Shown piece after piece: positions 1-64,000 of a DNA stretch of 64,000 nucleotides; positions within the stretch are counted from its first letter, which is position 1; the number at the start of each line of letters is the position of its first letter. The notes beneath the pieces are model-generated. The model searched no databases. It was not told where the DNA came from and saw nothing but the letters and a program-made list of their open reading frames with translations. This DNA comes from Hanleya hanleyi (lineage: Eukaryota; Mollusca; Polyplacophora; Lepidopleurida; Hanleyidae). The position numbers and the translations under genes were made by a program. The DNA is taken from assembly GCA_036873755.1 (NCBI GenBank), contig JAVTVY010036978.1, positions 94,555 through 158,554 of the forward strand, in the 5' to 3' direction.

Positions 1-419
1 AAAAAAAAAAAAATAATAATCCAGCGCTACTCCATACGAGGGGTACATTTCGTCGGATGTTTCTTTGCTTATGTTGCTTGGGGTCTCTTTAACAATATAT
101 ATGTGAAATTCGGCGACACAAGTGATCAACAAACTAGGGAATCCAATGTGTACTAATTAGTCACCCCTTTTGGTAGACCTACATCTGTACTCATATGAAT
201 ACGACTGTATGCATGAGTTATCGAAAACTGATAATTCCAATGCCCGTTCCTTCGCATTCGCCAAGCGCTGTATAGACAATCCTGTCTCTGTGAATAGCCG
301 TATTATAAATGAAGCAGTGAAGGATTCTTATCCACCTTCACTGTATTTGAAGGAGACAACAGATAGCCGTAATTGCACTCTTATTTAGATGTCGATCTGT
401 ATAAAAATGAATCGGAACT
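1..419. other. Anonymous AT-rich sequence
   Basis: It opens with a short A run. I see no gene, convincing repeat or splice structure. A 72-codon open frame at 170-388 has no recognisable domain and I treat it as chance. Confidence 0.4.
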
Positions 420-665
420 TCTCTAGTCGACTTTACTATTAATATTCCAGATGGACCTGTATATGACATACACATATATCGCCTAGTATCATTTGCAGGA
501 TCCTGTGTGGAATGGGACGATTTCAGGCAGCGCCACAACACATTATTGCAGAAACATGTAAACTCAACTCCAAGTTTCTCAGCATTGGTGTTGATTCTCG
601 AATGCGGATAGCAAAATACGAACGTAGTGTGCAGGATTGTGTGGCATTACACTATAATTCCTCTT
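420..665 (+). pseudogene. Decayed RTX retroelement ORF tail
   Basis: This stretch aligns by eye with the better-preserved copy at 23013-23258. Shared blocks include AATATTCCAG...GGACCTG near the start and GATAGCAAAATACGAACGTAGTGTGCAGGAT near 606-636. It then runs into CTCTTAATCCGGGG, a degraded form of the RTX 3' UTR start. The frame is broken, so it is a dead fragment. The parent protein looks like the C-terminal end of a reverse-transcriptase-type ORF common in mollusc and cnidarian genomes; see 23013-23258 for the motifs. Confidence 0.5.
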
Positions 666-784
666 AATCCGGGGTAAGGATTTATGAATGTCATGTAGTT
701 TAACATCCGCATGGTGTTCTTAATCACAATTAAAGCGTCACTGAGATACATCTTACACCAGAGATACATCCAGTCCAGCCAAAG

Positions 785-1068
785 CAACATCTTGTAGCAT
801 GGTATATACATACCAAATTTGAAAAGAATCCGATGAAAGGTTTTTACCGTCAAGTGAGCCCACCTATTGGCGAAAGTGGTCGAAAGTGGCGACACCTCAT
901 AGCATGGTATATGCATACCAAATTTGAGAATAATCCGTTGACGGTTCTCAAGTTATTGTCCGGAAACGAATTTCAGACGGACGAACAGATGGATGCACTG
1001 ACACACAGACGGATGGACGGATGGACAATCGGAATCCAGTATACCCCCTACTACGTACAGGGGTAGAT
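785..1068 (+). repeat. Interspersed repeat with GACG-rich tail
   Basis: Two imperfect direct copies of a block around GCATGGTATATRCATACCAAATTTGA (near 797 and 902) are followed by a GACGGA/GATGGA-rich tract and a closing block CCAGTATACCCCCTACTACGTACAGGGG. The same general plan (GGAC microsatellite, then a short C/G-rich hairpin) recurs near 2030-2100, 21790-21846 and 63740. I read it as the 3' end of a SINE- or LINE-like repeat class, without knowing the family. Confidence 0.45.
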
Positions 1069-1849
1069 ATTGATAAATTGGTAAAGTGATTTTATTGCCC
1101 TGGCCTGAAACTAAATGTTGGATGGGGCTTTTGTCCATTGGGGCTTTTGTCAATAGTTTTTCCGTTCGCCGGAGCATTTGGGCAAATCCCGAAGAGAATG
1201 CTGTATTGTTCTCACATTGTTCGTCATTTTGATAGATTAGCTATCATTTATCGGGGGTGAGGACACGTTTTGTTGTGTATGTAATACAATTTATTGTTGT
1301 TGTACATGTAATACAAATTACTTTCGTTATACATTCATTCAGAAGATATAGCAAGTAAACATTGGCTTTATTCAGTGTATCATTAAAAAAATAAAGCTTC
1401 TGTATACTATAAACGTAAATCTATAAGGTTCACTGCTGATAGTGGCACAAGTGGATACCAAACTACTTTCATAAGTATTCCAAAGATGTGGAAATTTCAC
1501 AAATTAAAACTGAAGCCTAATTAAAGCCAACTGAGTAATTGGTGAATGGTAATCCACAAGCAGAAACAGTTGTGGAGGTTCAAATTGTAGATTAAAACTT
1601 GCACTACAAGTACATTATGCAACTCAATTCTCTTTGTGGTTATTTCCCATGTCTACTACGTGAACCCGCAGAAAAATTACTTTGGTGCATATAATATGTA
1701 GATTTATGAGATCAGGTAGAACGCTTGCAACATTCCATGAATATTTTGGAAGTAGAGTGGAAAGAAAACATTTCTGAATACAGGGAAATTATTATGTGAA
1801 TGATTTGATCACCACTAGATTTTAGAAACTTATCACAAGAAGGCTCATA
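1069..1849. other. Anonymous AT-rich sequence
   Basis: I see no gene or clear repeat structure. There are only short AT-rich tracts and a degenerate AATACAA...TTGTATG pair near 1285-1335. Confidence 0.4.
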
Positions 1850-1852
1850 CTA

Positions 1853-2100
1853 CAAAATGCTGGAATTAAGCATGATACAGATGGACAGAAAAGTGACCGG
1901 ATCGACAGACAGACGTGGACCTGACCAACGAAACATACAAAAGGCACATCTACAGATTTCATTCTGTATTGGACAGAAGCTTCGTCGACTGCCTTCAGTA
2001 GTTCTCAGGATCAGGGAGTCCGGGAGAAATAGGACGGACAGATGGACGGACAGACGGGGTGACAACAATATCCATGAGCCCTACGGGCTGAGGGGTAATG
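1853..2100 (+). repeat. Interspersed repeat with GGACAGAC tail and hairpin end
   Basis: A GGACGGACAGATGGACGGACAGACGG tract (2032-2057) is followed by ATGAGCCCTACGGGCTGAGGGG, a short hairpin (AGCCC/GGGCT). The architecture matches the 785-1068 repeat, although the body differs. It covers two overlapping chance ORFs on opposite strands. Confidence 0.4.
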
Positions 2101-3195
2101 AAACGACTCATTTGGAAATTAGAATAGTGAACAGCGATATGAATTTGACCACAAAATATCACGATGGGTTACAGGCATCATTGAAAACCAATTCTCTCTT
2201 TTTTCAGCTTCGGTAGAGAGACATTGTTTTCAATGTTACGCCCCAATAGTTAAGTTTTGAAATGATGAAATCAGTAGAACGCTCCATAAATGAAGGGACA
2301 AAAATCTGTCTCACGTGACGTGGTAGGCCCACACTGCCTAGAATGTGATGATCTCGTTGATCATAATTATGAAATTAGTATGATAAATATTATTACCGAA
2401 GGGGACTGAACACTGATACAAATCCAGTACGTCCTTGCCACTGATTTGAAACCAGTGATACAAGATCATACATTTTGAGATGTCTGACGGACATTCAACC
2501 CATCCAAAACCTCTTCTTATGGACGAAATTAATCTCCCAACACAGAAGAGTTTCAATTTCTTTGGCATCGCATTGCAACCCAAACAGGCGCATTGCACCA
2601 TCCGGTTGGAATAAAATCACGACCTTAGGCATTAATAAAACGCCGCTACTTAGTACTGAGCAATATATCATGATATTTAAATAGAATGGATCAGTGATAA
2701 GAGATATATAGCAATACCCACGGCGCCGTGTGCCATCGAGAATTGCAAAACACAATTTGACCATGTTCCGACCAATCGGGATGAACAATTTTGGTATGAG
2801 GTTTAATAATACCTATGCAATGGGAAGTGTTACTACAAAGGCTTGCCGGAATTATCCAGAACACGCGGAGACTTGCCATTTTATTGCATCCCCTAGACTG
2901 ATGAGTCAAATAAGTTCAGATCTCGGAACTGAAGTTACATTAGATCGAAAGTTCAGACCAGAAATGACTGAGTTACGCGAACGAAGTGCGCGCTGTAGAG
3001 GCGCTGTCTCTCGCCGTGACGTCATCAGCCCACACCCACAATCCACACAATAAAGGTCACATTTCCTTATCATTTCCACTGCAATGTGTTGAAACATTCT
3101 TGTCCTATTCGCTTACACGCACACACCATATACGATTCAACACTCACGCCTCATGGGAATTTAGGTTCAATACACTTGCATAACTATGGAGGGAC
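2101..3195. other. Anonymous sequence with faint B-family similarity
   Basis: No gene is seen. Around 2600-2710 the order of short words (ACCTTAGGCATTAATAAAACGCCGCTAC, then GATGGATCAGTGATAAGAGATATA-like text) echoes 31340-31430 in the B-family copy, so this may be an old relative. A perfect TGACGTCA octamer lies near 3017. Confidence 0.3.
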
Positions 3196-4048
3196 CTACA
3201 GGGGTAAAAGCGTTCGGTGTCCGGTGTTTTCACGTATAATATCGTTCTATTAACTTTTGAAACGCGTTTCAATAGCGTTCTCAACACGTTTTATATTCGT
3301 TTCGTTTGCTTCTCAAACAACGCGTTTATACCTTCCAAACGGGTTTCATCATCCGTGGGTTAATTTGTCTTTCGTTTCGTTTCGCTTGAAACGCGTTTTG
3401 CGAATGCGTTCGAGAACGCGTTAATGAACGCGTTCGAAACGCGTTTTATTATTGTTGTTGTTATTAAGTAAACATGACCGTCCATACGGTTGCTTCGCCG
3501 GGCGTATACACTGTTTGGTCAGTACTATATATTTGTACAACGAATGCCCCAAACCCCGATCCTTCGACCAACAACTCCGCAACCGTATAGGCGAAAGAAA
3601 AACGCGCAACTATTGGTTCGGGCGACAAGTTCGTGGTAATACACAACGATGCGACCTAGACCAGAGATGACTTCAGGGGTTTCGCCGCAAATTAGCAAAC
3701 TCAAGGATAGGTATTTACACACAATAAAGTATAACGCCACAGATGTTTATTTCATAGCACAGGGAATAATAATAGCGGCTAGGAAAAGGCCCTAGAAAAG
3801 GCTTCTTGGCCTGGTTTGTGCGATCGAACAAAAGGGAACGCGATTATAAACGAGTTTCGATCAGAGCAAACGCGTTTGACAAGGGAAACGGGTTCTAATA
3901 AACGAAATATTTATGGGATTGTAAGTGATATTGGAAGCGTTTCGTTTCCTATATTCGTTTGAAACGCGTTTACATGTAGTTCCGTTCGCGTTTCGTTAGG
4001 TCAAACTAAAGGAAAATAAACAGACACCGAACGCATTTACCCCTGTAG
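3196..4048. mobile_element. TIR element packed with AACGCGTT palindromes
   Basis: The ends are inverted repeats: CTACAGGGGTAAAAGCGTTCGGTGTC at 3196 and its near-complement at the right end, finishing CCCCTGTAG at 4048. The 853-bp interior has no transposase. It contains many copies of ACGCGT, usually inside AAACGCGTTT or GAACGCGTTC, clustered at 3250-3450 and 3830-3980, that is, in both subterminal zones. This looks like a non-autonomous DNA transposon (MITE-like) whose subterminal repeats could be transposase-binding sites. I could not fix a TSD, because the flanks GGGAC and TCCCC extend the palindrome. Confidence 0.65.
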
Positions 4049-4227
4049 TCCCCGAAGTCCACCTTCTGTACATGTTTCTCGACAAATATATGTAGGTTTA
4101 CTGTTTTGCGAGAAACTGAAGCCGTAGAACGTCGGGCAGTACAGGTTAGTTTTTCTGGGTGTTCTTGCATTTACCAGGTTTACCCCATGTTGAGGCGTTT
4201 ACTGCATCAGACGTCCACGTCCATTAA

Positions 4228-5374
4228 GGATAGCTGTCCCCTAAGAGGGTCAACATTGGCCATTTTTTTATTGCTTCATTCAAATATTCACTATTTCCTC
4301 TAACATTTGGTGAAAAAATGAAATCAAAATTATAAATAGAAGTGCTTCAATATTAGGATTAAAAATTTAGTTTCCGAGGCACTGGAACAATTAAACAGAT
4401 TGCCTTAGCTTGGGCTTGGCTACTATTATTTTTGTCTGTTAAATTTCCCTTTCCAAAACTAATTTCTGCAGTATTATGGTAAGCTAATTACTATTAGTCC
4501 TACTTATTTACATTAACCTACCCCCTTCTGATCAAAACCATGCAAACATCCGTATTTTTGTTTCTAATTATAACAGTGACACTTCACTCAGACACCCGCC
4601 GTGAAGTGATCTACACAAGTTTTAGCAAGTTTTTAAAGTTTAAATTGGACTTTAAACCGCCTTGATGAGAAAACTTAGTGTAATAGTTATCCAGAATAAA
4701 CAGGAATTCGAGTAGGTCCCATTAGACAGATTAAAAATGTAGTTGACAATAGAATTCAAGCAAAAAATTTGGATTAATTCATCAGATGTATAGCTGGACA
4801 CATTTTTCCCGATTTCTAGCTTTTCATTTTTGTACAAAATCCGAGATTTAAACGTTTATTTCTCGAAAAGTATCCAAGCTACGCTTTTGAAATTTGGCAT
4901 GCTTGTTACTTATAAGGTGATCTAGTAAACTTTATCTCACTTTTTGTAAGTTCGGATTAGGTTTTTAATTATTCACCTTTAAAGACAAATGACCGTAAAA
5001 TGGTACGTTTTTTCGATTTATTTTAGTCAAATAGCTGTAAAAACAAAACCAGGCAAAAATTTAAAAAAATGAGATAAAGTTTACTAGTTCGAATTATTTC
5101 CTATCAAGGTGTACCATCAAAGTTGAAACAAGACCAACAGTTTTCATGAAATTGCAATTGAAAAATCGACGCTATTGTTTTCATTTTAATTTTTTAAAAT
5201 TGGAATATTTTCTACACAGTAGCAGGGTCGGTTATACAAATTATATAGTTGGAATCCCTTCGATGTACGCTTTCATAAAATATATAGTTTATTATGGCTA
5301 TCTTGTATATTTATTGATACAGACGACAAATTGTCACGGGGGTGCAAAAACTGCCTCTAAGGGAACAGCTATCC
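4228..5374. mobile_element. Non-autonomous TTAA-flanked TIR element
   Basis: The ends are GGATAGCTGTCCCCTAAGAGG on the left and its near-complement CCTCTAAGGGAACAGCTATCC on the right. Each is flanked directly by TTAA (4224-4227 and 5375-5378). TTAA target duplication is typical of the piggyBac and Kolobok superfamilies. The interior is AT-rich, without a transposase, and folds back on itself: AGTAAACTTTATCTCA near 4928 faces TGAGATAAAGTTTACT near 5069. Superfamily assignment is inference from the TSD alone. Confidence 0.6.
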
Positions 5375-5404
5375 TTAACATCAGATGAGTTGTTTGAGCT
5401 GATC

Positions 5405-5522
5405 TATCATCACAGCTCCCGAGTTAGCGTATCTTATTCCGCTTAAACCGGTGCTAGGGGCCGTGTGGATACTTCATATTCTCCACATGAACAGCTGCAA
5501 TAAAAGTGTGGTTGAGATACTG
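5405..5522 (+). repeat. RTX 3' UTR fragment with structured hairpins
   Basis: It contains GTATCTTATTCCGCTTAAACCGGTGCTAGGGGCCGTGTGG and then two hairpins also found in the other RTX copies. In this copy the second hairpin pairs AGCTGC (5493-5498) with GTGGTT (5508-5513), mostly through G-T wobbles. The enclosing stem GTATCT/AGATAC is kept. Confidence 0.65.
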
Positions 5523-5762
5523 AAGCTACGTCTGAGAATCCACCGTATTCTCTGGTCTAATTGTTAGTTGCCGAGGGATGCTTTCCTGTAAAGTCATATG
5601 GTTTTCCCATCCCCTTGCATATCGCTCCAGTTCACATTCCCAAGCTGCGGCCGCCGCCATTGCATATTGGCAAATATAACTTACGACACTTAAGTATATA
5701 GGTTGTACCACACTGACAGATATATCACATCACATTAAACCACACTAAGAAATTTATCTTAC

Positions 5763-5933
5763 CGTACTGACAAATATATGGCCATTCGTATTCGCACGAT
5801 TTTTCCTTCCATATCCACATGCCACTGACGAAATCCCAACAAAGAGCTACACAGTCGTTTTGCCACTTGATAAAGAACCGAAACATCGCAGACTCCCATA
5901 CACCCAACGCTATATCAGAGGCTGCTTCAGTAC
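5763..5933 (-). CDS. C-type lectin domain exon (C-terminal part)
   Basis: The minus-strand reading gives 57 codons ending in WIWKEKSCEYEWPYICQY, preceded by WQNDCVAL. This is the usual end of a C-type lectin-like domain: NDCV, W..., then C...PYICQ, with cysteines that would form the conserved disulfides. The exon is bounded by a good acceptor (TTTCTCACAG, ending at 5934) and donor (TACG|GTAAGAT at 5762). It starts and ends in phase 1, so it is a symmetric exon. Such domains bind sugars or other ligands outside the cell, often in immunity. The phase does not fit the lectin exon at 21870-22194, 16 kb upstream on the same strand, so either an exon is missing between them or they belong to different genes. 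Without transcripts I cannot say whether it is live. Confidence 0.7.
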
Positions 5934-5983
5934 CTGTGAGAAATCATATAATTAAACTCAACCTGGATTCTCCGATATCAATA

Positions 5984-7753
5984 AGGAAGCGTCTCCCAAT
6001 ATCGTTCGATTTTTCGTCGAGAAATCTGTGATCTTTTCTCGATATCGCGAATTCCAAAGGTGAGAGAGAGTCGAGAATTTTTTTTCACAAAAACAGGCTG
6101 ATTCGCGAAATCGGTTTTCTTTCGATTTATTGTTCGGTTTTCATTCGGGAAAGTTTTTTCTTTAGAAAGACGATATCGCGAATCAGTCGAGAATCCTTCG
6201 AGAATTCTTCTCAGTGGAGAAAAACGATGAAACACCGATTGAATGTAGCGCCGCTTTTGACTTCGCCTAGCTTGGTACCCTGCCTAGCATATTACATTGC
6301 TGACATATACCCGTAGACTAAAAAACCAGGTTACTGGTTCTATGCAAAACCAAATGTCCCATACATGTGCTCGGCCCCACTGATAGACCCGGGATACGTA
6401 AATTCACAGAAGCAAATTCCTAATGTATATGTCCGTTATTATAGAACGGACATGTATGAAAACAAAGGATATTCCCTGTTTGACTTTAAATAGTCAACAC
6501 CGGAGATGGATCGTTTAGGCGGTCAGATGTTCAACCGGATGATAATCGCTTGACTACATTTATTACGTATATTAACATTACCAGGCCGGGGGGGGGGGGG
6601 GGGTTAAAATGGCTCCCCCTACCAAATTTTCTGTGCTATCTCCGAAACGACAAAAAATGGAGAGCTGAAACTCCTTGACTTTATAGTTTATCATATTGGG
6701 ATCACCTTGAGCCTATTTGTATAACCCTCCGAGCAGAGGATCATGGGGAAATTCAAGAAGGCGCCATGACGTTTTTGGTTTAAACGTAATTTATTTGTCA
6801 CACGGGAAACACTTTAAGCTCGGGGCTTATACCGTGTCTCCAAATTGTTCATATAATACATTTTACAATGTTTTGGATAAATATGTACAACAGGAGATGT
6901 GGAAGATATCTGTATAGAACAATATATAGATTTACATGTCAGGAATGATGTGTGCCGAATGATTACATCATAATATAAAATGATTGCATTATTAACAGTG
7001 ATATAACGTATGACGTTTTTGTCATATTTCTTCAAAATTTATGCTTTTTCGCGATGAAAAGTGAGAAAAACTATTTTATTTCACATCACATTAATATTTA
7101 CTAATTTATCATGCAGTTTTTGCGGAGAAAAAAAAGTACATTTTTTACATTTTCTGGTAGAGCTTGACCAAAAGGTATAGTGTGGTAAGTTTCAGCCCCC
7201 TAGCTCAAGGGGTAAGAAAAATTTCGCCCCCCCCCCATCCCAGACCTGGACAGGTCCCAAAAAACCCAGGCCAGATAGGGTAGAGCTTATGAAAATGTGA
7301 TAATTCAATGCAGTCTCTTTTAAAATCGCGATGACATGGTATGTTAGCATTACATTGTTAAAGCGACAGATACAGCTCAATTTTAACTGGGCATATACAT
7401 TATGTAGCAACCTCACACATAGCGGCGTATAACAGCTGCTGTTAATCTGTGAATGACGTAATTGTATTCATTCGCCTCTCGAAGGTTTCGAGATATTCTC
7501 TCGAAGCTTTCTCGATCAGAATTTCTCGACATTCACTCGATCAATATAAAACCATTGATTCTCGATGGGTAAAAAAAAGACGAATAAAAAACGATATCGG
7601 GAAAATCGATCGAGAAATTCGAAAACGATTTCGTTTTCCTCATAATTTTCTCTCGACATTCTCTCGAAGAATTCTCGATAGGATCGGGATTTCTTCGAGA
7701 AAACCAACGAAAATTCTCGATTGAAGGATAAACGATTAATGGAGACGCTTCCT
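5984..7753. mobile_element. TIR element with TCGAGAA arrays at both ends
   Basis: AGGAAGCGTCTCCCAATATCGTT at the left end is matched by the complement of AACGATTAATGGAGACGCTTCCT at the right end, giving a 1.77-kb element. Each end carries a dense cluster of TCGAGAA/TTCTCGA (about 6005-6240 and 7475-7720), while the ~1.2-kb middle lacks it and has no transposase. A 17-G run (6587-6603) and a C run (7228-7237) lie inside. No convincing TSD was found, so the boundaries rest on the TIR only. The motif clusters may be transposase-binding arrays or origin-like subterminal repeats. Confidence 0.5.
7142..7285 (+). repeat. Interspersed repeat shared with 10645-10805
   Basis: The text GGTAGAGCTTGACC...TGTGGTAAGTTTCAGC...ACCCAGGCCAGATAGGGT also occurs, diverged, at 10645-10805 (GGTAGGGCTTGAACC...TGTGGTAAGTTTCAGC...ACCCAGGCCAGGTAGGGT). 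It encodes nothing. The two copies show that it moved independently of the elements around them. Confidence 0.55.
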
Positions 7754-8339
7754 AAAGTGCGCAGTGCTTCTCTGTTGAATGGAACAGACTTGTTTTTTTT
7801 CGTCTATAATTTTCAGTTTATGGCTGATTGGAATTGGTTCTCATTGAAACTGAATGTCTTTTGTGGGTGATGTCTGAATGTCTGATCACATATTATCAAG
7901 ACTTTCCCACTGGACATTCTTCTTGAATATTCTGAAAGCATTTGACGATTCAGTATTTGTGGTTCAGTATTCCGTTGCCTAACTTGCCATGTTGGCATCG
8001 AAGGCAATGCTGATGCTGAAGCAAAGGATAATGAGGTTATAATTGTTCCGCAGAGCTATTCAGACCCTGTTTCTGCGCCAATATGAGAAAGCTGTTTCAA
8101 TGTTTGTGGGATACTAAGTTTGATAACAAACCCACGAGTTAACAAAATATAGGTTATACCCATCATAGAGATTAAGACTATGAGAGATTCTTTTTACCGA
8201 GCAGCTATTTTAGTAGATCTTTTCAATCGGATGAGAGAAGATTTTATTTTGAAGAGCTATCGGTTTATTAAATAAAGTTTAATGTACGTACCAGTTCTTT
8301 GATGTGTTATCGGGCCTTACAGACTAGTCTTTTGTGTTA

Positions 8340-8745
8340 AATACCGTCATTTACATCTGACGACGACGACGATACAGCTCAACACTCTCCAATGGACGAG
8401 TTGTCACAGCGAAACAGCTCACCAATTACCAGTATACGAGTTGTCAGAGCATTTCCATCATAGCTCTCTAGATTTGTATCTAATACCGCTTATGCCGGTG
8501 CTAGGGGCCGTGTGGTCATATCATCCAAGTTGCCACATGAACAGGTACAATAAAAGCGTACCTGAGATACAACACATATCACGAATCGTTAGATTCTTGG
8601 CATGTGCTTTAGAATAGGTTAACCAGAAGACTATTCTGTGAAGTCATGTGACGCAGTCAGTATGTCGGCACCTCTTCCCACTTCCCTTATATGTGTTGTA
8701 ACCTTTAGATCGTTCTTAGATTGTTGACTTACCTTATTATCGTGT
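8340..8745 (+). repeat. RTX 3' repeat unit
   Basis: This is one copy of the ~500-bp unit repeated in tandem at 34.8-35.7 kb. It contains two ACAGCTC...GAGTTGT hairpins (near 8374 and 8413), an outer stem TTGTATCT (8474-8481) pairing with AGATACAA (8565-8572), and inner hairpins GTGTGG/CCACAT and AGGTAC/GTACCT (8543-8548 with 8558-8563). No intact ORF is present. Confidence 0.65.
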
Positions 8746-8769
8746 TCAGACGTAGTTTTATTTGATGGT

Positions 8770-9336
8770 CGCTATAGTATAGTATAGTACAGTTTTATTC
8801 TTTATAGTGGTAGGTACATGGTCCAAAATTACATAAGAATTCAAGGTTATAATATTTACCCAGCCCTAACTGGGCTTATCAACCACTACAAACATTAAAA
8901 TATTTCCGAATGCCACGTGGTTCAAGGTGAAAATAATTTTTCACGCCTTTTACAATACGCTGACTTTATGAAATGACACATTTTTCTGGTATAATGTTCG
9001 AAGAGAAAAGCCATCTTTTCACCACAGGTAATATGTACATCCCAGTTAACTCCCCTTATCAATTCTCGCCTTTCAATCTCATACAATTTACAAACAAATA
9101 TAAAGTGTTTTTTATCTTCCACCTGTCCACTATCACAAACTTCACATATCCTTTTATCTAGACTCTCTCCTCTGTATCTACCCACTTCCACTCCCAGGGG
9201 CAAGCCACCACAGCGTAGCTGGGCGCACAGTGACCTTTCAAATTTTGTCAGATTAAACAAGAGATACTTTTCTGTTTTATATTCGGACTTAAATTCAACG
9301 TATGTCCTTAATTTAGGTTTCTTCAGGACAGCTATA
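8770..9336 (-). pseudogene. 5'-truncated non-LTR retrotransposon, C-terminal end
   Basis: Read on the minus strand, KKPKLRTYVEFKSEY is followed by ERSLCAQLRCGGLPLGVEVG, then GRYRGESLDKRICEVC and a VEDKKHFIFVCKLYE Cys/His block. This order (KPKLRTY..., RS..AQLR.G.LPL..E.GRY, then C..C...VED..HF...C) is what I recall at the very C-terminus of a group of invertebrate non-LTR reverse transcriptase proteins. The 3' end on the minus strand is a short ACTAT repeat (8771-8792), a microsatellite-type tail expected after target-primed reverse transcription. Everything upstream of the C-terminus is missing, so it is a dead 5'-truncated insertion. Confidence 0.65.
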
Positions 9337-9400
9337 TATAAAGCTGAAATATTGCTGAACGCGACGTTAAATCTAATTCCCTGTCTCTCTCTCTCTAGTT
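9295..9400 (+). repeat. SINE-like tail
   Basis: TATAAAGCTGAAATATTGCTGAACGCGACGTTAAATCTAATTCCCTGTCTCTCTC matches the tail I recall from abundant molluscan SINEs (AATATTGCTGAACGCGACGTTAAA followed by CTCA or CTCT repeats). Similar tails occur at 9575-9606 and 34275-34330. Confidence 0.5.
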
Positions 9401-9424
9401 TTGGTCATGTGACAGAAGATTTGA

Positions 9425-10275
9425 TTTTAACATATTTTACAGCAATCAGTTTGTAAAATAGTGGTTAGTGTATATACCAATTCTTTGTTATGTTTTGCCT
9501 GTCATTTCTAAATTATTGGTAGATTGATGATTTACCTTGTTGACGTACTTAGGCGGAGATTACTTATCTATATATCTGGAATATTACTGATCGCGACTTT
9601 AAATCTAATTATTTCTCTTACCCAATGCAAATGTTCCATTCTGAAGATTGTGCAGGACCTCAGCTTTGAAAATTCCATCTGTCCGACATTCTTTTTTGCG
9701 TTTTATTTCATAGACCATATAGTCTCGCTTATGTAAGTCACGGATATATTTTTTTGCATGATCATTCTAAAACCATTTGCATGAATACTACTTTGCCTAA
9801 TTTTAGCGCTGTTGTTTGCATGAATTTTTGCATGGCGGCAATGATGCCAATGTCAATTACATTCAGTGCTCTAAATATTGTAACACTTATAAATTTGAAA
9901 CTTGCATGTTTGATTATTCCAGCCTAATGCTAATATAAAGTGTTTTTGTCAGTTAACCTAATCTTTTCGGCTACGACTCTCTTCTTTTTATGAACCAATG
10001 TGTATGTAATAATTTGCCACATGGGGAAATTGTCGATTGTTCTTAATTCACATATATATATTTCTGATAATGTTTGGCTTAAGGGTGGGGCAAAATTCCA
10101 ACTGCTATGGAAGCCGGATGCGGCCAATCTCGTCTTTTCGTTTTTTTCGCCTTTGATAACGCGCGGTTAACAATATCTTAAAAATATTTCATTGTGTTAC
10201 ACATTTGTAGTTATAGTACTTCAAGGTTCTGTAAGATAGAAAAAGTGAACTTAGTAAAAGTTTAAGAGCTACAAT
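9425..10275. other. Anonymous AT-rich sequence
   Basis: Apart from a second SINE-like tail (GAATATTACTGATCGCGACTTTAAATCTAATT, about 9574-9605), I see nothing gene-like. Open frames here are short and lack domains. Confidence 0.35.
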
Positions 10276-10278
10276 AAT

Positions 10279-10652
10279 TTGGGAAAACCAATAATTTTAA
10301 ACCACAAATACTCATCTTCCCAAACTTCAAGTGCTTCCGGTCATGCGCAGAATTGAATGCCAGTGCGCTATGGACGCCAAGCGAAAAAATGAAAAGACGA
10401 GATTGTATCGAATCTCGTTTTTTCGTTTTCTCGTCTTTTCGTTTTTTCGTCATTTCGTTTTTTCGTTTTCTCGTTTTTTCGTCTTTTCGTTTTCTCGTCT
10501 TTTCGTTTCCGCGTTTTTTCGTGTTTTAGTTTTCTCGTCTTTTCATTTTTTCGCTTGGCCTCCATAGCGCACTGGCATTCAATTCTGCGCATGACCGAAA
10601 GCACTAAAAGTTTGGGAAGGTGAGTATTTGTGGTTTAAAATTATTGGTTTCT
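10279..10652. mobile_element. Foldback element with CGAGAAAACG core
   Basis: The outer ~130 bp on each side are inverted repeats (AACCAATAATTTTAAACCACAAATACTCA... on the left and its complement on the right), continuing through CTTCCGGTCATGCGCAGAATTGAATGCCAGTGCGCTATGGA. The core is a purine/pyrimidine-asymmetric repeat of TTTTCGTTTTCTCGTC. Long KRKDEKTK-type and FSFSRLFVF-type open frames are by-products of the repeat and not genes. The next ~200 bp is a different repeat, after which the same core reappears. Confidence 0.6.
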
Positions 10653-10805
10653 TCAGGTAGGGCTTGAACCGAAGATACTTTGTGGTAAGTTTCAGCGCTA
10701 TAGCCTTAGTGGTAGCAAAAATATGCAGCTGAGGAGCACTTTCCGCCACCTCCCACCTCCCAGTCTGCGATACATCCCGAAACACCCAGGCCAGGTAGGG
10801 TTAAT
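10645..10805 (+). repeat. Second copy of the 7142-7285 repeat
   Basis: It is diverged but collinear with 7142-7285 (GGTAGGGCTTGAACC..., TGTGGTAAGTTTCAGC, CCCAGGCCAGGTAGGGTTAATTCG). It sits between two blocks of the CGAGAAAACG foldback family and probably inserted between them. Confidence 0.5.
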
Positions 10806-10837
10806 TCGTCCTATTTCTGGGAGGAACCCTTCATTTC

Positions 10838-11175
10838 ACGCGAAAAGACGAGACAGCGAAAAGACGAGAAAACGAAAGAAGAAGAAACGAGAAAACGAAA
10901 AGACGAGAAAACGAAAAGACGAAACGACGAGAAAACGAAAAGACGAGAAAACGAAAAGACGAAAAGACGAGAAAACGAAAACACGAGAAAACGAAAAGAC
11001 GAGAAAACGAAAAGACGAGAAAACGAAAAGACGAAAAAACGTGAAAACGAAAAGACGAGAAACCGAAAAGATGAGAAAACGAAAAGACGAGATTCGATAC
11101 AATCTCGTCTTTTCGTTTTTTCGCGTGGCGTCGATAGTGCGCTGGCATTCAATTCTGCGCATGACCGGAAGCAAA
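10838..11175. repeat. AAAACGAGAAAACGAAAAGACG satellite with element end
   Basis: About 250 bp of tandem AAAACGAAAAGACGAG-type units is followed by a short inverted stretch (GAGATTCGATACAATCTC) and a terminus GTGCGCTGGCATTCAATTCTGCGCATGACCGGAAGC. That terminus is the complement-paired end of the 10279-10652 foldback element. It is therefore a second, partial copy of the same family with an expanded core. Confidence 0.6.
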
Positions 11176-11539
11176 TTACGTCAAATTAAATAATCCGAGG
11201 GCACAATTATGGTTTCAAGACGAAAAACTGCAGGCAGGATTAGCAGATGTCTGGAGAAACCAAAATACATTCTCTTGACGTTTTAGAAAACACAAATACT
11301 GGAATCAAGCAGAACCATCTGGACATTTTTTTTATATCGGAGGATATATTTTTTAGGTGCAAAACGCGACATAAGAATTTCATATAGGTCTGGTCATTCA
11401 TTCGTAACCCTTAGCTACTATTTCGTACGCCGAACACGAGGATCTGAGTAATGGAAGTTCAATACCACGCTTCTTAATGATGTTGAATATGTAAAGTTAG
11501 CAAAAACACAGTAAATAAATCATAAACGACTGGGAACAT

Positions 11540-14150
11540 GTCGATTTAAATATGAACGACCAAAGTGTTTTTGAGTTTCTTAAAACAAGAGTGAGAAGTG
11601 TAACCATACCATCGCCCGGGAGAAGAACTTTGAAACAGAAATATTAAATTTAGAAAAGAAAACCAAACCGAAATTAAATAAACTAGAGGGGGCAAAATGT
11701 CACCTGGAAGAAGTAGAAGAATCTATATTTAGATCGAAAGCTAACTGGGTCTAAAATGGTAAAAAATAACCCTTGAAAGACAAAAAATACGTAGCAAAAA
11801 CTACAACTGAACTAGAAACAGAAACCCAAGTTATGCAAGACGAAATCAAATTCTAAGCAAGATAAAAAGTTTTTACAATAAACTCTGCTCAGAAAGAGAA
11901 AACTTAAATGAAACTAGTGGCGATATTTTTCTCAGGCAATCTGTAAAACTCACTGATATTAAAAAAAACGCCTGCGACGATCCACTGTCATTAAATGAAT
12001 TTAAAAAATGCAGTTAAATTAATGAAAAGTTATAAATCCCCAGGACCAGATGGCTTTCCAGCTGAATTTTATCTGTTCATCGAGGAGGAAATTGGGATTT
12101 ATTTTTCACTCGGCTAGATACACTTTCGAAACAGGAACAGTGTCACATCAACAGCAACATATTTACATATCTTGTCTACCCAAGCATGGCAAAGATAGAT
12201 GATTCATTAAAAACTGGCGCCCAATTTCTCTATTAAACGTAGATTATAAAATTATATCAACCTGCTTAGCTAATAGAATCCGAACAGTTTTATTTTCATT
12301 AATAGACGAAACACAGAAAGGTTTTATGAAGGGAATGTTTATTGAAGAAATTACGAGACATTCGACTAAAAAAATTACACAGAAGAAAAGAGTATTTCAG
12401 AACTGTTTTTCTTAATCGACTTTGAAAAAGCCTTTGCCTGCGTATGGTGGAACTACATAGAAAAACTCTCATGTCTTTTAATTTCGAAACATATATAATT
12501 CTGTGGATTAAGATTCTCCAGAATGACTCGAAAAGCAGTGTCATGAACAATGGGTACATTGCTGAATTTCTCCATTTTAAACGGGGTTCATTCTTGTCGC
12601 AGAGACCCTGTCTCTTGCTGTAAAAAAGGATACAGCTATCAAAGGAATACAAATTGAGAAATCCGAGATAAAAATATTACAATACGCAGACGATACCACT
12701 CTTATCCTGGACGGATCACGTGAATCGTTGGAAAGAGCCATATATCTCCTGAATCAATTTTTCAACTTCTCTGAGTTGCGCCTGAAGATTCACAAGTATT
12801 TGGCAGTGTGGATTGGACAGAATAAGGAAAGCGCTGTCAATTTCTGTCATCACTATAGGATAAGCTGAGATTCCGGAGGTTTTAAATTACATGGAAGCTG
12901 GGTTTCTAATATGGCTGAAACAATCAGCAAGAATTATAACGATAAAATGAGTTCTATCAAAAAGATTCTAGGAAGCTGGTCTAGACGTAATTTAATCCTG
13001 TAGGAAAAATAACAATTATCAAAACATTTGTTATTCTATTGCTCGTTCACCTGTTTTCAGTTCTTCCTGATCTTGCGGACATATTTATTACAAACTTAGA
13101 AAAAAATATTTTAAATTTCATATGGGGTTTTAGAGATAAGATAATACGTAAAACAGCCATTGCCAAAAATGGCAAAGGGCGGTTGGGAATGAAACATATC
13201 CAGTCATTCGCCCCATATCTTAAAATAAAATGGATAAAAAGAATAGTTAAACAAGACAACCATAACACAATATTTAAACAGATATTCAAACCAGTTGGGC
13301 ACGATGTTTGAGCACAGGACTAGACAGCCATTACGGCAATTCAAAAGGAAATTAAAAATGTGTTCCGGAGCGACACCTTGAAGGCCTGGTACCAAAGTTG
13401 AAAATAATATCAATGTAGACACTTTTTTATTTGACCTAATTCCGAATTCAGAATGGAAGGACGTGGTCAGTTGGTAAGCAAATGATGTCAGTCATATCAG
13501 CGATGTCTTGGGTGAGGATGGGAAGAGTTTTAAATGTTTAAGGATCTTCAGAACAAGTTTAGTATACCTCCCACGCATTTCATAATGCACCGTGCTAGTG
13601 TACACAACATCTCGAGTGAGAAGAGAAAATATATATAGAAAATGGAAGCTTCAATAAAAACATGTCTTTAAGGAATTATACAGACCAATGTTGAGCCAAA
13701 AATGTACGAAATTTATATATGATCTTTTAGTAAAGAAAAGAAAATGAAACCACAACAAAATTAACAAAAATGGGAGGAAGAATTAGACACGACTAATCTG
13801 GACTGGCCTTCTTTTTACAGTAACATTTACAGTACAACAGGGGGAACCGAGTTGCAATATTTCCAGCTTCAAATACTGCGCAGGATCCTTATAACAAATT
13901 ATCTCTCAAAACTGTGGATTAAAACAGATTCGGACAGATGCTCCTCTTGCAATCAAGATATAGAAAGTCTTATACATCTCTTTTATAATAGTAGATATTT
14001 GAAATCAAAATATATTTGGAGTAAATTATATGTATGGGCAAAAGATCTCGAAATCCAAATGCAGAAACCTTCGCGGTTCCAAGTGATCTCATGTAATAAT
14101 GGGACTGTTCTAATTAACCATGTTATTTTAATGTTCTAAAAATACATATA
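11540..14150 (+). pseudogene. Degenerate L1/Tx1-like retrotransposon ORF2
   Basis: Conceptual translation across many frameshifts and stops gives a recognisable order of L1-type reverse transcriptase landmarks. They are an ESIFRSKANWV linker near 11725-11755, SYKSPGPDGFPAEFY near 12029-12073, FIKNWRPISLLNVDYKII near 12205-12255, TQKGFMKGM near 12311, FLIDFEKAFACVWW near 12411-12450 (the usual Asp after F is Ala), QYADDTTLILDG near 12680-12714, LFSVLPDLADIF...FIWGF near 13054-13130, and a C-terminal LQILRRILITNYLSK...CSSCNQD...LIHLF block near 13870-13985. No endonuclease was identified. The order fits RT followed by the L1-like C-terminal region. It has too many stops to be active and is an old copy. 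Confidence 0.75.
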
Positions 14151-14164
14151 TTTGTGTAGGTATT

Positions 14165-15255
14165 GCAATACTAAACCCTGGGTTGATGGTGCCTCGAAAT
14201 TCCTGTTGAAGACGGGAAATATTGAATGCTACTTGGCCGCAGGTAATAAGAAACAGAACTCCTTTGAGAATAAGTGGGGTCCTCTGGCCTTCTACAGCCT
14301 ATAAATTGAAACAGTAACAGGAGTTACATGTAGGACTTGATAGAAAGATCGGAAAATGAACTATTTATTCCCTCATGGAAATATATAATATTATACTAAT
14401 ATGTATTGTATTTCGTCGATTTCAGATTTGCCCATACTTCTGCTGAGGCTGTAGGCGGGGGGTTGAAAAGGTGAGAGGGGAAAGATAGAGGGTGTTGCCC
14501 GCATGTAAGGGAAGGAAGGGTCCTACTTTTCTCTCTCATCATAAGTCGTCCGGACGTTAACTGTTATACTTTTCCCGGTTTTGTGTAAATAAGTATTTGT
14601 TTTACTGTTTTACCAAGAAAACTGATGAGGTGTCAACTGCTGAAAAGGGGGAACAGTATCCAGATACGCGAGATGTTTTTCTTTCTTATTATTATTATTA
14701 TTATCTTATCTTATTGCTATTGTTATTATTATTGTTCACTAATTTTGTGCAAGTACTGAGATAAATCTATCATACTCCAAACCTGATGGTCACGTGGGCA
14801 CTGTAGGGGAATTGTTTCAACCGTGACTAGCTGATGTAGATAAATTCCCGTTGGCACGTCCTGTGCTACCAACATGGTTAAGAGTTACAGGCCATTACGT
14901 TTCACTATAATCAGTTTATTTATAATTACTTTGGGGTGATCTCTGGTTAAACCTCAAGTTTCAGTAATATGGTGGCCATTTTGAAATTTATGGCGTTAGC
15001 ACAAGATATTATGGTTACCATAGAAGGGAATAAACATTATGCATCTGACTTGCCTCCTACGCTGTTCGTTAAACTGGTAGCACTACGTTTGAACATCGAA
15101 ATTGGAAGTACCATTGCAAAATACAGACCAACAAGGTTATCAACTTTATGAACATCAGTCTATGATAGCTAGGTTAGATATCATGTGTCTTTTCCGGGGC
15201 TAGGGTCCATACTATGAGCCATATGTAAAGATGAACAATTTCGAGGAAGAGTTTA
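14165..15255. other. Anonymous sequence with TTA microsatellite
   Basis: It contains an ATT/TTA-rich microsatellite at about 14680-14735. A 60-codon frame at 14969-15151 has no recognised domain. I see no splice-bounded exon. Confidence 0.35.
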
Positions 15256-16412
15256 TAGACGAGCGGCGATTGGCAAAAAACGCCTTATTTTAGGAGTAAA
15301 ATGCACCCCCCGACACAGAGGCAAACTATATATCATTTGAAAGCTTGGACTCTCTTCTTTCAGATGAGGTAGGATGTGGTGGTGAAAACTATTGCCGTAT
15401 GCTAGAAAAATTAGGAAATGCATGAACCATTGGATTGCAACTTTCTACTTTCAAAATGGGGGTATATGTATTAGTATGGCTATATCTTCACTCGTACCAG
15501 GCATAGGGCAAAATGGTTGGTGTCAATTGATTACGCAAAGGTTCTTCAATCGTTTAATATCAAAAACTATTTTGAGGTCATTGACCTGTGACGTCACAGG
15601 GGGACCATCTCCAAAATACAATTAAATTGCGTCAAACGCACTAAAAACTATGTCAAAAGTTTTTTTGTGGGTAAATTCTTGATTGTTAAATGGCCAAAAT
15701 GGTTCTTATGTCGAATATAGTCATCGGTCAAATACTTCGGCAAAGATTTGGCGCAATTACCTTTTAAATCCTCAATTTAACGACCGTCATTCACCATAGT
15801 ATATTAGGTAAAAAACACTAACTACTGCATTAGACGAGCGGCAACTAAGTTATTCAATGTAATGAAATTCATATAATTATGCCAAGTTATTGTCAGCGGT
15901 GCTGTGTATCATTACAGGAAAAGCACAGGCTGTTTAAGGATTCTCACCACCTTAGAAAATAGAATATGTGAAGAGGAAGTATCTCAAAATTATACATTTT
16001 CTATGTCTACTAAGCGTTTATCTAACATTGCCAAACATCTGACTGCAGCAATACTTGATATGAATGTTTTATGATCTAATGTGTATAATTCAATGTTTTC
16101 TTTTATCTCTTGTTAATTTTGAAGCAATATCAAATGTTATCTTGATTATCGTTGTGAGTGGGGGTCATCTCATAATTACTATTGCAATTTCACGATTTTC
16201 TCGGATATCAGCCACCGTAAATAGTTTAGTTCCGTGATTTAGACATTCAGAGTCATTTGACGTCGTAGCTGTATATTGTTTTGTCAAACGTACAAATTAG
16301 TTTAGAATTTAGAGCAGTTGCTTCAGATATTTTTGGGATTATAAATTCTGTATATCCCTGGCATATTTTTTATCAGGGGCCAAGCCTAATCATAAATACA
16401 ATAGGACAGTCC
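15256..16412 (+). repeat. Left arm of a 5.5-kb inverted repeat
   Basis: This arm is inverted relative to 19268-20777. It begins TAGACGAGCGGCG, repeats TAGACGAGCGGC at 15829-15840, and runs to ATATCCCTGGCATATT...GGCCAAGCCTAATCATAAATACAAT. It lacks ~210 bp that the right arm has after the second TAGACGAGCGGC. It includes a perfect CTGTGACGTCACAG palindrome near 15586. Flanks at the two outer ends are compatible with a TA target duplication (TTTA|TAGACG and CGTCTA|TTAC), but this is weak. Confidence 0.65.
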
Positions 16413-16504
16413 CGGGATAGAACTATTTAATATAATAATAATATTTATTTCAGACACAGATTCTATAGAATGAACAAATAAATAATAAGATGGCAGCCAA
16501 ATGA

Positions 16505-17290
16505 CAAATTACTAGCGCGTTAGATAGACTTGGCTAGACCAATGACAAACTAAACGCGAAGTCTCAGACAAATCGGAAAGCCGCAAAGTTGTAAGTAAGA
16601 AATTGTCTGTCGACATAAGTCTGCTCCGTAGAAAATTAATCTGGAGTCGAATAACCTCATTAAAGCAGGGTACAGAGTTAATCCCAAACATGTACAGTAA
16701 GTAGCACTTCAATTCGGCATGGAGTGCATCAACCTGCGAAATGCGTTGCTGTATGTGTGTTTTACAGTTACAAGACCGCAAATGGCTGCAATAGATACTG
16801 GTAAAGTACGACAAGAGAAGTGGCTTCTTCGCATCTTGAGAACACATATAGAACTTTCGAGTCAAAGTGTTGGCACGAATGCATAATTTTCTAGTTTGCA
16901 CAGTCATCATTACTGTCAGTGATATCGCTGGAGATAAAATGATCAAGACATTCGGCGTTGTCTAGGTACTTCAGCCGTGAGTCAATTTAACAGAGGTCAT
17001 TGAACTTGAACGAAAACATAAGCATTTCTTAACGTTCAGGACAATATTATTGTCAGTCACAAAAATATTACATATATCAAGTGGATTCTGGGGTCTAATA
17101 AGGCATAAGTCGTCAGCGTATACTAGATGGTTAAAGAAGACCTCGACTACATTACATCCTAAATTGGACCGAGATATTTTGATGTCGAGTTCATGATGTA
17201 TAGACATTAAAGTACAGAGGAGACCTCCTCCTTGACGAACTCCATTTCCAGCAGGGAACCCTCCGAGAATACATACCCACATCCTGGTAG
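16505..17290 (-). pseudogene. Degenerate non-LTR reverse transcriptase fragment
   Basis: On the minus strand, GNGVRQGGGLLCTLM (RT block before the catalytic motif) is followed by NHLVYADDLCLIRP, the YADD catalytic box, at about 17105-17145. After a frame change come TLTRKFYMCSQDAKKPLLLSY and HLRSC, resembling the thumb region downstream of RT in non-LTR elements. The frame changes between 16946 and 16971, and the sequence is full of substitutions. The 5' part (endonuclease) is absent. It lies in the loop of the 15.3-20.8 kb inverted repeat. Confidence 0.7.
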
Positions 17291-18204
17291 CTATGAAAGG
17301 CGCAAAAGGACGCCATTGCCCACGTGACGTGGATCAAGATTAGTCACGGGGTAATGCTTTAAAATTGACTCTACTGTAAAACCCGGGTAATAATTATCAT
17401 TGTGGCTTTCAAAATACTAAATATCCAAACAAGTTTGAAGATGTTATTGTCTCGGAATAGGCATTTGCAAACACAAATCATCGCATGTAAATCTCCGTGG
17501 ATAAAATAATGAAACATTCCAATGTTAATAAATGGTTCGCTTCTTAACCTCGGCATGACGCCACATGGGCCTTGACGTCGTTTCGCGTTTTTGTTGTCAG
17601 AGACTTCCATATCGGGATTGTTCTACTAATTATTTATGATGTATAATCTCCAATATTATCATCTCGCTTATTCTCTGTTTCGCAATGGTGTCAGGGCAGA
17701 ATTGGTGGTTTTCAAGGCAGATAAGGCTCAAGTTCTGAACAGAATTATTACCGTTTTATTATCAGAGGTGACAGGACAAACTTTTCGCTCATAAAGATCT
17801 TTTGTGGGCATTAAAAAAAATGCCAGTCTCAGTTCGATTTTATCGGATATACACATTTCATGTGTATTCATTTGTATTCTTAAACAGCATTGTTTCTTAT
17901 AGTGGAGCCAAGTCGTCATTATGGTTGTCTCTCTTTTGTTCTGGAGCTCCGTCGTTAACTGGAGCTAGAAATTCGTATAGGCACGGCTGAGTAGTATTCA
18001 TACTACTTTAATATTAGGTGTTATAGTCTGGATCTCAGCGGTATTATTCTGATGTATGTCTCGGATCATGTCATTTTCGTTACACGAAAGACATACGAAC
18101 AACATCATGTGAGCATATATGGCCACTCGTAGGTAGAATCGGTATTCGGGGTTGAAACACGCCAGGAACGTCGGTATGTTAATGTGTCAAAACAGAAAAT
18201 CTCG
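17291..18204. other. Anonymous loop sequence
   Basis: No gene is recognised. Several 60- to 80-codon frames exist on both strands but show no domain and conflict with each other. Confidence 0.35.
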
Positions 18205-19200
18205 AATTGAGATTGGTATTTTTCAATACCTACAGAACTCCAGAAGCAAGAATTCTGTCCTGGCACATATGATAAAGCAGTAATAATAATGAAGCCGGAC
18301 CTTACGGAAGACAGCGCTGAATAATCATGAAATTTGTCAAAGTATTTTTCAATTCCTACAGAACTCAAGAAGTGAGAATTCTGTCCTCACACCTTTGACA
18401 AAAAAAACCCCACAGTAATAATACTCTACAAAAAATGCACATTACCGACATTGGAAACTGTGGAATACAAGCGTCTAATCTGTCATTCAATATTCAGCTG
18501 TCGTCCATTAAAGGATTTCCGCGTCAATAATCCGATGGCCCAAAAATAACAATGGCACTAAATTATAAGGATAAATCATAAAATGCGTAAACCTAGGCTG
18601 ATTTCCTGCAAGACAGAAGCGGTCAACAGTTTTCAATGATGTCCCAAAAACACCAAATTCGTATCGCTGATGAGTATTCTTAATCTATATGATATACGTT
18701 GTAAAGTCGTTATCTCAGTCACGCTTTGATTGTGTCTGTTCATATGAAAACTATGAGGACCTTGAAATAATACGTTCATACAATCCCTAGCCCCGGGTTA
18801 AGCGGAATTAGACACTAGTTACGAAACGTACCGCCATAAATCTTGCACGTTCAACATGCGATATGTATCGTCAAATTTGAGAAAATTCGACTGGAGACGC
18901 TTGACGTATAGCCCTCTTTTACAGGTTCATATAAAGACATTGAGAGAAACAGCATACACATGAAATGTGTCAAAGCAGATAAATCTCCAATGGATATTGA
19001 TATATTTCAATACCTACAGAACACCAGAATCGAGAAATTTGTCCTGACAACTTTGATGAAAAATGGTAATAATTCTACAGAGGACTTGGACATTACGGAT
19101 CTTGGAAACTGCGGACGGCATCTGAAGAAACAGCGCTATTAAACAACGCTACAGCAGAAACGTCATTAGAAGCGATAGTTCTGCCCTAACATCATTAACA
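18205..19200 (+). repeat. Degenerate repeats around TTCAATACCTACAGAAC
   Basis: Three related blocks start near 18217, 18351 and 19007 with TTTCAATACCTACAGAAC(T/A)CCAGAA, then a GAATTCTGTCCT-like word. A fourth, partial block near 19160 has lost the opening. Later parts share CATTACGGATCTTGGAAACTGCGGA-like text. They look like remnants of one tandem or dispersed unit of ~110-130 bp, interrupted by an RTX 3' end at 18600-18880. Confidence 0.5.
18600..18880 (-). repeat. RTX 3' end, minus orientation
   Basis: Its reverse complement runs from ACGATACATATCGCATG...GTGCAAGATTTATGGCGGTACGTTTCGTAAC through GTGTCTAATTCCGCTTAACCCGGGGCTAGGG and on to the AATACTCATCAGCGATACGAATT block. That is collinear with 23195-23440. 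It includes the end of the RTX ORF and the whole structured 3' UTR. Confidence 0.7.
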
Positions 19201-19267
19201 ACCGGAATAATACTGTACAGCAGCACAAGCGAGATCATATTATTGGAGATTATATATCATTAATATT

Positions 19268-20777
19268 GATTGTATTGAAGATTAGGCCTGACCCTTGTTG
19301 AGAGTTATGCTTGGGATATACAGAATATATACTCGACAAAATATCCGAAACGGCTGTTTTGAGGTACATGAGTACATATAGTGATGTCCTATACTCAGGA
19401 TGTTGTAGGGTCAGAACATACCTGTAAAGTGGGTTTGTTTATGGACATTTTCTTGTATGATATTAAACTGTGCAAGTAGGTTTCCAAGAACATACTCTTG
19501 ATGTGACAATGTAAATACTAAGTTTAGATGACCCCCTGAATAATTTTAAAATTTTCAAGAAGGTGGAAAATCAGGTACCTGTAAAGAGTAATTCATAGAA
19601 TACTGTATCCACAAATCTTATCAAATGTGGTAGATTACCAAGAACCTATTGTGTGAAAACATGAAATTTCAATAGTAATTATGAGATGACCCCCACTCAC
19701 AACGATAGTCAAGATAACCTTTGATATTACTTTAAAATTAACAAGAGATAAAAGAAAAGATTGAAATATACACATTAAATCATAAAACATTCATATCAAG
19801 TATTGCTGAAGTCAGATGTTTGGCAATCTTAGATAAACGCTTAGTAGACATAGAAAATGTATAGTTTTGAGATACTTCCTCTTCACATATTCTATTTTCT
19901 AAGGTAGTGAGAATCCTTAAATTGCCTGTACTTTTCATGTAATGATACACAGCACCACTGACAATAACTTGGCATAATTATATGAATTTCATTACATTGA
20001 ATCACTTAGTAAAGAAACCACAATTGTGTATTTAGAAAATATTTCATTATGACCCCTAAGTGACATCATGATTCAAGATATCTTAACATAACCTAATATC
20101 AATCGATTCCCCGTTTAATAGAGAGGAAATTGCCACCTCACGCTATATGATGTGGCCGTGTGCATTTTACTCCTAAAGTAAGGCGTTTTTTGCAGTCGCC
20201 GCTCGTCTAATGCAGTAGTTAGTGTTATTTACCTAATATACTATGGTGAATTACGGTCGTTAAATTGAGGATTTAAAAGGTAATTGCATCAAATCTTTGC
20301 CGTGGTATTTGACCGATGACTATATTCGACATAAGAACCATTTTGGCCATTTAACAATGAAGTATTTTACCCACAAAAAACTTTTGACATGGCTTTTAGT
20401 GCGTTTGACGCAATTTAATTGTATTTTGGAGATGGCCCCTCTGTGACGTCACAGGACAATGACCTCAAATTTGTTTTTGATATCAGAGGATTGAAGAACC
20501 TTTGCCTAATCAGTTGACACCAACCATTTTTCCCTATGCCTGGTAGGAGTGAAGATATAGTCATTTTAATACCTATACCCCCATTTTAAAAGTAGAAAGG
20601 TGCAATCCACTGGTTCTTGTATTTCCTAATTTTTCTATCATACGGCAATAGTTTTCACCACCACATCCTACCTCATCTGAAAGAAGAGAGTCTAAGCTTT
20701 CAAATGATATGCAGTTTGCCTCTGTGTACGGGGGGTGCATTTTATTCCCCAAAACTGGGTGTCGGCCGCTCGTCTAT
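19268..20777 (-). repeat. Right arm of the 5.5-kb inverted repeat
   Basis: This is the complement of 15256-16412, ending GGCCGCTCGTCTA at 20777 with an internal GCCGCTCGTCTAATGCAG at 20199. It is more complete than the left arm. Together the arms and loop span 15256-20777 and could be a foldback DNA element that later took in retroelement debris. Confidence 0.65.
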
Positions 20778-20984
20778 TACTGTGATACAATGTGCAGTAA
20801 TGCGATATCCAAGCAAATAATATAACATGAAGGCGCCTCACAAAATCCGTTGCCCTTCCCCAAACAATTGAGAAATAGGCTGAGAATGTGCAACTTATTA
20901 TAGCCCTATGTACTAATCATGAATTGTCTTTTTTAGAGCATGTCATTAATTCTCTAGATATAACAGCTACATTCAAGCAAGGGG

Positions 20985-21850
20985 CATAAATCTGTAAAAT
21001 AAGGGCTGAGACGAAACATTTTTTTTGCTGGCTTCTAAAATACAAGTAGATATATATGTTTCCAAAACTTGGTAGCTGTACCGAACACAGTCCTTCTGAT
21101 ATAACTCTTTAAATTCGAGCATACCCAAGATTATTACACTCGAAAAGGGGCATAACTCCATAAAATAAAGGCCGAGATGATGAATTTTGTGTACGCTTCT
21201 ATAATATAACTAGATAAATAAAGTTTCCAAAATTTAGTAGCTGTATACACGGATCTTCAGATATAACTTGTACATCCAACTATATATCGCAAAATCAAAG
21301 ATTATTACAACAGAAAAGGATCATAACTCCATAAAATATGGTCCAAGACGACAATTTTTTTTGTAGGCGTCTAGAATAAAATTAGATAAAAAGTTTTCTC
21401 ACAATATAGTAGCTGTACCAGACAGTTAGATACATATAGCTGGTTACATTCAAGCATATTTCACAAAATCAGTGATTATTGCACCCGAAAAGGGGCATAC
21501 TGTAGCTCCATAAAATAAGGGCTGAGGCGACTAATTTTCTGTTGGCTTCTAGAGTACAAATATATAAGTAAGTTTACAGAATGTAGTGGCTGTATCAGAC
21601 ACAGTTTTGCAGATACAGTTGGTTAACTTCAAGCATATATCACGATATAAAAAACTGATTCTTGTATGAAGGGGCATAACTCGAGCGCAGCCATTTTCGA
21701 TAGGCGTCTGACTTACAAGTAGCTAAATACGTTTCCAAAATTTTCGTTACTGTATCTCAAGCGGTTTTGCCTAAGATGTGGTAACGGAGGTATGTGTGGA
21801 CGGACGGACGATGGCAATACCCTGAGGCCAAAATGGCCAAGGGATAAAAA
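20985..21850 (-). repeat. Five-unit ~170-bp tandem repeat
   Basis: AAGGGGCATAACTCCATAAAATAAGG and its variants begin units near 20980, 21147, 21315, 21490 and 21669. Each unit continues with a TTTTTGTTGGCTTCTAAAATACAAGTA block and TTTCCAAAATTTAGTAGCTGTA. The array ends with a GGACGGACGG tract and the hairpin CCCTGAGGCCAAAATGGCCAAGGG. No coding potential is present. Confidence 0.6.
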
Positions 21851-21869
21851 GTAATGCTTTGAGATTCAC

Positions 21870-22194
21870 CTGGACTGACTTAGATGTGGTATATCTAACA
21901 CGTATTTACCATCGCTCCATTTCCAGTGGTCTTCAACGTCTCGGTCATTGAGACCCATCCAGTAACAGAGTACAACCCTATGAAAATCAAGTGATTCGAG
22001 GAATTCCAAAACAGATCTATACGTGGTCTCGTTTTGGATTTTCAGTAAATGGCCTCCATTGCGTCGGCATGCTCTTTCCGCGCCATTCCAGTTCGTCTTT
22101 TCTGTTCTCGAGGTTTCGATATAGCACATCTTATCAATCTGAGCTGTCATCACCTCTGCTAGCCCATCCCAAAGAGGACACGTACATTCTGACC
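21870..22194 (-). CDS. C-type lectin domain exon (N-terminal two thirds)
   Basis: The minus-strand reading shows a C-type lectin-like domain start: CYIE, WNGAERACRRNGGHLLKI, then YWMGLNDRDVEDHWKWSDG. These are the family's WxxAExxCxxxGGHLxxI and WxGLNDxxxExxWxWSDG signatures. The domain is cut after the WSDG box, as expected if the rest (W...NDC...C...C) lies on another exon. Flanking sites support an exon: acceptor TTTGTATTCAG ending at 22195 and donor TCCAG|GTGAAT at 21869. It starts in phase 1 and ends with two bases of a codon. No signal peptide lies on this exon. It may belong to a secreted or membrane lectin. The only other lectin exon in the window (5763-5933, same strand) is not phase-compatible as a direct partner. 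Confidence 0.75.
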
Positions 22195-23010
22195 CTGAAT
22201 ACAAATAAACAACAATTTAAAAGAGGACCCACAGAGGTTGAGAAACAAAATACAAATTCTAACGGTAGATATCGAGTAGATAATGATATGTGAAATGTTA
22301 AACATGACTTGCCGGTCGTCTGAAAGTCGCAAAACTGAAGAGTTGCGGACCCTTTTCCAGGAGCAAGATACAGCAATAACTTTAACATGGGTCTCGCGAA
22401 AATGATCGTCGTAAGTTTATTGATAGACAATGCCAGAAGCTAAAAGGGACTTGAAAAATTACTGAACTGTTCTAGAAGGCAAGAACAATGGAGAAATCAT
22501 GCAAATAGTTCTTTGAAATAATAATTGTGTGCAATTTTCGGTCAGTGTCTATACTCAAAGCATATGGGAGGCGAATCTCGTGGATTGCGTTGCACTCTGG
22601 GAAGGAAACATGGCCGTTTTTGCTATTTTTAGACGCCCGGCAAGGCTTGTATTTTAGCTATCTGATAGTTTTTTTTGTTATACAAGACTAATTACACTAT
22701 GCTTGTCATCAAACATCTGCGAGATATGAAATGAGTGGGTGTGAACAGAATGAAGGCGCTACATGCACCTACACACACACATCTCCACACACACTTAATT
22801 ACATGCAAACAGATCTAATCATATCGTTATCGTTTTCCATATACCTGAACTCAGGCCATACTATATACATGCTATGTTACATGGCGGCAAAAATGATGAT
22901 TCTAGGTCGCGTGGTTTAGACAAATTCTCGATTTCAGTGAAGAAAAAAAACTGAGGAAATTTTCGAAGGAGTATAACTTTGCAACCGTCACTGGCACGAA
23001 CTTCCCTTTC
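22195..23010. other. Sequence upstream of the lectin exon
   Basis: On the minus strand, a hydrophobic stretch around 22390-22430 (LTTIIFARPMLKLLLYLA) could be a signal-peptide-like first exon. I see no good GT donor after it, so I do not call it. A short CACACA-rich patch lies at 22770-22795. Confidence 0.3.
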
Positions 23011-23012
23011 TG

Positions 23013-23258
23013 GACAGTAATATTCCAGTGGGACCTGCATATGGCGTGTGCATATCACGCCTAGTAGTATTTGCTAGATCCTGTGTTAAATGTGACGATT
23101 TTAATCAACGTCAGAAAACATTGTTGAAGAAACTTGTAAAACAGGGCTACACCACCAAGCGCCTACACTCAAAGTTTCTAAAATTTGGCGATACATATCG
23201 CATGCTGATAGCAAAATACGAACGTAGCGTGCAAGATCTATGGCGCTACGTTTCGTAA
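23013..23258 (+). pseudogene. RTX retroelement ORF, C-terminal tail
   Basis: The frame DSNIPVGPAYGVCISRLVVF...KCDDF..RQKTLLKKLVKQGY...LHSKFLKFGDTYRMLIAKYERSV ends at a stop at 23256-23258. The pattern NIP..PAYGVYISQL...DF..R...L...L.KQGY....L...F.KF...Y..L..KY is one I recall at the C-terminus of a reverse-transcriptase-type protein widely repeated in mollusc, cnidarian and fish genomes. I cannot name the clade with confidence. Nothing upstream is in frame with it here, so this is a 5'-truncated copy, and it passes directly into the RTX 3' UTR. It is the best-preserved copy in the window. Confidence 0.6.
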
Positions 23259-23660
23259 CTTGTGTCTAATTCCGCTTAACCCGGGGCTAGGGACCGTATG
23301 AACCCATGTACTTTAAGATTCTCAAGGTACTCATATGAACAGTCACAATCATAGCGTGACGACTCTATAACGAATATTATAGATTAAGAATACTGATCAG
23401 CGATACGGATTTGATATTTTTGGAACATCATGCTGTCTTGCCGGCATCATTGAAAACTGTTGACCGCTTCTCTCTTGCAGGAAACAAGCCTATGTTTATG
23501 TATACTATGATTGTCTTTTTGAATTTGGTGCTAATAATGTTATGTGGAAAATGGAATAGGTCTTTGGATTATGGACGCGGATATTCTCTAATGGACGACG
23601 GCTGGATTATGAATGACGGACTAGACGCTTGTAATTCTATTAGTGAACATTGCTATCGAA
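23259..23660 (+). repeat. RTX 3' UTR and downstream block
   Basis: It starts CTTGTGTCTAATTCCGCTTAACCCGGGGCTAGGGACCGT, followed by a hairpin pairing GTCAC (23342-23346) with GTGAC (23356-23360). A further conserved block (23366-23640: AACGAATATTAT...GATACGGATTTGATATTTTTGGAACATCATG...) recurs at 34560-34765 and 58745-59030. The 98-codon frame starting 23411 is broken in the other copies, so I do not treat it as a gene. CTTCTCTCTTGCAG|G inside it looks like a splice acceptor. Confidence 0.65.
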
Positions 23661-24904
23661 TGCAAGTGACATTCGTTTTAAAATACAAACTGGGCAAACT
23701 CCCTTAAGAAATATGGGATATTAGGACATAGTTCAGCATACTTCTTAATGAATAGTTCGTCTGTACCTGTTTTACTATATATCTCTCAAGAACACTTGCG
23801 CCAGTTTTTCACAGTTAGTAATTTTAGTTCAATTGTTCATTTGACTGACAACAATGAGTTTCAACTGAAAAATACGCTGTTCCCCATTGTGTGGCGCTTT
23901 TATATCAAAGGAGTATGAATGGGAATTGCAAAAACTACAGAATTAATGCTACAAAAAATCCAGGTAACTTTCATATCATTGCATATTTACTTGCCGCATA
24001 CAGTATCATTGCTAAATTCAAAATGGTGGTCTTTGCCCTTTGGCTTCGTCAGAAATTTTAGCGATTTTTTTTTAAGCTTGTTTAAGTGATCTTTTTACCG
24101 GAGCTTCATCGACAAATTACGAAACATTCATTGATCTCATTTAAAATGCGCACAATAGAAATGCAAATTTCTAAAAGCTCCCCTGAAGCTGAATTGAGTC
24201 CCATTAACTATAAAAGCTATTGGATCATCGGCCAGGAAAAACTGGGCCCAAAATGTTGAGTTTTGATGTGAAAAATTGGATTTTGATAATTGTGCACTCA
24301 CGAGCTTCAGATAACTGCCCCGAATAATAAAACGATTCCTTCGTTGAATGCCATCTTGTTCCCGTCATTCAGTTTGGTGCATTCAGCCTTGATTGTGACA
24401 AGTATATTCATCATTATGCTTAGCATCTGATAATATGCAAAAGGCAAGTCATTTGACCTCAACGTGGTTTTCAATTTAATTAATAATGATGTTAATTAAT
24501 TAATAATGATTTAACCACTCAGGCGTGTACGTTTCAAAACGTAGCTGATTAAGCGGTCAATCTCGAGGTATGAACATGTAAAAAGTTAAGCGAATAACTC
24601 GATTATTTCCTAAAAAAATATGAATGATGAGAATTATGCTTTTAACGTGAAGATTTCCTTCTGGAAATCAGCGAATGTTGGTTACGCTGGGGGTGGGGGA
24701 GTAAAGCCTGATAATATGAGATGGAGAGGCCCAGGCCAAGCTAAAACGATGGCAGGGAGCTAGATGGGTATTATGTTCAAAATTAACCGGGACAAAACGT
24801 GTCCGGTATGATGTGTTGTAGACAGTTTTTGATGTTCGCGTTTTTCAAATAAATACATATATTAGAGAAGCAGTTGCTTTGCGGCTATTACTGCTGTTTG
24901 AAGG
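23661..24904. other. Anonymous sequence
   Basis: No gene or clear repeat structure is seen. It includes an AATTAATAATGATGTTAATTAATTAATAATGATT patch near 24476. Confidence 0.35.
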
Positions 24905-27455
24905 GGATTTCCAACTATTTTAATTGGGTAACTCCAGCAGATCAGCCACTAGGTACTAAAGATACTGCTCTGCCACGCATGAGTGATTTATATCGTATCA
25001 CTTTATTCTTCTGTGATCAGGACAGCTCTTTTCAGTGCATTTCTCACGTGGTCAGTCTGGGAAGGCACTTTAGGTATCCAGCTTAAACATCAGCTCAACG
25101 GCTCGACGATAATTGTCTTCAACAGACATGTTCACTCACTCCCACCTGCTATTAGTCTTCTGACGTGGTACACTCGAATTGTGAAACTGGGCTGAATATT
25201 CCCTGGCACCTTGCAAACTTTCGTAACGCCATACTACCTATTTGTGTTTATTTGCAAATTGAACAGCGACCATGTGATAACATAAGATGAAGATACAAGA
25301 ATACTTTTACTTCTACTCATACTGACCAATTCTGAATATTGGTTAATGTGTAGATACACGGAATCAATAATCATAAAAATGTAATATCGTATTTGAGGGA
25401 GGGAGCATTTTATTTCAACCAGTAATTCTGATATGGCACCTCTTTGTTGTCTTCGATTGAAATGATAAAAAGAACAAAACAAATGCTGACAGGAAGTTAC
25501 TCTCAATTGTGCGGAGTAGTTAAAAATTAAGTTCAGACAGATTAGACAACATTTAAGGTGGATATAAATCTTTAATTACATATACACCCGTCTTTCAGTG
25601 GGTTCATTTTTTGTTCAACTGACAATATGAATATTACCTTCAAGTGACACCATACAACTGGGATACAAAAACCACCTTTGATAATAACAAACACTACGCA
25701 AAATCCTGAAATGTATATGATAATGTTAAGAAAAATTGCATGATTTCATAAGTAAATTACGACCATTGAAGTACAAGAACCCCTTCCCTGGAAACGGAAT
25801 ATTTTTTTTCAAGTAGATATTTGGATACAAAACCAAATCCTGATTGTATATATCCTGGTGTATATACGCTAAATACAATATAATAATTTTCGGACACTTA
25901 GGGCCATTGATAAGAAAGATATTTCAACTCATTCACACATTGCCCCTTTTTCGATTGAGTGATTTTTTTTTCAAGTAACATTTGAGTTTTACATATTCAC
26001 CAAATCATGATATTATATAACTCTACCATTATTAATGAGTAATATGTACTATAACTCAGACCGATTGGGCTATAACTAAGAGTGACTGGGTTATTTAAAT
26101 TCATCGACCTCCATATTTGGGTAGAACAAAGCAATTACCTGTAAGGTGTCATTTCGGCAGCTACATCCACCCTGATGATACCCGCAATGGTCATAGAAAG
26201 TCATGGTATAGGTGAAAATTATTTTGCCGGTGGGAAGAAAAAAATCTAAAATAAGGCCTTTTTCAACTTGGCTCCCAGACTAATACCCCAGTGAAGTGTT
26301 ATTTTGGGAGTTTGAGTAATACGTACCACTCGTGAACTGCTTCCACAGTACCAACATCCACAGAATAACGGTTAAGATATGCATATCTTGGCAGTAAAGA
26401 CGTTTGATCAGAAAACTGCAGGTGAAATCTCTGGATTGTTTGACAGCAGCTTTCAAACTTATTTGTGCTAACGGTTGTGATACATTATTATGTATCGAAA
26501 ACTCAATTTATTGAGTTATATCAGTTCATCATTTGGCTTTTAAAAAGATAATTTTCATCTTTACCAAAATCTGACCAAAATAACAATTCATGACATCAGT
26601 CCAAGCTCTGTGAGTGCCCACTTTTCAGGTCATAATTTCCCAATTCGCGTTCAATCATCAACATTTGGCAAGGACCGTTGAGAGAGTAGAACACGTTCAT
26701 TCTTAACATTGCAAATGTGCTTCAGCTTTAAACTCTGCCTGATAATTGAATACGATCGATCCACCTTTTATCCTAGTTTGAGGTCTAATCAGCTAGTTTT
26801 AAATAAATAATTGCAAAAACCCATGTTATAAATCGCATGGACATGGCGCATGGGACATAACGTATATCTGCTATATCTGTTCCGTTAATAGGTCATGTAG
26901 GCCAAAGTATCTTTGCGGTCGATAATACCTGGTGATCTGCCAACCAGTTTTGAAGTAAAGATAAAAAATAAATGTGGCTGTATGTGGTACTTGACGTTGG
27001 GTTCTCTATAGATTAATGTGTTTAATAATGAACCCGAACGAGTATCGTTTTCCAATCGGAACCAAATTAATATCTTATCATGTATCTAAGCAGTTCGAAG
27101 TATGTTAAATTGTTGACGAGGTGGGAAAAGCTGACCATCTGACATTAACGGAGTAACATCGAGGGAGTCGGGTAGTACGAACGTCGCAGCATGCGGTAAA
27201 TATGGTAAATACAAGAATATACAGAAAAACTAACCTGCAATGCTCGACGTGGTGCGGTGAATTTTCTACGAAGACAGTAAACCTACATATATTTGTCTAA
27301 TGGCATGTACAGAGCGGGGCAGGACTCAGGGATTAACAATCCATCAGTAGGCCTAGAATACTTCCACATAAAATAGATAAATTGGTGGGATATGTAGGAG
27401 CTCGGAAAAGTTGAAAAGCCACTGAAAAGCAACTATATGACTCCACAGAAAAGCC
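24905..27455 (+). mobile_element. B-family element, copy 1 (truncated)
   Basis: From CCAACTATTTTAATTGGGTAACTCCAGCAG this is collinear with copy 2 starting at 30188. It breaks off at ACTCCACAGAAAAGCCTC, where copy 2 continues for another ~1.2 kb. It lacks ~230 bp that copy 2 has at about 31304-31535. No transposase, polymerase or long ORF is seen. The sharp common left end suggests a real element terminus, although a segmental duplication is also possible. Confidence 0.65.
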
Positions 27456-27530
27456 TCAGTAGTAGGGTCTACGGAAATTGAGTCCTATTGACCTCAGCAA
27501 CTTGCATAATTGAGGAGGAAATGAGGAGGT

Positions 27531-27600
27531 GACAGCCAATCAGAAGCGAGTAAAATTTGACCTCTGTGACGTCACAGCGACAGCCAATCAGAAGCGAGTA
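27531..27600. promoter_or_regulatory. CCAAT-CRE-CCAAT module
   Basis: Two identical 22-bp copies of GACAGCCAATCAGAAGCGAGTA (27531-27552 and 27579-27600), each with a CCAAT box, flank a perfect 14-bp palindrome CTGTGACGTCACAG (27564-27577) holding a consensus CRE (TGACGTCA). NF-Y and CREB/ATF bind such sites in animals. The spacing looks promoter-like, but no gene start is seen downstream. Confidence 0.5.
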
Positions 27601-27618
27601 TTCTGTCACAGGGGTCAT

Positions 27619-27815
27619 TGTGGGTGGTGGAGGTGGTGGGACCAAAATGGCGGCTTGTGGGTGGTGGTGGAGGTGGTGGGACCAAAATGGCGGCTTGTGG
27701 GTGGTGGAGGTGGTGGGACCAAAATGGCGGCTTGTGGGTGGTGGTGGAGGTGGTGGAACCAAAATGGCGGCCTGTGGGTGGTGGTGGAGGTGGTGGGACC
27801 AAAATGGCGGCGCAA
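27619..27815 (+). repeat. 40-bp minisatellite with YY1-like motifs
   Basis: There are five units with cores ACCAAAATGGCGGC at 27641, 27681, 27718, 27758 and 27798 (spacing 40, 37, 40, 40), separated by GTGGTGGAGGTGGTGG. AAAATGGCGGC matches the animal YY1 consensus. Proline-, glycine- and tryptophan-rich open frames here come from the repeat. Confidence 0.7.
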
Positions 27816-27984
27816 GGGAGCAAACGAGGCGGTGGGGAGGTCATGGGGAGAAAAAACCCTCACATTACCCTCAAAAAAACCTCTAAGCCATATAATAATA
27901 ATAAACATAATCTATAGGTGTTGTACCATGTTAATAGGATCAGTCTAGCATCTGTACCACCCTAGGGTCAAGCGTTTATTGTCC

Positions 27985-28865
27985 CGTGTACTTGGGATAT
28001 GGAAATAGCCGTGTTGGAGCTAGGGGAGTTACTACTGGTCCAGTCGGGTCGAGTGAGGTATCAATGTGAAGCCTATGTGAGGGGGCATCTGATGGGCTGG
28101 GTGTGGGGTTGAACTAGCGTCATTCTGCGCATGCGCGATGGCCCAAGGGTATGGAAATAGACATTTTGGAGCTAGGGGAGTTACTCATGGTCCAATGGGG
28201 TCGAGTGAGGTATCAAAGTGAAGCTTAGGTGAAGGGGCATCTGACTGGACTAGCGGCTTGGGCGTTGTCACCATTCTGCGCATGCGCGGTGGTCCAAGGG
28301 TATGGAAATAGACGTTTTGAGAGCTAGGGGAGTTACTCATGGTCCAATGGGGTCGAGTGAGGTATCAAAGTGAAGCTTAGGTGAAGGGGCATCTGACTGG
28401 ACTAGCGGCTTGGGCGTTGTCACCATTCTGCGTATGCGCGGTGGCCCAAGGGTATGGAAATAGACGTTTTGAGAGCTAGGGGAGTTAATCATGGTCCAAT
28501 GGGGTCGAGTGAGGTATCAAAGTGAAGCTTAGGTGAAGGGGCATCTGACTGGACTAGCGGCTTGGGCGTTGTCACCATTCTGCGCATGCGCGGTGGCCCA
28601 AGGGTATGGAAATAGCCGTGTTGGGAGCTAGGGGAGTTACTACTGGTCCAGTGGGGTCGAGTGAGGTATCCAAGTGAAGCTTAGGTGAAGGGGCATCTGA
28701 CTGGACTAGCGGCTTGGGCGTTGTCACCATTCTGCGCATGCGCGGTGGCCCAAGGGTATGAACATAGACGTTTTGGGCTCGAGCGGGTTTTCTCATGGGC
28801 CGATGGGATCGAGTGAGGTATCCATGTGAAGCCTAGGTGAGGGGGTTACACTAGGGTGTCGTATC
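27985..28865 (+). repeat. Array A at the Polinton fragment
   Basis: About six ~150-bp units contain GGTATGGAAATAGACGTTTT, GAGCTAGGGGAGTTACT, GGTCCAATGGGGTCGAGTGAGGTATC, GGGGCATCTGACTGGACTAGCGGCTTGGGCGTTGTC and CATTCTGCGCATGCGCGGTGG. The same unit forms array A in both arms of the palindrome (38440-39600 and 48960-49930). Most units carry TGCGCATGCGC, which matches the NRF-1 consensus. Its orientation relative to the neighbouring protease gene is the same as that of the palindrome's array relative to its genes, so the array probably marks the end of an autonomous relative. Confidence 0.75.
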
Positions 28866-28869
28866 CATT

Positions 28870-29400
28870 CTGCTGCGCAGGTCACGTTAGGGTTGTGACG
28901 TCACTTCCGGTTTTCACTAAAACTACCTCCAAACCCAGAAGAGTTCCAACGTTCAACCCTCCGGGGTGTTTTCCTGCCCCCGCCCCGGCGCCCCCCGCAG
29001 CGCGCGCGGGTTCTCCGGCCGCAGCGCGCGCGCGCGCGTCAATGTAGGGAGAGGTTAGATCGACAACATAGAACTTATAGTCATCAACTTCATCTATACG
29101 TGTTGGACGAGTCTTCACTCACCGTATACACGTACCTCAATGAAATGCCCGCTCCAAACCTAGACCAAAAACACGTACTTGGTCTGTGGGCTGATTTCAT
29201 TGGCTCTCTTTTTAATATAGTGCTCTTACATTCTAACCTTGATGGGTTACATTTTGGCCCCATCCTACACCACTGATTTCAGTTTGACTGAATCTCCACA
29301 AAGGGCATTGATGCATTATGAATAAAACACACAAGACAGGGTTTTTTGGTGAGATCTCATTTTGTTTTTTATTCAGTAACAACAACAACGTGAGAACAAC
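28870..29400. other. Polinton end-like spacer
   Basis: TTCCGGTTTTCACTAAAACTACCTCCAAACCCAGAAGAGTTCCAA (28904-28948) resembles the palindrome's terminal segment near 38281-38330 (TTCCGGCAGAATGACCAAAAAGCTACCTCC...AGAGTTCCAA). Next is a very GC-rich GCGCGC tract (28970-29040). A minus-strand frame (28882-29118) starting MKTRPTRIDEVDDYKFYVVD turns into Ala/Gly/Arg repeats, and I do not recognise it. The rest is unremarkable. Confidence 0.4.
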
Positions 29401-29409
29401 CACTGAAAA

Positions 29410-29560
29410 CTCAAGCCCAGAACAAGGGGCTTGTAATTAACTGAAGCCCAGAACAGGGGGGCTTGTAAACTGAAGCCCAGAACAGGGGGCTTTTAAACTT
29501 AAGCCCAGAACAGCGGGCGTATGTACATTGAAAGAATTCAAGCCCAGATCGGGACTTGTA
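29410..29560 (-). repeat. ~30-bp hairpin repeats at the 3' end of the protease gene
   Basis: Five units read AAGCCCAGAACAGGGGGCTT or variants, each an inverted repeat (AAGCCC/GGGCTT). The rightmost lies inside the last codons and stop of the protease gene, so the array looks like stepwise duplication of the gene's own end, stop codon included, into its 3' flank. Confidence 0.6.
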
Positions 29561-30011
29561 CATTGAAATGATGGGCGGCCCAGTCATAGACGAGTACATC
29601 TCGGTCCTCGGCCTTGGGGTACTCGTCAAACATCTGTACGATGGTAGATAGGGGTCTTCCCCGGCATCGATGGTACAGGTAAAACAAGCAATATTGTCCG
29701 CACACGCTACTGGTCAGGCTTTGCAACGTTTGACTGTTCCAACACCACGTCTCTGTGCCTTGATCCATGAAGTCTGTTAAATCGGGATGGAGGGGTGGCA
29801 GGCCGTACGGGTCAAAGTATTCGCCCTGCTGTTCTGTCAAGTACACGGCCACCCAATGTTCACCGGGTCGCTCCATCGGATCCGTGTTGAGAACGTAAGC
29901 AGCAGGATACACACGGTCTAATGGGAACACATCTCGGGCGAACACCCCTTGAAACATCATACGTGTCTCTGGGTCATTCTCCAGCACGGTGGTTATCTGG
30001 TCTGTATCCAT
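29538..30011 (-). CDS. PRO: Polinton/Maverick adenain-like cysteine protease
   Basis: This gives 157 residues from the ATG at 30011 (MDTDQITTVL). An in-frame upstream Met gives 177, but the shorter start follows the upstream gene's stop by one base. The layout is that of the adenovirus-type maturation protease encoded by Polintons: GVFARD, then PGEHWVAVYL with the catalytic His, an acidic/FDPYG block, Gln in WNSQTLQS, and SVCGQYCLFYLY with the catalytic Cys in CGQYC. Such proteases process virion proteins in the nucleus. The frame is intact and near full length. It sits directly downstream of a capsid-type gene tail and points toward array A, consistent with late virion genes near one end of the element. 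The rest of the element (polymerase, integrase, ATPase) is not in the window, so the copy cannot act alone. Confidence 0.85.
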   Translation of the reverse strand: MDTDQITTVLENDPETRMMFQGVFARDVFPLDRVYPAAYVLNTDPMERPGEHWVAVYLTEQQGEYFDPYGLPPLHPDLTDFMDQGTETWCWNSQTLQSLTSSVCGQYCLFYLYHRCRGRPLSTIVQMFDEYPKAEDRDVLVYDWAAHHFNVQVPIWA

Positions 30012-30012
30012 G

Positions 30013-30187
30013 TTAGGTGGAGAAGTTACACAGCACGTTGCGCGCCTTGTCCACTTGAATGATGTTGTCAAACTCGGCGTAGCAGATCACATTGACGGTG
30101 CTCCGGAGGGCTCGTTGAAAGTGGATTTCCAACCGTAAATTGCCTTGCTTGGCCAGGGCCAGCTGATGGTCGTTCTCTAAGGTGGGG
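30013..30187 (-). pseudogene. Capsid-type protein, C-terminal fragment (Polinton)
   Basis: The minus-strand frame ends NLRLEIHFQRAL..TVNVICYAEFDNIIQ followed by a short tail and TAA at 30015-30013. GNLRLE.HF...L..TVNV..YAEFDN...ID..RNV is what I recall at the C-terminus of a Polinton virion protein annotated in many invertebrates as F54H12.2-like, probably the minor capsid (penton-type) protein. The stop is one base from the protease ATG. The 5' part is cut off exactly where B copy 2 begins (30188). Confidence 0.7.
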
Positions 30188-33100
30188 GTCCAACTATTTT
30201 AATTGGGTAACTCCAGCAGATAAGCAACTCTGTACTAAAGATACTGATCTGCCACGCATGAGTGATTTATATCGTATCATTTTATTCTTCTATGATCAGC
30301 ACAGCTCTTTTCAGTGCATTTCCCACATGGTCAGTCCGGGAAGGTACTTTAGGTCACCAGCCTAAACATCAGCTCACCGATAATTGTTTTCAACAGCCAT
30401 GTTCACTCACTCCCACCTGCTATTAATCTTCTGACGTGGTACACTCGAACTGTGGACCTGGGCGGAATATTCCCTGGCACCAAGCAAACTTTCATAAAAC
30501 CATACTACCTATTTATTTGTGTTCATTTGTAAATGGAACAGGGACCATGTGATATCATACGGTGAAGATACAAGAACACTTTTACTTTTACTCATACTGA
30601 CCGATTCTGAATATTGGTTAATGTGTAGACACACGGAATCGACAATCATAAAAATGTAATATCCATATCGTCTTTGAGGGAGGGAGCATTTTATTTCAAT
30701 CAGTAATTCTGATATGGCACCTCTTTGTTGTCTTCGATTGCAATGATAAAAAGAACAAAACAAATGCTGACACAAAGTTATACTCTGTCAATTGGGCGGA
30801 GTAGTTGAAAATTAAGTTCAGACAGATTAGACAACATTTAAGGTGGATATAAATCTTTAATTACATATGCACCCGTCTTTCAGTGGGTTCATTTTTTGTT
30901 CAACTGACATGAATATTACCTCCAAGTGACACCATACAGCTGGGATACAAAAACCCTCTTCGATAATAACAAACACTATGCAAAACCCTGAAATGTCTAT
31001 GATAATGTTACGAAAAATTGCATGATTTTATAAGTAAATTACGACCATTGAAGTACACGAACCCCTTCTGTGGAAAAGGAATATTTTTTTCAAGTTGATA
31101 TTTGGATACAGCCACCGAATGATGCCATACATTGAGATACAAAACCAAATCCTGGTTGTATATAACTCTGGTGTATATATACTATATACAATATAATAAT
31201 TTTCAGACACTCAGGGCTATTAATAAGAAAGATATTTCAACTTATTCACACATACCCCCTTTTTACATATGTTTTTTTTATGTTCAAATAACATTTGAGT
31301 TTTACCCCTCCAATTGTACCATAGGATTTGAATACAAGTACGGTCTTAGGTATTAAAAACTGTGCTACGTGGCGCTGTTGTTTATTGATGTTTAGATGGA
31401 TGGGATCAGTAGAAGAGATAGATAACAATTCAAATACATATACCCCCTTTTTTGGACGGAAGTATTTTTTTTCTGTTGAAATTTGGATATTCAAACGTTT
31501 TTACTGCCAATCGGAAAACTGCACGCCACACGGTTAGATTACATATTCACCAACTCATGATATTATATAACTCTACCATTATTAATGAGTAATATGTACT
31601 ATAGCTCAGACCGATTGGGCTATAAATAAGAGTGACTGTGTTATTTAAATTCATCGACCTCCATATTTGGGTAGAACAAAGCAATTATCTGTAAAGTGTC
31701 ATTTCGGCAGCTACATCCACCCTGATGATACCCGCAATGGTCATAGAAAGTCATGGTATAGATGAAAATTATTTTACCGATGGGGTGAAATTTTTTCTAA
31801 AATAAGGCCTTTTTTCAACTCGGCTCACAGACTAACACCTCAGTGAGGTGTTATTTTGGGAGTTTGAGTAATACGTACCACTCGTGAACTGCTTCCACAG
31901 TACCAACATCCACAGAATAACGGTTAAGATATGCATATCTTGGCAGTAAAGAGGTTTGATCGGAAAACTGCCGGTGAAATCTCTGGATTGTTTGACAGCG
32001 GCTTTCAAACTTATTTGTGCTACCGGTTGTGATACATTATAATGTATCGAACAGTTCAGCATTTGGCTTTCAAAAAGGTGATTTCCATCTTTACAAAAAT
32101 CTAACCAAAATAACACTTCATGACATCAGTCCAAGCGCTGTGAGCGCCCACTTTTCAGGTCACAATCTCCCAATTTGCGTTCAATCATCAACATTTGGCA
32201 AGGACCGTTGAGAGAGTAGAACACGTTCATTCTTAACATTGCAAATGTGCTTCAGCTTAAACTCTGCCTGATAATTGAATACGATCGATCCACCTTTTAT
32301 CCTAGTTTGAGGTCTAATCAGCTAGTTTTAAATAAATAATTGCAAAAACCCATGTTATAAATCGCATGGACATGGCGCATGGACAAAACGTATATCTGCT
32401 ATATCTGTTCCGTTAATAGGTCATGTAGGCCAAAGTATCTTTGCGATCAATAATACCTGGTGATCTGCCAACCAGTTTTGAAGTAAAGATAAAAAATAAA
32501 TGTGGCTGTATGTGGTACTTGACGTTGGGTTCTCTGTAGATTATTGTGTTTAATAATGAACCAGAACGAGTATCGTTTTCCATCGGAACCAAATTAATAT
32601 CTTATCATGTATCTAAGCAGTTCGAAGTATGTTAAATTGTTGACGAGCTGGGAAAAGCTGATCATCTGACATTAACGGAGTAACGTCGAGGGAGTCGGGT
32701 AGAACGAACGTCGCAGCATGCGGTAAATATGGTAAATACAAGAATATACAGAAAAACTAACCTGCAATGCTCGACGTGGTGCGGTGAATTTTCTATGAAG
32801 ACAGTAAACCTACATATATTTGTCGAATGACATGTACAGAGGGCAGGACTCAGGGATTAACAATCCATCAGTAGGCCTAGAATACTTCCACATAAAATAG
32901 ACAAATTGGTGGGATATGTAGGAGCTCGGAAAAGTAGAAAAGCCACTGAAAAGCAACTATATGACTCCAAAGAAAAGCCTCTCCCGGCATCTCGCATTCA
33001 GATTAGAATATGGTTTCTAAGACGTGTATACGAAAGAGAAAAAAAGGAACAATCGAAACGATTTCTCATTCGAGTAAAATGACTACTTACCGATAGCCTA

Positions 33101-34235
33101 TTCGCGTATTACCTGAATGTTGTCAGTGCATAATGTTACGGAATTTCATATAGATATCGTTGATGAGACATTCAAGAAGATCTACTAATAACAATATTTG
33201 AAGGCACGTCATCATCGAAGTTTTCTCAATAAGTCCTATCCAATAAACATATCAAGATTTCATGAGAATCATTGGCCATTACATCTCATATTAGGTGTCC
33301 TCATACACGATCATCCATTTTACAAACGTCGACAGGGTTATTTAATTGATTAGTATCATGTAAATAAATCAATACGGTGCAAGCATAGATAACACAAGCG
33401 GTTCTTCAGTCCGCCCGCTTACGAAGATCATCCAGGTTTACTATATCTCTATTGGGAAAGTGTATTATCTCCCCATCAATCACCGCCGTTCTTTAAGGTC
33501 GAAGGTATAAAAGTGGGCTTTTATAAGTAATTACCTTGGTTTCACTTTTATCAAAGGTCTCTGCAATTATTTCCATTGATGGATTGAGAAACTAATCCAG
33601 ACGATTTGTTTGAAATACTAATTTATTACGGGGAATATCTGATTAAAGTTTTTACATATTATCGATAGTTCTTGTATATACTTTAGTGTAATATTAAAAC
33701 ATAATTGAATGGTTGATAATTTAAACAAATTGTAAAGACCTTTGGTACTTGCCGGAAGTTCACTGCACCACTGCGCCACTAGTGGTACAGGGGAGATAAA
33801 ACCTTTCCCAAATATGGTCTTCAAAAGGAACAGGCGGCGAGATTCTCTATTCCCCATTATCAGCGAGGGCTGGGTTGTTTGAGGCAGCGATGCAGAAATG
33901 TGGTTAGGAGATGAAGATGAATAGTGTGATGGTTATGGTACAGATAATTTGAATTATAAAATGAATCTGGCGCGCCTAAGTCTGGTGGAACTGGTCTCTT
34001 CACCGACAGAACACGAGCTGCATGTGGCGTGCTGATAAAGCAATAATGGTTTTCCCTCAAAGGTAAGGGTTGTCATTGGGACAACCAACAATAGCAATTT
34101 GTCTTCTTCGATGTTGTTGTTAAAGCACCGATCTACATACATCTCCTCTGTAGCATGAGTTTTGTACCGTGTGTGTTTCCACAAGGAAAAGATTATTTTT
34201 CTCTACTTGACGACTGTACATGGATAGTCACACAC
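30188..34235 (+). mobile_element. B-family element, copy 2 (longest)
   Basis: The first 2.8 kb parallel copy 1 (24905-27455), and 32560-34210 parallel copy 3 (59086-60760). It has no recognisable enzyme. It includes an exon-like open frame near its right end (separate entry). Its left end coincides with the cut edge of the Polinton capsid gene, so the insertion or rearrangement that placed B here removed the rest of that element. Confidence 0.65.
33954..34184 (-). CDS. Unrecognised conserved open frame in B family
   Basis: The frame includes THATEEMYVDRCFNNNIEED, then TTLTFEGKPLLLYQHATCSS. The same frame is open in copy 3 (about 60507-60720: THSTEEMSVDRCF, TTLSFEGQPLLLRQHATCSS), with a few extra codons there. 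Differences are partly conservative, which hints at a real captured exon or an element gene. I recognise no domain. There are two nearby Cys (CSSC) and no membrane segment. It may be non-functional. Confidence 0.4.
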   Translation of the reverse strand: MWKHTRYKTHATEEMYVDRCFNNNIEEDKLLLLVVPMTTLTFEGKPLLLYQHATCSSCSVGEETSSTRLRRARFIL

Positions 34236-34239
34236 GTCC

Positions 34240-34335
34240 AGGTAATCATATCGTAGTTAGATATATGCTCGCTATATGACCAATATACTGCTGAACGCAA
34301 CGTTAACCCCTAACTCACTCACTCGTTCCTTATCT
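34240..34335 (+). repeat. SINE-like tail
   Basis: CAATATACTGCTGAACGCAACGTTAACCCCTAACTCACTCACTCG is the same kind of tail as at 9340-9400, here ending in CTCA repeats. Confidence 0.5.
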
Positions 34336-34495
34336 GCATTCTCTTCGTCATCATCTACAATAACAAGTGATGCAACCCTCATGTTGAATCCGTATACCCA
34401 GTTTCATTACGAATTCCCGTACAGGGGGAATTACGGTGTCTGAGAACAGTCAACAGTAAATGGATGATTGAGCGTGGAAAATGCCATGAGGTAAG
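34336..34495. other. Short anonymous spacer
   Basis: Nothing recognisable lies between the SINE-like tail and the RTX units. Confidence 0.3.
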
Positions 34496-35741
34496 TTTTC
34501 AAGATCCTCATGGTGCTCATATGAACAGTCACAATCAAAGTGTGACTGAGATACATCATTCTCTAGATAACGACTTTACAACCATTATTATGGATTAAGA
34601 ATACTGATCAGCGATACGGATTTTATATTTTTGGAACATCATGATGTCTTGTCGGCATCATTGAAAACTGTTGATCGCTTATCTCTTGCAGGAAACTAGC
34701 CTATGTTTATGTATACTATGATTGTCTTTTTGGATTTGGTGCTAATACTGTTATATAGATATGGAATAGATCTTGAACAGGTACAAAAAAGCGTACCTGA
34801 GATACAACACGTATCACGAATCGTTAGATTCTTGGTATGTGCTTTAAAATAGGTTAACCAGAAGACTATACTGTGAAGTCATTTGGCTCTGTCAGCATGT
34901 CGGCACCTCTTCCCACTTTCCTTGTACAATGTATGTGTTGTAATTTTTACCTGTATATGGCGAGATTCTGCTGGTGGACGTTTCGTTCCCGAGGCCCGCC
35001 CCCTGTAAATACCTTTTGGTCTTTGATATATGTTAGCATTTGTGGGAAGTTGATGCTGGGTCGACATCGGGCCTTACAGACTAAACTTTTGTGTTAAATG
35101 CCGTCATTTTCATCTGACGACGATACAGCTCACCAATCCCCAGTGTACGAGTTGTCACAGCGAAACAGCTCACCAATTACCAGTATACGAGTTGTCAGAG
35201 CATTTCCATCATAGCTCTAGATTTGTATCTAATACCGATTATGCCCGTGTGGTCATGTCATCCAAGTTGCCACATGAACAGGTACAAAAAAAGCGTACCT
35301 GAGATACAACACATATCACGAATCGTTAGATTCTTGGTATGTACTTTAAAATAGATTAACCGGAAGACTATACTGTGAAGTCATCTGGCTCTGTCAGTAT
35401 GTCGGCACCTCTTCCCACTTCCCTTATATGTGTTGTAATTTTTACCCGTATATGGCGAGATTCTGCTGATGGACGTTTCGTCCCTGAGGCCCCCCCCCTC
35501 CTGTACAGACCTTATGGTGTTTGATATATGTTGGCATTTGTGGAAAGTTGATGCTGGGTCGACATCGGGCCTTACAGTCTTACTAGTCTTTTGTGTTAAA
35601 TGCCGTCATTTTCATCTGACGACGATACAGCTCACCAATCCCCAGTGTACGAGTTGTCACAGCGAAACAGCTCACCAATTACCAGTATACGAGTTGTCAG
35701 AGCATTTCCATCATAGCTCTAGATTTGTATCTAATACTGCT
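34496..35741 (+). repeat. Tandem RTX 3' repeat units
   Basis: An RTX 3' UTR (hairpin AGTCAC 34527-34532 with GTGACT 34542-34547, then the GATACGGATTT block) is followed by two ~501-bp units that begin GAACAGGTACAAAAAAGCGTACC at 34775 and 35276. Each unit has the ACAGCTC...GAGTTGT double hairpin and TTGTATCT...AGATACAA stem. The array continues past the inserted element X at 56472. Confidence 0.7.
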
Positions 35742-37910
35742 TATAGTTCAGACCAGCTGAAAGGTTAGTGTTGGCGCACCAACGGCGCGCAAACGAAGCG
35801 CGCCAACACAAAGGTATAGCGCGCCAATGCCCATGATTATCGGCTGGCCATTGTTCTAACTCTGTTGAATGTAGTCCGTCAACATGATTGAACACAGGCC
35901 GCGCGCTATCAGCACGGTCAGACAATGGCTGGAAGCGAGCTGCAGGAGTAAACGCCCGCTAGTGAGGTCTTTGTTAGCGAGCGATCGTTCACGCGAGGGA
36001 GCTCAAGAAAATCAGTTGGGAGTCCACGTGGCGTTAATCGGCACGAAGCTAACTGTTTGCACAGAATGTCTGCCTGTAATTTATACCTATTAAATAACAT
36101 CAGGTATATGAATTTGTGTTACCGGCGAACACGTGGACCTCGATCAAGCGTATTTGCATTCCATCTAAAAATTTGTAAAAGGAAATAGATTTAAGATTTA
36201 TTTTAATCATAAAACACTGCTTGCAAAATGGATTGTAATTTGTGTTTCGTCGGACACCTGCTTTCAAAGTTGACCCAGACTTGCGCGTCTCACGGAATAG
36301 CGTTTCTGGTATTAAAGAATGGGTATTTGTTTATTGGAAGTTTCATCTTACGGCCGCTTCGCATACAGATGCGCAAGTTCAAGTCATTCGTTTTTATATA
36401 TTCAAAAATTCTTGCAAATTGTGTTAATTTTGACCGTTCAAGAGTAAATGCCAGGGATTTTACTACCGGATTATGCAGTGTATAAATATTTAATCAGTGG
36501 GACAAGAACCGATGAAACGAATTATGTAATACCCGTACCTTTTTACTAGAAATCGGTTGATTGATTTGATTGAAGTGTGGTAATCCCTTTCTGAGGATTT
36601 GTCACCAATAAAACAGAACTCACTCCTCTGTGAAATAGATCAACCCTCATGAAATCTGGCGTCTACACACAACCCAGCTATCCAGACGAACTTTGGTACA
36701 AGTGCTGGATGCTGTCTGAACATGCTTAATATAGCCCCGCGCGACCAGTTTGACCCCACGTGGCATTCGCGGGAAAATGAGAACACGTGTTTGAAATCTT
36801 GCAACATATTACTGTGCAGAAGTTATATTTTACTGAACCGACAGTATGATTTGGCAGGAAGAAGACCGACTGATGGGAAAATCTTTCACTTTAAGTTATA
36901 ATCCATATTACTATGAAAACAGTACAGTCGACGGCAGTTCAATACGATTTCACTTGAGTACATGTACGTATATCCTCGCAGGTTATTCATGCACAAATAC
37001 TTGAATGTACACGTTTAAAGTCTGCGGCGTATTCGTTTTGATCAAATGATAGATGAAACGAATTAGTATGAGGAAAATCCGTCTGGGATTAATCTGTTAT
37101 TATTTTGTTGTTTTTTATTTCTAGCCCTGCCGTTGTAATGTTGATACATCCTGCTATAGTATAATAAATACTGGTCCTAGGGGGCCACACCTGCAATAAC
37201 ACTGGTGAAAACCCAGACTGCTACTTGCCCGTTTTGTTTTTCTAGTATTCATTGTTTAGTATCTGCGGGTGCAAGTTTCGGGTTATTTTAGGTCGAAAAT
37301 TCTTATTTCTGACCAGCGAAACCCTCATCAGGGAGACTATACGCATTGACCGTTAGACCTACATTTCATATGTGTTAATGTATACTTCCTGTCGAACAGT
37401 ATCACGGATGTTATATTGTCAGCAAGAAAACAACACTGTAAAGATTAATCATCTCGTTAAGTTTGGCGTAAACAAGTGGAGAATATAAACATAACAGTGC
37501 ATTCTCTCTCTGACGGGGTAAAGCGATATCTCGCTTTCGTCCAACAAAATGCGCGTCTGCGTCTCGTTTGAAAAGAAATTAAATGGCATTAACTTATTGT
37601 TTAGGTAGAAATCTCTGTTATTGTTTCGTTTTTGTTATTTAGCTGGAACGATGGATGTGTGGGCCATAAATACTTGTTAATTCTTATTTCCTCATCGGAA
37701 GTTATATATTATTTCGTGTGCAACCTTTAACAGTCGGGCGGTAACGAATAAAGAGCATATACAATTGGAGTATTTGTCATTCTCTGTAAGGGGCTAATTG
37801 ATCTTTTGAGTTTCTGTGTATATTTTGGTTAGGCGGTTGTAACAAGACAAGCCAAAGAGACAACTAGTCTGACCGAGCACTGCATGTTGCCCCGATTATG
37901 ATCTCGACTC

Positions 37911-37941
<31 letters not shown>

Positions 37942-38188
37942 ATTTAGAGTATTGGCGCTCCATTCGATTGAATGATTTGCGCCATGTCATTGATATTGCT
38001 TCAGTATAAAAGTAATCTGTATGAATAAAAAAAAAAAATATAAAAAATCTCAATGGATTTAACATGCAGAGGGAATATATAGATTAAAAGTGTTATGGCT
38101 CAGGGAAGGGCAGGCGATGTTAAATGTTTGGCAGGTTATTTTCATGAAGGGGAAGTAAAATATATAAAAAGCAATCAATATGTATGCC

Positions 38189-38440
38189 AGTGGTATATAT
38201 TACCCTGTTTGAGCCACATTTCACCCGGATGTAGAGGTCATTTGGGGAGGATTTGAGGAGGAGAGGTCAAGTGCACTATAGTTCCGGCAGAATGACCAAA
38301 AAGCTACCTCCAGCACAGGAGAGTTCCAATTGTTGCAGGGAATGTATTCCTCCGCGGTGATGCGGTCTGGCGGTGATGTGGTCGCGGGAAAAGGCTTCCG
38401 CGGAGAAAAAGTAGTCCCCGGACTTGAAATACGCTGCATG
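38189..38440 (+). repeat. Palindrome terminal segment T, left
   Basis: The outermost ~250 bp mirrors 49930-50176. Features are CCCTGTTTGAGCCACATTTCACCC, a polypurine GGGGAGGATTTGAGGAGGAGAGG, and a block (38281-38330) resembling 28904-28948 beside the protease gene. Confidence 0.7.
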
Positions 38441-39600
38441 GTCCGATTGGGTCGAGTGAGGTATCAAAGTGAAGCATTCATGAAGGGGCATCTAATGGGC
38501 TGGGTGTGCGGTTGAAATATCGGCATTCTGCGCATGCTCGGTGGCCAAAGTGTATGGAAATAGACGTTTTGGAGCTAGGGGAGCCCCTAATGGTCCAATG
38601 GGGTCGAGTGAGGTATCAAAGTGAAGCATTCGTGAAGGGGCATCTGATGGGCTGGGTGTGGGGTTGAAATATCGGCATTCGGCGCATGCGCGGTGGCCAA
38701 AGGGTATGAAATTAGACGTTTTGGAGCTAGGGGAGCCCCTAATGGTCCAATGGGGTCGAGTGAGGTATCAAAGTGAAGCATTCGTGAAGGGGCATCTGAT
38801 GGGCTGGGTGTGAGATTGAGATATCGGCATTCTGCGCATGCGCGGTGGCCAAAGGGTATGAAAATAGACGTTTTGAAGCTAGGGGAGCCACTAATGGTCC
38901 AATGGGGTCATATGAGGTATCAATGTGAAGCATTCGTGAAGGGGCATCTGACTGGACTAGCGGCTCGGGCGTTGTCACCATTCTGCGCATGCGCAGACAG
39001 GGAATTGTGGGAAAAGGGTATGGAAATAGACGTTTTGGGATGTAGGTGAGCCCCTAGTGGGTCGATGGAGACGTATGAGGTATCAATGTGAAGCCTATGT
39101 GAGCGGGCATCTAACTGGGCTAGTGGCTCGAGCGTTGTCACCATTCTACGCATGCGCAGACAGGGAATTGTGGAAAAGGGTGTGGAAATAGACGTTTTGG
39201 GATCGAGCGGGGTTTCTAATGGGGCGATGGAGTCGTATGAGGTATCAATGTAAAGCCTATGTGAGGGGGCATCTGACTGGACTAGTGGCTCGAGCGTTGT
39301 CACCATTCTACGCATGCGCAGACATGGAATTGTGGGAAAAGTGTATGGAAATAGAAGTTTTGGGATGTAGGTGAGCCACGAGTGGGCCGATTGGGTGAAG
39401 TGAGGTATCAAAGTGAAGCATTCGTGAAGGGGCATCTGATGGGCTGGGTGTGGGGTTGAAATATCGGCATTCTGCTCATGCGCGGTGGCCAAAGGGTATG
39501 GAAATAGACGTTTTGGGATCTAGGGGAGCCCCTAATGGGCCGATCGAGTTGTATGAGGTATCAATGTGAAGCCTATGTGAAGGGGCAACCAGTTATGGGT
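38440..39600 (+). repeat. Array A, left arm
   Basis: It holds about eight units of ~145-165 bp with GGTCGAGTGAGGTATCAAAGTGAAGC, GGGGCATCTGATGGGCTGG, TTCTGCGCATGCGCGGTGGCC and TATGGAAATAGACGTTTTGG. Inner units read TGCGCATGCGCAGACAGGGAATTGTGG. Nearly every unit has an NRF-1-type TGCGCATGCGC palindrome. Confidence 0.75.
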
Positions 39601-39639
39601 GGGTGCATGTAAAATTTTTCCTGAAAAAGAAAACGGAAC

Positions 39640-40560
39640 ACGGACTTTATCGAAAAATCCGGCAAAATGCCTATATGGGGTATGGGGGATATAGGACCAT
39701 CCTGGGAAACCTACTTCTCGACATTTGCGGTATAGGTTGTGGGGTCTCGTTTTCTTAGTCTCGTCAAGACAAACATGATAGGAAGTGTCGCGGAGCGAAT
39801 GGTTGAAATTTTTGGAAAAAGTTCAGGGAGACCTATATAGTCCCATACTGGGGGTATAGGACCAATGTTTGTCCCACTGGGAAACCTACTTCTAGATATT
39901 TGCGGTATGGTTGTTTGGATTTGTTCTCTTAGCCTCGTCAAGACAAACATGATAGGAAGTGTCCCGGCACGAAACGGTGAAATTTTTGAAAAAGTACCAT
40001 ATAGCTCCATATAGACCCATATAATCCCATACTGGGGGTATAGGACCAATGTTTGTCCCACTGGGAAACCTACTTCTATACATTTGCGGTATGGTTGTTT
40101 GGATTTGTTTTCTTAGTCTCGTCATTTAGAACACGATAGGAAGTGTCGCGGAGCGAATCGTTGAAATTTTTGGAAATAGTTCAGGGAGACCTATATAGTC
40201 CCATACTGGGGGTAAAGGACCAATGTTTGTCCCACTGGGAAACCTACTTCTGTACATTTGCGGTATGGTTGTTTGGATTTGTTTTCTTAGTCTCGTCATT
40301 TAGAACACGATAGGAAGTGTCCCGGAGCGAAACGGTGAAATTTTTGAAAAAAGTCACCGAGACCCATATAGACCCATATAGACCCATACTGGGGATATAG
40401 GACCAATGTTTGTCCCACTGGGAAACCTACTTCTATACATTTGCGGTATGGTTGTCTGAATTTGTTTTCTTAGTCTCGTCAAGACAAACATGATAGGAAG
40501 TGTCCCGGCACGAAACGGTGAAATTTTTGGAAAAAGTTCACCGAGGCCTGGGTAGGCCCA
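39640..40560 (+). repeat. Array B, left arm
   Basis: Five units of ~171-186 bp share CTGGGAAACCTACTTCT, ATTTGCGGTATGGTTGTTTGGATTTGTTTTCTTAG, CTCGTCAAGACAAACATGATAGGAAGTGTC and GTGAAATTTTTG. The right arm has six units, so copy number has drifted between the arms. Confidence 0.75.
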
Positions 40561-40599
40561 TAGGCCTATACTGCATGGCTATGGGAGTATAGGCCCATA

Positions 40600-41375
40600 C
40601 GGGGTGGACGTGTTGGAGTCTAGGTGAGTCCCTGGTGGTCCAATGGTGTCGTATGAGGTCTTATTTTGAAGCTCTCATGCAGGAGCACTTAACTACACTA
40701 ATGGTTAGGACGTTGTCAATACTCTGCGCATGCGCAGTCTGGCCGTAGTATAGAAAGCAGGCATTTTGGGGGGTATGTGGGTGTGTGTTTGGGGTAGAGA
40801 TGGACCGCTATGGATCCGAATGGGTCGTGGAAGGTGTCAAAGTGAAGCTTGTGTGGGTTAGAGTCAGAATGGTGTGTTTTTAAGTGCAAGTCGCGTTAAT
40901 CTGCGCATGCGCAGTTGTTTGTAGTAAGTAAAGTGGCCATTTTGGGGCAGTATATGAAGGTATTTGGGGTCGAGATGGGCTATTCACGGTTCGAATGCGT
41001 CCTGGAAGGTGTCATCTTGTAGCTCTCGGGGTGTTGACCTCGCTTTGAGGGCTGTCCACAGCATATGTGACGTCATCAGTAGGAGTAGTAGCGAAAGTGA
41101 GCATTTTGGGGCAGTGAAAGATGGTATTTGGTGTAGAGATGGACCATCCTTGGTCCGAATGCGTCATGGGAGGTGTCATGTTGTAGCTCTCGGGGTATAG
41201 ACCCCGATTTGAGGGATATCCACAGCATCTGTGACGTCATTGGTGACGTCATCAGTATGAGTAGTAGCGAAATGGGACATTTTTTAGCAGTGAAGGATGT
41301 TACTTGGTGTAGAGATGGACCATCCGCGGTGCGAATGCGTCGTGTGATGTGTCATCTTGTAGCAACGCCCACCAA
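40600..41375 (+). repeat. Array C, left arm
   Basis: Units of ~165-175 bp are anchored by GAGATGGACC...GGTCCGAATGCGTC..GGAGGTGTCA. The outer units hold TCTGCGCATGCGCAG (40731 and 40901 areas). The inner units hold GTGACGTCAT at the equivalent place (about 41067 and 41231-41252). The anchor is similar to array A's GGTCCAATGGGGTCGAGTGAGGTATCA, so A and C share an ancestor. Confidence 0.65.
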
Positions 41376-41789
41376 CGCCATTCTTAATGCTTCAAGGCCC
41401 TGGTGAAATAGATGAAAAGCTCTGATATTCCATGGAATTGTCACTAATTCTTCGAAATGCAGTGACCTCCGTCGACGCCCGTCGTTACACCTTAACACTC
41501 TAACATAACGCCATGATATAGACCGGAGTTTATTCTCCCCAATGTTACATCATATCCACGCTGGGGGAGCCGCGTTGGGTATATTTACAATTCAAGAAGA
41601 TTCTTGTCCAGTCAGAGGCCACCATTTGCATCTGTCATATTCGTTCCTGTCCGTTAGATGTATTCTCGGCTACTCTTGTCCAATCAGAAGTCGCCATTTC
41701 AGAAAGTTCCATCTTCGGCCATGTTTGCTCTGAACCGTTTGTTCTAATCGTCATCGGGCAGGCCAGGATACCGTTGAGGAAACATATCC
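41376..41789 (-). other. 3' flank of the left-arm genes, with polyadenylation signal
   Basis: On the minus strand, AATAAA lies in GGAGAATAAAC (41529-41539) and ends the outward transcription unit. Two copies of TCTGATTGGACAAGA (inverted CCAAT boxes) lie between it and the last reading frame. The right arm mirrors this at 46334-46640. Confidence 0.5.
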
Positions 41790-42145
41790 TCAGATAGTTG
41801 TTTGCGCATTCTGAGTATCTATCAGTGCATGGGTGAATACTTTCATCCGGTGGGGGTGGTGGATCAGCTTGGTAAGGAAAAACGTAACATTGGTCACCTT
41901 CTTCACTGTCCACTTGGTGTTGGGTCGTTGTTGTTGGGCCCATCCCAAGACATCCAATTGTTCCAGTTTCTCCAGCATCATCTCTAGTGACCTCCGGTTA
42001 ATGATGGTAAACGGTTGGTCGTACACTGGGTTGATGGCAGTGGAATAGAAATAGCGCAATTCACCCGTCATCTTATGGCATAAGATGTACCCAAATGCTA
42101 CATTTAATGTGAAGGCCGTATGTTGGTCATTGAAGATGGTTTCCA
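41790..42145 (-). CDS. Polinton polymerase N-terminal-like frame, left arm
   Basis: The frame is open from about 42180 and recognisable from FNDQHTAFTLNVAFGYIL, then ELRYFYSTAINPVYDQP, DVLGWAQQQRPNTKW and TNVTFFLTKLIHHPH. The pattern FGYIL...TGE.RYFY...N......P..I..R..LE.....L...DVL.W..QQRPNTKW....TNVTFF is one I recall upstream of DNA polymerase B in Polinton-type proteins of invertebrates and fish, where C2H2 fingers precede it. There is no ATG at a sensible place, and the frame overlaps the end of the zinc-finger ORF in another frame, so it is probably the displaced C-terminal part of that protein. None of the polymerase catalytic region follows. Confidence 0.55.
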
Positions 42146-42714
42146 CGTAGCTGCGTAGACGGGTGAGGTTGGTCAGTGGGAAAATTGTAGATATCTTGAA
42201 TAGGGCGATGACGGTGGAAACAGTGCCGTGTCATGGACCAATGGCGCCGAGAGATGTCACTCTCTGGATGATCTTCGGGTAAGAGATCGCTAGGAACATT
42301 TACGGTGGGGTCCGGCTGGAAATCCAGGCTCTTCCCAACTGTGGGTATAGGCAGGCTCTCCGTCATCGCATCACCAGTGGCGTTCGTCTTCCCGGGCTTA
42401 TCTTCACTGGGTCTGACCTTCCGCGGCTCCTCTTCAGTAGGAAGTTGTCGCCAAAACCGTAGAGACGGACCATGAATCAAACGCTCATGCCGTTTTAACT
42501 GACTGGGTCGTTTGAAGAGTTGACCACAATCCTTACATTGTTCCTTCGCGCCCTCGTGGAATGAGCGTTCGTGGCGCAGTAAATGATCCTCCCGATTAAA
42601 TGACCGTGCGCAGGTTATACAAGTATACCGTGCATCGTTGTGGGTGGAGGCCTCGTGGCGTCGTAAATTATCTAGACGAGTAAACTGCTTCTGGCAAGCT
42701 GTGCAAGTGAACAT
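42127..42714 (-). CDS. C2H2 zinc-finger gene 2, left arm
   Basis: The product is 195 residues with three classical fingers at the N-terminus: CTACQKQF...HEASTH, CITCARSF...HERSFH and CKDCGQLF...HERLIH, each CX2CX12HX4H. A Pro/Glu/Ser-rich linker follows, then RRHWSMTRHCFHRHR. It probably binds DNA or RNA. It is paralogous to gene 1 on the same arm. Compared with the right-arm copy it lacks 51 bp (17 codons, in frame) after DFQPDPT. A TATA box lies 45-53 bases upstream of the ATG. The end of the frame overlaps the polymerase-like frame, offset by +1. Confidence 0.7.
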   Translation of the reverse strand: MFTCTACQKQFTRLDNLRRHEASTHNDARYTCITCARSFNREDHLLRHERSFHEGAKEQCKDCGQLFKRPSQLKRHERLIHGPSLRFWRQLPTEEEPRKVRPSEDKPGKTNATGDAMTESLPIPTVGKSLDFQPDPTVNVPSDLLPEDHPESDISRRHWSMTRHCFHRHRPIQDIYNFPTDQPHPSTQLRGNHLQ

Positions 42715-42758
42715 CTTGGTGGTTGACAGAGTGTCTGATGAAACGGCAAGGCCGCTTC

Positions 42759-42767
42759 CCTTTTATA
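42759..42767 (-). promoter_or_regulatory. TATA box of gene 2, left arm
   Basis: TATAAAAGG on the minus strand, inside a block near-identical to the gene 1 promoter. The stop codon of gene 1 (TAA) lies inside this TATA box. Confidence 0.65.
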
Positions 42768-43362
42768 GCACGCTAGCTGGTGATCTATTTTTAGCACGTA
42801 TAGGGCAGTGTCGGATCATGGACAAATGGCGTCGATACATCTCACTCACTGGATGATCTTCGGGTAAGAGGTCGCTGGGAACATCCACCGCATCTTCCAG
42901 AAAATGTTCGTTGTTGTCAGGCGTATGACTGGAAACAGTAATGCTAGGGACCGGCTGGATATCTAGGCTCTTCTGAGCTGTGGGTATAGGCGGGCTCTCC
43001 GTGATCGCATCACCAGTGGCATTCTCCTCCCCGGGTTCATCTTCAGTGGATCTGTCCCTCCTGGGTGCCTCTTTAGTGGAAAGTTGTCCCTCATGCCGTG
43101 GTGACGGACCATGAATCAAACGCTCATGCCGTTTTAACTGACTGGGTCGTCTGAAGAGTTGACCACATTCTTCGCATGGACGCTTGGGTGGCCCATGAAT
43201 TGAACGTTCATGGCGCTGTAAATGATCTGGGCGCTGAAACGACAGTGTAGGCCTACATATCGTACAGCTATACCGGGCGGTTCCATCGTGCTTGGTAGCC
43301 TCATGGCGGCGCAAGTCGTGCCGGCGAGTGAATGATTTCGAGCACGTAGTACAAGTGAACAT
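42763..43362 (-). CDS. C2H2 zinc-finger gene 1, left arm (intact)
   Basis: The product is 199 residues. Finger 1 is CTTCSKSF...HEATKH (CX2CX12HX4H). Finger 2 is CTICRPTLSF...HERSIH with two extra residues (CX2CX14HX4H). Finger 3 is CEECGQLF...HERLIH. An acidic/Ser/Pro linker and SEMYRRHLSMIRHCP follow. The gene starts 45 bases downstream of a TATA box, and its stop lies in the TATA box of gene 2, a very compact virus-like arrangement. The likely role is nucleic-acid binding, perhaps regulation or replication; that is inference. The right-arm copy is frameshifted, so this is the better allele. Confidence 0.7.
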   Translation of the reverse strand: MFTCTTCSKSFTRRHDLRRHEATKHDGTARYSCTICRPTLSFQRPDHLQRHERSIHGPPKRPCEECGQLFRRPSQLKRHERLIHGPSPRHEGQLSTKEAPRRDRSTEDEPGEENATGDAITESPPIPTAQKSLDIQPVPSITVSSHTPDNNEHFLEDAVDVPSDLLPEDHPVSEMYRRHLSMIRHCPIRAKNRSPASVL

Positions 43363-43388
43363 CTTGGTGGTTGACAGAGTGTCTGATG

Positions 43389-43415
43389 AAACGGCCAGGC
43401 CGTTTCCTTTTTATA
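43389..43415 (-). promoter_or_regulatory. Promoter of gene 1, left arm: TATA plus 17-bp palindrome
   Basis: TATAAAAAG (43407-43415) is followed by AAACGGCC-A-GGCCGTTT (43389-43405), a perfect inverted repeat between TATA and ATG, where transcription would start. It mirrors 44682-44708. Confidence 0.65.
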
Positions 43416-43444
43416 GCAAGCTAGCTGTTGATCTATTTTTAGCA

Positions 43445-43645
43445 CAATCAGTTCAACTTGGACGTCAGCGACAAGAACCCGGATGTAGGCGCGGAAGTCA
43501 GCGACAAGAACCCGGATGTAGACGCGGACGTCAAACAGGTGCATGCTCCTGTGGTGCACCGTGTACCCTAGGATGTTCACGAATGTTCCACCATCCCCGA
43601 CTTCTACCAGGCCCAGGTCCAGAAGCTCTCATGTCCTGCATGTGA
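43445..43645. repeat. Short direct repeats between promoter and centre, left arm
   Basis: GTCAGCGACAAGAACCCGGATGTAG(G/A)CGCGG occurs twice (about 43464-43527). The rest is single-copy, mirrored at 44452-44640, and contains a GGGCCTGG-type block. Confidence 0.5.
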
Positions 43646-43651
43646 ATAGTC

Positions 43652-44440
43652 ATATTGTGTGTGTATGCATGTGTGTATGCGTCTGTGTGTGTGTGTGCGT
43701 GTGTGTGTGTGTGTGTGTATGCGTGTAGGAGCGTGTGGGTTTGTGTGTGTGTGCATGCTTGCGTGTATGCATGTGTGTGTTTATGTGTGTGTGTGTGCAG
43801 CGTGTATATGTGTATGCGCCTGTGTATATGCGTGTGTGTCTGGGTGTATGTGTGTGTGTGTGTGCGTGTGTGTGTCTGTGTATGCATGTGTGCATGCGTC
43901 TGTGTGTGCGTGTGTGTGTGTATGCGTGTGTATATGAGTGCGTGTGTATGCGTGCGTGCGTGTATGCAAGTGTGTGTATGCGCCTGTGTATGCGTGTATG
44001 CAAATGTGTGTTTGCGTCTGTGTGTGTGTGTGTGTGTGTGTGTAGGCGGTTGTGTGTGTGTGCGTGTGCGTGCATGTGCGTGTGTATGCGTGTGTATGTA
44101 TGCCTCTGTGTGTGTATGTGTGTGCTTGCGAGTGTGTTTCTTGGATCGGAGCTTTTGGAGCATATACACACGCATACACACACACACACACACACAAACG
44201 CATGCACACATGCATACACAGACACACACACGCACACACACATACACCCAGACACACACGCATACACACAGGCGCATACACACACATACACGCTGCACAC
44301 ACACACGCACATACACACACACATGCATACACGCAAGCATACACACACACACAAGCCCACACGCACATACACGCATACACACACACACACCCACACACAC
44401 ACGCACACACACAGACGCATACACACATGCATACACACAC
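43652..44440. repeat. Palindrome centre: TG tract, spacer, CA tract
   Basis: A TG-rich tract with TATGCG variants (43652-44139) faces a CA-rich tract (44162-44440), with a non-repetitive spacer TTCTTGGATCGGAGCTTTTGGAG (about 44138-44160). The outer parts of the two tracts mirror each other unit by unit. About 200 bp of the left tract has no partner. The very long Cys/Val- and His/Thr-rich open frames here are repeat artefacts. Confidence 0.8.
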
Positions 44441-44681
44441 AATATGACTATTCACATGCAGGACATGAGAGCTTCTGGACCTGGGCCTGGTAGAAGTCGG
44501 GGATGGTGGAACATTCGTGAACATTCTAGGGTACACGGTACACCACAGGAGCATGCACCTATTTGACGTCCGCGTCTACATCCGGATTCTTGTCGCTGAC
44601 GTCCGCGCCTACATCCGCGTTCTTGTCGCTGACGTCCAAGTTGAACTGATTGTGCTAAAAATAGATCAACAGCTAGCTTGC

Positions 44682-44708
44682 TATAAAAAGGAAACGGCCT
44701 GGCCGTTT
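44682..44708 (+). promoter_or_regulatory. Promoter of gene 1, right arm: TATA plus 17-bp palindrome
   Basis: TATAAAAAG at 44682-44690, then AAACGGCC-T-GGCCGTTT at 44692-44708, 26 bases before the ATG. The ~75 bp from CTAAAAATAGATCA to the ATG is nearly the same in front of gene 2. Confidence 0.65.
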
Positions 44709-44734
44709 CATCAGACACTCTGTCAACCACCAAG

Positions 44735-45244
44735 ATGTTCACTTGTACTACGTGCTCGAAATCATTCACTCGCCGGCACGACTTGCGCCGCCATGAGGCT
44801 ACCAAGCACGATGGAACCGTCCGGTATAGCTGTACGATATGTAGGCCTACACTGTCGTTTCAGCGCCCAGATCATTTACAGCGCCATGAACGTTCAATTC
44901 ATGGGCCACCCAAGCGTCCATGCGAAGAATGTCGTCAACTCTTCAAACGACCCAGTCAGTTAAAACGGCTTGAGCGTTTGATTCATGGTCCGTCACCACG
45001 GCATGAGGGACAACTTTCCACTAAAGAGGCACCCAGGAGGGACAGATCCACTGAAGATGAACCCGGGGAGGAGAATGCCACTGGTGATGCGATCACGGAG
45101 AGCCCGCCTATACCCACAGCTCAGAAGAGCCTAGATATCCAGCCGGTCCCTAGCATTACTGTTTCCAGTCATACGCCTGACAACATTTTCTGGAAGATGC
45201 GGTGGATGTTCCCAGCGACCTCTTACCCGAAGATCATCCAGTGA
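44735..45244 (+). pseudogene. C2H2 zinc-finger gene 1, right arm (frameshifted)
   Basis: It is the mirror of 42763-43362. Relative to that copy, 7 bp are missing after the codons for HTPDN near 45181, which shifts the frame and ends the product early at 45244 (169 residues instead of 199). Finger 3 has also lost its first zinc-binding His (KRLERLIH against KRHERLIH) and a Gly (CEECRQ). The N-terminal fingers are intact. This arm's copy is therefore probably non-functional while the left copy survives. Confidence 0.75.
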
Positions 45245-45337
45245 GTGAGATGTATCGACGCCATTGGTCCATGATCCGACACTGCTTCCACCGTCATCGC
45301 CCTATATGTGCTAAAAATAGATCAGCAGCTAGCGTGC

Positions 45338-45346
45338 TATAAAAGG
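45338..45346 (+). promoter_or_regulatory. TATA box of gene 2, right arm
   Basis: TATAAAAGG, 53 bases before the ATG, within a duplicate of the gene 1 promoter (CTAAAAATAGATCAGCAGCTAGCGTGC). The palindrome after it is degenerate here (AAGCGGCCTTGCCGTTT). Confidence 0.65.
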
Positions 45347-45390
45347 GAAGCGGCCTTGCCGTTTCATCAGACACTCTGCCAACCACCAAG

Positions 45391-46029
45391 ATGTTCACTT
45401 GCACAACTTGCCAGAAGCAGTTTACTCGTCTAGATAATTTACGACGCCACGAGGCCTCCATCCACAACGATGCACGGTATACTTGTATAACCTGCGCACG
45501 GTCATTTAATCGGGAGGATCATTTACTGCGCCACGAACGCTCATTCCACGAGGGCGCGACGGAACAATGTAAGGATTGTGGTCAACTCTTCAAACGACCC
45601 AGTCATTTAAAACGGCATGAGCGTTTGATTCATGGTCCGTCTCTACGGTTTTGGCGACAACTTCCTACTGAAGAGGAGCCGCGGAAGGTCAGACCCAGTG
45701 AAGATAAGCCCGGGAAGACGAACGCCACTGGTGATGCGATGACGGAGAGCCTGCCTATACCCACAGTTGGGAAGAGCCTGGATTTCCAGCCGGACCCCAC
45801 CATTACGGTTTCGAGTCATACGTCATACATCGAACATTTTCTGGACGAGCCCATAAATGTTCCTAGCGATCTCTTACCCGAAGATCATCCAGAGAGTGAC
45901 ATCTCTCGGCGCCATTGGTCCATGACACGGCACTGTTTCCACCGTCATCGCCCTATTCAAGATATCTACAATTTTCCCACTGACCAACCTCACCCGTCTA
46001 CGCAGCTACGTGGAAACCATCTTCAATGA
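45391..46029 (+). CDS. C2H2 zinc-finger gene 2, right arm (intact)
   Basis: The product is 212 residues. It has three CX2CX12HX4H fingers (CTTCQKQF...HEASIH, CITCARSF...HERSFH, CKDCGQLF...HERLIH). The linker includes FQPDPTITVSSHTSYIEHF, absent from the left-arm copy, and RRHWSMTRHCFHRHRPIQD follows. It shares layout and promoter with gene 1 and arose by tandem duplication before the palindrome formed. The frame ends inside the start of the polymerase-like frame; the shift point is near the T4C3 run at 45972-45978 and is the same in both arms. Confidence 0.7.
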   Translation: MFTCTTCQKQFTRLDNLRRHEASIHNDARYTCITCARSFNREDHLLRHERSFHEGATEQCKDCGQLFKRPSHLKRHERLIHGPSLRFWRQLPTEEEPRKVRPSEDKPGKTNATGDAMTESLPIPTVGKSLDFQPDPTITVSSHTSYIEHFLDEPINVPSDLLPEDHPESDISRRHWSMTRHCFHRHRPIQDIYNFPTDQPHPSTQLRGNHLQ

Positions 46030-46333
46030 CCAACCTACGGCCTTCACATTAAATGTAGCATTTGGGTACATCTTATGCCATAAGATGACGGGTGAATTGC
46101 GCTATTTCTATTCCAGTGCCATCAACCCAGTGTACGACCAACCGTTTACCATCATTAACCGGAGGTCACTAGAGATGATGCTGGAGAAACTGGAACAATT
46201 GGATGTCTTGGGATGGGCCCAACAACAACGACCCAACACCAAGTGGACAGTGAAGAAGGTGACCAATGTTACGTTTTTCCTTACCAAGCTGATCCACCAC
46301 CCCCATCGGATAAAGTATTCACCCATGCACTGA
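45975..46333 (+). CDS. Polinton polymerase N-terminal-like frame, right arm
   Basis: The content is the same as 41790-42145 (FTLNVAFGYIL, ELRYFYSSAINPVYDQP, DVLGWAQQQRPNTKW, TNVTFFLTKL). It is in the +1 frame relative to gene 2 and likely the rest of that protein, split by a one-base change or joined by frameshifting. It ends 11 codons earlier than the left copy because of a local frame change after HHPHR. No polymerase catalytic motifs follow. Confidence 0.55.
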
Positions 46334-46640
46334 TAGATACTCAGAATGCGCAAACAACTATCTGAGGATATGTTTCCTCAACGGTATCCTGGCCTGGCCG
46401 ATGACGATTAGAACAAACGGTTCAGAGCGAACATGGCCGAAGATGGAACTTTCTGAAATGGCGACTTCTGATTGGACAAGAGTAGCCGAGAATACATCTA
46501 ACGGACAGGAACGAATATGACAGATGCAAATGGTGGCCTCTGATTGGACAAGAACCTTCTTGAATTGTAAATATACCCAACGCGGCTCCCCCAGCGTTGG
46601 TATGATGTAACATTGGGGAGAATAAACAATATGAAAAAAA
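46334..46640 (+). other. 3' flank of the right-arm genes, with polyadenylation signal
   Basis: Two TCTGATTGGACAAGA repeats (46467 and 46541 areas) are followed by GGAGAATAAAC (AATAAA near 46621), the presumed transcript end. Confidence 0.5.
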
Positions 46641-46715
46641 ATTCTTGTTGTTGTTGTTCTCTCATGTGTCATCCTTGTTGTTGTTGCTGTTGTTGTTCTC
46701 TCTCCGGTCTATATC
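46641..46715 (+). repeat. TTG microsatellite unique to the right arm
   Basis: TTGTTGTTG tracts with CTCTCATGTGTCATCC between them follow directly after the AATAAA signal. The left arm goes from TTTATTCTCC straight to the next block, so this arose or was lost after the palindrome formed. Confidence 0.65.
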
Positions 46716-46869
46716 ATGGCGTTATGTTAGAGTGTTAAGGTGTAACGACGGGCGTCGACGGGCGTCACTGCATTTCGAAGAATTAGTGACAATTCCATGG
46801 AATATCAGAGCTTTTGAGCTATTTCACCAGGGCCTTGAAGCATTAAGAATGGCGTTGGTGGGCGTTGCT

Positions 46870-47600
46870 ACAAGATGACACCTCACACGACGCATTCGCA
46901 CCGCGGATGGTCCATCTCTACACCAAGTAACATCCTTCACTGCTAAAAAAATGCCCCATTTCGCTACTACTCATACTGATGACGTCACCAATGACGTCAC
47001 AGATGCTGTGGATATCCCTCAAATCGGGGTCTATACCCCAAGAGCTACAACATGACACCTCCCATGACGCATTCGGACCAAGGATGGTCCATCTCTACAC
47101 CAAATACCATCCTTCACTGCCCCAAAATGCTCATTTTCGCTACTACTCCTACTGATGACGTCACCAATGACGTCACAGATGCTGTGGACAGCCCTCAAAT
47201 CGAGGTCTACACCCCGAGAGCTACAAGATGACACCTTCCAGGACGCATTCGAACCGTGAATAGCCCATCTCGACCCAAATACCTTCATGCACTGCCCCAA
47301 AATGGCCACTTTACTTACTACAACCAACTGCGCATGCGCAGATTAACGCGACTTGCACTTAAAACACACCATTCTGACTCTAACCCACACAAGCTTCACT
47401 TTGACACCTTCCACGACCCATTCGGATCCATAGCGGTCCATCTCTACCCCAAACAAACACCCACATACCCCCAAAATGCCTGCTTTCTATACTACGGCCA
47501 GACTGCGCATGCGCAGAGTATTGACAACGTACGAACCATTAGTGTAGTCAAGTGCTACTGCATGAGAGCTTCAAAATAAGACCTCATACGACACCATTGG
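46870..47600 (-). repeat. Array C, right arm
   Basis: Mirror of 40600-41375. TGACGTCA sites lie in the inner units and TGCGCATGCGCAG in the outer two. Confidence 0.65.
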
Positions 47601-47639
47601 ACCACCAGGGATTCACCTAGACTCCAACACGTCCACCCC

Positions 47640-48745
47640 GTATGGGCCTATACTCCCATAGCCATGCAGTATAGGCCTATGGGCCTACCCAGGCCTCAGT
47701 GAACTTTTTCCAAAAATTTCACCGTTTCGTGCTGGGACACTTCCTATCATGTTTGTCTTGACGAGACTAAGAAAACAAATCCAAACAACCATACCGCAAA
47801 TGTATAGAAGTAGGTTTCCCAGTGGGACAAACATTGGTCCTATACCCCCAGTATGGGTCTATATGGGTCTATATGGGTCTCGGTGACTTTTTTCAAAAAT
47901 TTCACCGTTCCGCTCCGGGACACTTCCTATCGTGTTCTAAATGACGAGACTAAGAAAACAAATCCAAACAACCATACCGCAAATGTATAGAAGTAGGTTT
48001 CCCAGTGGGACAAACATTGGTCCTATACCCCCAGTATGGGACTATATGGGTCTATATGGGGCTATATGGTACTTTTTCAAAAATTTCACCGTTTCGTGCC
48101 GGGACACTTCCTATCATGTTTGTCTTGACGAGACTAAGAAAACAAATCCAAACAACCACACCGCAAATGTCTAGAAGTAGGTTTCCCAGTGGGTCAAACA
48201 TTGGTCCTATATCCCCAGTATGGGTCTATATGGGTCTCGGTGACTTTTTTCAAAAATTTCACCGTTTCGCTCCGGGACACTTCCTATCGTGTTCTTAATG
48301 ACGAGACTAAGAAAACAAATCCAAACAACCATACCGCAAATGTATAGAAGTAGGTCTCCCAGTGGGACAAACATTGGTCCTATACCCCCAGTATGGGATT
48401 ATATGGGTCTCTATGGAGCTCTATGGTACTTTTTCAAAAATTTCACCGTTTCGTGCCGGGACACTTCCTATCATGTTTGTCTTGACGAGGCTAAGAGAAC
48501 AAATCCAAACAACCATACCGCAAATATCTAGAAGTAGGTTTCCCAGTGGGACAAACATTGGTCCTATACCCCCAGTATGGGACTATATAGGTCTCCCTGA
48601 ACTTTTTCCAAAAATTTCAACCATTCGCTCCGCGACACTTCCTTACATGTTTGTCTTGACGAGACTAAGAAAACGAGACCCCACAACCTATACCGCAAAT
48701 GTCGAGAAGTAGGTTTCCCAGGATGGTCCTATACCCCCCATACCC
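47640..48745 (-). repeat. Array B, right arm
   Basis: Mirror of 39640-40560 with six units; GAAGTAGGT(T/C)TCCCAG starts near 47809, 47992, 48174, 48347, 48531 and 48707. Confidence 0.75.
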
Positions 48746-48959
48746 CATATAGGCATTTTCCGTAATTTAGGATAAAGTCCGTGTTCCGTATTTTTTCAGG
48801 AAAAGTTTTACATACACCCACCCTGGAACTAGGGGGAGATAACTCTATTGATAGGCAAGCCCCGTTAAGCCCGGCGACCTATATACCCCCCATACCCCAT
48901 ATAGGCATTTTCCCGGATTTTTCGATAAAGTCCGTGTTCCGTTTTTTTATGCCCCTTTG
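48746..48959 (-). other. Spacer between arrays B and A, right arm
   Basis: It carries two copies of CCCCATATAGGCATTTTCC (48743 and 48895 areas), against one in the left arm. The extra ~150 bp looks like a local duplication. Confidence 0.5.
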
Positions 48960-49930
48960 CATAGGCTTCACATTGATACCTCATACAACTCGATCGGCCC
49001 ATTAGGGGCTCCCCTAGATCCCAAAACGTCTATTTCCATACCCTTTGGCCACCGCGCATGCGCAGAATGCCGATATTTCAACCCCACATCCAGCCCATCA
49101 GATGCCCCTTCATGAATGCTTCACTTTGATACCTCACTCCACCCAATCGGCCCACTCGTGGCTCACCTACATCCCAAAACGTCTATTTCCATACACTTTT
49201 CTCACAATTCCCTGTCTGCGCATGCGTAGAATGGTGACAACGCTCGAGCCACTAGTCCAGTCAGATGCCTCCTCACATAGGCTTCACATTGATACCTCAT
49301 ACAACTCCATTGGACCATTAGGGACTCTCCTAGCTCCAAAACGTCTATTTTCATACCCTTTGGCGACCTCGCATGCGCAGAATTGTGATATTTGAACCCC
49401 ACACCTAGGCCATCAGATGCCCCTTCACGAATGCTTCACTTTGATACCTCACTCGACCCCACTGGACCATTAGGGGCTCACCTACATCCCAAAACGTCTA
49501 TTTTCATACCCTTTGGCCACCGTGCATGCGCAGAATGCCGATATCTCAATCTCACACCCAGCCCATCAGATGCCCCTTCACGAATGGTTCACTTTGATAC
49601 CTCACTCGACCCCATTGGACCATTAGTGGCTCCCCTAGCTCCAAAACGTCTACTTTCATACCCTTTGGCTACCGCGCATGCGCAGAATGCCGATATTTCA
49701 ACCCCACACCCAGCCCATCAGATGCCCCTTCACGAATGCTTCACATTGATACCTCATACGACTCCATCGGCCCATTAGGGACTCCCCTAGCTCCAACACG
49801 TCTATTTCCATACCCTTTGGCCACCGCGCACGCGCAGAATGCCGATATTTCAACCCCACACCCAGCCCATTAGATGTCCCTTCACGAATGCTTCACTTTG
49901 ATACCTCACTCGACCCAATCGGACCATGCA
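48960..49930 (-). repeat. Array A, right arm
   Basis: Mirror of 38440-39600, with about six or seven units carrying GCGCATGCGCAGAATG. Confidence 0.75.
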
Positions 49931-50176
49931 GCGTATTTCAAGTCCGGGGACTACTTTTTCTCCGCGGAAGATTTTTCCCGCGACCGCATCATCGCCAGAC
50001 GGCATCACCGCGGAGGAATACATTCCCTGCAACAATTGGAACTCTCCTGTGTTGGAGGTAGCTTTTTGGTCATTCTACCGGAACTATAGTGCACTTGACC
50101 TCTCCTCCTCAAATCCTCCCCAAATGACCTCTACATCTGGGTGAAATGTGGCTCAAACAGGGTAATATATACTACT
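49931..50176 (-). repeat. Palindrome terminal segment T, right
   Basis: Mirror of 38189-38440, ending GGGTAATATATACTACT before the TATGCC duplication. Confidence 0.75.
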
Positions 50177-50383
50177 TATGCCATACAAAACAAAAATTAT
50201 TACATAATCAACACATGCATACACATGCAAAAGTAGGTTGAAAGCAGCATACAAGTAAAAAAGAATAAATATAAGTATAGGCCATGCAAAAAATAGTAAT
50301 GCTTCACAGATATCACAGCAAAATCACAGATAAATCAAATTAAAAGGAAAAAGTTAAAATTTACAATACATGGTCAGTATAAA

Positions 50384-52288
50384 TTAAAAACGCTTACATC
50401 GGATGATAAAATCCGCAACAGCCTGGAAAACCTTACCGTGATTTCTAGAAGGCTTAAAAACATTCTCCATGGTTGGATTAAAAACACCTGCATGAATAAG
50501 ATCAGTATAAAACAAATGACGTTGATTAACATGTCTGAGACAATGGAATAAAAAATGATCTACTGAATCATCCACCAAGCAGTCGTCGCATAAACCAGTT
50601 TCATGTAAATTAAAACGAGCAAGGTAAGAGTTAATAGGAATATGCCCAGATTGAACTCTATAAAATAGTTTCTCAGCTAGTCGGGACGATAAGTTAAAAT
50701 CATGGGCTAAAATAACATCTGAGTTAAAATCATGATAAAAGCGACCTTCAGTAGATGAATCCCAGTCTTCCTGCCACATGCGAATGAATTGGGGTTTGAG
50801 CCAACTTAAAATCTCGGACATGTTCATTAAAACTGAGATGGAAATACCAGGGAGTAAAAGGGCTTGCTTGGCTAATCGGTCAGCTGACTCATTCCCCAAC
50901 AGACCCACATGGGCAGGAAGCCATTCAAAACATATATGTATTCCCTGGAAAGATAAAACAGTGCAGATATGTAATATTTCATATAAAATAGGAGTAGATT
51001 TCGTCCAAGTAAAATTAATAAGTGCTTGTAAGGAACTCAACGAGTCTGATAAAATCACAGCTCTAGCTGGTCTAAAATCAGACAAAAACCGCAATGACAT
51101 TAAGATAGCTGTGAGCTCAGCTGTAAACACAGATACATTATCAGTTAATCTAAAACACTTACTATATTTGATTTCGGGCACACAGAAAGCTGCCCCGACA
51201 TGATCAGAATCTTTTGACACGTCTGTAAAGACCTGTAAATATTGAGACCAATTATTATCGATATGTTTCCTAGCACAAGACTGAATAATATACTGGGGGT
51301 CAGATTTTTTAACTTTATTATGAATATCTAACGATATGAATGGTAATTTTAAATGCCAAGGAGGAAGTGCTGGAACAGAGGACTGTTGAATAATTAAAGC
51401 AGGAATATTAAGCATGGAACAAATAGATTTGGAACGAATACTAAATGGTTCTGGTCGAGAAGAATTGTCAACATAAAATCTATCATATGGAGTAGGGGTA
51501 AAAACAGATAAGGCAGATTGGTTTCTTGAGGACTTTAACTTCAACGTAAATTTAAGAGTGCGCATGCGTCGCCGAATATACAGAGGCCACTCATTGCACA
51601 TAACTTGTAAAACATTTAAAGGAGTGGTTCTGAGAGCCCCTGACACTGAACAGTCTAGTTTTGATTTCAGTGTCGCGCATGCGCTATCGTAAGCCTCACA
51701 ACAATAATCTAATCTAGAACGAATTAATGCACGATATAATAATAATAATGTTTTCTTATCTGCACCCCATGATCTTCCAGACACACAACGCATAAGGTTT
51801 AGCACTTTCTTACATTTAATAGTTAGGACATTACTATGGTCTTTCCATGTTAGACGTTTGTCCAATATAGCACCCAAATATTTAAAAGAGTTTGAAAGTT
51901 TTACAGTAGAACCATCCAACACAAGATTAAGCGGGTTCTGTAAATGCCTTTTTGTAAATAATACAGCTTCAGTTTTCACAGATGAAAACTTAAAACCCCA
52001 CAGATGACCCCATTTAACAATATCATTAATACCCTGTTGAATATATTTCTTTGCATGATTAATACTTTTACAGGCAAACCATATGGCTTTGTCATCTGCA
52101 AATAGAGAACATTTAAGTTTGGGATTTAGGGCAGATGGAAGGTCATTAATAGTGATATTAAATAATGTAGGCGATAAGACCGAGCCGTGAGGCACAATGT
52201 TCTCAACAAGAACGCGCCGAGATAAATCTCGACCAACTCGAACTTGAATAAAACGGTCCGATAATTTTTTTTTAACCCAGCCTAACAT
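50384..52288 (-). CDS. Non-LTR ORF2, RT C-terminal half and RNase H
   Basis: From MLGWVKKKLSDRFIQVRVG the frame contains VPHGSVLSPTLFN (usually VPQG), the catalytic LFADDKAIW box, and a thumb region (FKYLGAILDKRLTWKDH). An RNase H domain follows at roughly residues 355-480, with VFTDVSKD, FTAELTAI, LSDSLSSLQAL and WLPAHVGLLGNESADRLAKQA, so the D, E, D, D catalytic set is in place. A CDDCLVDDSVDHFLFHC Cys/His motif closes the protein. The presence of RNase H and the terminal hairpin point to the I superclade. It is separated from the first half of RT by a frameshift at a 7-G run (minus strand), 52290-52296. Confidence 0.85.
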   Translation of the reverse strand: MLGWVKKKLSDRFIQVRVGRDLSRRVLVENIVPHGSVLSPTLFNITINDLPSALNPKLKCSLFADDKAIWFACKSINHAKKYIQQGINDIVKWGHLWGFKFSSVKTEAVLFTKRHLQNPLNLVLDGSTVKLSNSFKYLGAILDKRLTWKDHSNVLTIKCKKVLNLMRCVSGRSWGADKKTLLLLYRALIRSRLDYCCEAYDSACATLKSKLDCSVSGALRTTPLNVLQVMCNEWPLYIRRRMRTLKFTLKLKSSRNQSALSVFTPTPYDRFYVDNSSRPEPFSIRSKSICSMLNIPALIIQQSSVPALPPWHLKLPFISLDIHNKVKKSDPQYIIQSCARKHIDNNWSQYLQVFTDVSKDSDHVGAAFCVPEIKYSKCFRLTDNVSVFTAELTAILMSLRFLSDFRPARAVILSDSLSSLQALINFTWTKSTPILYEILHICTVLSFQGIHICFEWLPAHVGLLGNESADRLAKQALLLPGISISVLMNMSEILSWLKPQFIRMWQEDWDSSTEGRFYHDFNSDVILAHDFNLSSRLAEKLFYRVQSGHIPINSYLARFNLHETGLCDDCLVDDSVDHFLFHCLRHVNQRHLFYTDLIHAGVFNPTMENVFKPSRNHGKVFQAVADFIIRCKRF

Positions 52289-53817
52289 TCCCCCCCAATC
52301 CCAAGGTTGTTCATTTTAATAAAAAGGCCATGCCTCCATACAATATCATAAGCACGTTGAATATCTAAAAACACTGATAAAAAATATTCTTTGTTAAGCA
52401 GAGATTTCCTTATAGAATCCTCTAAAGTGATAACATGGTCAACAGTGGAACGATTTCTACGAAATCCTGACTGAACAGGGGAAAGTATATTATTTTTATC
52501 AAGAAACCACGTCAGATGAACATTAATCATTTTTTCCATGATCTTACACAGGTTAGATGTTAAGGCTATTGGTCTATATGACGTAGGAAGAGAGGGATCC
52601 TTTCCAGGTTTAGCCACCGCTATAACAACAGCTCTCTTCCACGATATAGGTAAACACATTTTAGACCATATAGTATTATAAAATAGAAGTAACACATTGA
52701 GAGCTTTTTCAGGCATATTTTTAATCATTGAGTATGAAATATTGTCCTCTCCTGGCGATGAATCATGGGTACTATGAAGAGCCTGTTTCAGTTCAGTAAG
52801 TGTAAAATCTTCATTTATAGGCATATCATCAAATAAAATATTGTTAAAAGTGTGGGTCTGTTCCATTTCCTGCTTATGGGGTAAAAAATCTGAACTATAA
52901 TTGTCCGTACTAGACACAAACGCAAAATTATCAACTAGAACATTACACTTGTCAGCATTTGTAACATTACAACCTGTATCAGATATAATAGTAGGAATGG
53001 AATTAGACTTTCGGACACCATTAGTAGCCTTAACCTGGGACCATACTTGTTTTAGATTAGTTTTACTGTTCATTTTAGAACAGTAATCTCGCCAACTTAG
53101 TTTCCGTGCATTTTTAGTTGTGCGTTGTGCAAAAGCTTTTTTCTTTTTAAAATCAATAATGTCCGGTAATAATCGGGTGTGTTTAGCCCTGTTCTTTGTC
53201 CTGTTCCGTTCCCTAATAGCTTTGGAACAGTCAGAGTTCCACCATGGAACAGGGGGCTTGGTACTAGGTATACCCTTGGACATAGGTATAGATTTCTCGG
53301 CTGCGTCGTTTATGGCACTTACAATATTGTCAGAATACACATCTATATCATCATTAAAAAAATCACCAGAAAGACAATGATCACACTCCTTAGTGTAACT
53401 TACCCAATCAGCTTTGCTTGTTTTCCACCTAGGCGGACTGCCTAGGTGATTGGTATGCGGGGTAAAACCAAGGGTAAAATGTACTGGGTAATGATCACTC
53501 CCACAGGAAGTAGAATAGTCGATATGCCATGTAAAAGAAGAAGAAATATCATGTGAACATAAAGTAAGGTCAAGGGGAGACAACTTGCCAGTACGAATAT
53601 CTAATCGTGTACCAGACCCATCATTAAGTAAAACTAGAGTATTGTCTTGTATAAAAAAATCACATATAATGTTTCCATTATGATCAGCCTTAGCACTACC
53701 CCACAGCTCATGGTCAGCGTTCATATCACCACAAATAATATAAGATTCACCAATAAGAGAGACAAGCATATTAAAATCAGAAAGATCTAGACGATTACAA
53801 GGGTTATATAAATTCAC
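52282..53817 (-). CDS. Non-LTR ORF2, endonuclease C-terminus and RT N-terminal half
   Basis: ICGDMNADHELWG and CGSDHYPV are the last two signature blocks of an APE-type endonuclease. RT then begins: AVAKPGKDPSLPTSYRPIAL, SGFRRNRSTVDH, FLDIQRAYDIVW. The frame stops at GIGGEC just after the 7-G run; the next frame resumes immediately. A homopolymer slip in the element or a sequencing error would both explain this. Confidence 0.85.
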   Translation of the reverse strand: MNLYNPCNRLDLSDFNMLVSLIGESYIICGDMNADHELWGSAKADHNGNIICDFFIQDNTLVLLNDGSGTRLDIRTGKLSPLDLTLCSHDISSSFTWHIDYSTSCGSDHYPVHFTLGFTPHTNHLGSPPRWKTSKADWVSYTKECDHCLSGDFFNDDIDVYSDNIVSAINDAAEKSIPMSKGIPSTKPPVPWWNSDCSKAIRERNRTKNRAKHTRLLPDIIDFKKKKAFAQRTTKNARKLSWRDYCSKMNSKTNLKQVWSQVKATNGVRKSNSIPTIISDTGCNVTNADKCNVLVDNFAFVSSTDNYSSDFLPHKQEMEQTHTFNNILFDDMPINEDFTLTELKQALHSTHDSSPGEDNISYSMIKNMPEKALNVLLLFYNTIWSKMCLPISWKRAVVIAVAKPGKDPSLPTSYRPIALTSNLCKIMEKMINVHLTWFLDKNNILSPVQSGFRRNRSTVDHVITLEDSIRKSLLNKEYFLSVFLDIQRAYDIVWRHGLFIKMNNLGIGGEC

Positions 53818-53846
53818 AATGTTTACTGGTTGACCAGTAACACGAT

Positions 53847-54113
53847 CTATTCTGTAACACTGGCAGAATCGATCGAGAAACGATCGACCCGTTTAACAGC
53901 ATACCCAGGATAGGTAAAATCTAGGTGAGGTTTTAAAAACGTTTCCTGAAAACATACAATATCAGGTTGTGGGTCAATATTAGACAAATAATATTTAAAT
54001 TCCTGACCATGAGCTGATAAAGACTGAATGTTCTGGTGTAAAACATTAAAAGCCATTATAAAAAGATAAAAAATAAAGGCGATATAGATGTGTATGTGCC
54101 CGAACACAGCCAT
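53847..54113 (-). pseudogene. Non-LTR ORF2, endonuclease N-terminus with internal loss
   Basis: The start codon overlaps the ORF1 stop (TAATG), a layout used for reinitiation in several non-LTR elements. HQNIQSL (Asn) and CFQETFL (catalytic Glu) are endonuclease blocks. After YPGYAVKRVDR the sequence jumps toward CYRIDRVTGQPVN, so a few dozen residues of the endonuclease fold are missing and the frame shifts. The endonuclease cannot fold normally. Confidence 0.75.
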
Positions 54114-55376
54114 TAATTACCTGCAGGGTGGAACTGAGAGGAGTTTAAAGATAAACAAGATTCGTCAAATAAGTCCCCAAAATGCTCAGTAGCACACAGA
54201 CTAACAAACTCTAACTCCTCTCTACATCTATCAGTTTCAGTGAAATGAAAACACAACTTAGTAATAAAAGCAACAAGCTTAGACAATAAGGTACCAACAT
54301 CTGGTTGAGGTTTTGGGGCAGCCACGTTATGTGTTGGCGGATGGGGAGCAGGCATTGTAGGAGTACGGAAGGCTTGAGGAGTCTGGACGGGCTGGGAAAG
54401 TTGGGAGTGTACAGGCTGAGATGGCTGAGATGGTTGGGATGGTTGTACAAAAATTGGTTCGGGATTTGTGTTACGGACATTTTTCAAGGCTTGAGCAAAA
54501 GATATTTTCTGGGTGACCTTCAAGTACTGAGCCTGGTCCGCCTCTTTCTTAACTGGACAGCCACCATATGCCGAACTGTGAGATCCGCCACAATTAACAC
54601 GTTTAGGAGTCTCGAAGTTTGGACATTCAGCATAAACATGGTCTCCCACCACACCTCGAACAACGGTTACGTCCCTTGCAATCCCTCACAACATGATTAA
54701 ATAACTGACATTTGAAACATCGTACTACAGGGGGTATGTATTGTCTGACCTCAAATAGCTGATAACCAAGAGTGACGTCATCTGGAAGTGATTGAGCATT
54801 GAAATATAAAAGCATGCAGGATGTGGGGGTTCTTTCTTTACCTTTTTTTATTCTTTCAACTTTGGTGACAGACTTTCCCTTTAATTCTTCCAATATCTCC
54901 TCCTCGGTAATCAGGCCAGAAACTCCACTGATGACACCCCTGACGCTTGGTTTTTCATTTTCTGTACAGTTAACACTGCGGCCTGCAATTTCTGTAACAG
55001 CCAATAATTTCTGGACCTGTCTATGTGAAGAACATGTGATAATGAGATTATTAGTGGCAGTTTTCGTGATCTTCTTAGGATTACCAATCAAAGTATTCAA
55101 CTCTTTACCGAACTTGATAGGATTGATGAACGCAACGGGAACACCAGGACCGGTACCAGCCATGACAACATTCAATGTTTGCGACGACGCATGAGTATGG
55201 GACGACGAGGAAGGCTTGGAAGAAGACGATGGGGACAGCTGGGAGTGAGAAGACTTAGCTGACTTGCTTTTCTTGGAGTCCGCTGACGATGATCGGTCTT
55301 GGGAGGCAGAGCGGTCCCTAAGAGGCCTCTTCCTGTCACCGGTCTCGTCTACACCCTCCATATCCTCGTCAGCCAT
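54113..55376 (-). pseudogene. Non-LTR ORF1 (gag-like, CCHC knuckles), frameshifted
   Basis: I choose the ATG at 55376 (MADEDMEGVDETGDRK); an upstream Met at 55424 has less typical sequence. A Ser/Lys-rich disordered N-terminus is followed by a central domain and CFKCQLFNHVVRDC, a CCHC knuckle, then CSRCGG, where the frame changes near 54640. The other frame continues with HVYAECPNF, CGGSHSSAYGGC (further knuckles), a Gln/Pro/Ser-rich stretch and a helical end. The protein would coat the element RNA. The single shift disables it. Confidence 0.75.
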
Positions 55377-55424
55377 GGTTGCGTTGAAATACCAAGTACA
55401 GCCGCACAATACGCGGCTGTACAA

Positions 55425-55825
55425 ACACTAAAGAAACAAGGTGACACGGACAATGGGGAGTTAATACAAAGAATGTTAAACAAAAGATTTGCTTTGGGGC
55501 GACTCAAAGCAGGGAGTAGACAACAGAGGCCCGGTTAGTATGGCAGAGTATACAGTGCAATTACATGATTCTGTAATTACGCAAAAACGAGAAAAACAGC
55601 ACACACAAAAAAAAGAACGAACAGGAAATAAAACCACACACAAAAAAAACGATCAAATATCTACAACAATGAAGCAATGTCAATGAATAATTTTGAGCGA
55701 AAATGCAAGGCCGAAAGGTAAACAAAATATACAATACGCAGGATACGAAGACACGGAAGCTCGGAGCGGCACGTCTACACAGCTCGATTCCAAATATCCG
55801 AATCCCATCAATCGAAAATCAAATC
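55425..55825 (-). other. 5' UTR of the non-LTR element
   Basis: This is the sequence between ORF1 and the 5' target duplication, with A-rich tracts (ACACACAAAAAAAAG, 55600-55650). It probably holds an internal promoter, but no specific motif is clear. Confidence 0.4.
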
Positions 55826-56471
55826 ATGATCTCGACTCGCCCGTGTGTCTGAATTTATACGAAGCTGTATTCATTTGAAATGTTACGTTCAACCGTTTTA
55901 CTGGCCGTTCTGAAAGAGGAGGCGGCCTTCGCAATTTGCACACACCAACGTTTTATGAATTCTGATAATATATTTAGGCATACTTTAAGCTATCTTTGAC
56001 GAAACTTTTTGTTGATGAAGATTATTCGTAGTCTCAACCGAATGTTCACAAGACGGCCGAGTTTTCTTGGAGCGCAAACAAAAAATGATAGATAAACATT
56101 TACAGCATTCTTATTGAAGAAGTCAAATCTTCTATATATTTTTTAATTACTTAGCCAGTAATTTAAACTGTAGAATAGATTGTGTTCTTGCCGTACACCG
56201 CCCGAGGGGAACTCTTTGAAAACAATTCAGTTTTAAGCGGTGACGGCTGTTACCGCGCGATCCGGCAAGCGCGCCAACGGAGAGCCTTTGTTTACCGCCG
56301 ACATGCTCACAATGGTTCAGTGGTTTGACCGGACTATATTCTACCGGCGCGTGGCGCCAAGGGTCACATCATAGGGAGTGTAATAAGTCTTGGTGATTAG
56401 GCCAGCACGTTGGCACGCTATCGGTGCGTAAACGCTGTTCACTAATTGGAAGATTAAGCTGGTCTGAACTG
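55826..56471 (+). repeat. Element X copy 1, right part
   Basis: It is complementary to 61546-62215 in X copy 2 (CTCGACTCGCCCGTGTGTCTGAATTTATACGAAGC and onward). It carries GGCAAGCGCGCCAACGGAGAGCC and other TTGGCGC-like words near the TIR. Confidence 0.8.
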
Positions 56472-56571
56472 TATGCCGGTGCTAGGGGCCGTGTGGTCAT
56501 GTCATCCAAGTTGCCACATGAACAGGTACAATAAAAGCGTACCTGAGATACAACACATATCACGAATCTTT
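56472..56571 (+). repeat. RTX 3' UTR, continuation after element X
   Basis: TATGCCGGTGCTAGGGGCCGTGTGG...CCACATGAACAGGTACAATAAAAGCGTACCTGAGATACAACAC continues the unit broken at 35742. It is cut at 56571, where the Gmr1-like fragment begins. Confidence 0.75.
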
Positions 56572-57017
56572 GACACAAACTTGACACTTCCCACTTTATC
56601 AATGCAATCGTCAATGCGTGGAATAGGGAATGTGTCTGTTTTGGTCAATGTGTTCACCTTTCTGTAGTCAGTACACATCCTGTAACTATCATCTGGCTTC
56701 GGAACGCGGGTACAAGTTGAACTCCAGTTACTATTACTTGGTTCAATGAAGTCATTGTCCAATAAATACTGAATCTCTTTTTTCAAGTAGTTTTGTTTAA
56801 TGGGATTCAAACGATATGGGTGCTGCTTCACTGGATTAGAATTTCCGACATTGATGTCAAGTGAAATTTTATCAGTCCGAGTAGGAATGTCGGGAAACAA
56901 ATGTTCATATTGACTGAGCAGAGTTCGAAGTTCTTCCTGACGCGCTGGTTCAAGATGACACAACTTGGAATCCAAATTAAGTAGAATGTCAGAGTCCTGT
57001 AATTTCGCCGCTGTCAT
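56572..57017 (-). pseudogene. Gmr1-like reverse transcriptase, N-terminal part
   Basis: Blocks seen are HLEPARQEELRTLLSQYEHL, FPDIPTRTDKI, VKQHPYRLNP, YLLDNDFIEPSNSNWSST, VPKPDDSYRMCTDYRKVN and FPIPRIDDCIDKVG. It is cut before the catalytic YxDD, exactly at the RTX junction (56571/56572). The start overlaps the end of the integrase tail frame by a few bases. Confidence 0.8.
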
Positions 57018-57319
57018 GGGCTCTTCACAAGTTTCATTATTATAAGTGTCAGAACTAATACACTTACAGGGTGTACAGTACTGTTAGAGCTATCTCTGTC
57101 TATGCATAACTTTAACATATTTACATGACTTAACTGTTCGTGTTTACGCCTGTCAGGAGTCTGAATTACATAATTAAGGTCACTTAATTCCTTTTCAATG
57201 ACATAAGGACCATAATATCTAGCCTTAAGTGGATTACCAGGAATAGGCAGAAAAGCCAGTACCTTCTCCCCAGGTTTGAAACCTCGTTTGAGGGCATGTT
57301 TATCATAGGTTATTTTCAT
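57014..57319 (-). pseudogene. Gmr1-like integrase C-terminal domain
   Basis: FKPGEKVLAFLPIPGNPLKA, RYYGPYVIEKELSDLNYVIQ and QLSHVNMLKL form a GPY/F-type integrase C-terminal module. It lies directly upstream of the RT frame, which fixes the unusual domain order. Confidence 0.8.
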
Positions 57320-57350
57320 ACATTTGTGCTGACTTTAAATTTGACATGGC

Positions 57351-57999
57351 CTAAACACGTGCTTTAGTCAATCTGGTGCGAAAGTCCGACACATATTGTA
57401 AGAGACTACTGGAGTCAAGATCACTGTCTAGGAACTTTTCCTTCAGCAGTTTAAGTGGTCCTCTAACTGTATGACCAAAGACTAATTCAAAATGGACTGA
57501 AGCCTGAAGACTCTTGAACAGACTCTCCAACAGCAAACAATAACAAATGTATGCCGTCATCCCAGGCTTTCTCAGTGTCAAAACAATAAGTCCTAATCAT
57601 GTTCTTTAATGTCTGGTGAAATCTTTCTAATGCGCCTTGGCTTTCTGGGTGGTATGCAGATGATTTGTACTGCTTTATTCCCAATTCATGCATGACTTGT
57701 TGAAAGATCCCTGACAAGAAATTAGATCCCTGATCAGACTGAACAGACTGGGGTAGACCAACACGTGTGAAAAATTTAACTAAGGCCTTAACAATAGCTT
57801 TTGCCTTAATATTCCGTAAAGGAATGGCCTCAGAGAACCTGGTTGAAGCAAACATGATTGTTAACATGTATTGATTACCTGACCTTGTTTTTGGTAATGG
57901 TCCAACACAATCTATAATCACCCTACTAAAGGTTTCCCCAAATGCAGGGATTGGTTGTAGAGGGGCCTTTGGTATGGTTTGGTTTGGTGTTCCTACCAT
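57351..57999 (-). pseudogene. Gmr1-like integrase core, frameshifted
   Basis: VIIDCVGPLPKT (first Asp), SVQSDQGSNFLS (second Asp) and HPESQGALERFHQTLK (Glu) give a complete D,D,E triad. The first frame ends at 57487. The second frame (to 57351) continues with FELVFGHTVRGPL and DFRTRLTKA, so one frameshift lies near 57500. The HHCC zinc finger just upstream (about 58000-58110) has a stop and a Cys-to-Tyr change (CRSYRTCQ). Confidence 0.8.
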
Positions 58000-58218
58000 T
58001 TGACACGTGCGGTATGACCTACAAAATTTCGTAACATCTTTCTTTCAATTAGACCAATAGAAATGAATTAGAACTTTGTAATATGTTTTATTAAAACCTA
58101 AATGGCCTAGGAGGTGTTTCATGGGCTAATCTGAAGATATCTGAACGATATGAATGTTGTACTACAATCTGATACTTAACTGCCCACTCACCATCAGGTG
58201 ACACATCTGGCGGTCGCA

Positions 58219-58440
58219 ATCGGGATTAACAATCAGCAGAACACTTCCAAATACAATAGTTAAGCTGGTGGGATATGGATAATTATCAAATTGTCGTTTT
58301 TATATACACGTTTACTATACATGGGATAGAACAAGCCTTTTGGCTTTATTCCCGCCAGTTGTAATGGAAATATATGTTTGCTCATGTTTGAAGTTATATA
58401 TGGTGAATAAAAAATCAAATCAAATCAAATCAAATCAAAT
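58219..58440 (+). repeat. Small insertion with (AAATC)n tail
   Basis: The first ~60 bp match B-family text (GGATTAACAATCAGCAGAACACTTCCAAATACAATAG, as at 59370). Next is a 3'-end-like segment (AAGCCTTTTGGCTTTATTCCCGCC...GAATAAAAAATCAAATCAAATCAAATC), typical of a LINE/SINE 3' end with a microsatellite tail. Gmr1-like coding sequence resumes at about 58441. Confidence 0.55.
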
Positions 58441-58739
58441 TTGCGCATAAGAACACCATTCTTACAAACGTAACACACAGGCTCTTGAGCTACATCACAC
58501 TCATCTACTGCCCTGTCAAACAACTTGGAAATGTCCTTGTCACTATGCTGTTCATTAACCAGCTGTGATTTTGAAATTTTGTCATTAGAACATTCCAATT
58601 TGCTATCAAAATGTGACTTATCAGCTTAATCATTTCAACACATAAAGGTGTCGGCCAAACAAACGCCATCGATGACGTCATCTTTAAGAGACTTTTCAGG
58701 CTCCTCAGCCAATTTACTCGTGGCTCTGAGGTACATCAT

Positions 58740-59070
58740 TTTTAGATGACGACTCTATAACGAATATTATGGATTAAGAATACTGATCAGCGATACGGAT
58801 TTGATATTTTGGAACATCATGATGTCTTGCCGGCATCATTGAAAATTGTTGACCGCTTCTCTCTTGCAGGAAACAAGCCTATGTTTATGTATACTTTTGT
58901 CTTTTTGAATTTGGTGCTAATACTGTTATATGGAAATGGAATAGGTCTTTGGATTATGGACGCGGATATTCTCTAATGGACGACGGCTGGATTATGAATG
59001 ACGGACTAGACGCTTGTAATCTAGTAACTGCACAAGCAGGATACAAACCTTGAATTTCGTCTTCAACTGG
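58740..59070 (+). repeat. RTX downstream block
   Basis: It is collinear with 23360-23650 and 34550-34765 (GACTCTATAACGAATATTATGGATTAAGAATACTGATCAGCGATACGG...). Indels break the frame open at 23411. Confidence 0.65.
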
Positions 59071-59085
59071 ATCATGGATCTGATC

Positions 59086-60760
59086 CCGAACGAGTATCGC
59101 TTTCCATCGGAACTAAATTAATATCTTATCATGTATCTAAGCAGTTCGAAGTATGTTAAATTGTTGACGAGGTGGGAAAAGTTGACCATCTGACATTAAT
59201 GGAGTAACATTGAGGGCGTCGGGTAGAACGAACGTCGCAGCATGCGGTAAATATGGTAAATACAAGAATATACAGAAAAACTAACCTGCAATGCTCGACG
59301 TAGTGCGGTGAATTTTCCACGAAAACTACATATATTTGTCAAATGGCATGTACAGAGGGCAGGACTCGGGGATTAACAATCAGCAGAACACTTCCAAATA
59401 CAATAGTTAAGCTGGTGGGATATGTAAGTGCTCGAACAAGTTGAAAAGCGACTGAAAAACAACCATATGACTCCACAGAAAAGCCTCTCCCGGCACCTCG
59501 CATTCAGACTAGAATATGTTTTCTAAGGCGTGTATAGGCCTACGAAAGAGAAAAAAAAGAACAATCGAAGCGATTTCTCATTCGAGTGAAATGACTACTT
59601 ACCGACAGCCTATTCGAGTATTACTTGAATGTTGTCAGTGCATACTGTTACGGAATTTCATATAGATATCGTTGATGAGATATTCAAGAAGCTCTACTAA
59701 CAACAAGGCACGTCATCATCGAAGTTTTCTCAATAAGTCCTATCCAATAAACATACCAAGATGTCATGAGAATCATTGACCATTACAACTCATATTAGGT
59801 GTCCCCATTCACCTTCACGATCACCCATTTGACAAACGTCGACAGGTTTATTCAATTGATAAGTATCATATAACTTAATCAATACGGTGCAAGCACAGAT
59901 AACACAAGCGGTCCTCCAGTTTACCTGTTTACGAAGATCACACAGGTTTACTATAGCTCTATTCGGAAAGTGCATTATCCCCGCATGAATCACCGCCACT
60001 CTTTAACGTCGAAGGTATAAAAGTGGGCTTTTGTAAGTAATTACTTTGGTTTCACTTTTATCAAAGATTCCTGCAATTATTTTCATTTATGGATTGAGAA
60101 ACTAATCCAGACGATTTGTTGAAAAACTAATTTATCACGGAGAATATCTGATTAAAATTTTTACATATTAACGATAGCTCTTGTACATGTATACACTTTA
60201 ATGTAATATTCTAAAATAATTGAATCGTTAATTATTTAAACAACTTGTGAAAACCTTTGGTAGTTGCCGGAAGTTCACTGCATCACTGCGCCACTAGTGA
60301 TACAGGAGAGATAAAACCTTTCCCGAATATGGTCTTCAAAAGGAACAGGCGGCGAGGTTCCCCATTCCCCATTATCAGCGAGGGCTGGCTTGTCTGAGGC
60401 AGCGACGCAGAAATCTGATTAGGAGATGAAGGTGAATAGTGTGATGGATATGGTATTGATAGAGTTGAATTATAAAATGAATCTAGCGCGCCTAAGTCTG
60501 GCGGAACTACATGGTCTCTTCACCGACAGAACACGAGCTGCATGTGGCGTGCTGACGAAGCAATAATGGTTGTCCCTCAAAGGAAAGGGTTGTCACTGGG
60601 ACAACCCACAATGGCTTGATTAGCATTTCGTCTTCTTCTATGTTATTGCTGTCAAAGCACCGATCTACAGACATCTCCTCTGTAGAATGAGTTTTGAACC
60701 GTGTTTGTTTCCATAAGGGAAAGATTATTTTTCTCTGCTTGATGACTGTACACAGACAGT
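59086..60760 (+). mobile_element. B-family element, copy 3 (right part)
   Basis: It is collinear with 32560-34210. It starts mid-family (CGAACGAGTATCGCTTTCCATCGG), so the left two thirds are missing. It contains the second copy of the conserved open frame on the minus strand (about 60507-60720). Confidence 0.65.
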
Positions 60761-60917
60761 TTATTTTACTATATCTAACCTGTATGATATTGAATATTAG
60801 GAAGAAAATATCCACCAATGTCAGAGTGAAACAGATATGTCCATTCAGTGCGGTTAAGGTGAAAGTCACAGAATGTACGTTCCAAAGCAAAGGCACGTGC
60901 ACTTTATAGCACTTATC

Positions 60918-61106
60918 TATGGTGTTCCATTTCGGCCATTTTTGCGTCGCGTCGCAGGCGACGAGAAGGGCGACGTCGCCCTTCCCGTCGCCCATCCCGT
61001 CGCGTTCTTATAATGCTAAGAGATAGAACGCCCTTTTTAAACGCCACGTCGCCCTTCCCGTCGCCTACGACGCGCGACGCAAAAATGGCCGAAATGGAAC
61101 ACCATA
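60918..61106. mobile_element. 189-bp foldback MITE with exact TSD
   Basis: The ends TATGGTGTTCCATTTCGGCCATTTTTGCGTCGCG and their complement are almost perfect over ~35 bp. Flanks CTTATC (60912-60917 and 61107-61112) are identical 6-bp duplications, possibly 7-8 bp depending on where the end is placed. The interior is GACG/CGTC-rich with internal GGGCGACGTCGCCC. No coding capacity. The good ends suggest a recent insertion. Confidence 0.8.
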
Positions 61107-61112
61107 CTTATC

Positions 61113-61543
61113 AAAGGTCATATTTTCAACCCGTCGTTCATCGGAAACTGTTATCGAATTACTTGACCTACGTATGAATTGATTGATGGCTTTCCTCACC
61201 CCCACCCCTCCCAATGGATTTTAGCATAGGAGATAAAATCTGGTATCGGTATAATCTAAATTAAGATGGTGAATTTCCCATGACATTCAAGTTCGGGTCA
61301 AATTTTGGAAGTGCACATCGTCGTCGGATGCAGGATGTATCATTGCGACTGCAGATAAATATATTTCTGCACAAAGGCGATGGATTTGGGATGCATAATC
61401 AAGTTAAAACAATTACAATAACTTTTGGGTATCGAGGAGGCAGCTATTTTAAAGCCAGTAATGGCCTTTGTTGAAAAGCAGGACAAAAGGCACCAAGACC
61501 AACAGGCACCTTTTGTGTCAGTTTACCAGTGCCCTTGATGATG
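61113..61543. other. Anonymous sequence
   Basis: No gene or repeat is recognised. A 64-codon frame at 61280-61474 lacks a domain. Confidence 0.35.
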
Positions 61544-61545
61544 TA

Positions 61546-63113
61546 CAGTGCAGATCAGCTTAATCTTCCAATTAGTGAACAGGGTTTACGCACTGATGGC
61601 GCGCCAATGTGCTGGCCTAATCACCAAGACTTATTACACCTCCCCATGATGTGACCCTTGCCGCCACGAGCCGGTAGAATATAGTCCGGTCAAACCACTG
61701 AACCATTGTAAGCATGTCGACGGTAAACAAAGGCTCCCTGTTGGGGCGCTTGCCGGATTGCGCGCTAACAGCTGTCACCGCTTAAAACTGAATTGTTTTT
61801 AAAGAGTTCCCCTCTGGCGGTTTAGGGCAAGAACACAATCTATTCTACAGTTTAAATTACTGGCTAAGTAATTAAATATATAGTAGATAGTGTTATGTTG
61901 AGGACATAATTAAATATATAGTAGATTTGACTTCTTCAATAAGAATGCTGTAAAATGATTATCTATCATTTTTTGTTTGCGCTCCAAGGAAACTCGGTCG
62001 TCTTGTGAACATTCGGTTGAGACTACGAATAATCTTCATTAACAAAAAGTTTCGCCAAAGATAGCTTAAAGTATGCCTAAATATATTATCAGAATTCATA
62101 AAACGTTGGTGTGTGCAAATTGCGAAGGCCGCCTCCTCTTTCAGAACGGCCAGTAAAACGGTTGAACGTAACATTTCAAATGAATAGAGCTTCGTATAAA
62201 TTCAGACACACGGGCGAGTCGAGGTCATAATCGGGGCAACATGCAGTGCTCGGTCAGACTAGTTGTCTCTTTGGCTTGTCTTGTTACAACCCCCTAACCA
62301 AAATATACACAGAAATTCAAAAGATCAATTAGCCCCTTACAGAGAATGACAAATACTTGTATATGCTCTTTATTCGTTACCGCCCGACTGTTAAAGGTTG
62401 CACACGAAACTTCCGATGAGGAAATAAGAATTAACAAGTCTTTATGGCCCACACATCGTTCCAGCTAAGTAACAAAAAAGAAACAATAACAGAGATTTCT
62501 ACCTAAATAATAAGTTAATGCCATTTCATTTCTTTTCAAATGAGACCCAGACGCGCATTTTGTTGGACGAAAGCGGGATATCGCTTTACCCCGTCAGAGA
62601 GAGAATGCACTGTTATGTTTATATTATCCACTTGTTTAGGCCAAACTTAACGAGATGATTAACCTTTACAGTGTTGTTTTCTTGCTGACAATATAACATC
62701 CGTTATTCTGTTCGACAGGAAGTATGCATTAACACATATGAAATGTAGGTCTTGGTGTTGGGGACGGATGTCCCACTGATTAAATATTTATACACCTGAT
62801 GTTATTTAATAGCTATGAATTACATGCAGACATTCGTGCCGATTAACGCCACGTGGACTCCCAACTGATTTTCTTGAGCTCGCTAACAAAGACCTCGCTA
62901 GCGGGCTCTTCCCGCAGCTCGCTTCCAGCCATTGTCTGACCGTGCTGATAGCGCGCGGCCTGTGTGCAATCATGTCGACGGACTACATTCAACAGAGTTA
63001 GAACAATGGCCAGGCGATAATCATGGGCATTGGCGCACTATACCTTTGTGTTGGCACGCTTCGTTTGCGCGCCATTGGTGCGCCAAAATTAACCTTTCAG
63101 CTGATCTGCACTG
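61546..63113 (-). mobile_element. Element X, copy 2 (inverted, internally deleted)
   Basis: TIRs CAGTGCAGATCAGCT and its exact complement are flanked by TA (61544-61545 and 63114-63115). Relative to copy 1 it lacks the regions equivalent to about 36110-36478 and 36506-37355, so it is 1.57 kb instead of 2.8 kb. It keeps the uninterrupted site (single GACCTCGACTC near 62217-62228) used by the non-LTR insertion in copy 1. Confidence 0.8.
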
Positions 63114-63115
63114 TA

Positions 63116-64000
63116 GTTGGGTCAACATACACTCACAGCACATGATTGAATTCTACGATATGAGAATTAAGCGAAAGCCATCCCTTCATCGCCCGCATTT
63201 TGGGAAACATCTTCTAGTCAAATGCACAAAAATCAGATATCAGGACTTGAAACCATGATAGTGGTTTTAAAATGTAGGTACTGACTGTCACCTTAAAAGC
63301 ACATCTAAAGGAGCAACTGCAAGACCCGAATTAGGTCTAAGTTGTGGTCATACATTCCATATGAATGAGTCACTGGCAATACCTTACTGCTGAATATGCA
63401 GAGGAATATAGACTTCTAGACCAAACCAATGGCCAGTCATTCACTACACTGAACCAATGGCTGACATACAACTTTACTATGGAGCTCTTGATTGGCTACA
63501 TGCTAGCAAGAGTATGTAAATCAGTATAAAAGTAGGGCTAATGTATGCATACTCATGATACTTGAAGATCCCCTTTTAGAAGACTGGGAAATGATAGAAA
63601 AATATAAAAAAAATGTAAAAAAATAATGAATGACCGGTTAGACCTGAAAGTCTCAAAGACACAAGCAAATAATAAAACGTTCATAACCTGTAAGTTTCAG
63701 GGACTTCCTTGCAATAGTTATCGAGATACGGCTCGGAGAGACGGACAGACACGCCCCCAGGGCCATAACAACACTCATTAGCTCGTAACTATTACTAATG
63801 GTAAATTTAACCTTGATAAAACCGGCGAAGATGAGTCGTTTCATTAGGCTACTGATCCATCACTAGCGGCATATGTGGTATCACAAGAAAGACGGGCAGA
63901 GAAAGAGACAGAGAGAAAGATAGACAGATGGACGGACAGACAGATGACATAGACAGTTCCATTTGAGGCATCATTGATTCTGGAAAGGAATTCAACAAAC
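63116..64000. other. Anonymous sequence ending in GACA-rich repeats
   Basis: It includes a SINE-like segment (63640-63780: CTGTAAGTTTCAGGGACTTCCTTGCAATAGTTATCGAGATACGGCTCGGAGAGACGGACAGACA) of the class with GGAC tails, and a GACAGA-rich patch at 63895-63945. No gene is seen. Confidence 0.4.

Follow-up and report, generated by a model that had tools for sequence, protein, structure and literature searches.

The window, meaning the whole stretch of 64,000 nucleotides of Hanleya hanleyi DNA that was analysed, contains at positions 38189-50176 a single 11,988-bp unit composed of two inverted arms. The unit is probably a non-autonomous Polinton derivative which arose by fold-back, was mobilised in trans and was homogenised via hairpin or panhandle intermediates. 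It belongs to an amplified palindromic family and is not a lone copy.

Architecture and insertion of the palindromic unit

The two arms were compared by global alignment with the pivot placed at position 44150 (Table 1). Over 5,565 aligned pairs they displayed 96.41% identity, with 200 mismatches and 23 indel runs. Identity per 500 columns was 88.1-96.6% in the outer 2.5 kb and 97.6-99.4% farther in, with 90.4% in the last, central bin. The outermost inverted block (38189-38875 versus 49490-50176, 96%) starts at the very ends of the unit, and the innermost one (42912-43753 versus 44344-45185, 97%) reaches the centre. The termini correspond to AGTGGTATATATTACCC at 38189 and to the inverted AGTAGTATATATTACCC at 50176. 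The preliminary description of one unit made of two inverted arms was borne out, as both arms lie within a single TATGCC duplication, and the head-to-head architecture was likewise confirmed to be inserted as a unit, one target-site duplication (TSD) being found around both arms. Two separate head-to-head insertions were ruled out, since one TSD bounds the whole unit and the architecture recurs.

The palindrome was judged from the assembly alone (52,793 contigs), where a collapsed or folded contig could mimic such a structure. This is extremely improbable: a mirrored single arm is excluded because of the mismatches and indel runs between the arms, the flanks are unlike each other yet share the TSD, and the same architecture was found on other contigs. 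An assembly fold was ruled out by these observations.

Table 1. Features of the palindromic unit and its surroundings (positions in the window)
Feature	Position	Strand	Remarks
Left target-site duplication	38183..38188	.	TATGCC
Left arm	38189..44150	+	5,962 nt (5.96 kb)
Left tip	38189..38217	+	AGTGGT + 23-bp variable block; conserved TIR core from 38218
152-bp minisatellite, left arm	38438..39587	+	
~174-bp minisatellite, left arm	39702..40540	+	
Outer C2H2-zinc-finger + PolN-domain gene, left arm	41754..42762	-	Frame-broken; 51-nt deletion versus right arm
Inner zinc-finger module (second subtype), left arm	42763..43410	-	
(TG)n-rich tract, left side of centre	43656..44137	+	
Centre	44134..44165	+	Left half-motif alone; dyad of C17934, C19322 and C20557 absent
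Right arm	44151..50176	-	6,026 nt (6.03 kb); inverted copy of left arm
(CA)n-rich tract, right side of centre	44166..44441	+	
Inner zinc-finger module, right arm	44687..45306	+	
Outer zinc-finger + PolN gene, right arm	45343..46401	+	Frame-broken; 1-nt insertion, left arm too
~173-184-bp minisatellite, right arm	47695..48721	-	
152-bp minisatellite zone, right arm	48965..49927	-	
Right tip	50148..50176	-	AGTAGT + same 23-bp block
Right target-site duplication	50177..50182	.	TATGCC
Non-LTR retrotransposon ORFs (EN, RT, RNase H)	50384..53817	-	Beyond right flank of unit

The minus-strand retrotransposon ORFs next to the right flank are consistent with an insertion into the 3' UTR of that element. 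No copy of the empty site (joined flanks) was found within the sequences examined here. The window copy has decayed secondarily: its missing dyad is read as a putative deletion of the centre, and each outer gene copy has a broken frame. No Rfam family was detected in the window at gathering thresholds.

Polinton affiliation and gene content

The link to Polintons proposed in the preliminary description was upheld by the 6-bp TSD, by the (AGT)2 ends and by the same TIRs around elements of the same genome with Polinton-type genes. An exact 6-bp TSD was present at seven of the ten two-ended loci, the window unit having TATGCC on both sides, and the (AGT)2 motif is exact at its right tip and has one substitution at its left tip. 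The terminal (AGT)n direct repeats would fit protein-primed replication of the unit. Five linear loci display the same TIR and matched 6-bp TSDs. By homology, MCP and PRO-like genes were identified in all five, and integrase and ATPase-like genes in four; in one linear copy rve and Chromo scored above the cut-off. The (AGT)2 end motif and the 6-bp TSD are given for Polintons in PMC8097293, together with vertebrate TIRs of 46-1,447 bp. In contrast to the length of 15-20 kb and TIRs of 0.05-1.4 kb given in PMC4028283 and PMC8097293, the window unit is 12 kb long and consists nearly entirely of its 6-kb inverted arms.

The Polinton gene set (RVE integrase, pPolB, ATPase, cysteine protease and capsid) was not recovered within the unit, where a zinc-finger and PolN-domain gene in each arm is the only gene found. 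As the core genes were not detected in the unit and are present in linear loci with the same ends, which encode integrase-chromodomain, ATPase-like, protease-like and capsid proteins, the unit is classed as a non-autonomous derivative rather than a true Polinton. The loss of all virion and replication genes had been proposed earlier. This stands for the virion, integrase and polymerase catalytic genes, none of which was found in the unit, but not for the pPolB-type N-terminal domain, which the arms keep in fusion with zinc fingers.

This domain shows homology to the N-terminal end of a pPolB-like protein. The relationship was detected through P0123 and through long reading frames belonging to a second pPolB-like group. 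That group is called pPolB-like because of one shared 147-column block and of motifs recognised by eye, which we take to be of pPolB type; its C-terminal part gave no Pfam and no NCBIfam hit. Neither blastp nor profile comparison matched the arm gene to the N-termini of the pPolB proteins detected using PF03175. Five ORFs of the element matched no PHROG, and a search of viral contigs gave no relative of the arm gene or of the MCP. The arm gene is constrained between subtypes, with a dN/dS of 0.19-0.47.

A multicopy family with matching tips

The search for other copies established that the unit is one member of a multicopy palindromic family. Among the 40 matches listed, outward-facing inverted arm pairs were found on 10 of 29 contigs, including that of the window, and in all ten the order of the pair is minus then plus. 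Both arms could be read at five further loci besides the window, and one copy (C17934) is a complex multi-fold structure with a third inverted arm. Palindromes differing in size and centre (the window type, L020, L025, L010 and L027) have the same TIRs. The TIR length in the family is graded, from 0.43 kb (L009) and 1.35 kb (L026) to about 2 kb (L010) and about 3.5 kb (L027). No palindromic Polinton was named in the titles and abstract openings covered by a literature search.

The dyad CCACCGCGGTGG lies at the centre of three of the five related palindromes. It is spacer-less, 20-28 bp in length, and perfect over 28 bp in C17934 and C20557 and over 20 bp in C19322. In the 200 nt flanking the dyad to either side, the symmetry reaches 90% in C20557 but only 53-57% in C19322 and C17934. 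The centre of C19322 is predicted to fold with -123.7 kcal/mol (z -18.6).

A new observation is that the tip block is alike at both ends of one element and unlike between elements. In eight elements the identity of the 23-bp block was 0.978 within and 0.544 between elements, and only one of 40,320 possible pairings was equally good. Some lineages have also changed both arms together, single-arm changes being more numerous: private sites over six palindromes occurred 15 times in both arms and 50 times in one arm only. Six derived sites are common to all four arms of C40979 and C14688, versus none in any of the four combinations with one arm of each, and C20557 has ten private sites present in both arms. 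Sites of arm difference recurred in two elements in 6 of 64 cases. The window arms have no shared private substitution (five left-only, three right-only), and they are 98.95% identical to each other versus 99.12 and 99.25% to C21094. They have in common a 1-nt insertion which 13 other arm rows and two outgroup rows lack; it alters the length of a short run of T and could have arisen twice.

Origin of the palindromes and its meaning

A fold-back origin with mobilisation in trans, backed by the dyad centres and by the partial synchronisation of the arms and the clear one of the tips, probably accounts best for these data, hairpin or panhandle repair being the likely homogeniser. Protein-primed strand-displacement synthesis of a Polinton would fold back at a small internal hairpin and copy the strand already made. 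The product would be a head-to-head molecule that has one and the same Polinton end at either tip and lacks virion, integrase and polymerase catalytic genes. The integrase of a Polinton, and presumably its polymerase, would act in trans to replicate and insert the palindrome whole with 6-bp TSDs, and the unit would multiply as an already palindromic family. The tips, and less strictly the arms, would be made alike before integration because the self-complementary single strand passes in each cycle through a hairpin (in ordinary Polintons, a TIR panhandle) where mismatches may be repaired. After integration the arms would drift and the centre would often be lost. Confidence in this explanation is lowered by the limited symmetry at two of the three dyad centres and by the position, within a T run, of the insertion common to the window arms. 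The graded TIR lengths, the excess of one-arm over two-arm private sites, the lack of a shared private substitution in the window arms and the arm-difference sites recurring in two elements also count against it. No linear single-arm precursor with this centre was found either, the half-centre matching none of L009-L019.

The TIR lengths graded within the family would also fit an inward spread, in which gene conversion between the two ends of a Polinton progressed as far as the junction of the arms and no single fold-back event was involved. Such growth of TIRs is a model as in Foldback- or Galileo-like elements. The abundance of tandem repeats in the arms, the tips matching within an element and some two-arm changes agree with it. 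Inward spread is nevertheless unlikely, as the symmetry of C20557 around a spacer-less dyad would not be expected from it and, among linear loci, those having the zinc-finger/PolN module (L013/14, L015/16, L017-19) show it close to just one end. Short inverted repeats in host DNA can give rise to large palindromes, and complex multi-fold copies such as C17934 would agree with a chromosomal inverted duplication, by breakage or fork fold-back, that joined two copies of a Polinton end before an integrase mobilised the composite via its outer ends. The occurrence of the same TIRs on several types of palindrome argues instead for a process linked to the element, and a non-systematic look recognised no host DNA between the arms, so a chromosomal origin appears quite improbable.

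Foldback and Galileo elements have a P-superfamily or FB-type transposase and a 7-9-bp TSD. Neither feature was found here: the window unit has Polinton-type tips and a 6-bp TSD, and its relatives encode a retroviral-type integrase (rve and chromodomain), not a P-type transposase. The likeness is in long inverted arms made partly of tandem repeats, Foldback and Galileo elements (for Galileo, PMC3573991) having long, internally repetitive TIRs.

For the preferred fold-back derivative, a tentative and rather doubtful extension is that the palindromes are self-complementary Polinton satellites with a cycle of their own. As parts of this joint reading, a displaced strand might form a hairpin of half the unit's length, closed at one tip and open at the other, where a protein-primed Polinton end would lie; synthesis past the closed tip might then regenerate the whole unit. 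Mismatch repair in the hairpin, and in the panhandle that the TIRs of ordinary Polintons would form, might rewrite one side from the other and produce the matching hypervariable tips. The retained zinc-finger and PolN protein may attach to the repeats of the arms and either recruit the polymerase of a helper Polinton or compete with it. In adenovirus, snap-back defective genomes and symmetric palindromic recombinants carry one end of a protein-primed replicon duplicated head-to-head, and a panhandle allows either end to serve as template for the other. The window unit would resemble them in both the protein-primed replicon and the duplicated end; those genomes are passage products, whereas the palindrome is integrated and multicopy in the genome.

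The family also points to Polinton satellites, comparable to adenovirus defective genomes, which multiply in the genome with a constrained gene. The copying mode of Polintons has been deduced mainly from their gene content, and the matching tips hint at how Polinton-type elements copy themselves. Dyad-centred palindromes with element-matched tips would represent a genomic record of fold-back or panhandle intermediates, readable in other genomes.

The palindromic element and its family

The preliminary description had presented 38189-50176 as one complete transposed palindrome, and this was borne out by tips, target-site duplication (TSD) and inverted blocks. With the pivot of the alignment placed at 44150, the two arms were 5,962 and 6,026 nt long and 96.41% identical (5,565 aligned pairs, 200 mismatches, 23 indel runs). 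Identity, taken per 500 columns, ranged from 88.1 to 96.6% over the outer 2.5 kb and from 97.6 to 99.4% inside this, and was 90.4% in the final, central bin. Tandem repeats make up much of the arm (152-bp, ~174-bp and ~164-176-bp units, with (TG)n/(CA)n at the centre). Tip-like AGTAGTAG motifs occur inside the 164-176-bp minisatellite (window 41078, 41260 and mirror positions; genome stretches L050:1632-1984 and L051:83-435) and may act as internal starts or as donors of tips. In the left flank (36689-38188), ~550 bp are shared at 93.5% identity with 62216-62752, in inverted orientation.

The assembly searched represents one individual of one species (2.48 Gb, 52,793 contigs). With the element's first 250 bp as query, the best 40 of 3,966 first-look candidates were scored, so that counts are lower bounds. 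From the best matches, 20 stretches on 14 contigs were fetched (L numbers; a slash or dash joins stretches of one locus), a sample biased towards similar terminal inverted repeats (TIRs). An exact 6-bp TSD was found in seven of ten two-ended loci (the window element, L009, L010, L011/12, L013/14, L015/16 and L017/19); five of six bases agree in L020/21, and L022 and L026 had no matching TSD. In vertebrate Mavericks the TSD is 6 bp, the ends are (AG)3 or (AGT)2, and TIR length is 46-1,447 bp (PMC8097293). At L027, a right end near 9100, placed by eye and outside all counts, has a degenerate tip, a different block and no TSD that matches the left end. On contig C11294 (L017-L018) four left ends with the same flanking sequence stand in tandem (cores at L017:583, 6265 and 9577, and L018:2978).

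A 575-bp arm piece gave 2,556 candidates, the best 40 of which lay on 29 contigs. Among these 40 matches, 10 contigs, the window's own included, carried more than one and 19 a single one. In 10/10 multi-match contigs minus was followed by plus, i.e. outward-facing as in the window (C11288: minus, plus, plus). Three single-match contigs were fetched: C40979 had both arms, C35697 a diverged inverted partner, and C21094 showed no second arm along the 6.2 kb retrieved. Both arms were read in their inner parts at C17934, C20557, C40979, C19322 and C14688; outer tips of the last three lie outside the stretches read, and TSD data exclude them. In C14688, a 1.8-kb piece from the outer arms was 96% identical between the two, and the left tip of C20557 was missing. 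In C17934, the palindrome is succeeded by a third arm, inverted once more (L030:3668-6348, own dyad core at L030:5272), as if fold-back had occurred twice in series.

Parts of a Polinton-family fragment in the window, and palindromes or near-palindromes with the window-element TIR
Feature	Location	Strand	Length	TSD
Fragment, 152-bp-type minisatellite	window 27994-28845			
Fragment, PRO-like (protease-like) ORF	window 29403-30086	minus		
Fragment, C-terminal end of major capsid gene	window 30016-30189	minus		
Palindrome or near-palindrome	L020/21		11.3 kb	
Palindrome or near-palindrome	L025		cut by contig end	
Palindrome or near-palindrome	L010		4 kb	exact
Palindrome or near-palindrome	L027			

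Linear relatives and the arm gene

The search with the terminal 250 bp upheld the proposed Polinton link, as TIRs of the window element also bound linear loci carrying Polinton-type genes. By homology between copies, the order in L013/14 is TIR, zinc-finger/PolN gene (reversed), three small ORFs, integrase, ATPase, ORFx, minor capsid candidate, major capsid gene (MCP), protease-like gene (PRO) and TIR. On the same basis, L015/16 and L017-19 share this order, L011/12 carries capsid-type genes, PRO, integrase and ATPase, and L009 has capsid-type genes and PRO and lacks integrase and ATPase. The L012 integrase matched Pfam rve and Chromo above cut-off; the ATPase call is weaker, with AAA_16, Pox_A32 and Adeno_IVa2 all below Pfam cut-offs. 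The MCP, itself without a Pfam match, had 1,090 relatives, including proteins named F54H12.2-like, which we take to be a label of Polinton capsid proteins; the best-scoring named one is from the snail Littorina saxatilis, and one of four scanned among those listed matched a double-jelly-roll model. PRO and minor capsid are presumed identities from gene order and inspection by eye; in the PDB set, the match of PRO to a viral cysteine protease was non-significant (E 0.22). A fragment of the window element's own family also lies at window 27994-30189.

Each window arm contains two zinc-finger modules. In open copies of the arm gene (L025, 357 aa; L013, 424 aa), C2H2 fingers precede a domain of ~130 residues. 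The protein search, within its length limits, found a single relative, which extends by eye beyond the arm-gene end and matches at least 150 places in the genome of the window, with frames up to 1,487 aa. In three fetched long-frame copies, the N-terminal part was 66-67% identical to the arm domain. Their C-terminal part had no Pfam match; it presumably carries polymerase motifs (two copies, by eye), and over a block of 147 columns it aligned with two PF03175-positive polymerases (hhalign 96.8%, E 2e-10). One long-frame copy adjoins a fragment 82% identical to the family MCP. On these grounds the arm gene is read as zinc fingers fused to a putative pPolB-type N-terminal domain (PolN), with the catalytic part absent. 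The pPolB-like gene is very abundant, with 32,594 first-look candidates in the genome (G000) and numerous long open frames, which suggests large Polinton activity there; a second pPolB group, positive for PF03175, is common as well (164 matches).

Between stand-alone arm-gene subtypes dN/dS was 0.19-0.47 (132 codons); comparison with the long frames gave 0.09-0.21, at saturated dS. The calculation left out partial rows, including those of the window, and any row whose domain contains a stop codon (L025, one row; L043, both; L022, one). These values show that the arm gene is constrained between subtypes; they do not show constraint on the window copy, in which both outer genes are broken.

Matched tips and changes in both arms

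The tip consists of (AGT)2 and a 23-bp block. In eight elements with full or 5/6 TSD, the block was 0.978 identical between the two ends of an element; between elements the mean was 0.544, and the highest of 112 comparisons gave 0.83. For TIR positions 41-230 the two values were 0.986 and 0.970. Of all 40,320 left-right pairings, the true one alone reaches the observed sum. L022 and L026, without matching TSDs, were kept out of these means; their blocks differ (0.78, 0.54). C17934 and C20557 have inner arms 97-99% identical to the window's, yet other tip blocks (one readable tip each). Tips thus seem to evolve faster than arms, but in concert. To our knowledge this pattern has not been described, and titles and abstract beginnings in a literature search held no mention of it.

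A 1.2-kb arm tree (15 arm rows from eight loci, two outgroup rows) gave little resolution, apart from a C40979+C14688 group (94/98), with C20557 apart. On the shared branch of that group, six derived sites occur in 4/4 arms and none in any of the four one-arm-each combinations. C20557 has 10 private sites in both arms, C19322 three and C40979 two; C17934, C14688 and the window have none. One-arm-only private sites totalled 50 over the same six palindromes. Both C19322 arms carry a stop codon inside PolN. Both window arms share a one-base insertion that neither the 13 other arm rows nor the two outgroup rows have; since it sits in a short T run, it may have arisen twice. Two observations speak against synchronisation in the window copy: its arms resemble C21094 at least as closely as they resemble each other, and 6/64 arm-difference sites recur in two elements. 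The overall reading is that both arms acquired some changes along transposing lineages and that single arms drifted much after insertion.

Palindrome centres and possible origin

The core CCACCGCGGTGG was central in C17934 (L029, again L030), C20557 (L032) and C19322 (L043), with a dyad perfect over 28, 28, 28 and 20 bp, respectively. Symmetry over 200 nt each side of the dyad was 90% in C20557 and 53-57% at the other dyad centres, as if one side had eroded in C17934 and C19322. The C19322 centre folded as DNA at -123.7 kcal/mol vs -47.4 +/- 4.1 for 100 shuffles. In the window, the left half-motif stands alone at 44134 and runs straight into the right (CA)n tract, which from its sequence is read as a probable central deletion; this half-centre was absent from loci L009-L019. 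C40979 and C14688 have a centre different from the CCACCGCGGTGG type and L025 yet another, parts of which are present in linear loci (e.g. L014, L015, L017/18).

Fold-back at an internal hairpin would yield a head-to-head form, and could account for the dyad centre and for the disappearance of whatever lay past the fold. Inward spread of the TIRs and an inverted duplication made by the host are possible alternatives to this route. We infer fold-back as the origin, together with repair on paired strands. In a displaced strand the TIRs would pair as a panhandle, and repair would make both ends match; in a palindromic element the entire strand would pair as a hairpin, so that repair could act on whole arms. 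Such intermediates may explain both the matched tips and the two-arm changes of this family.
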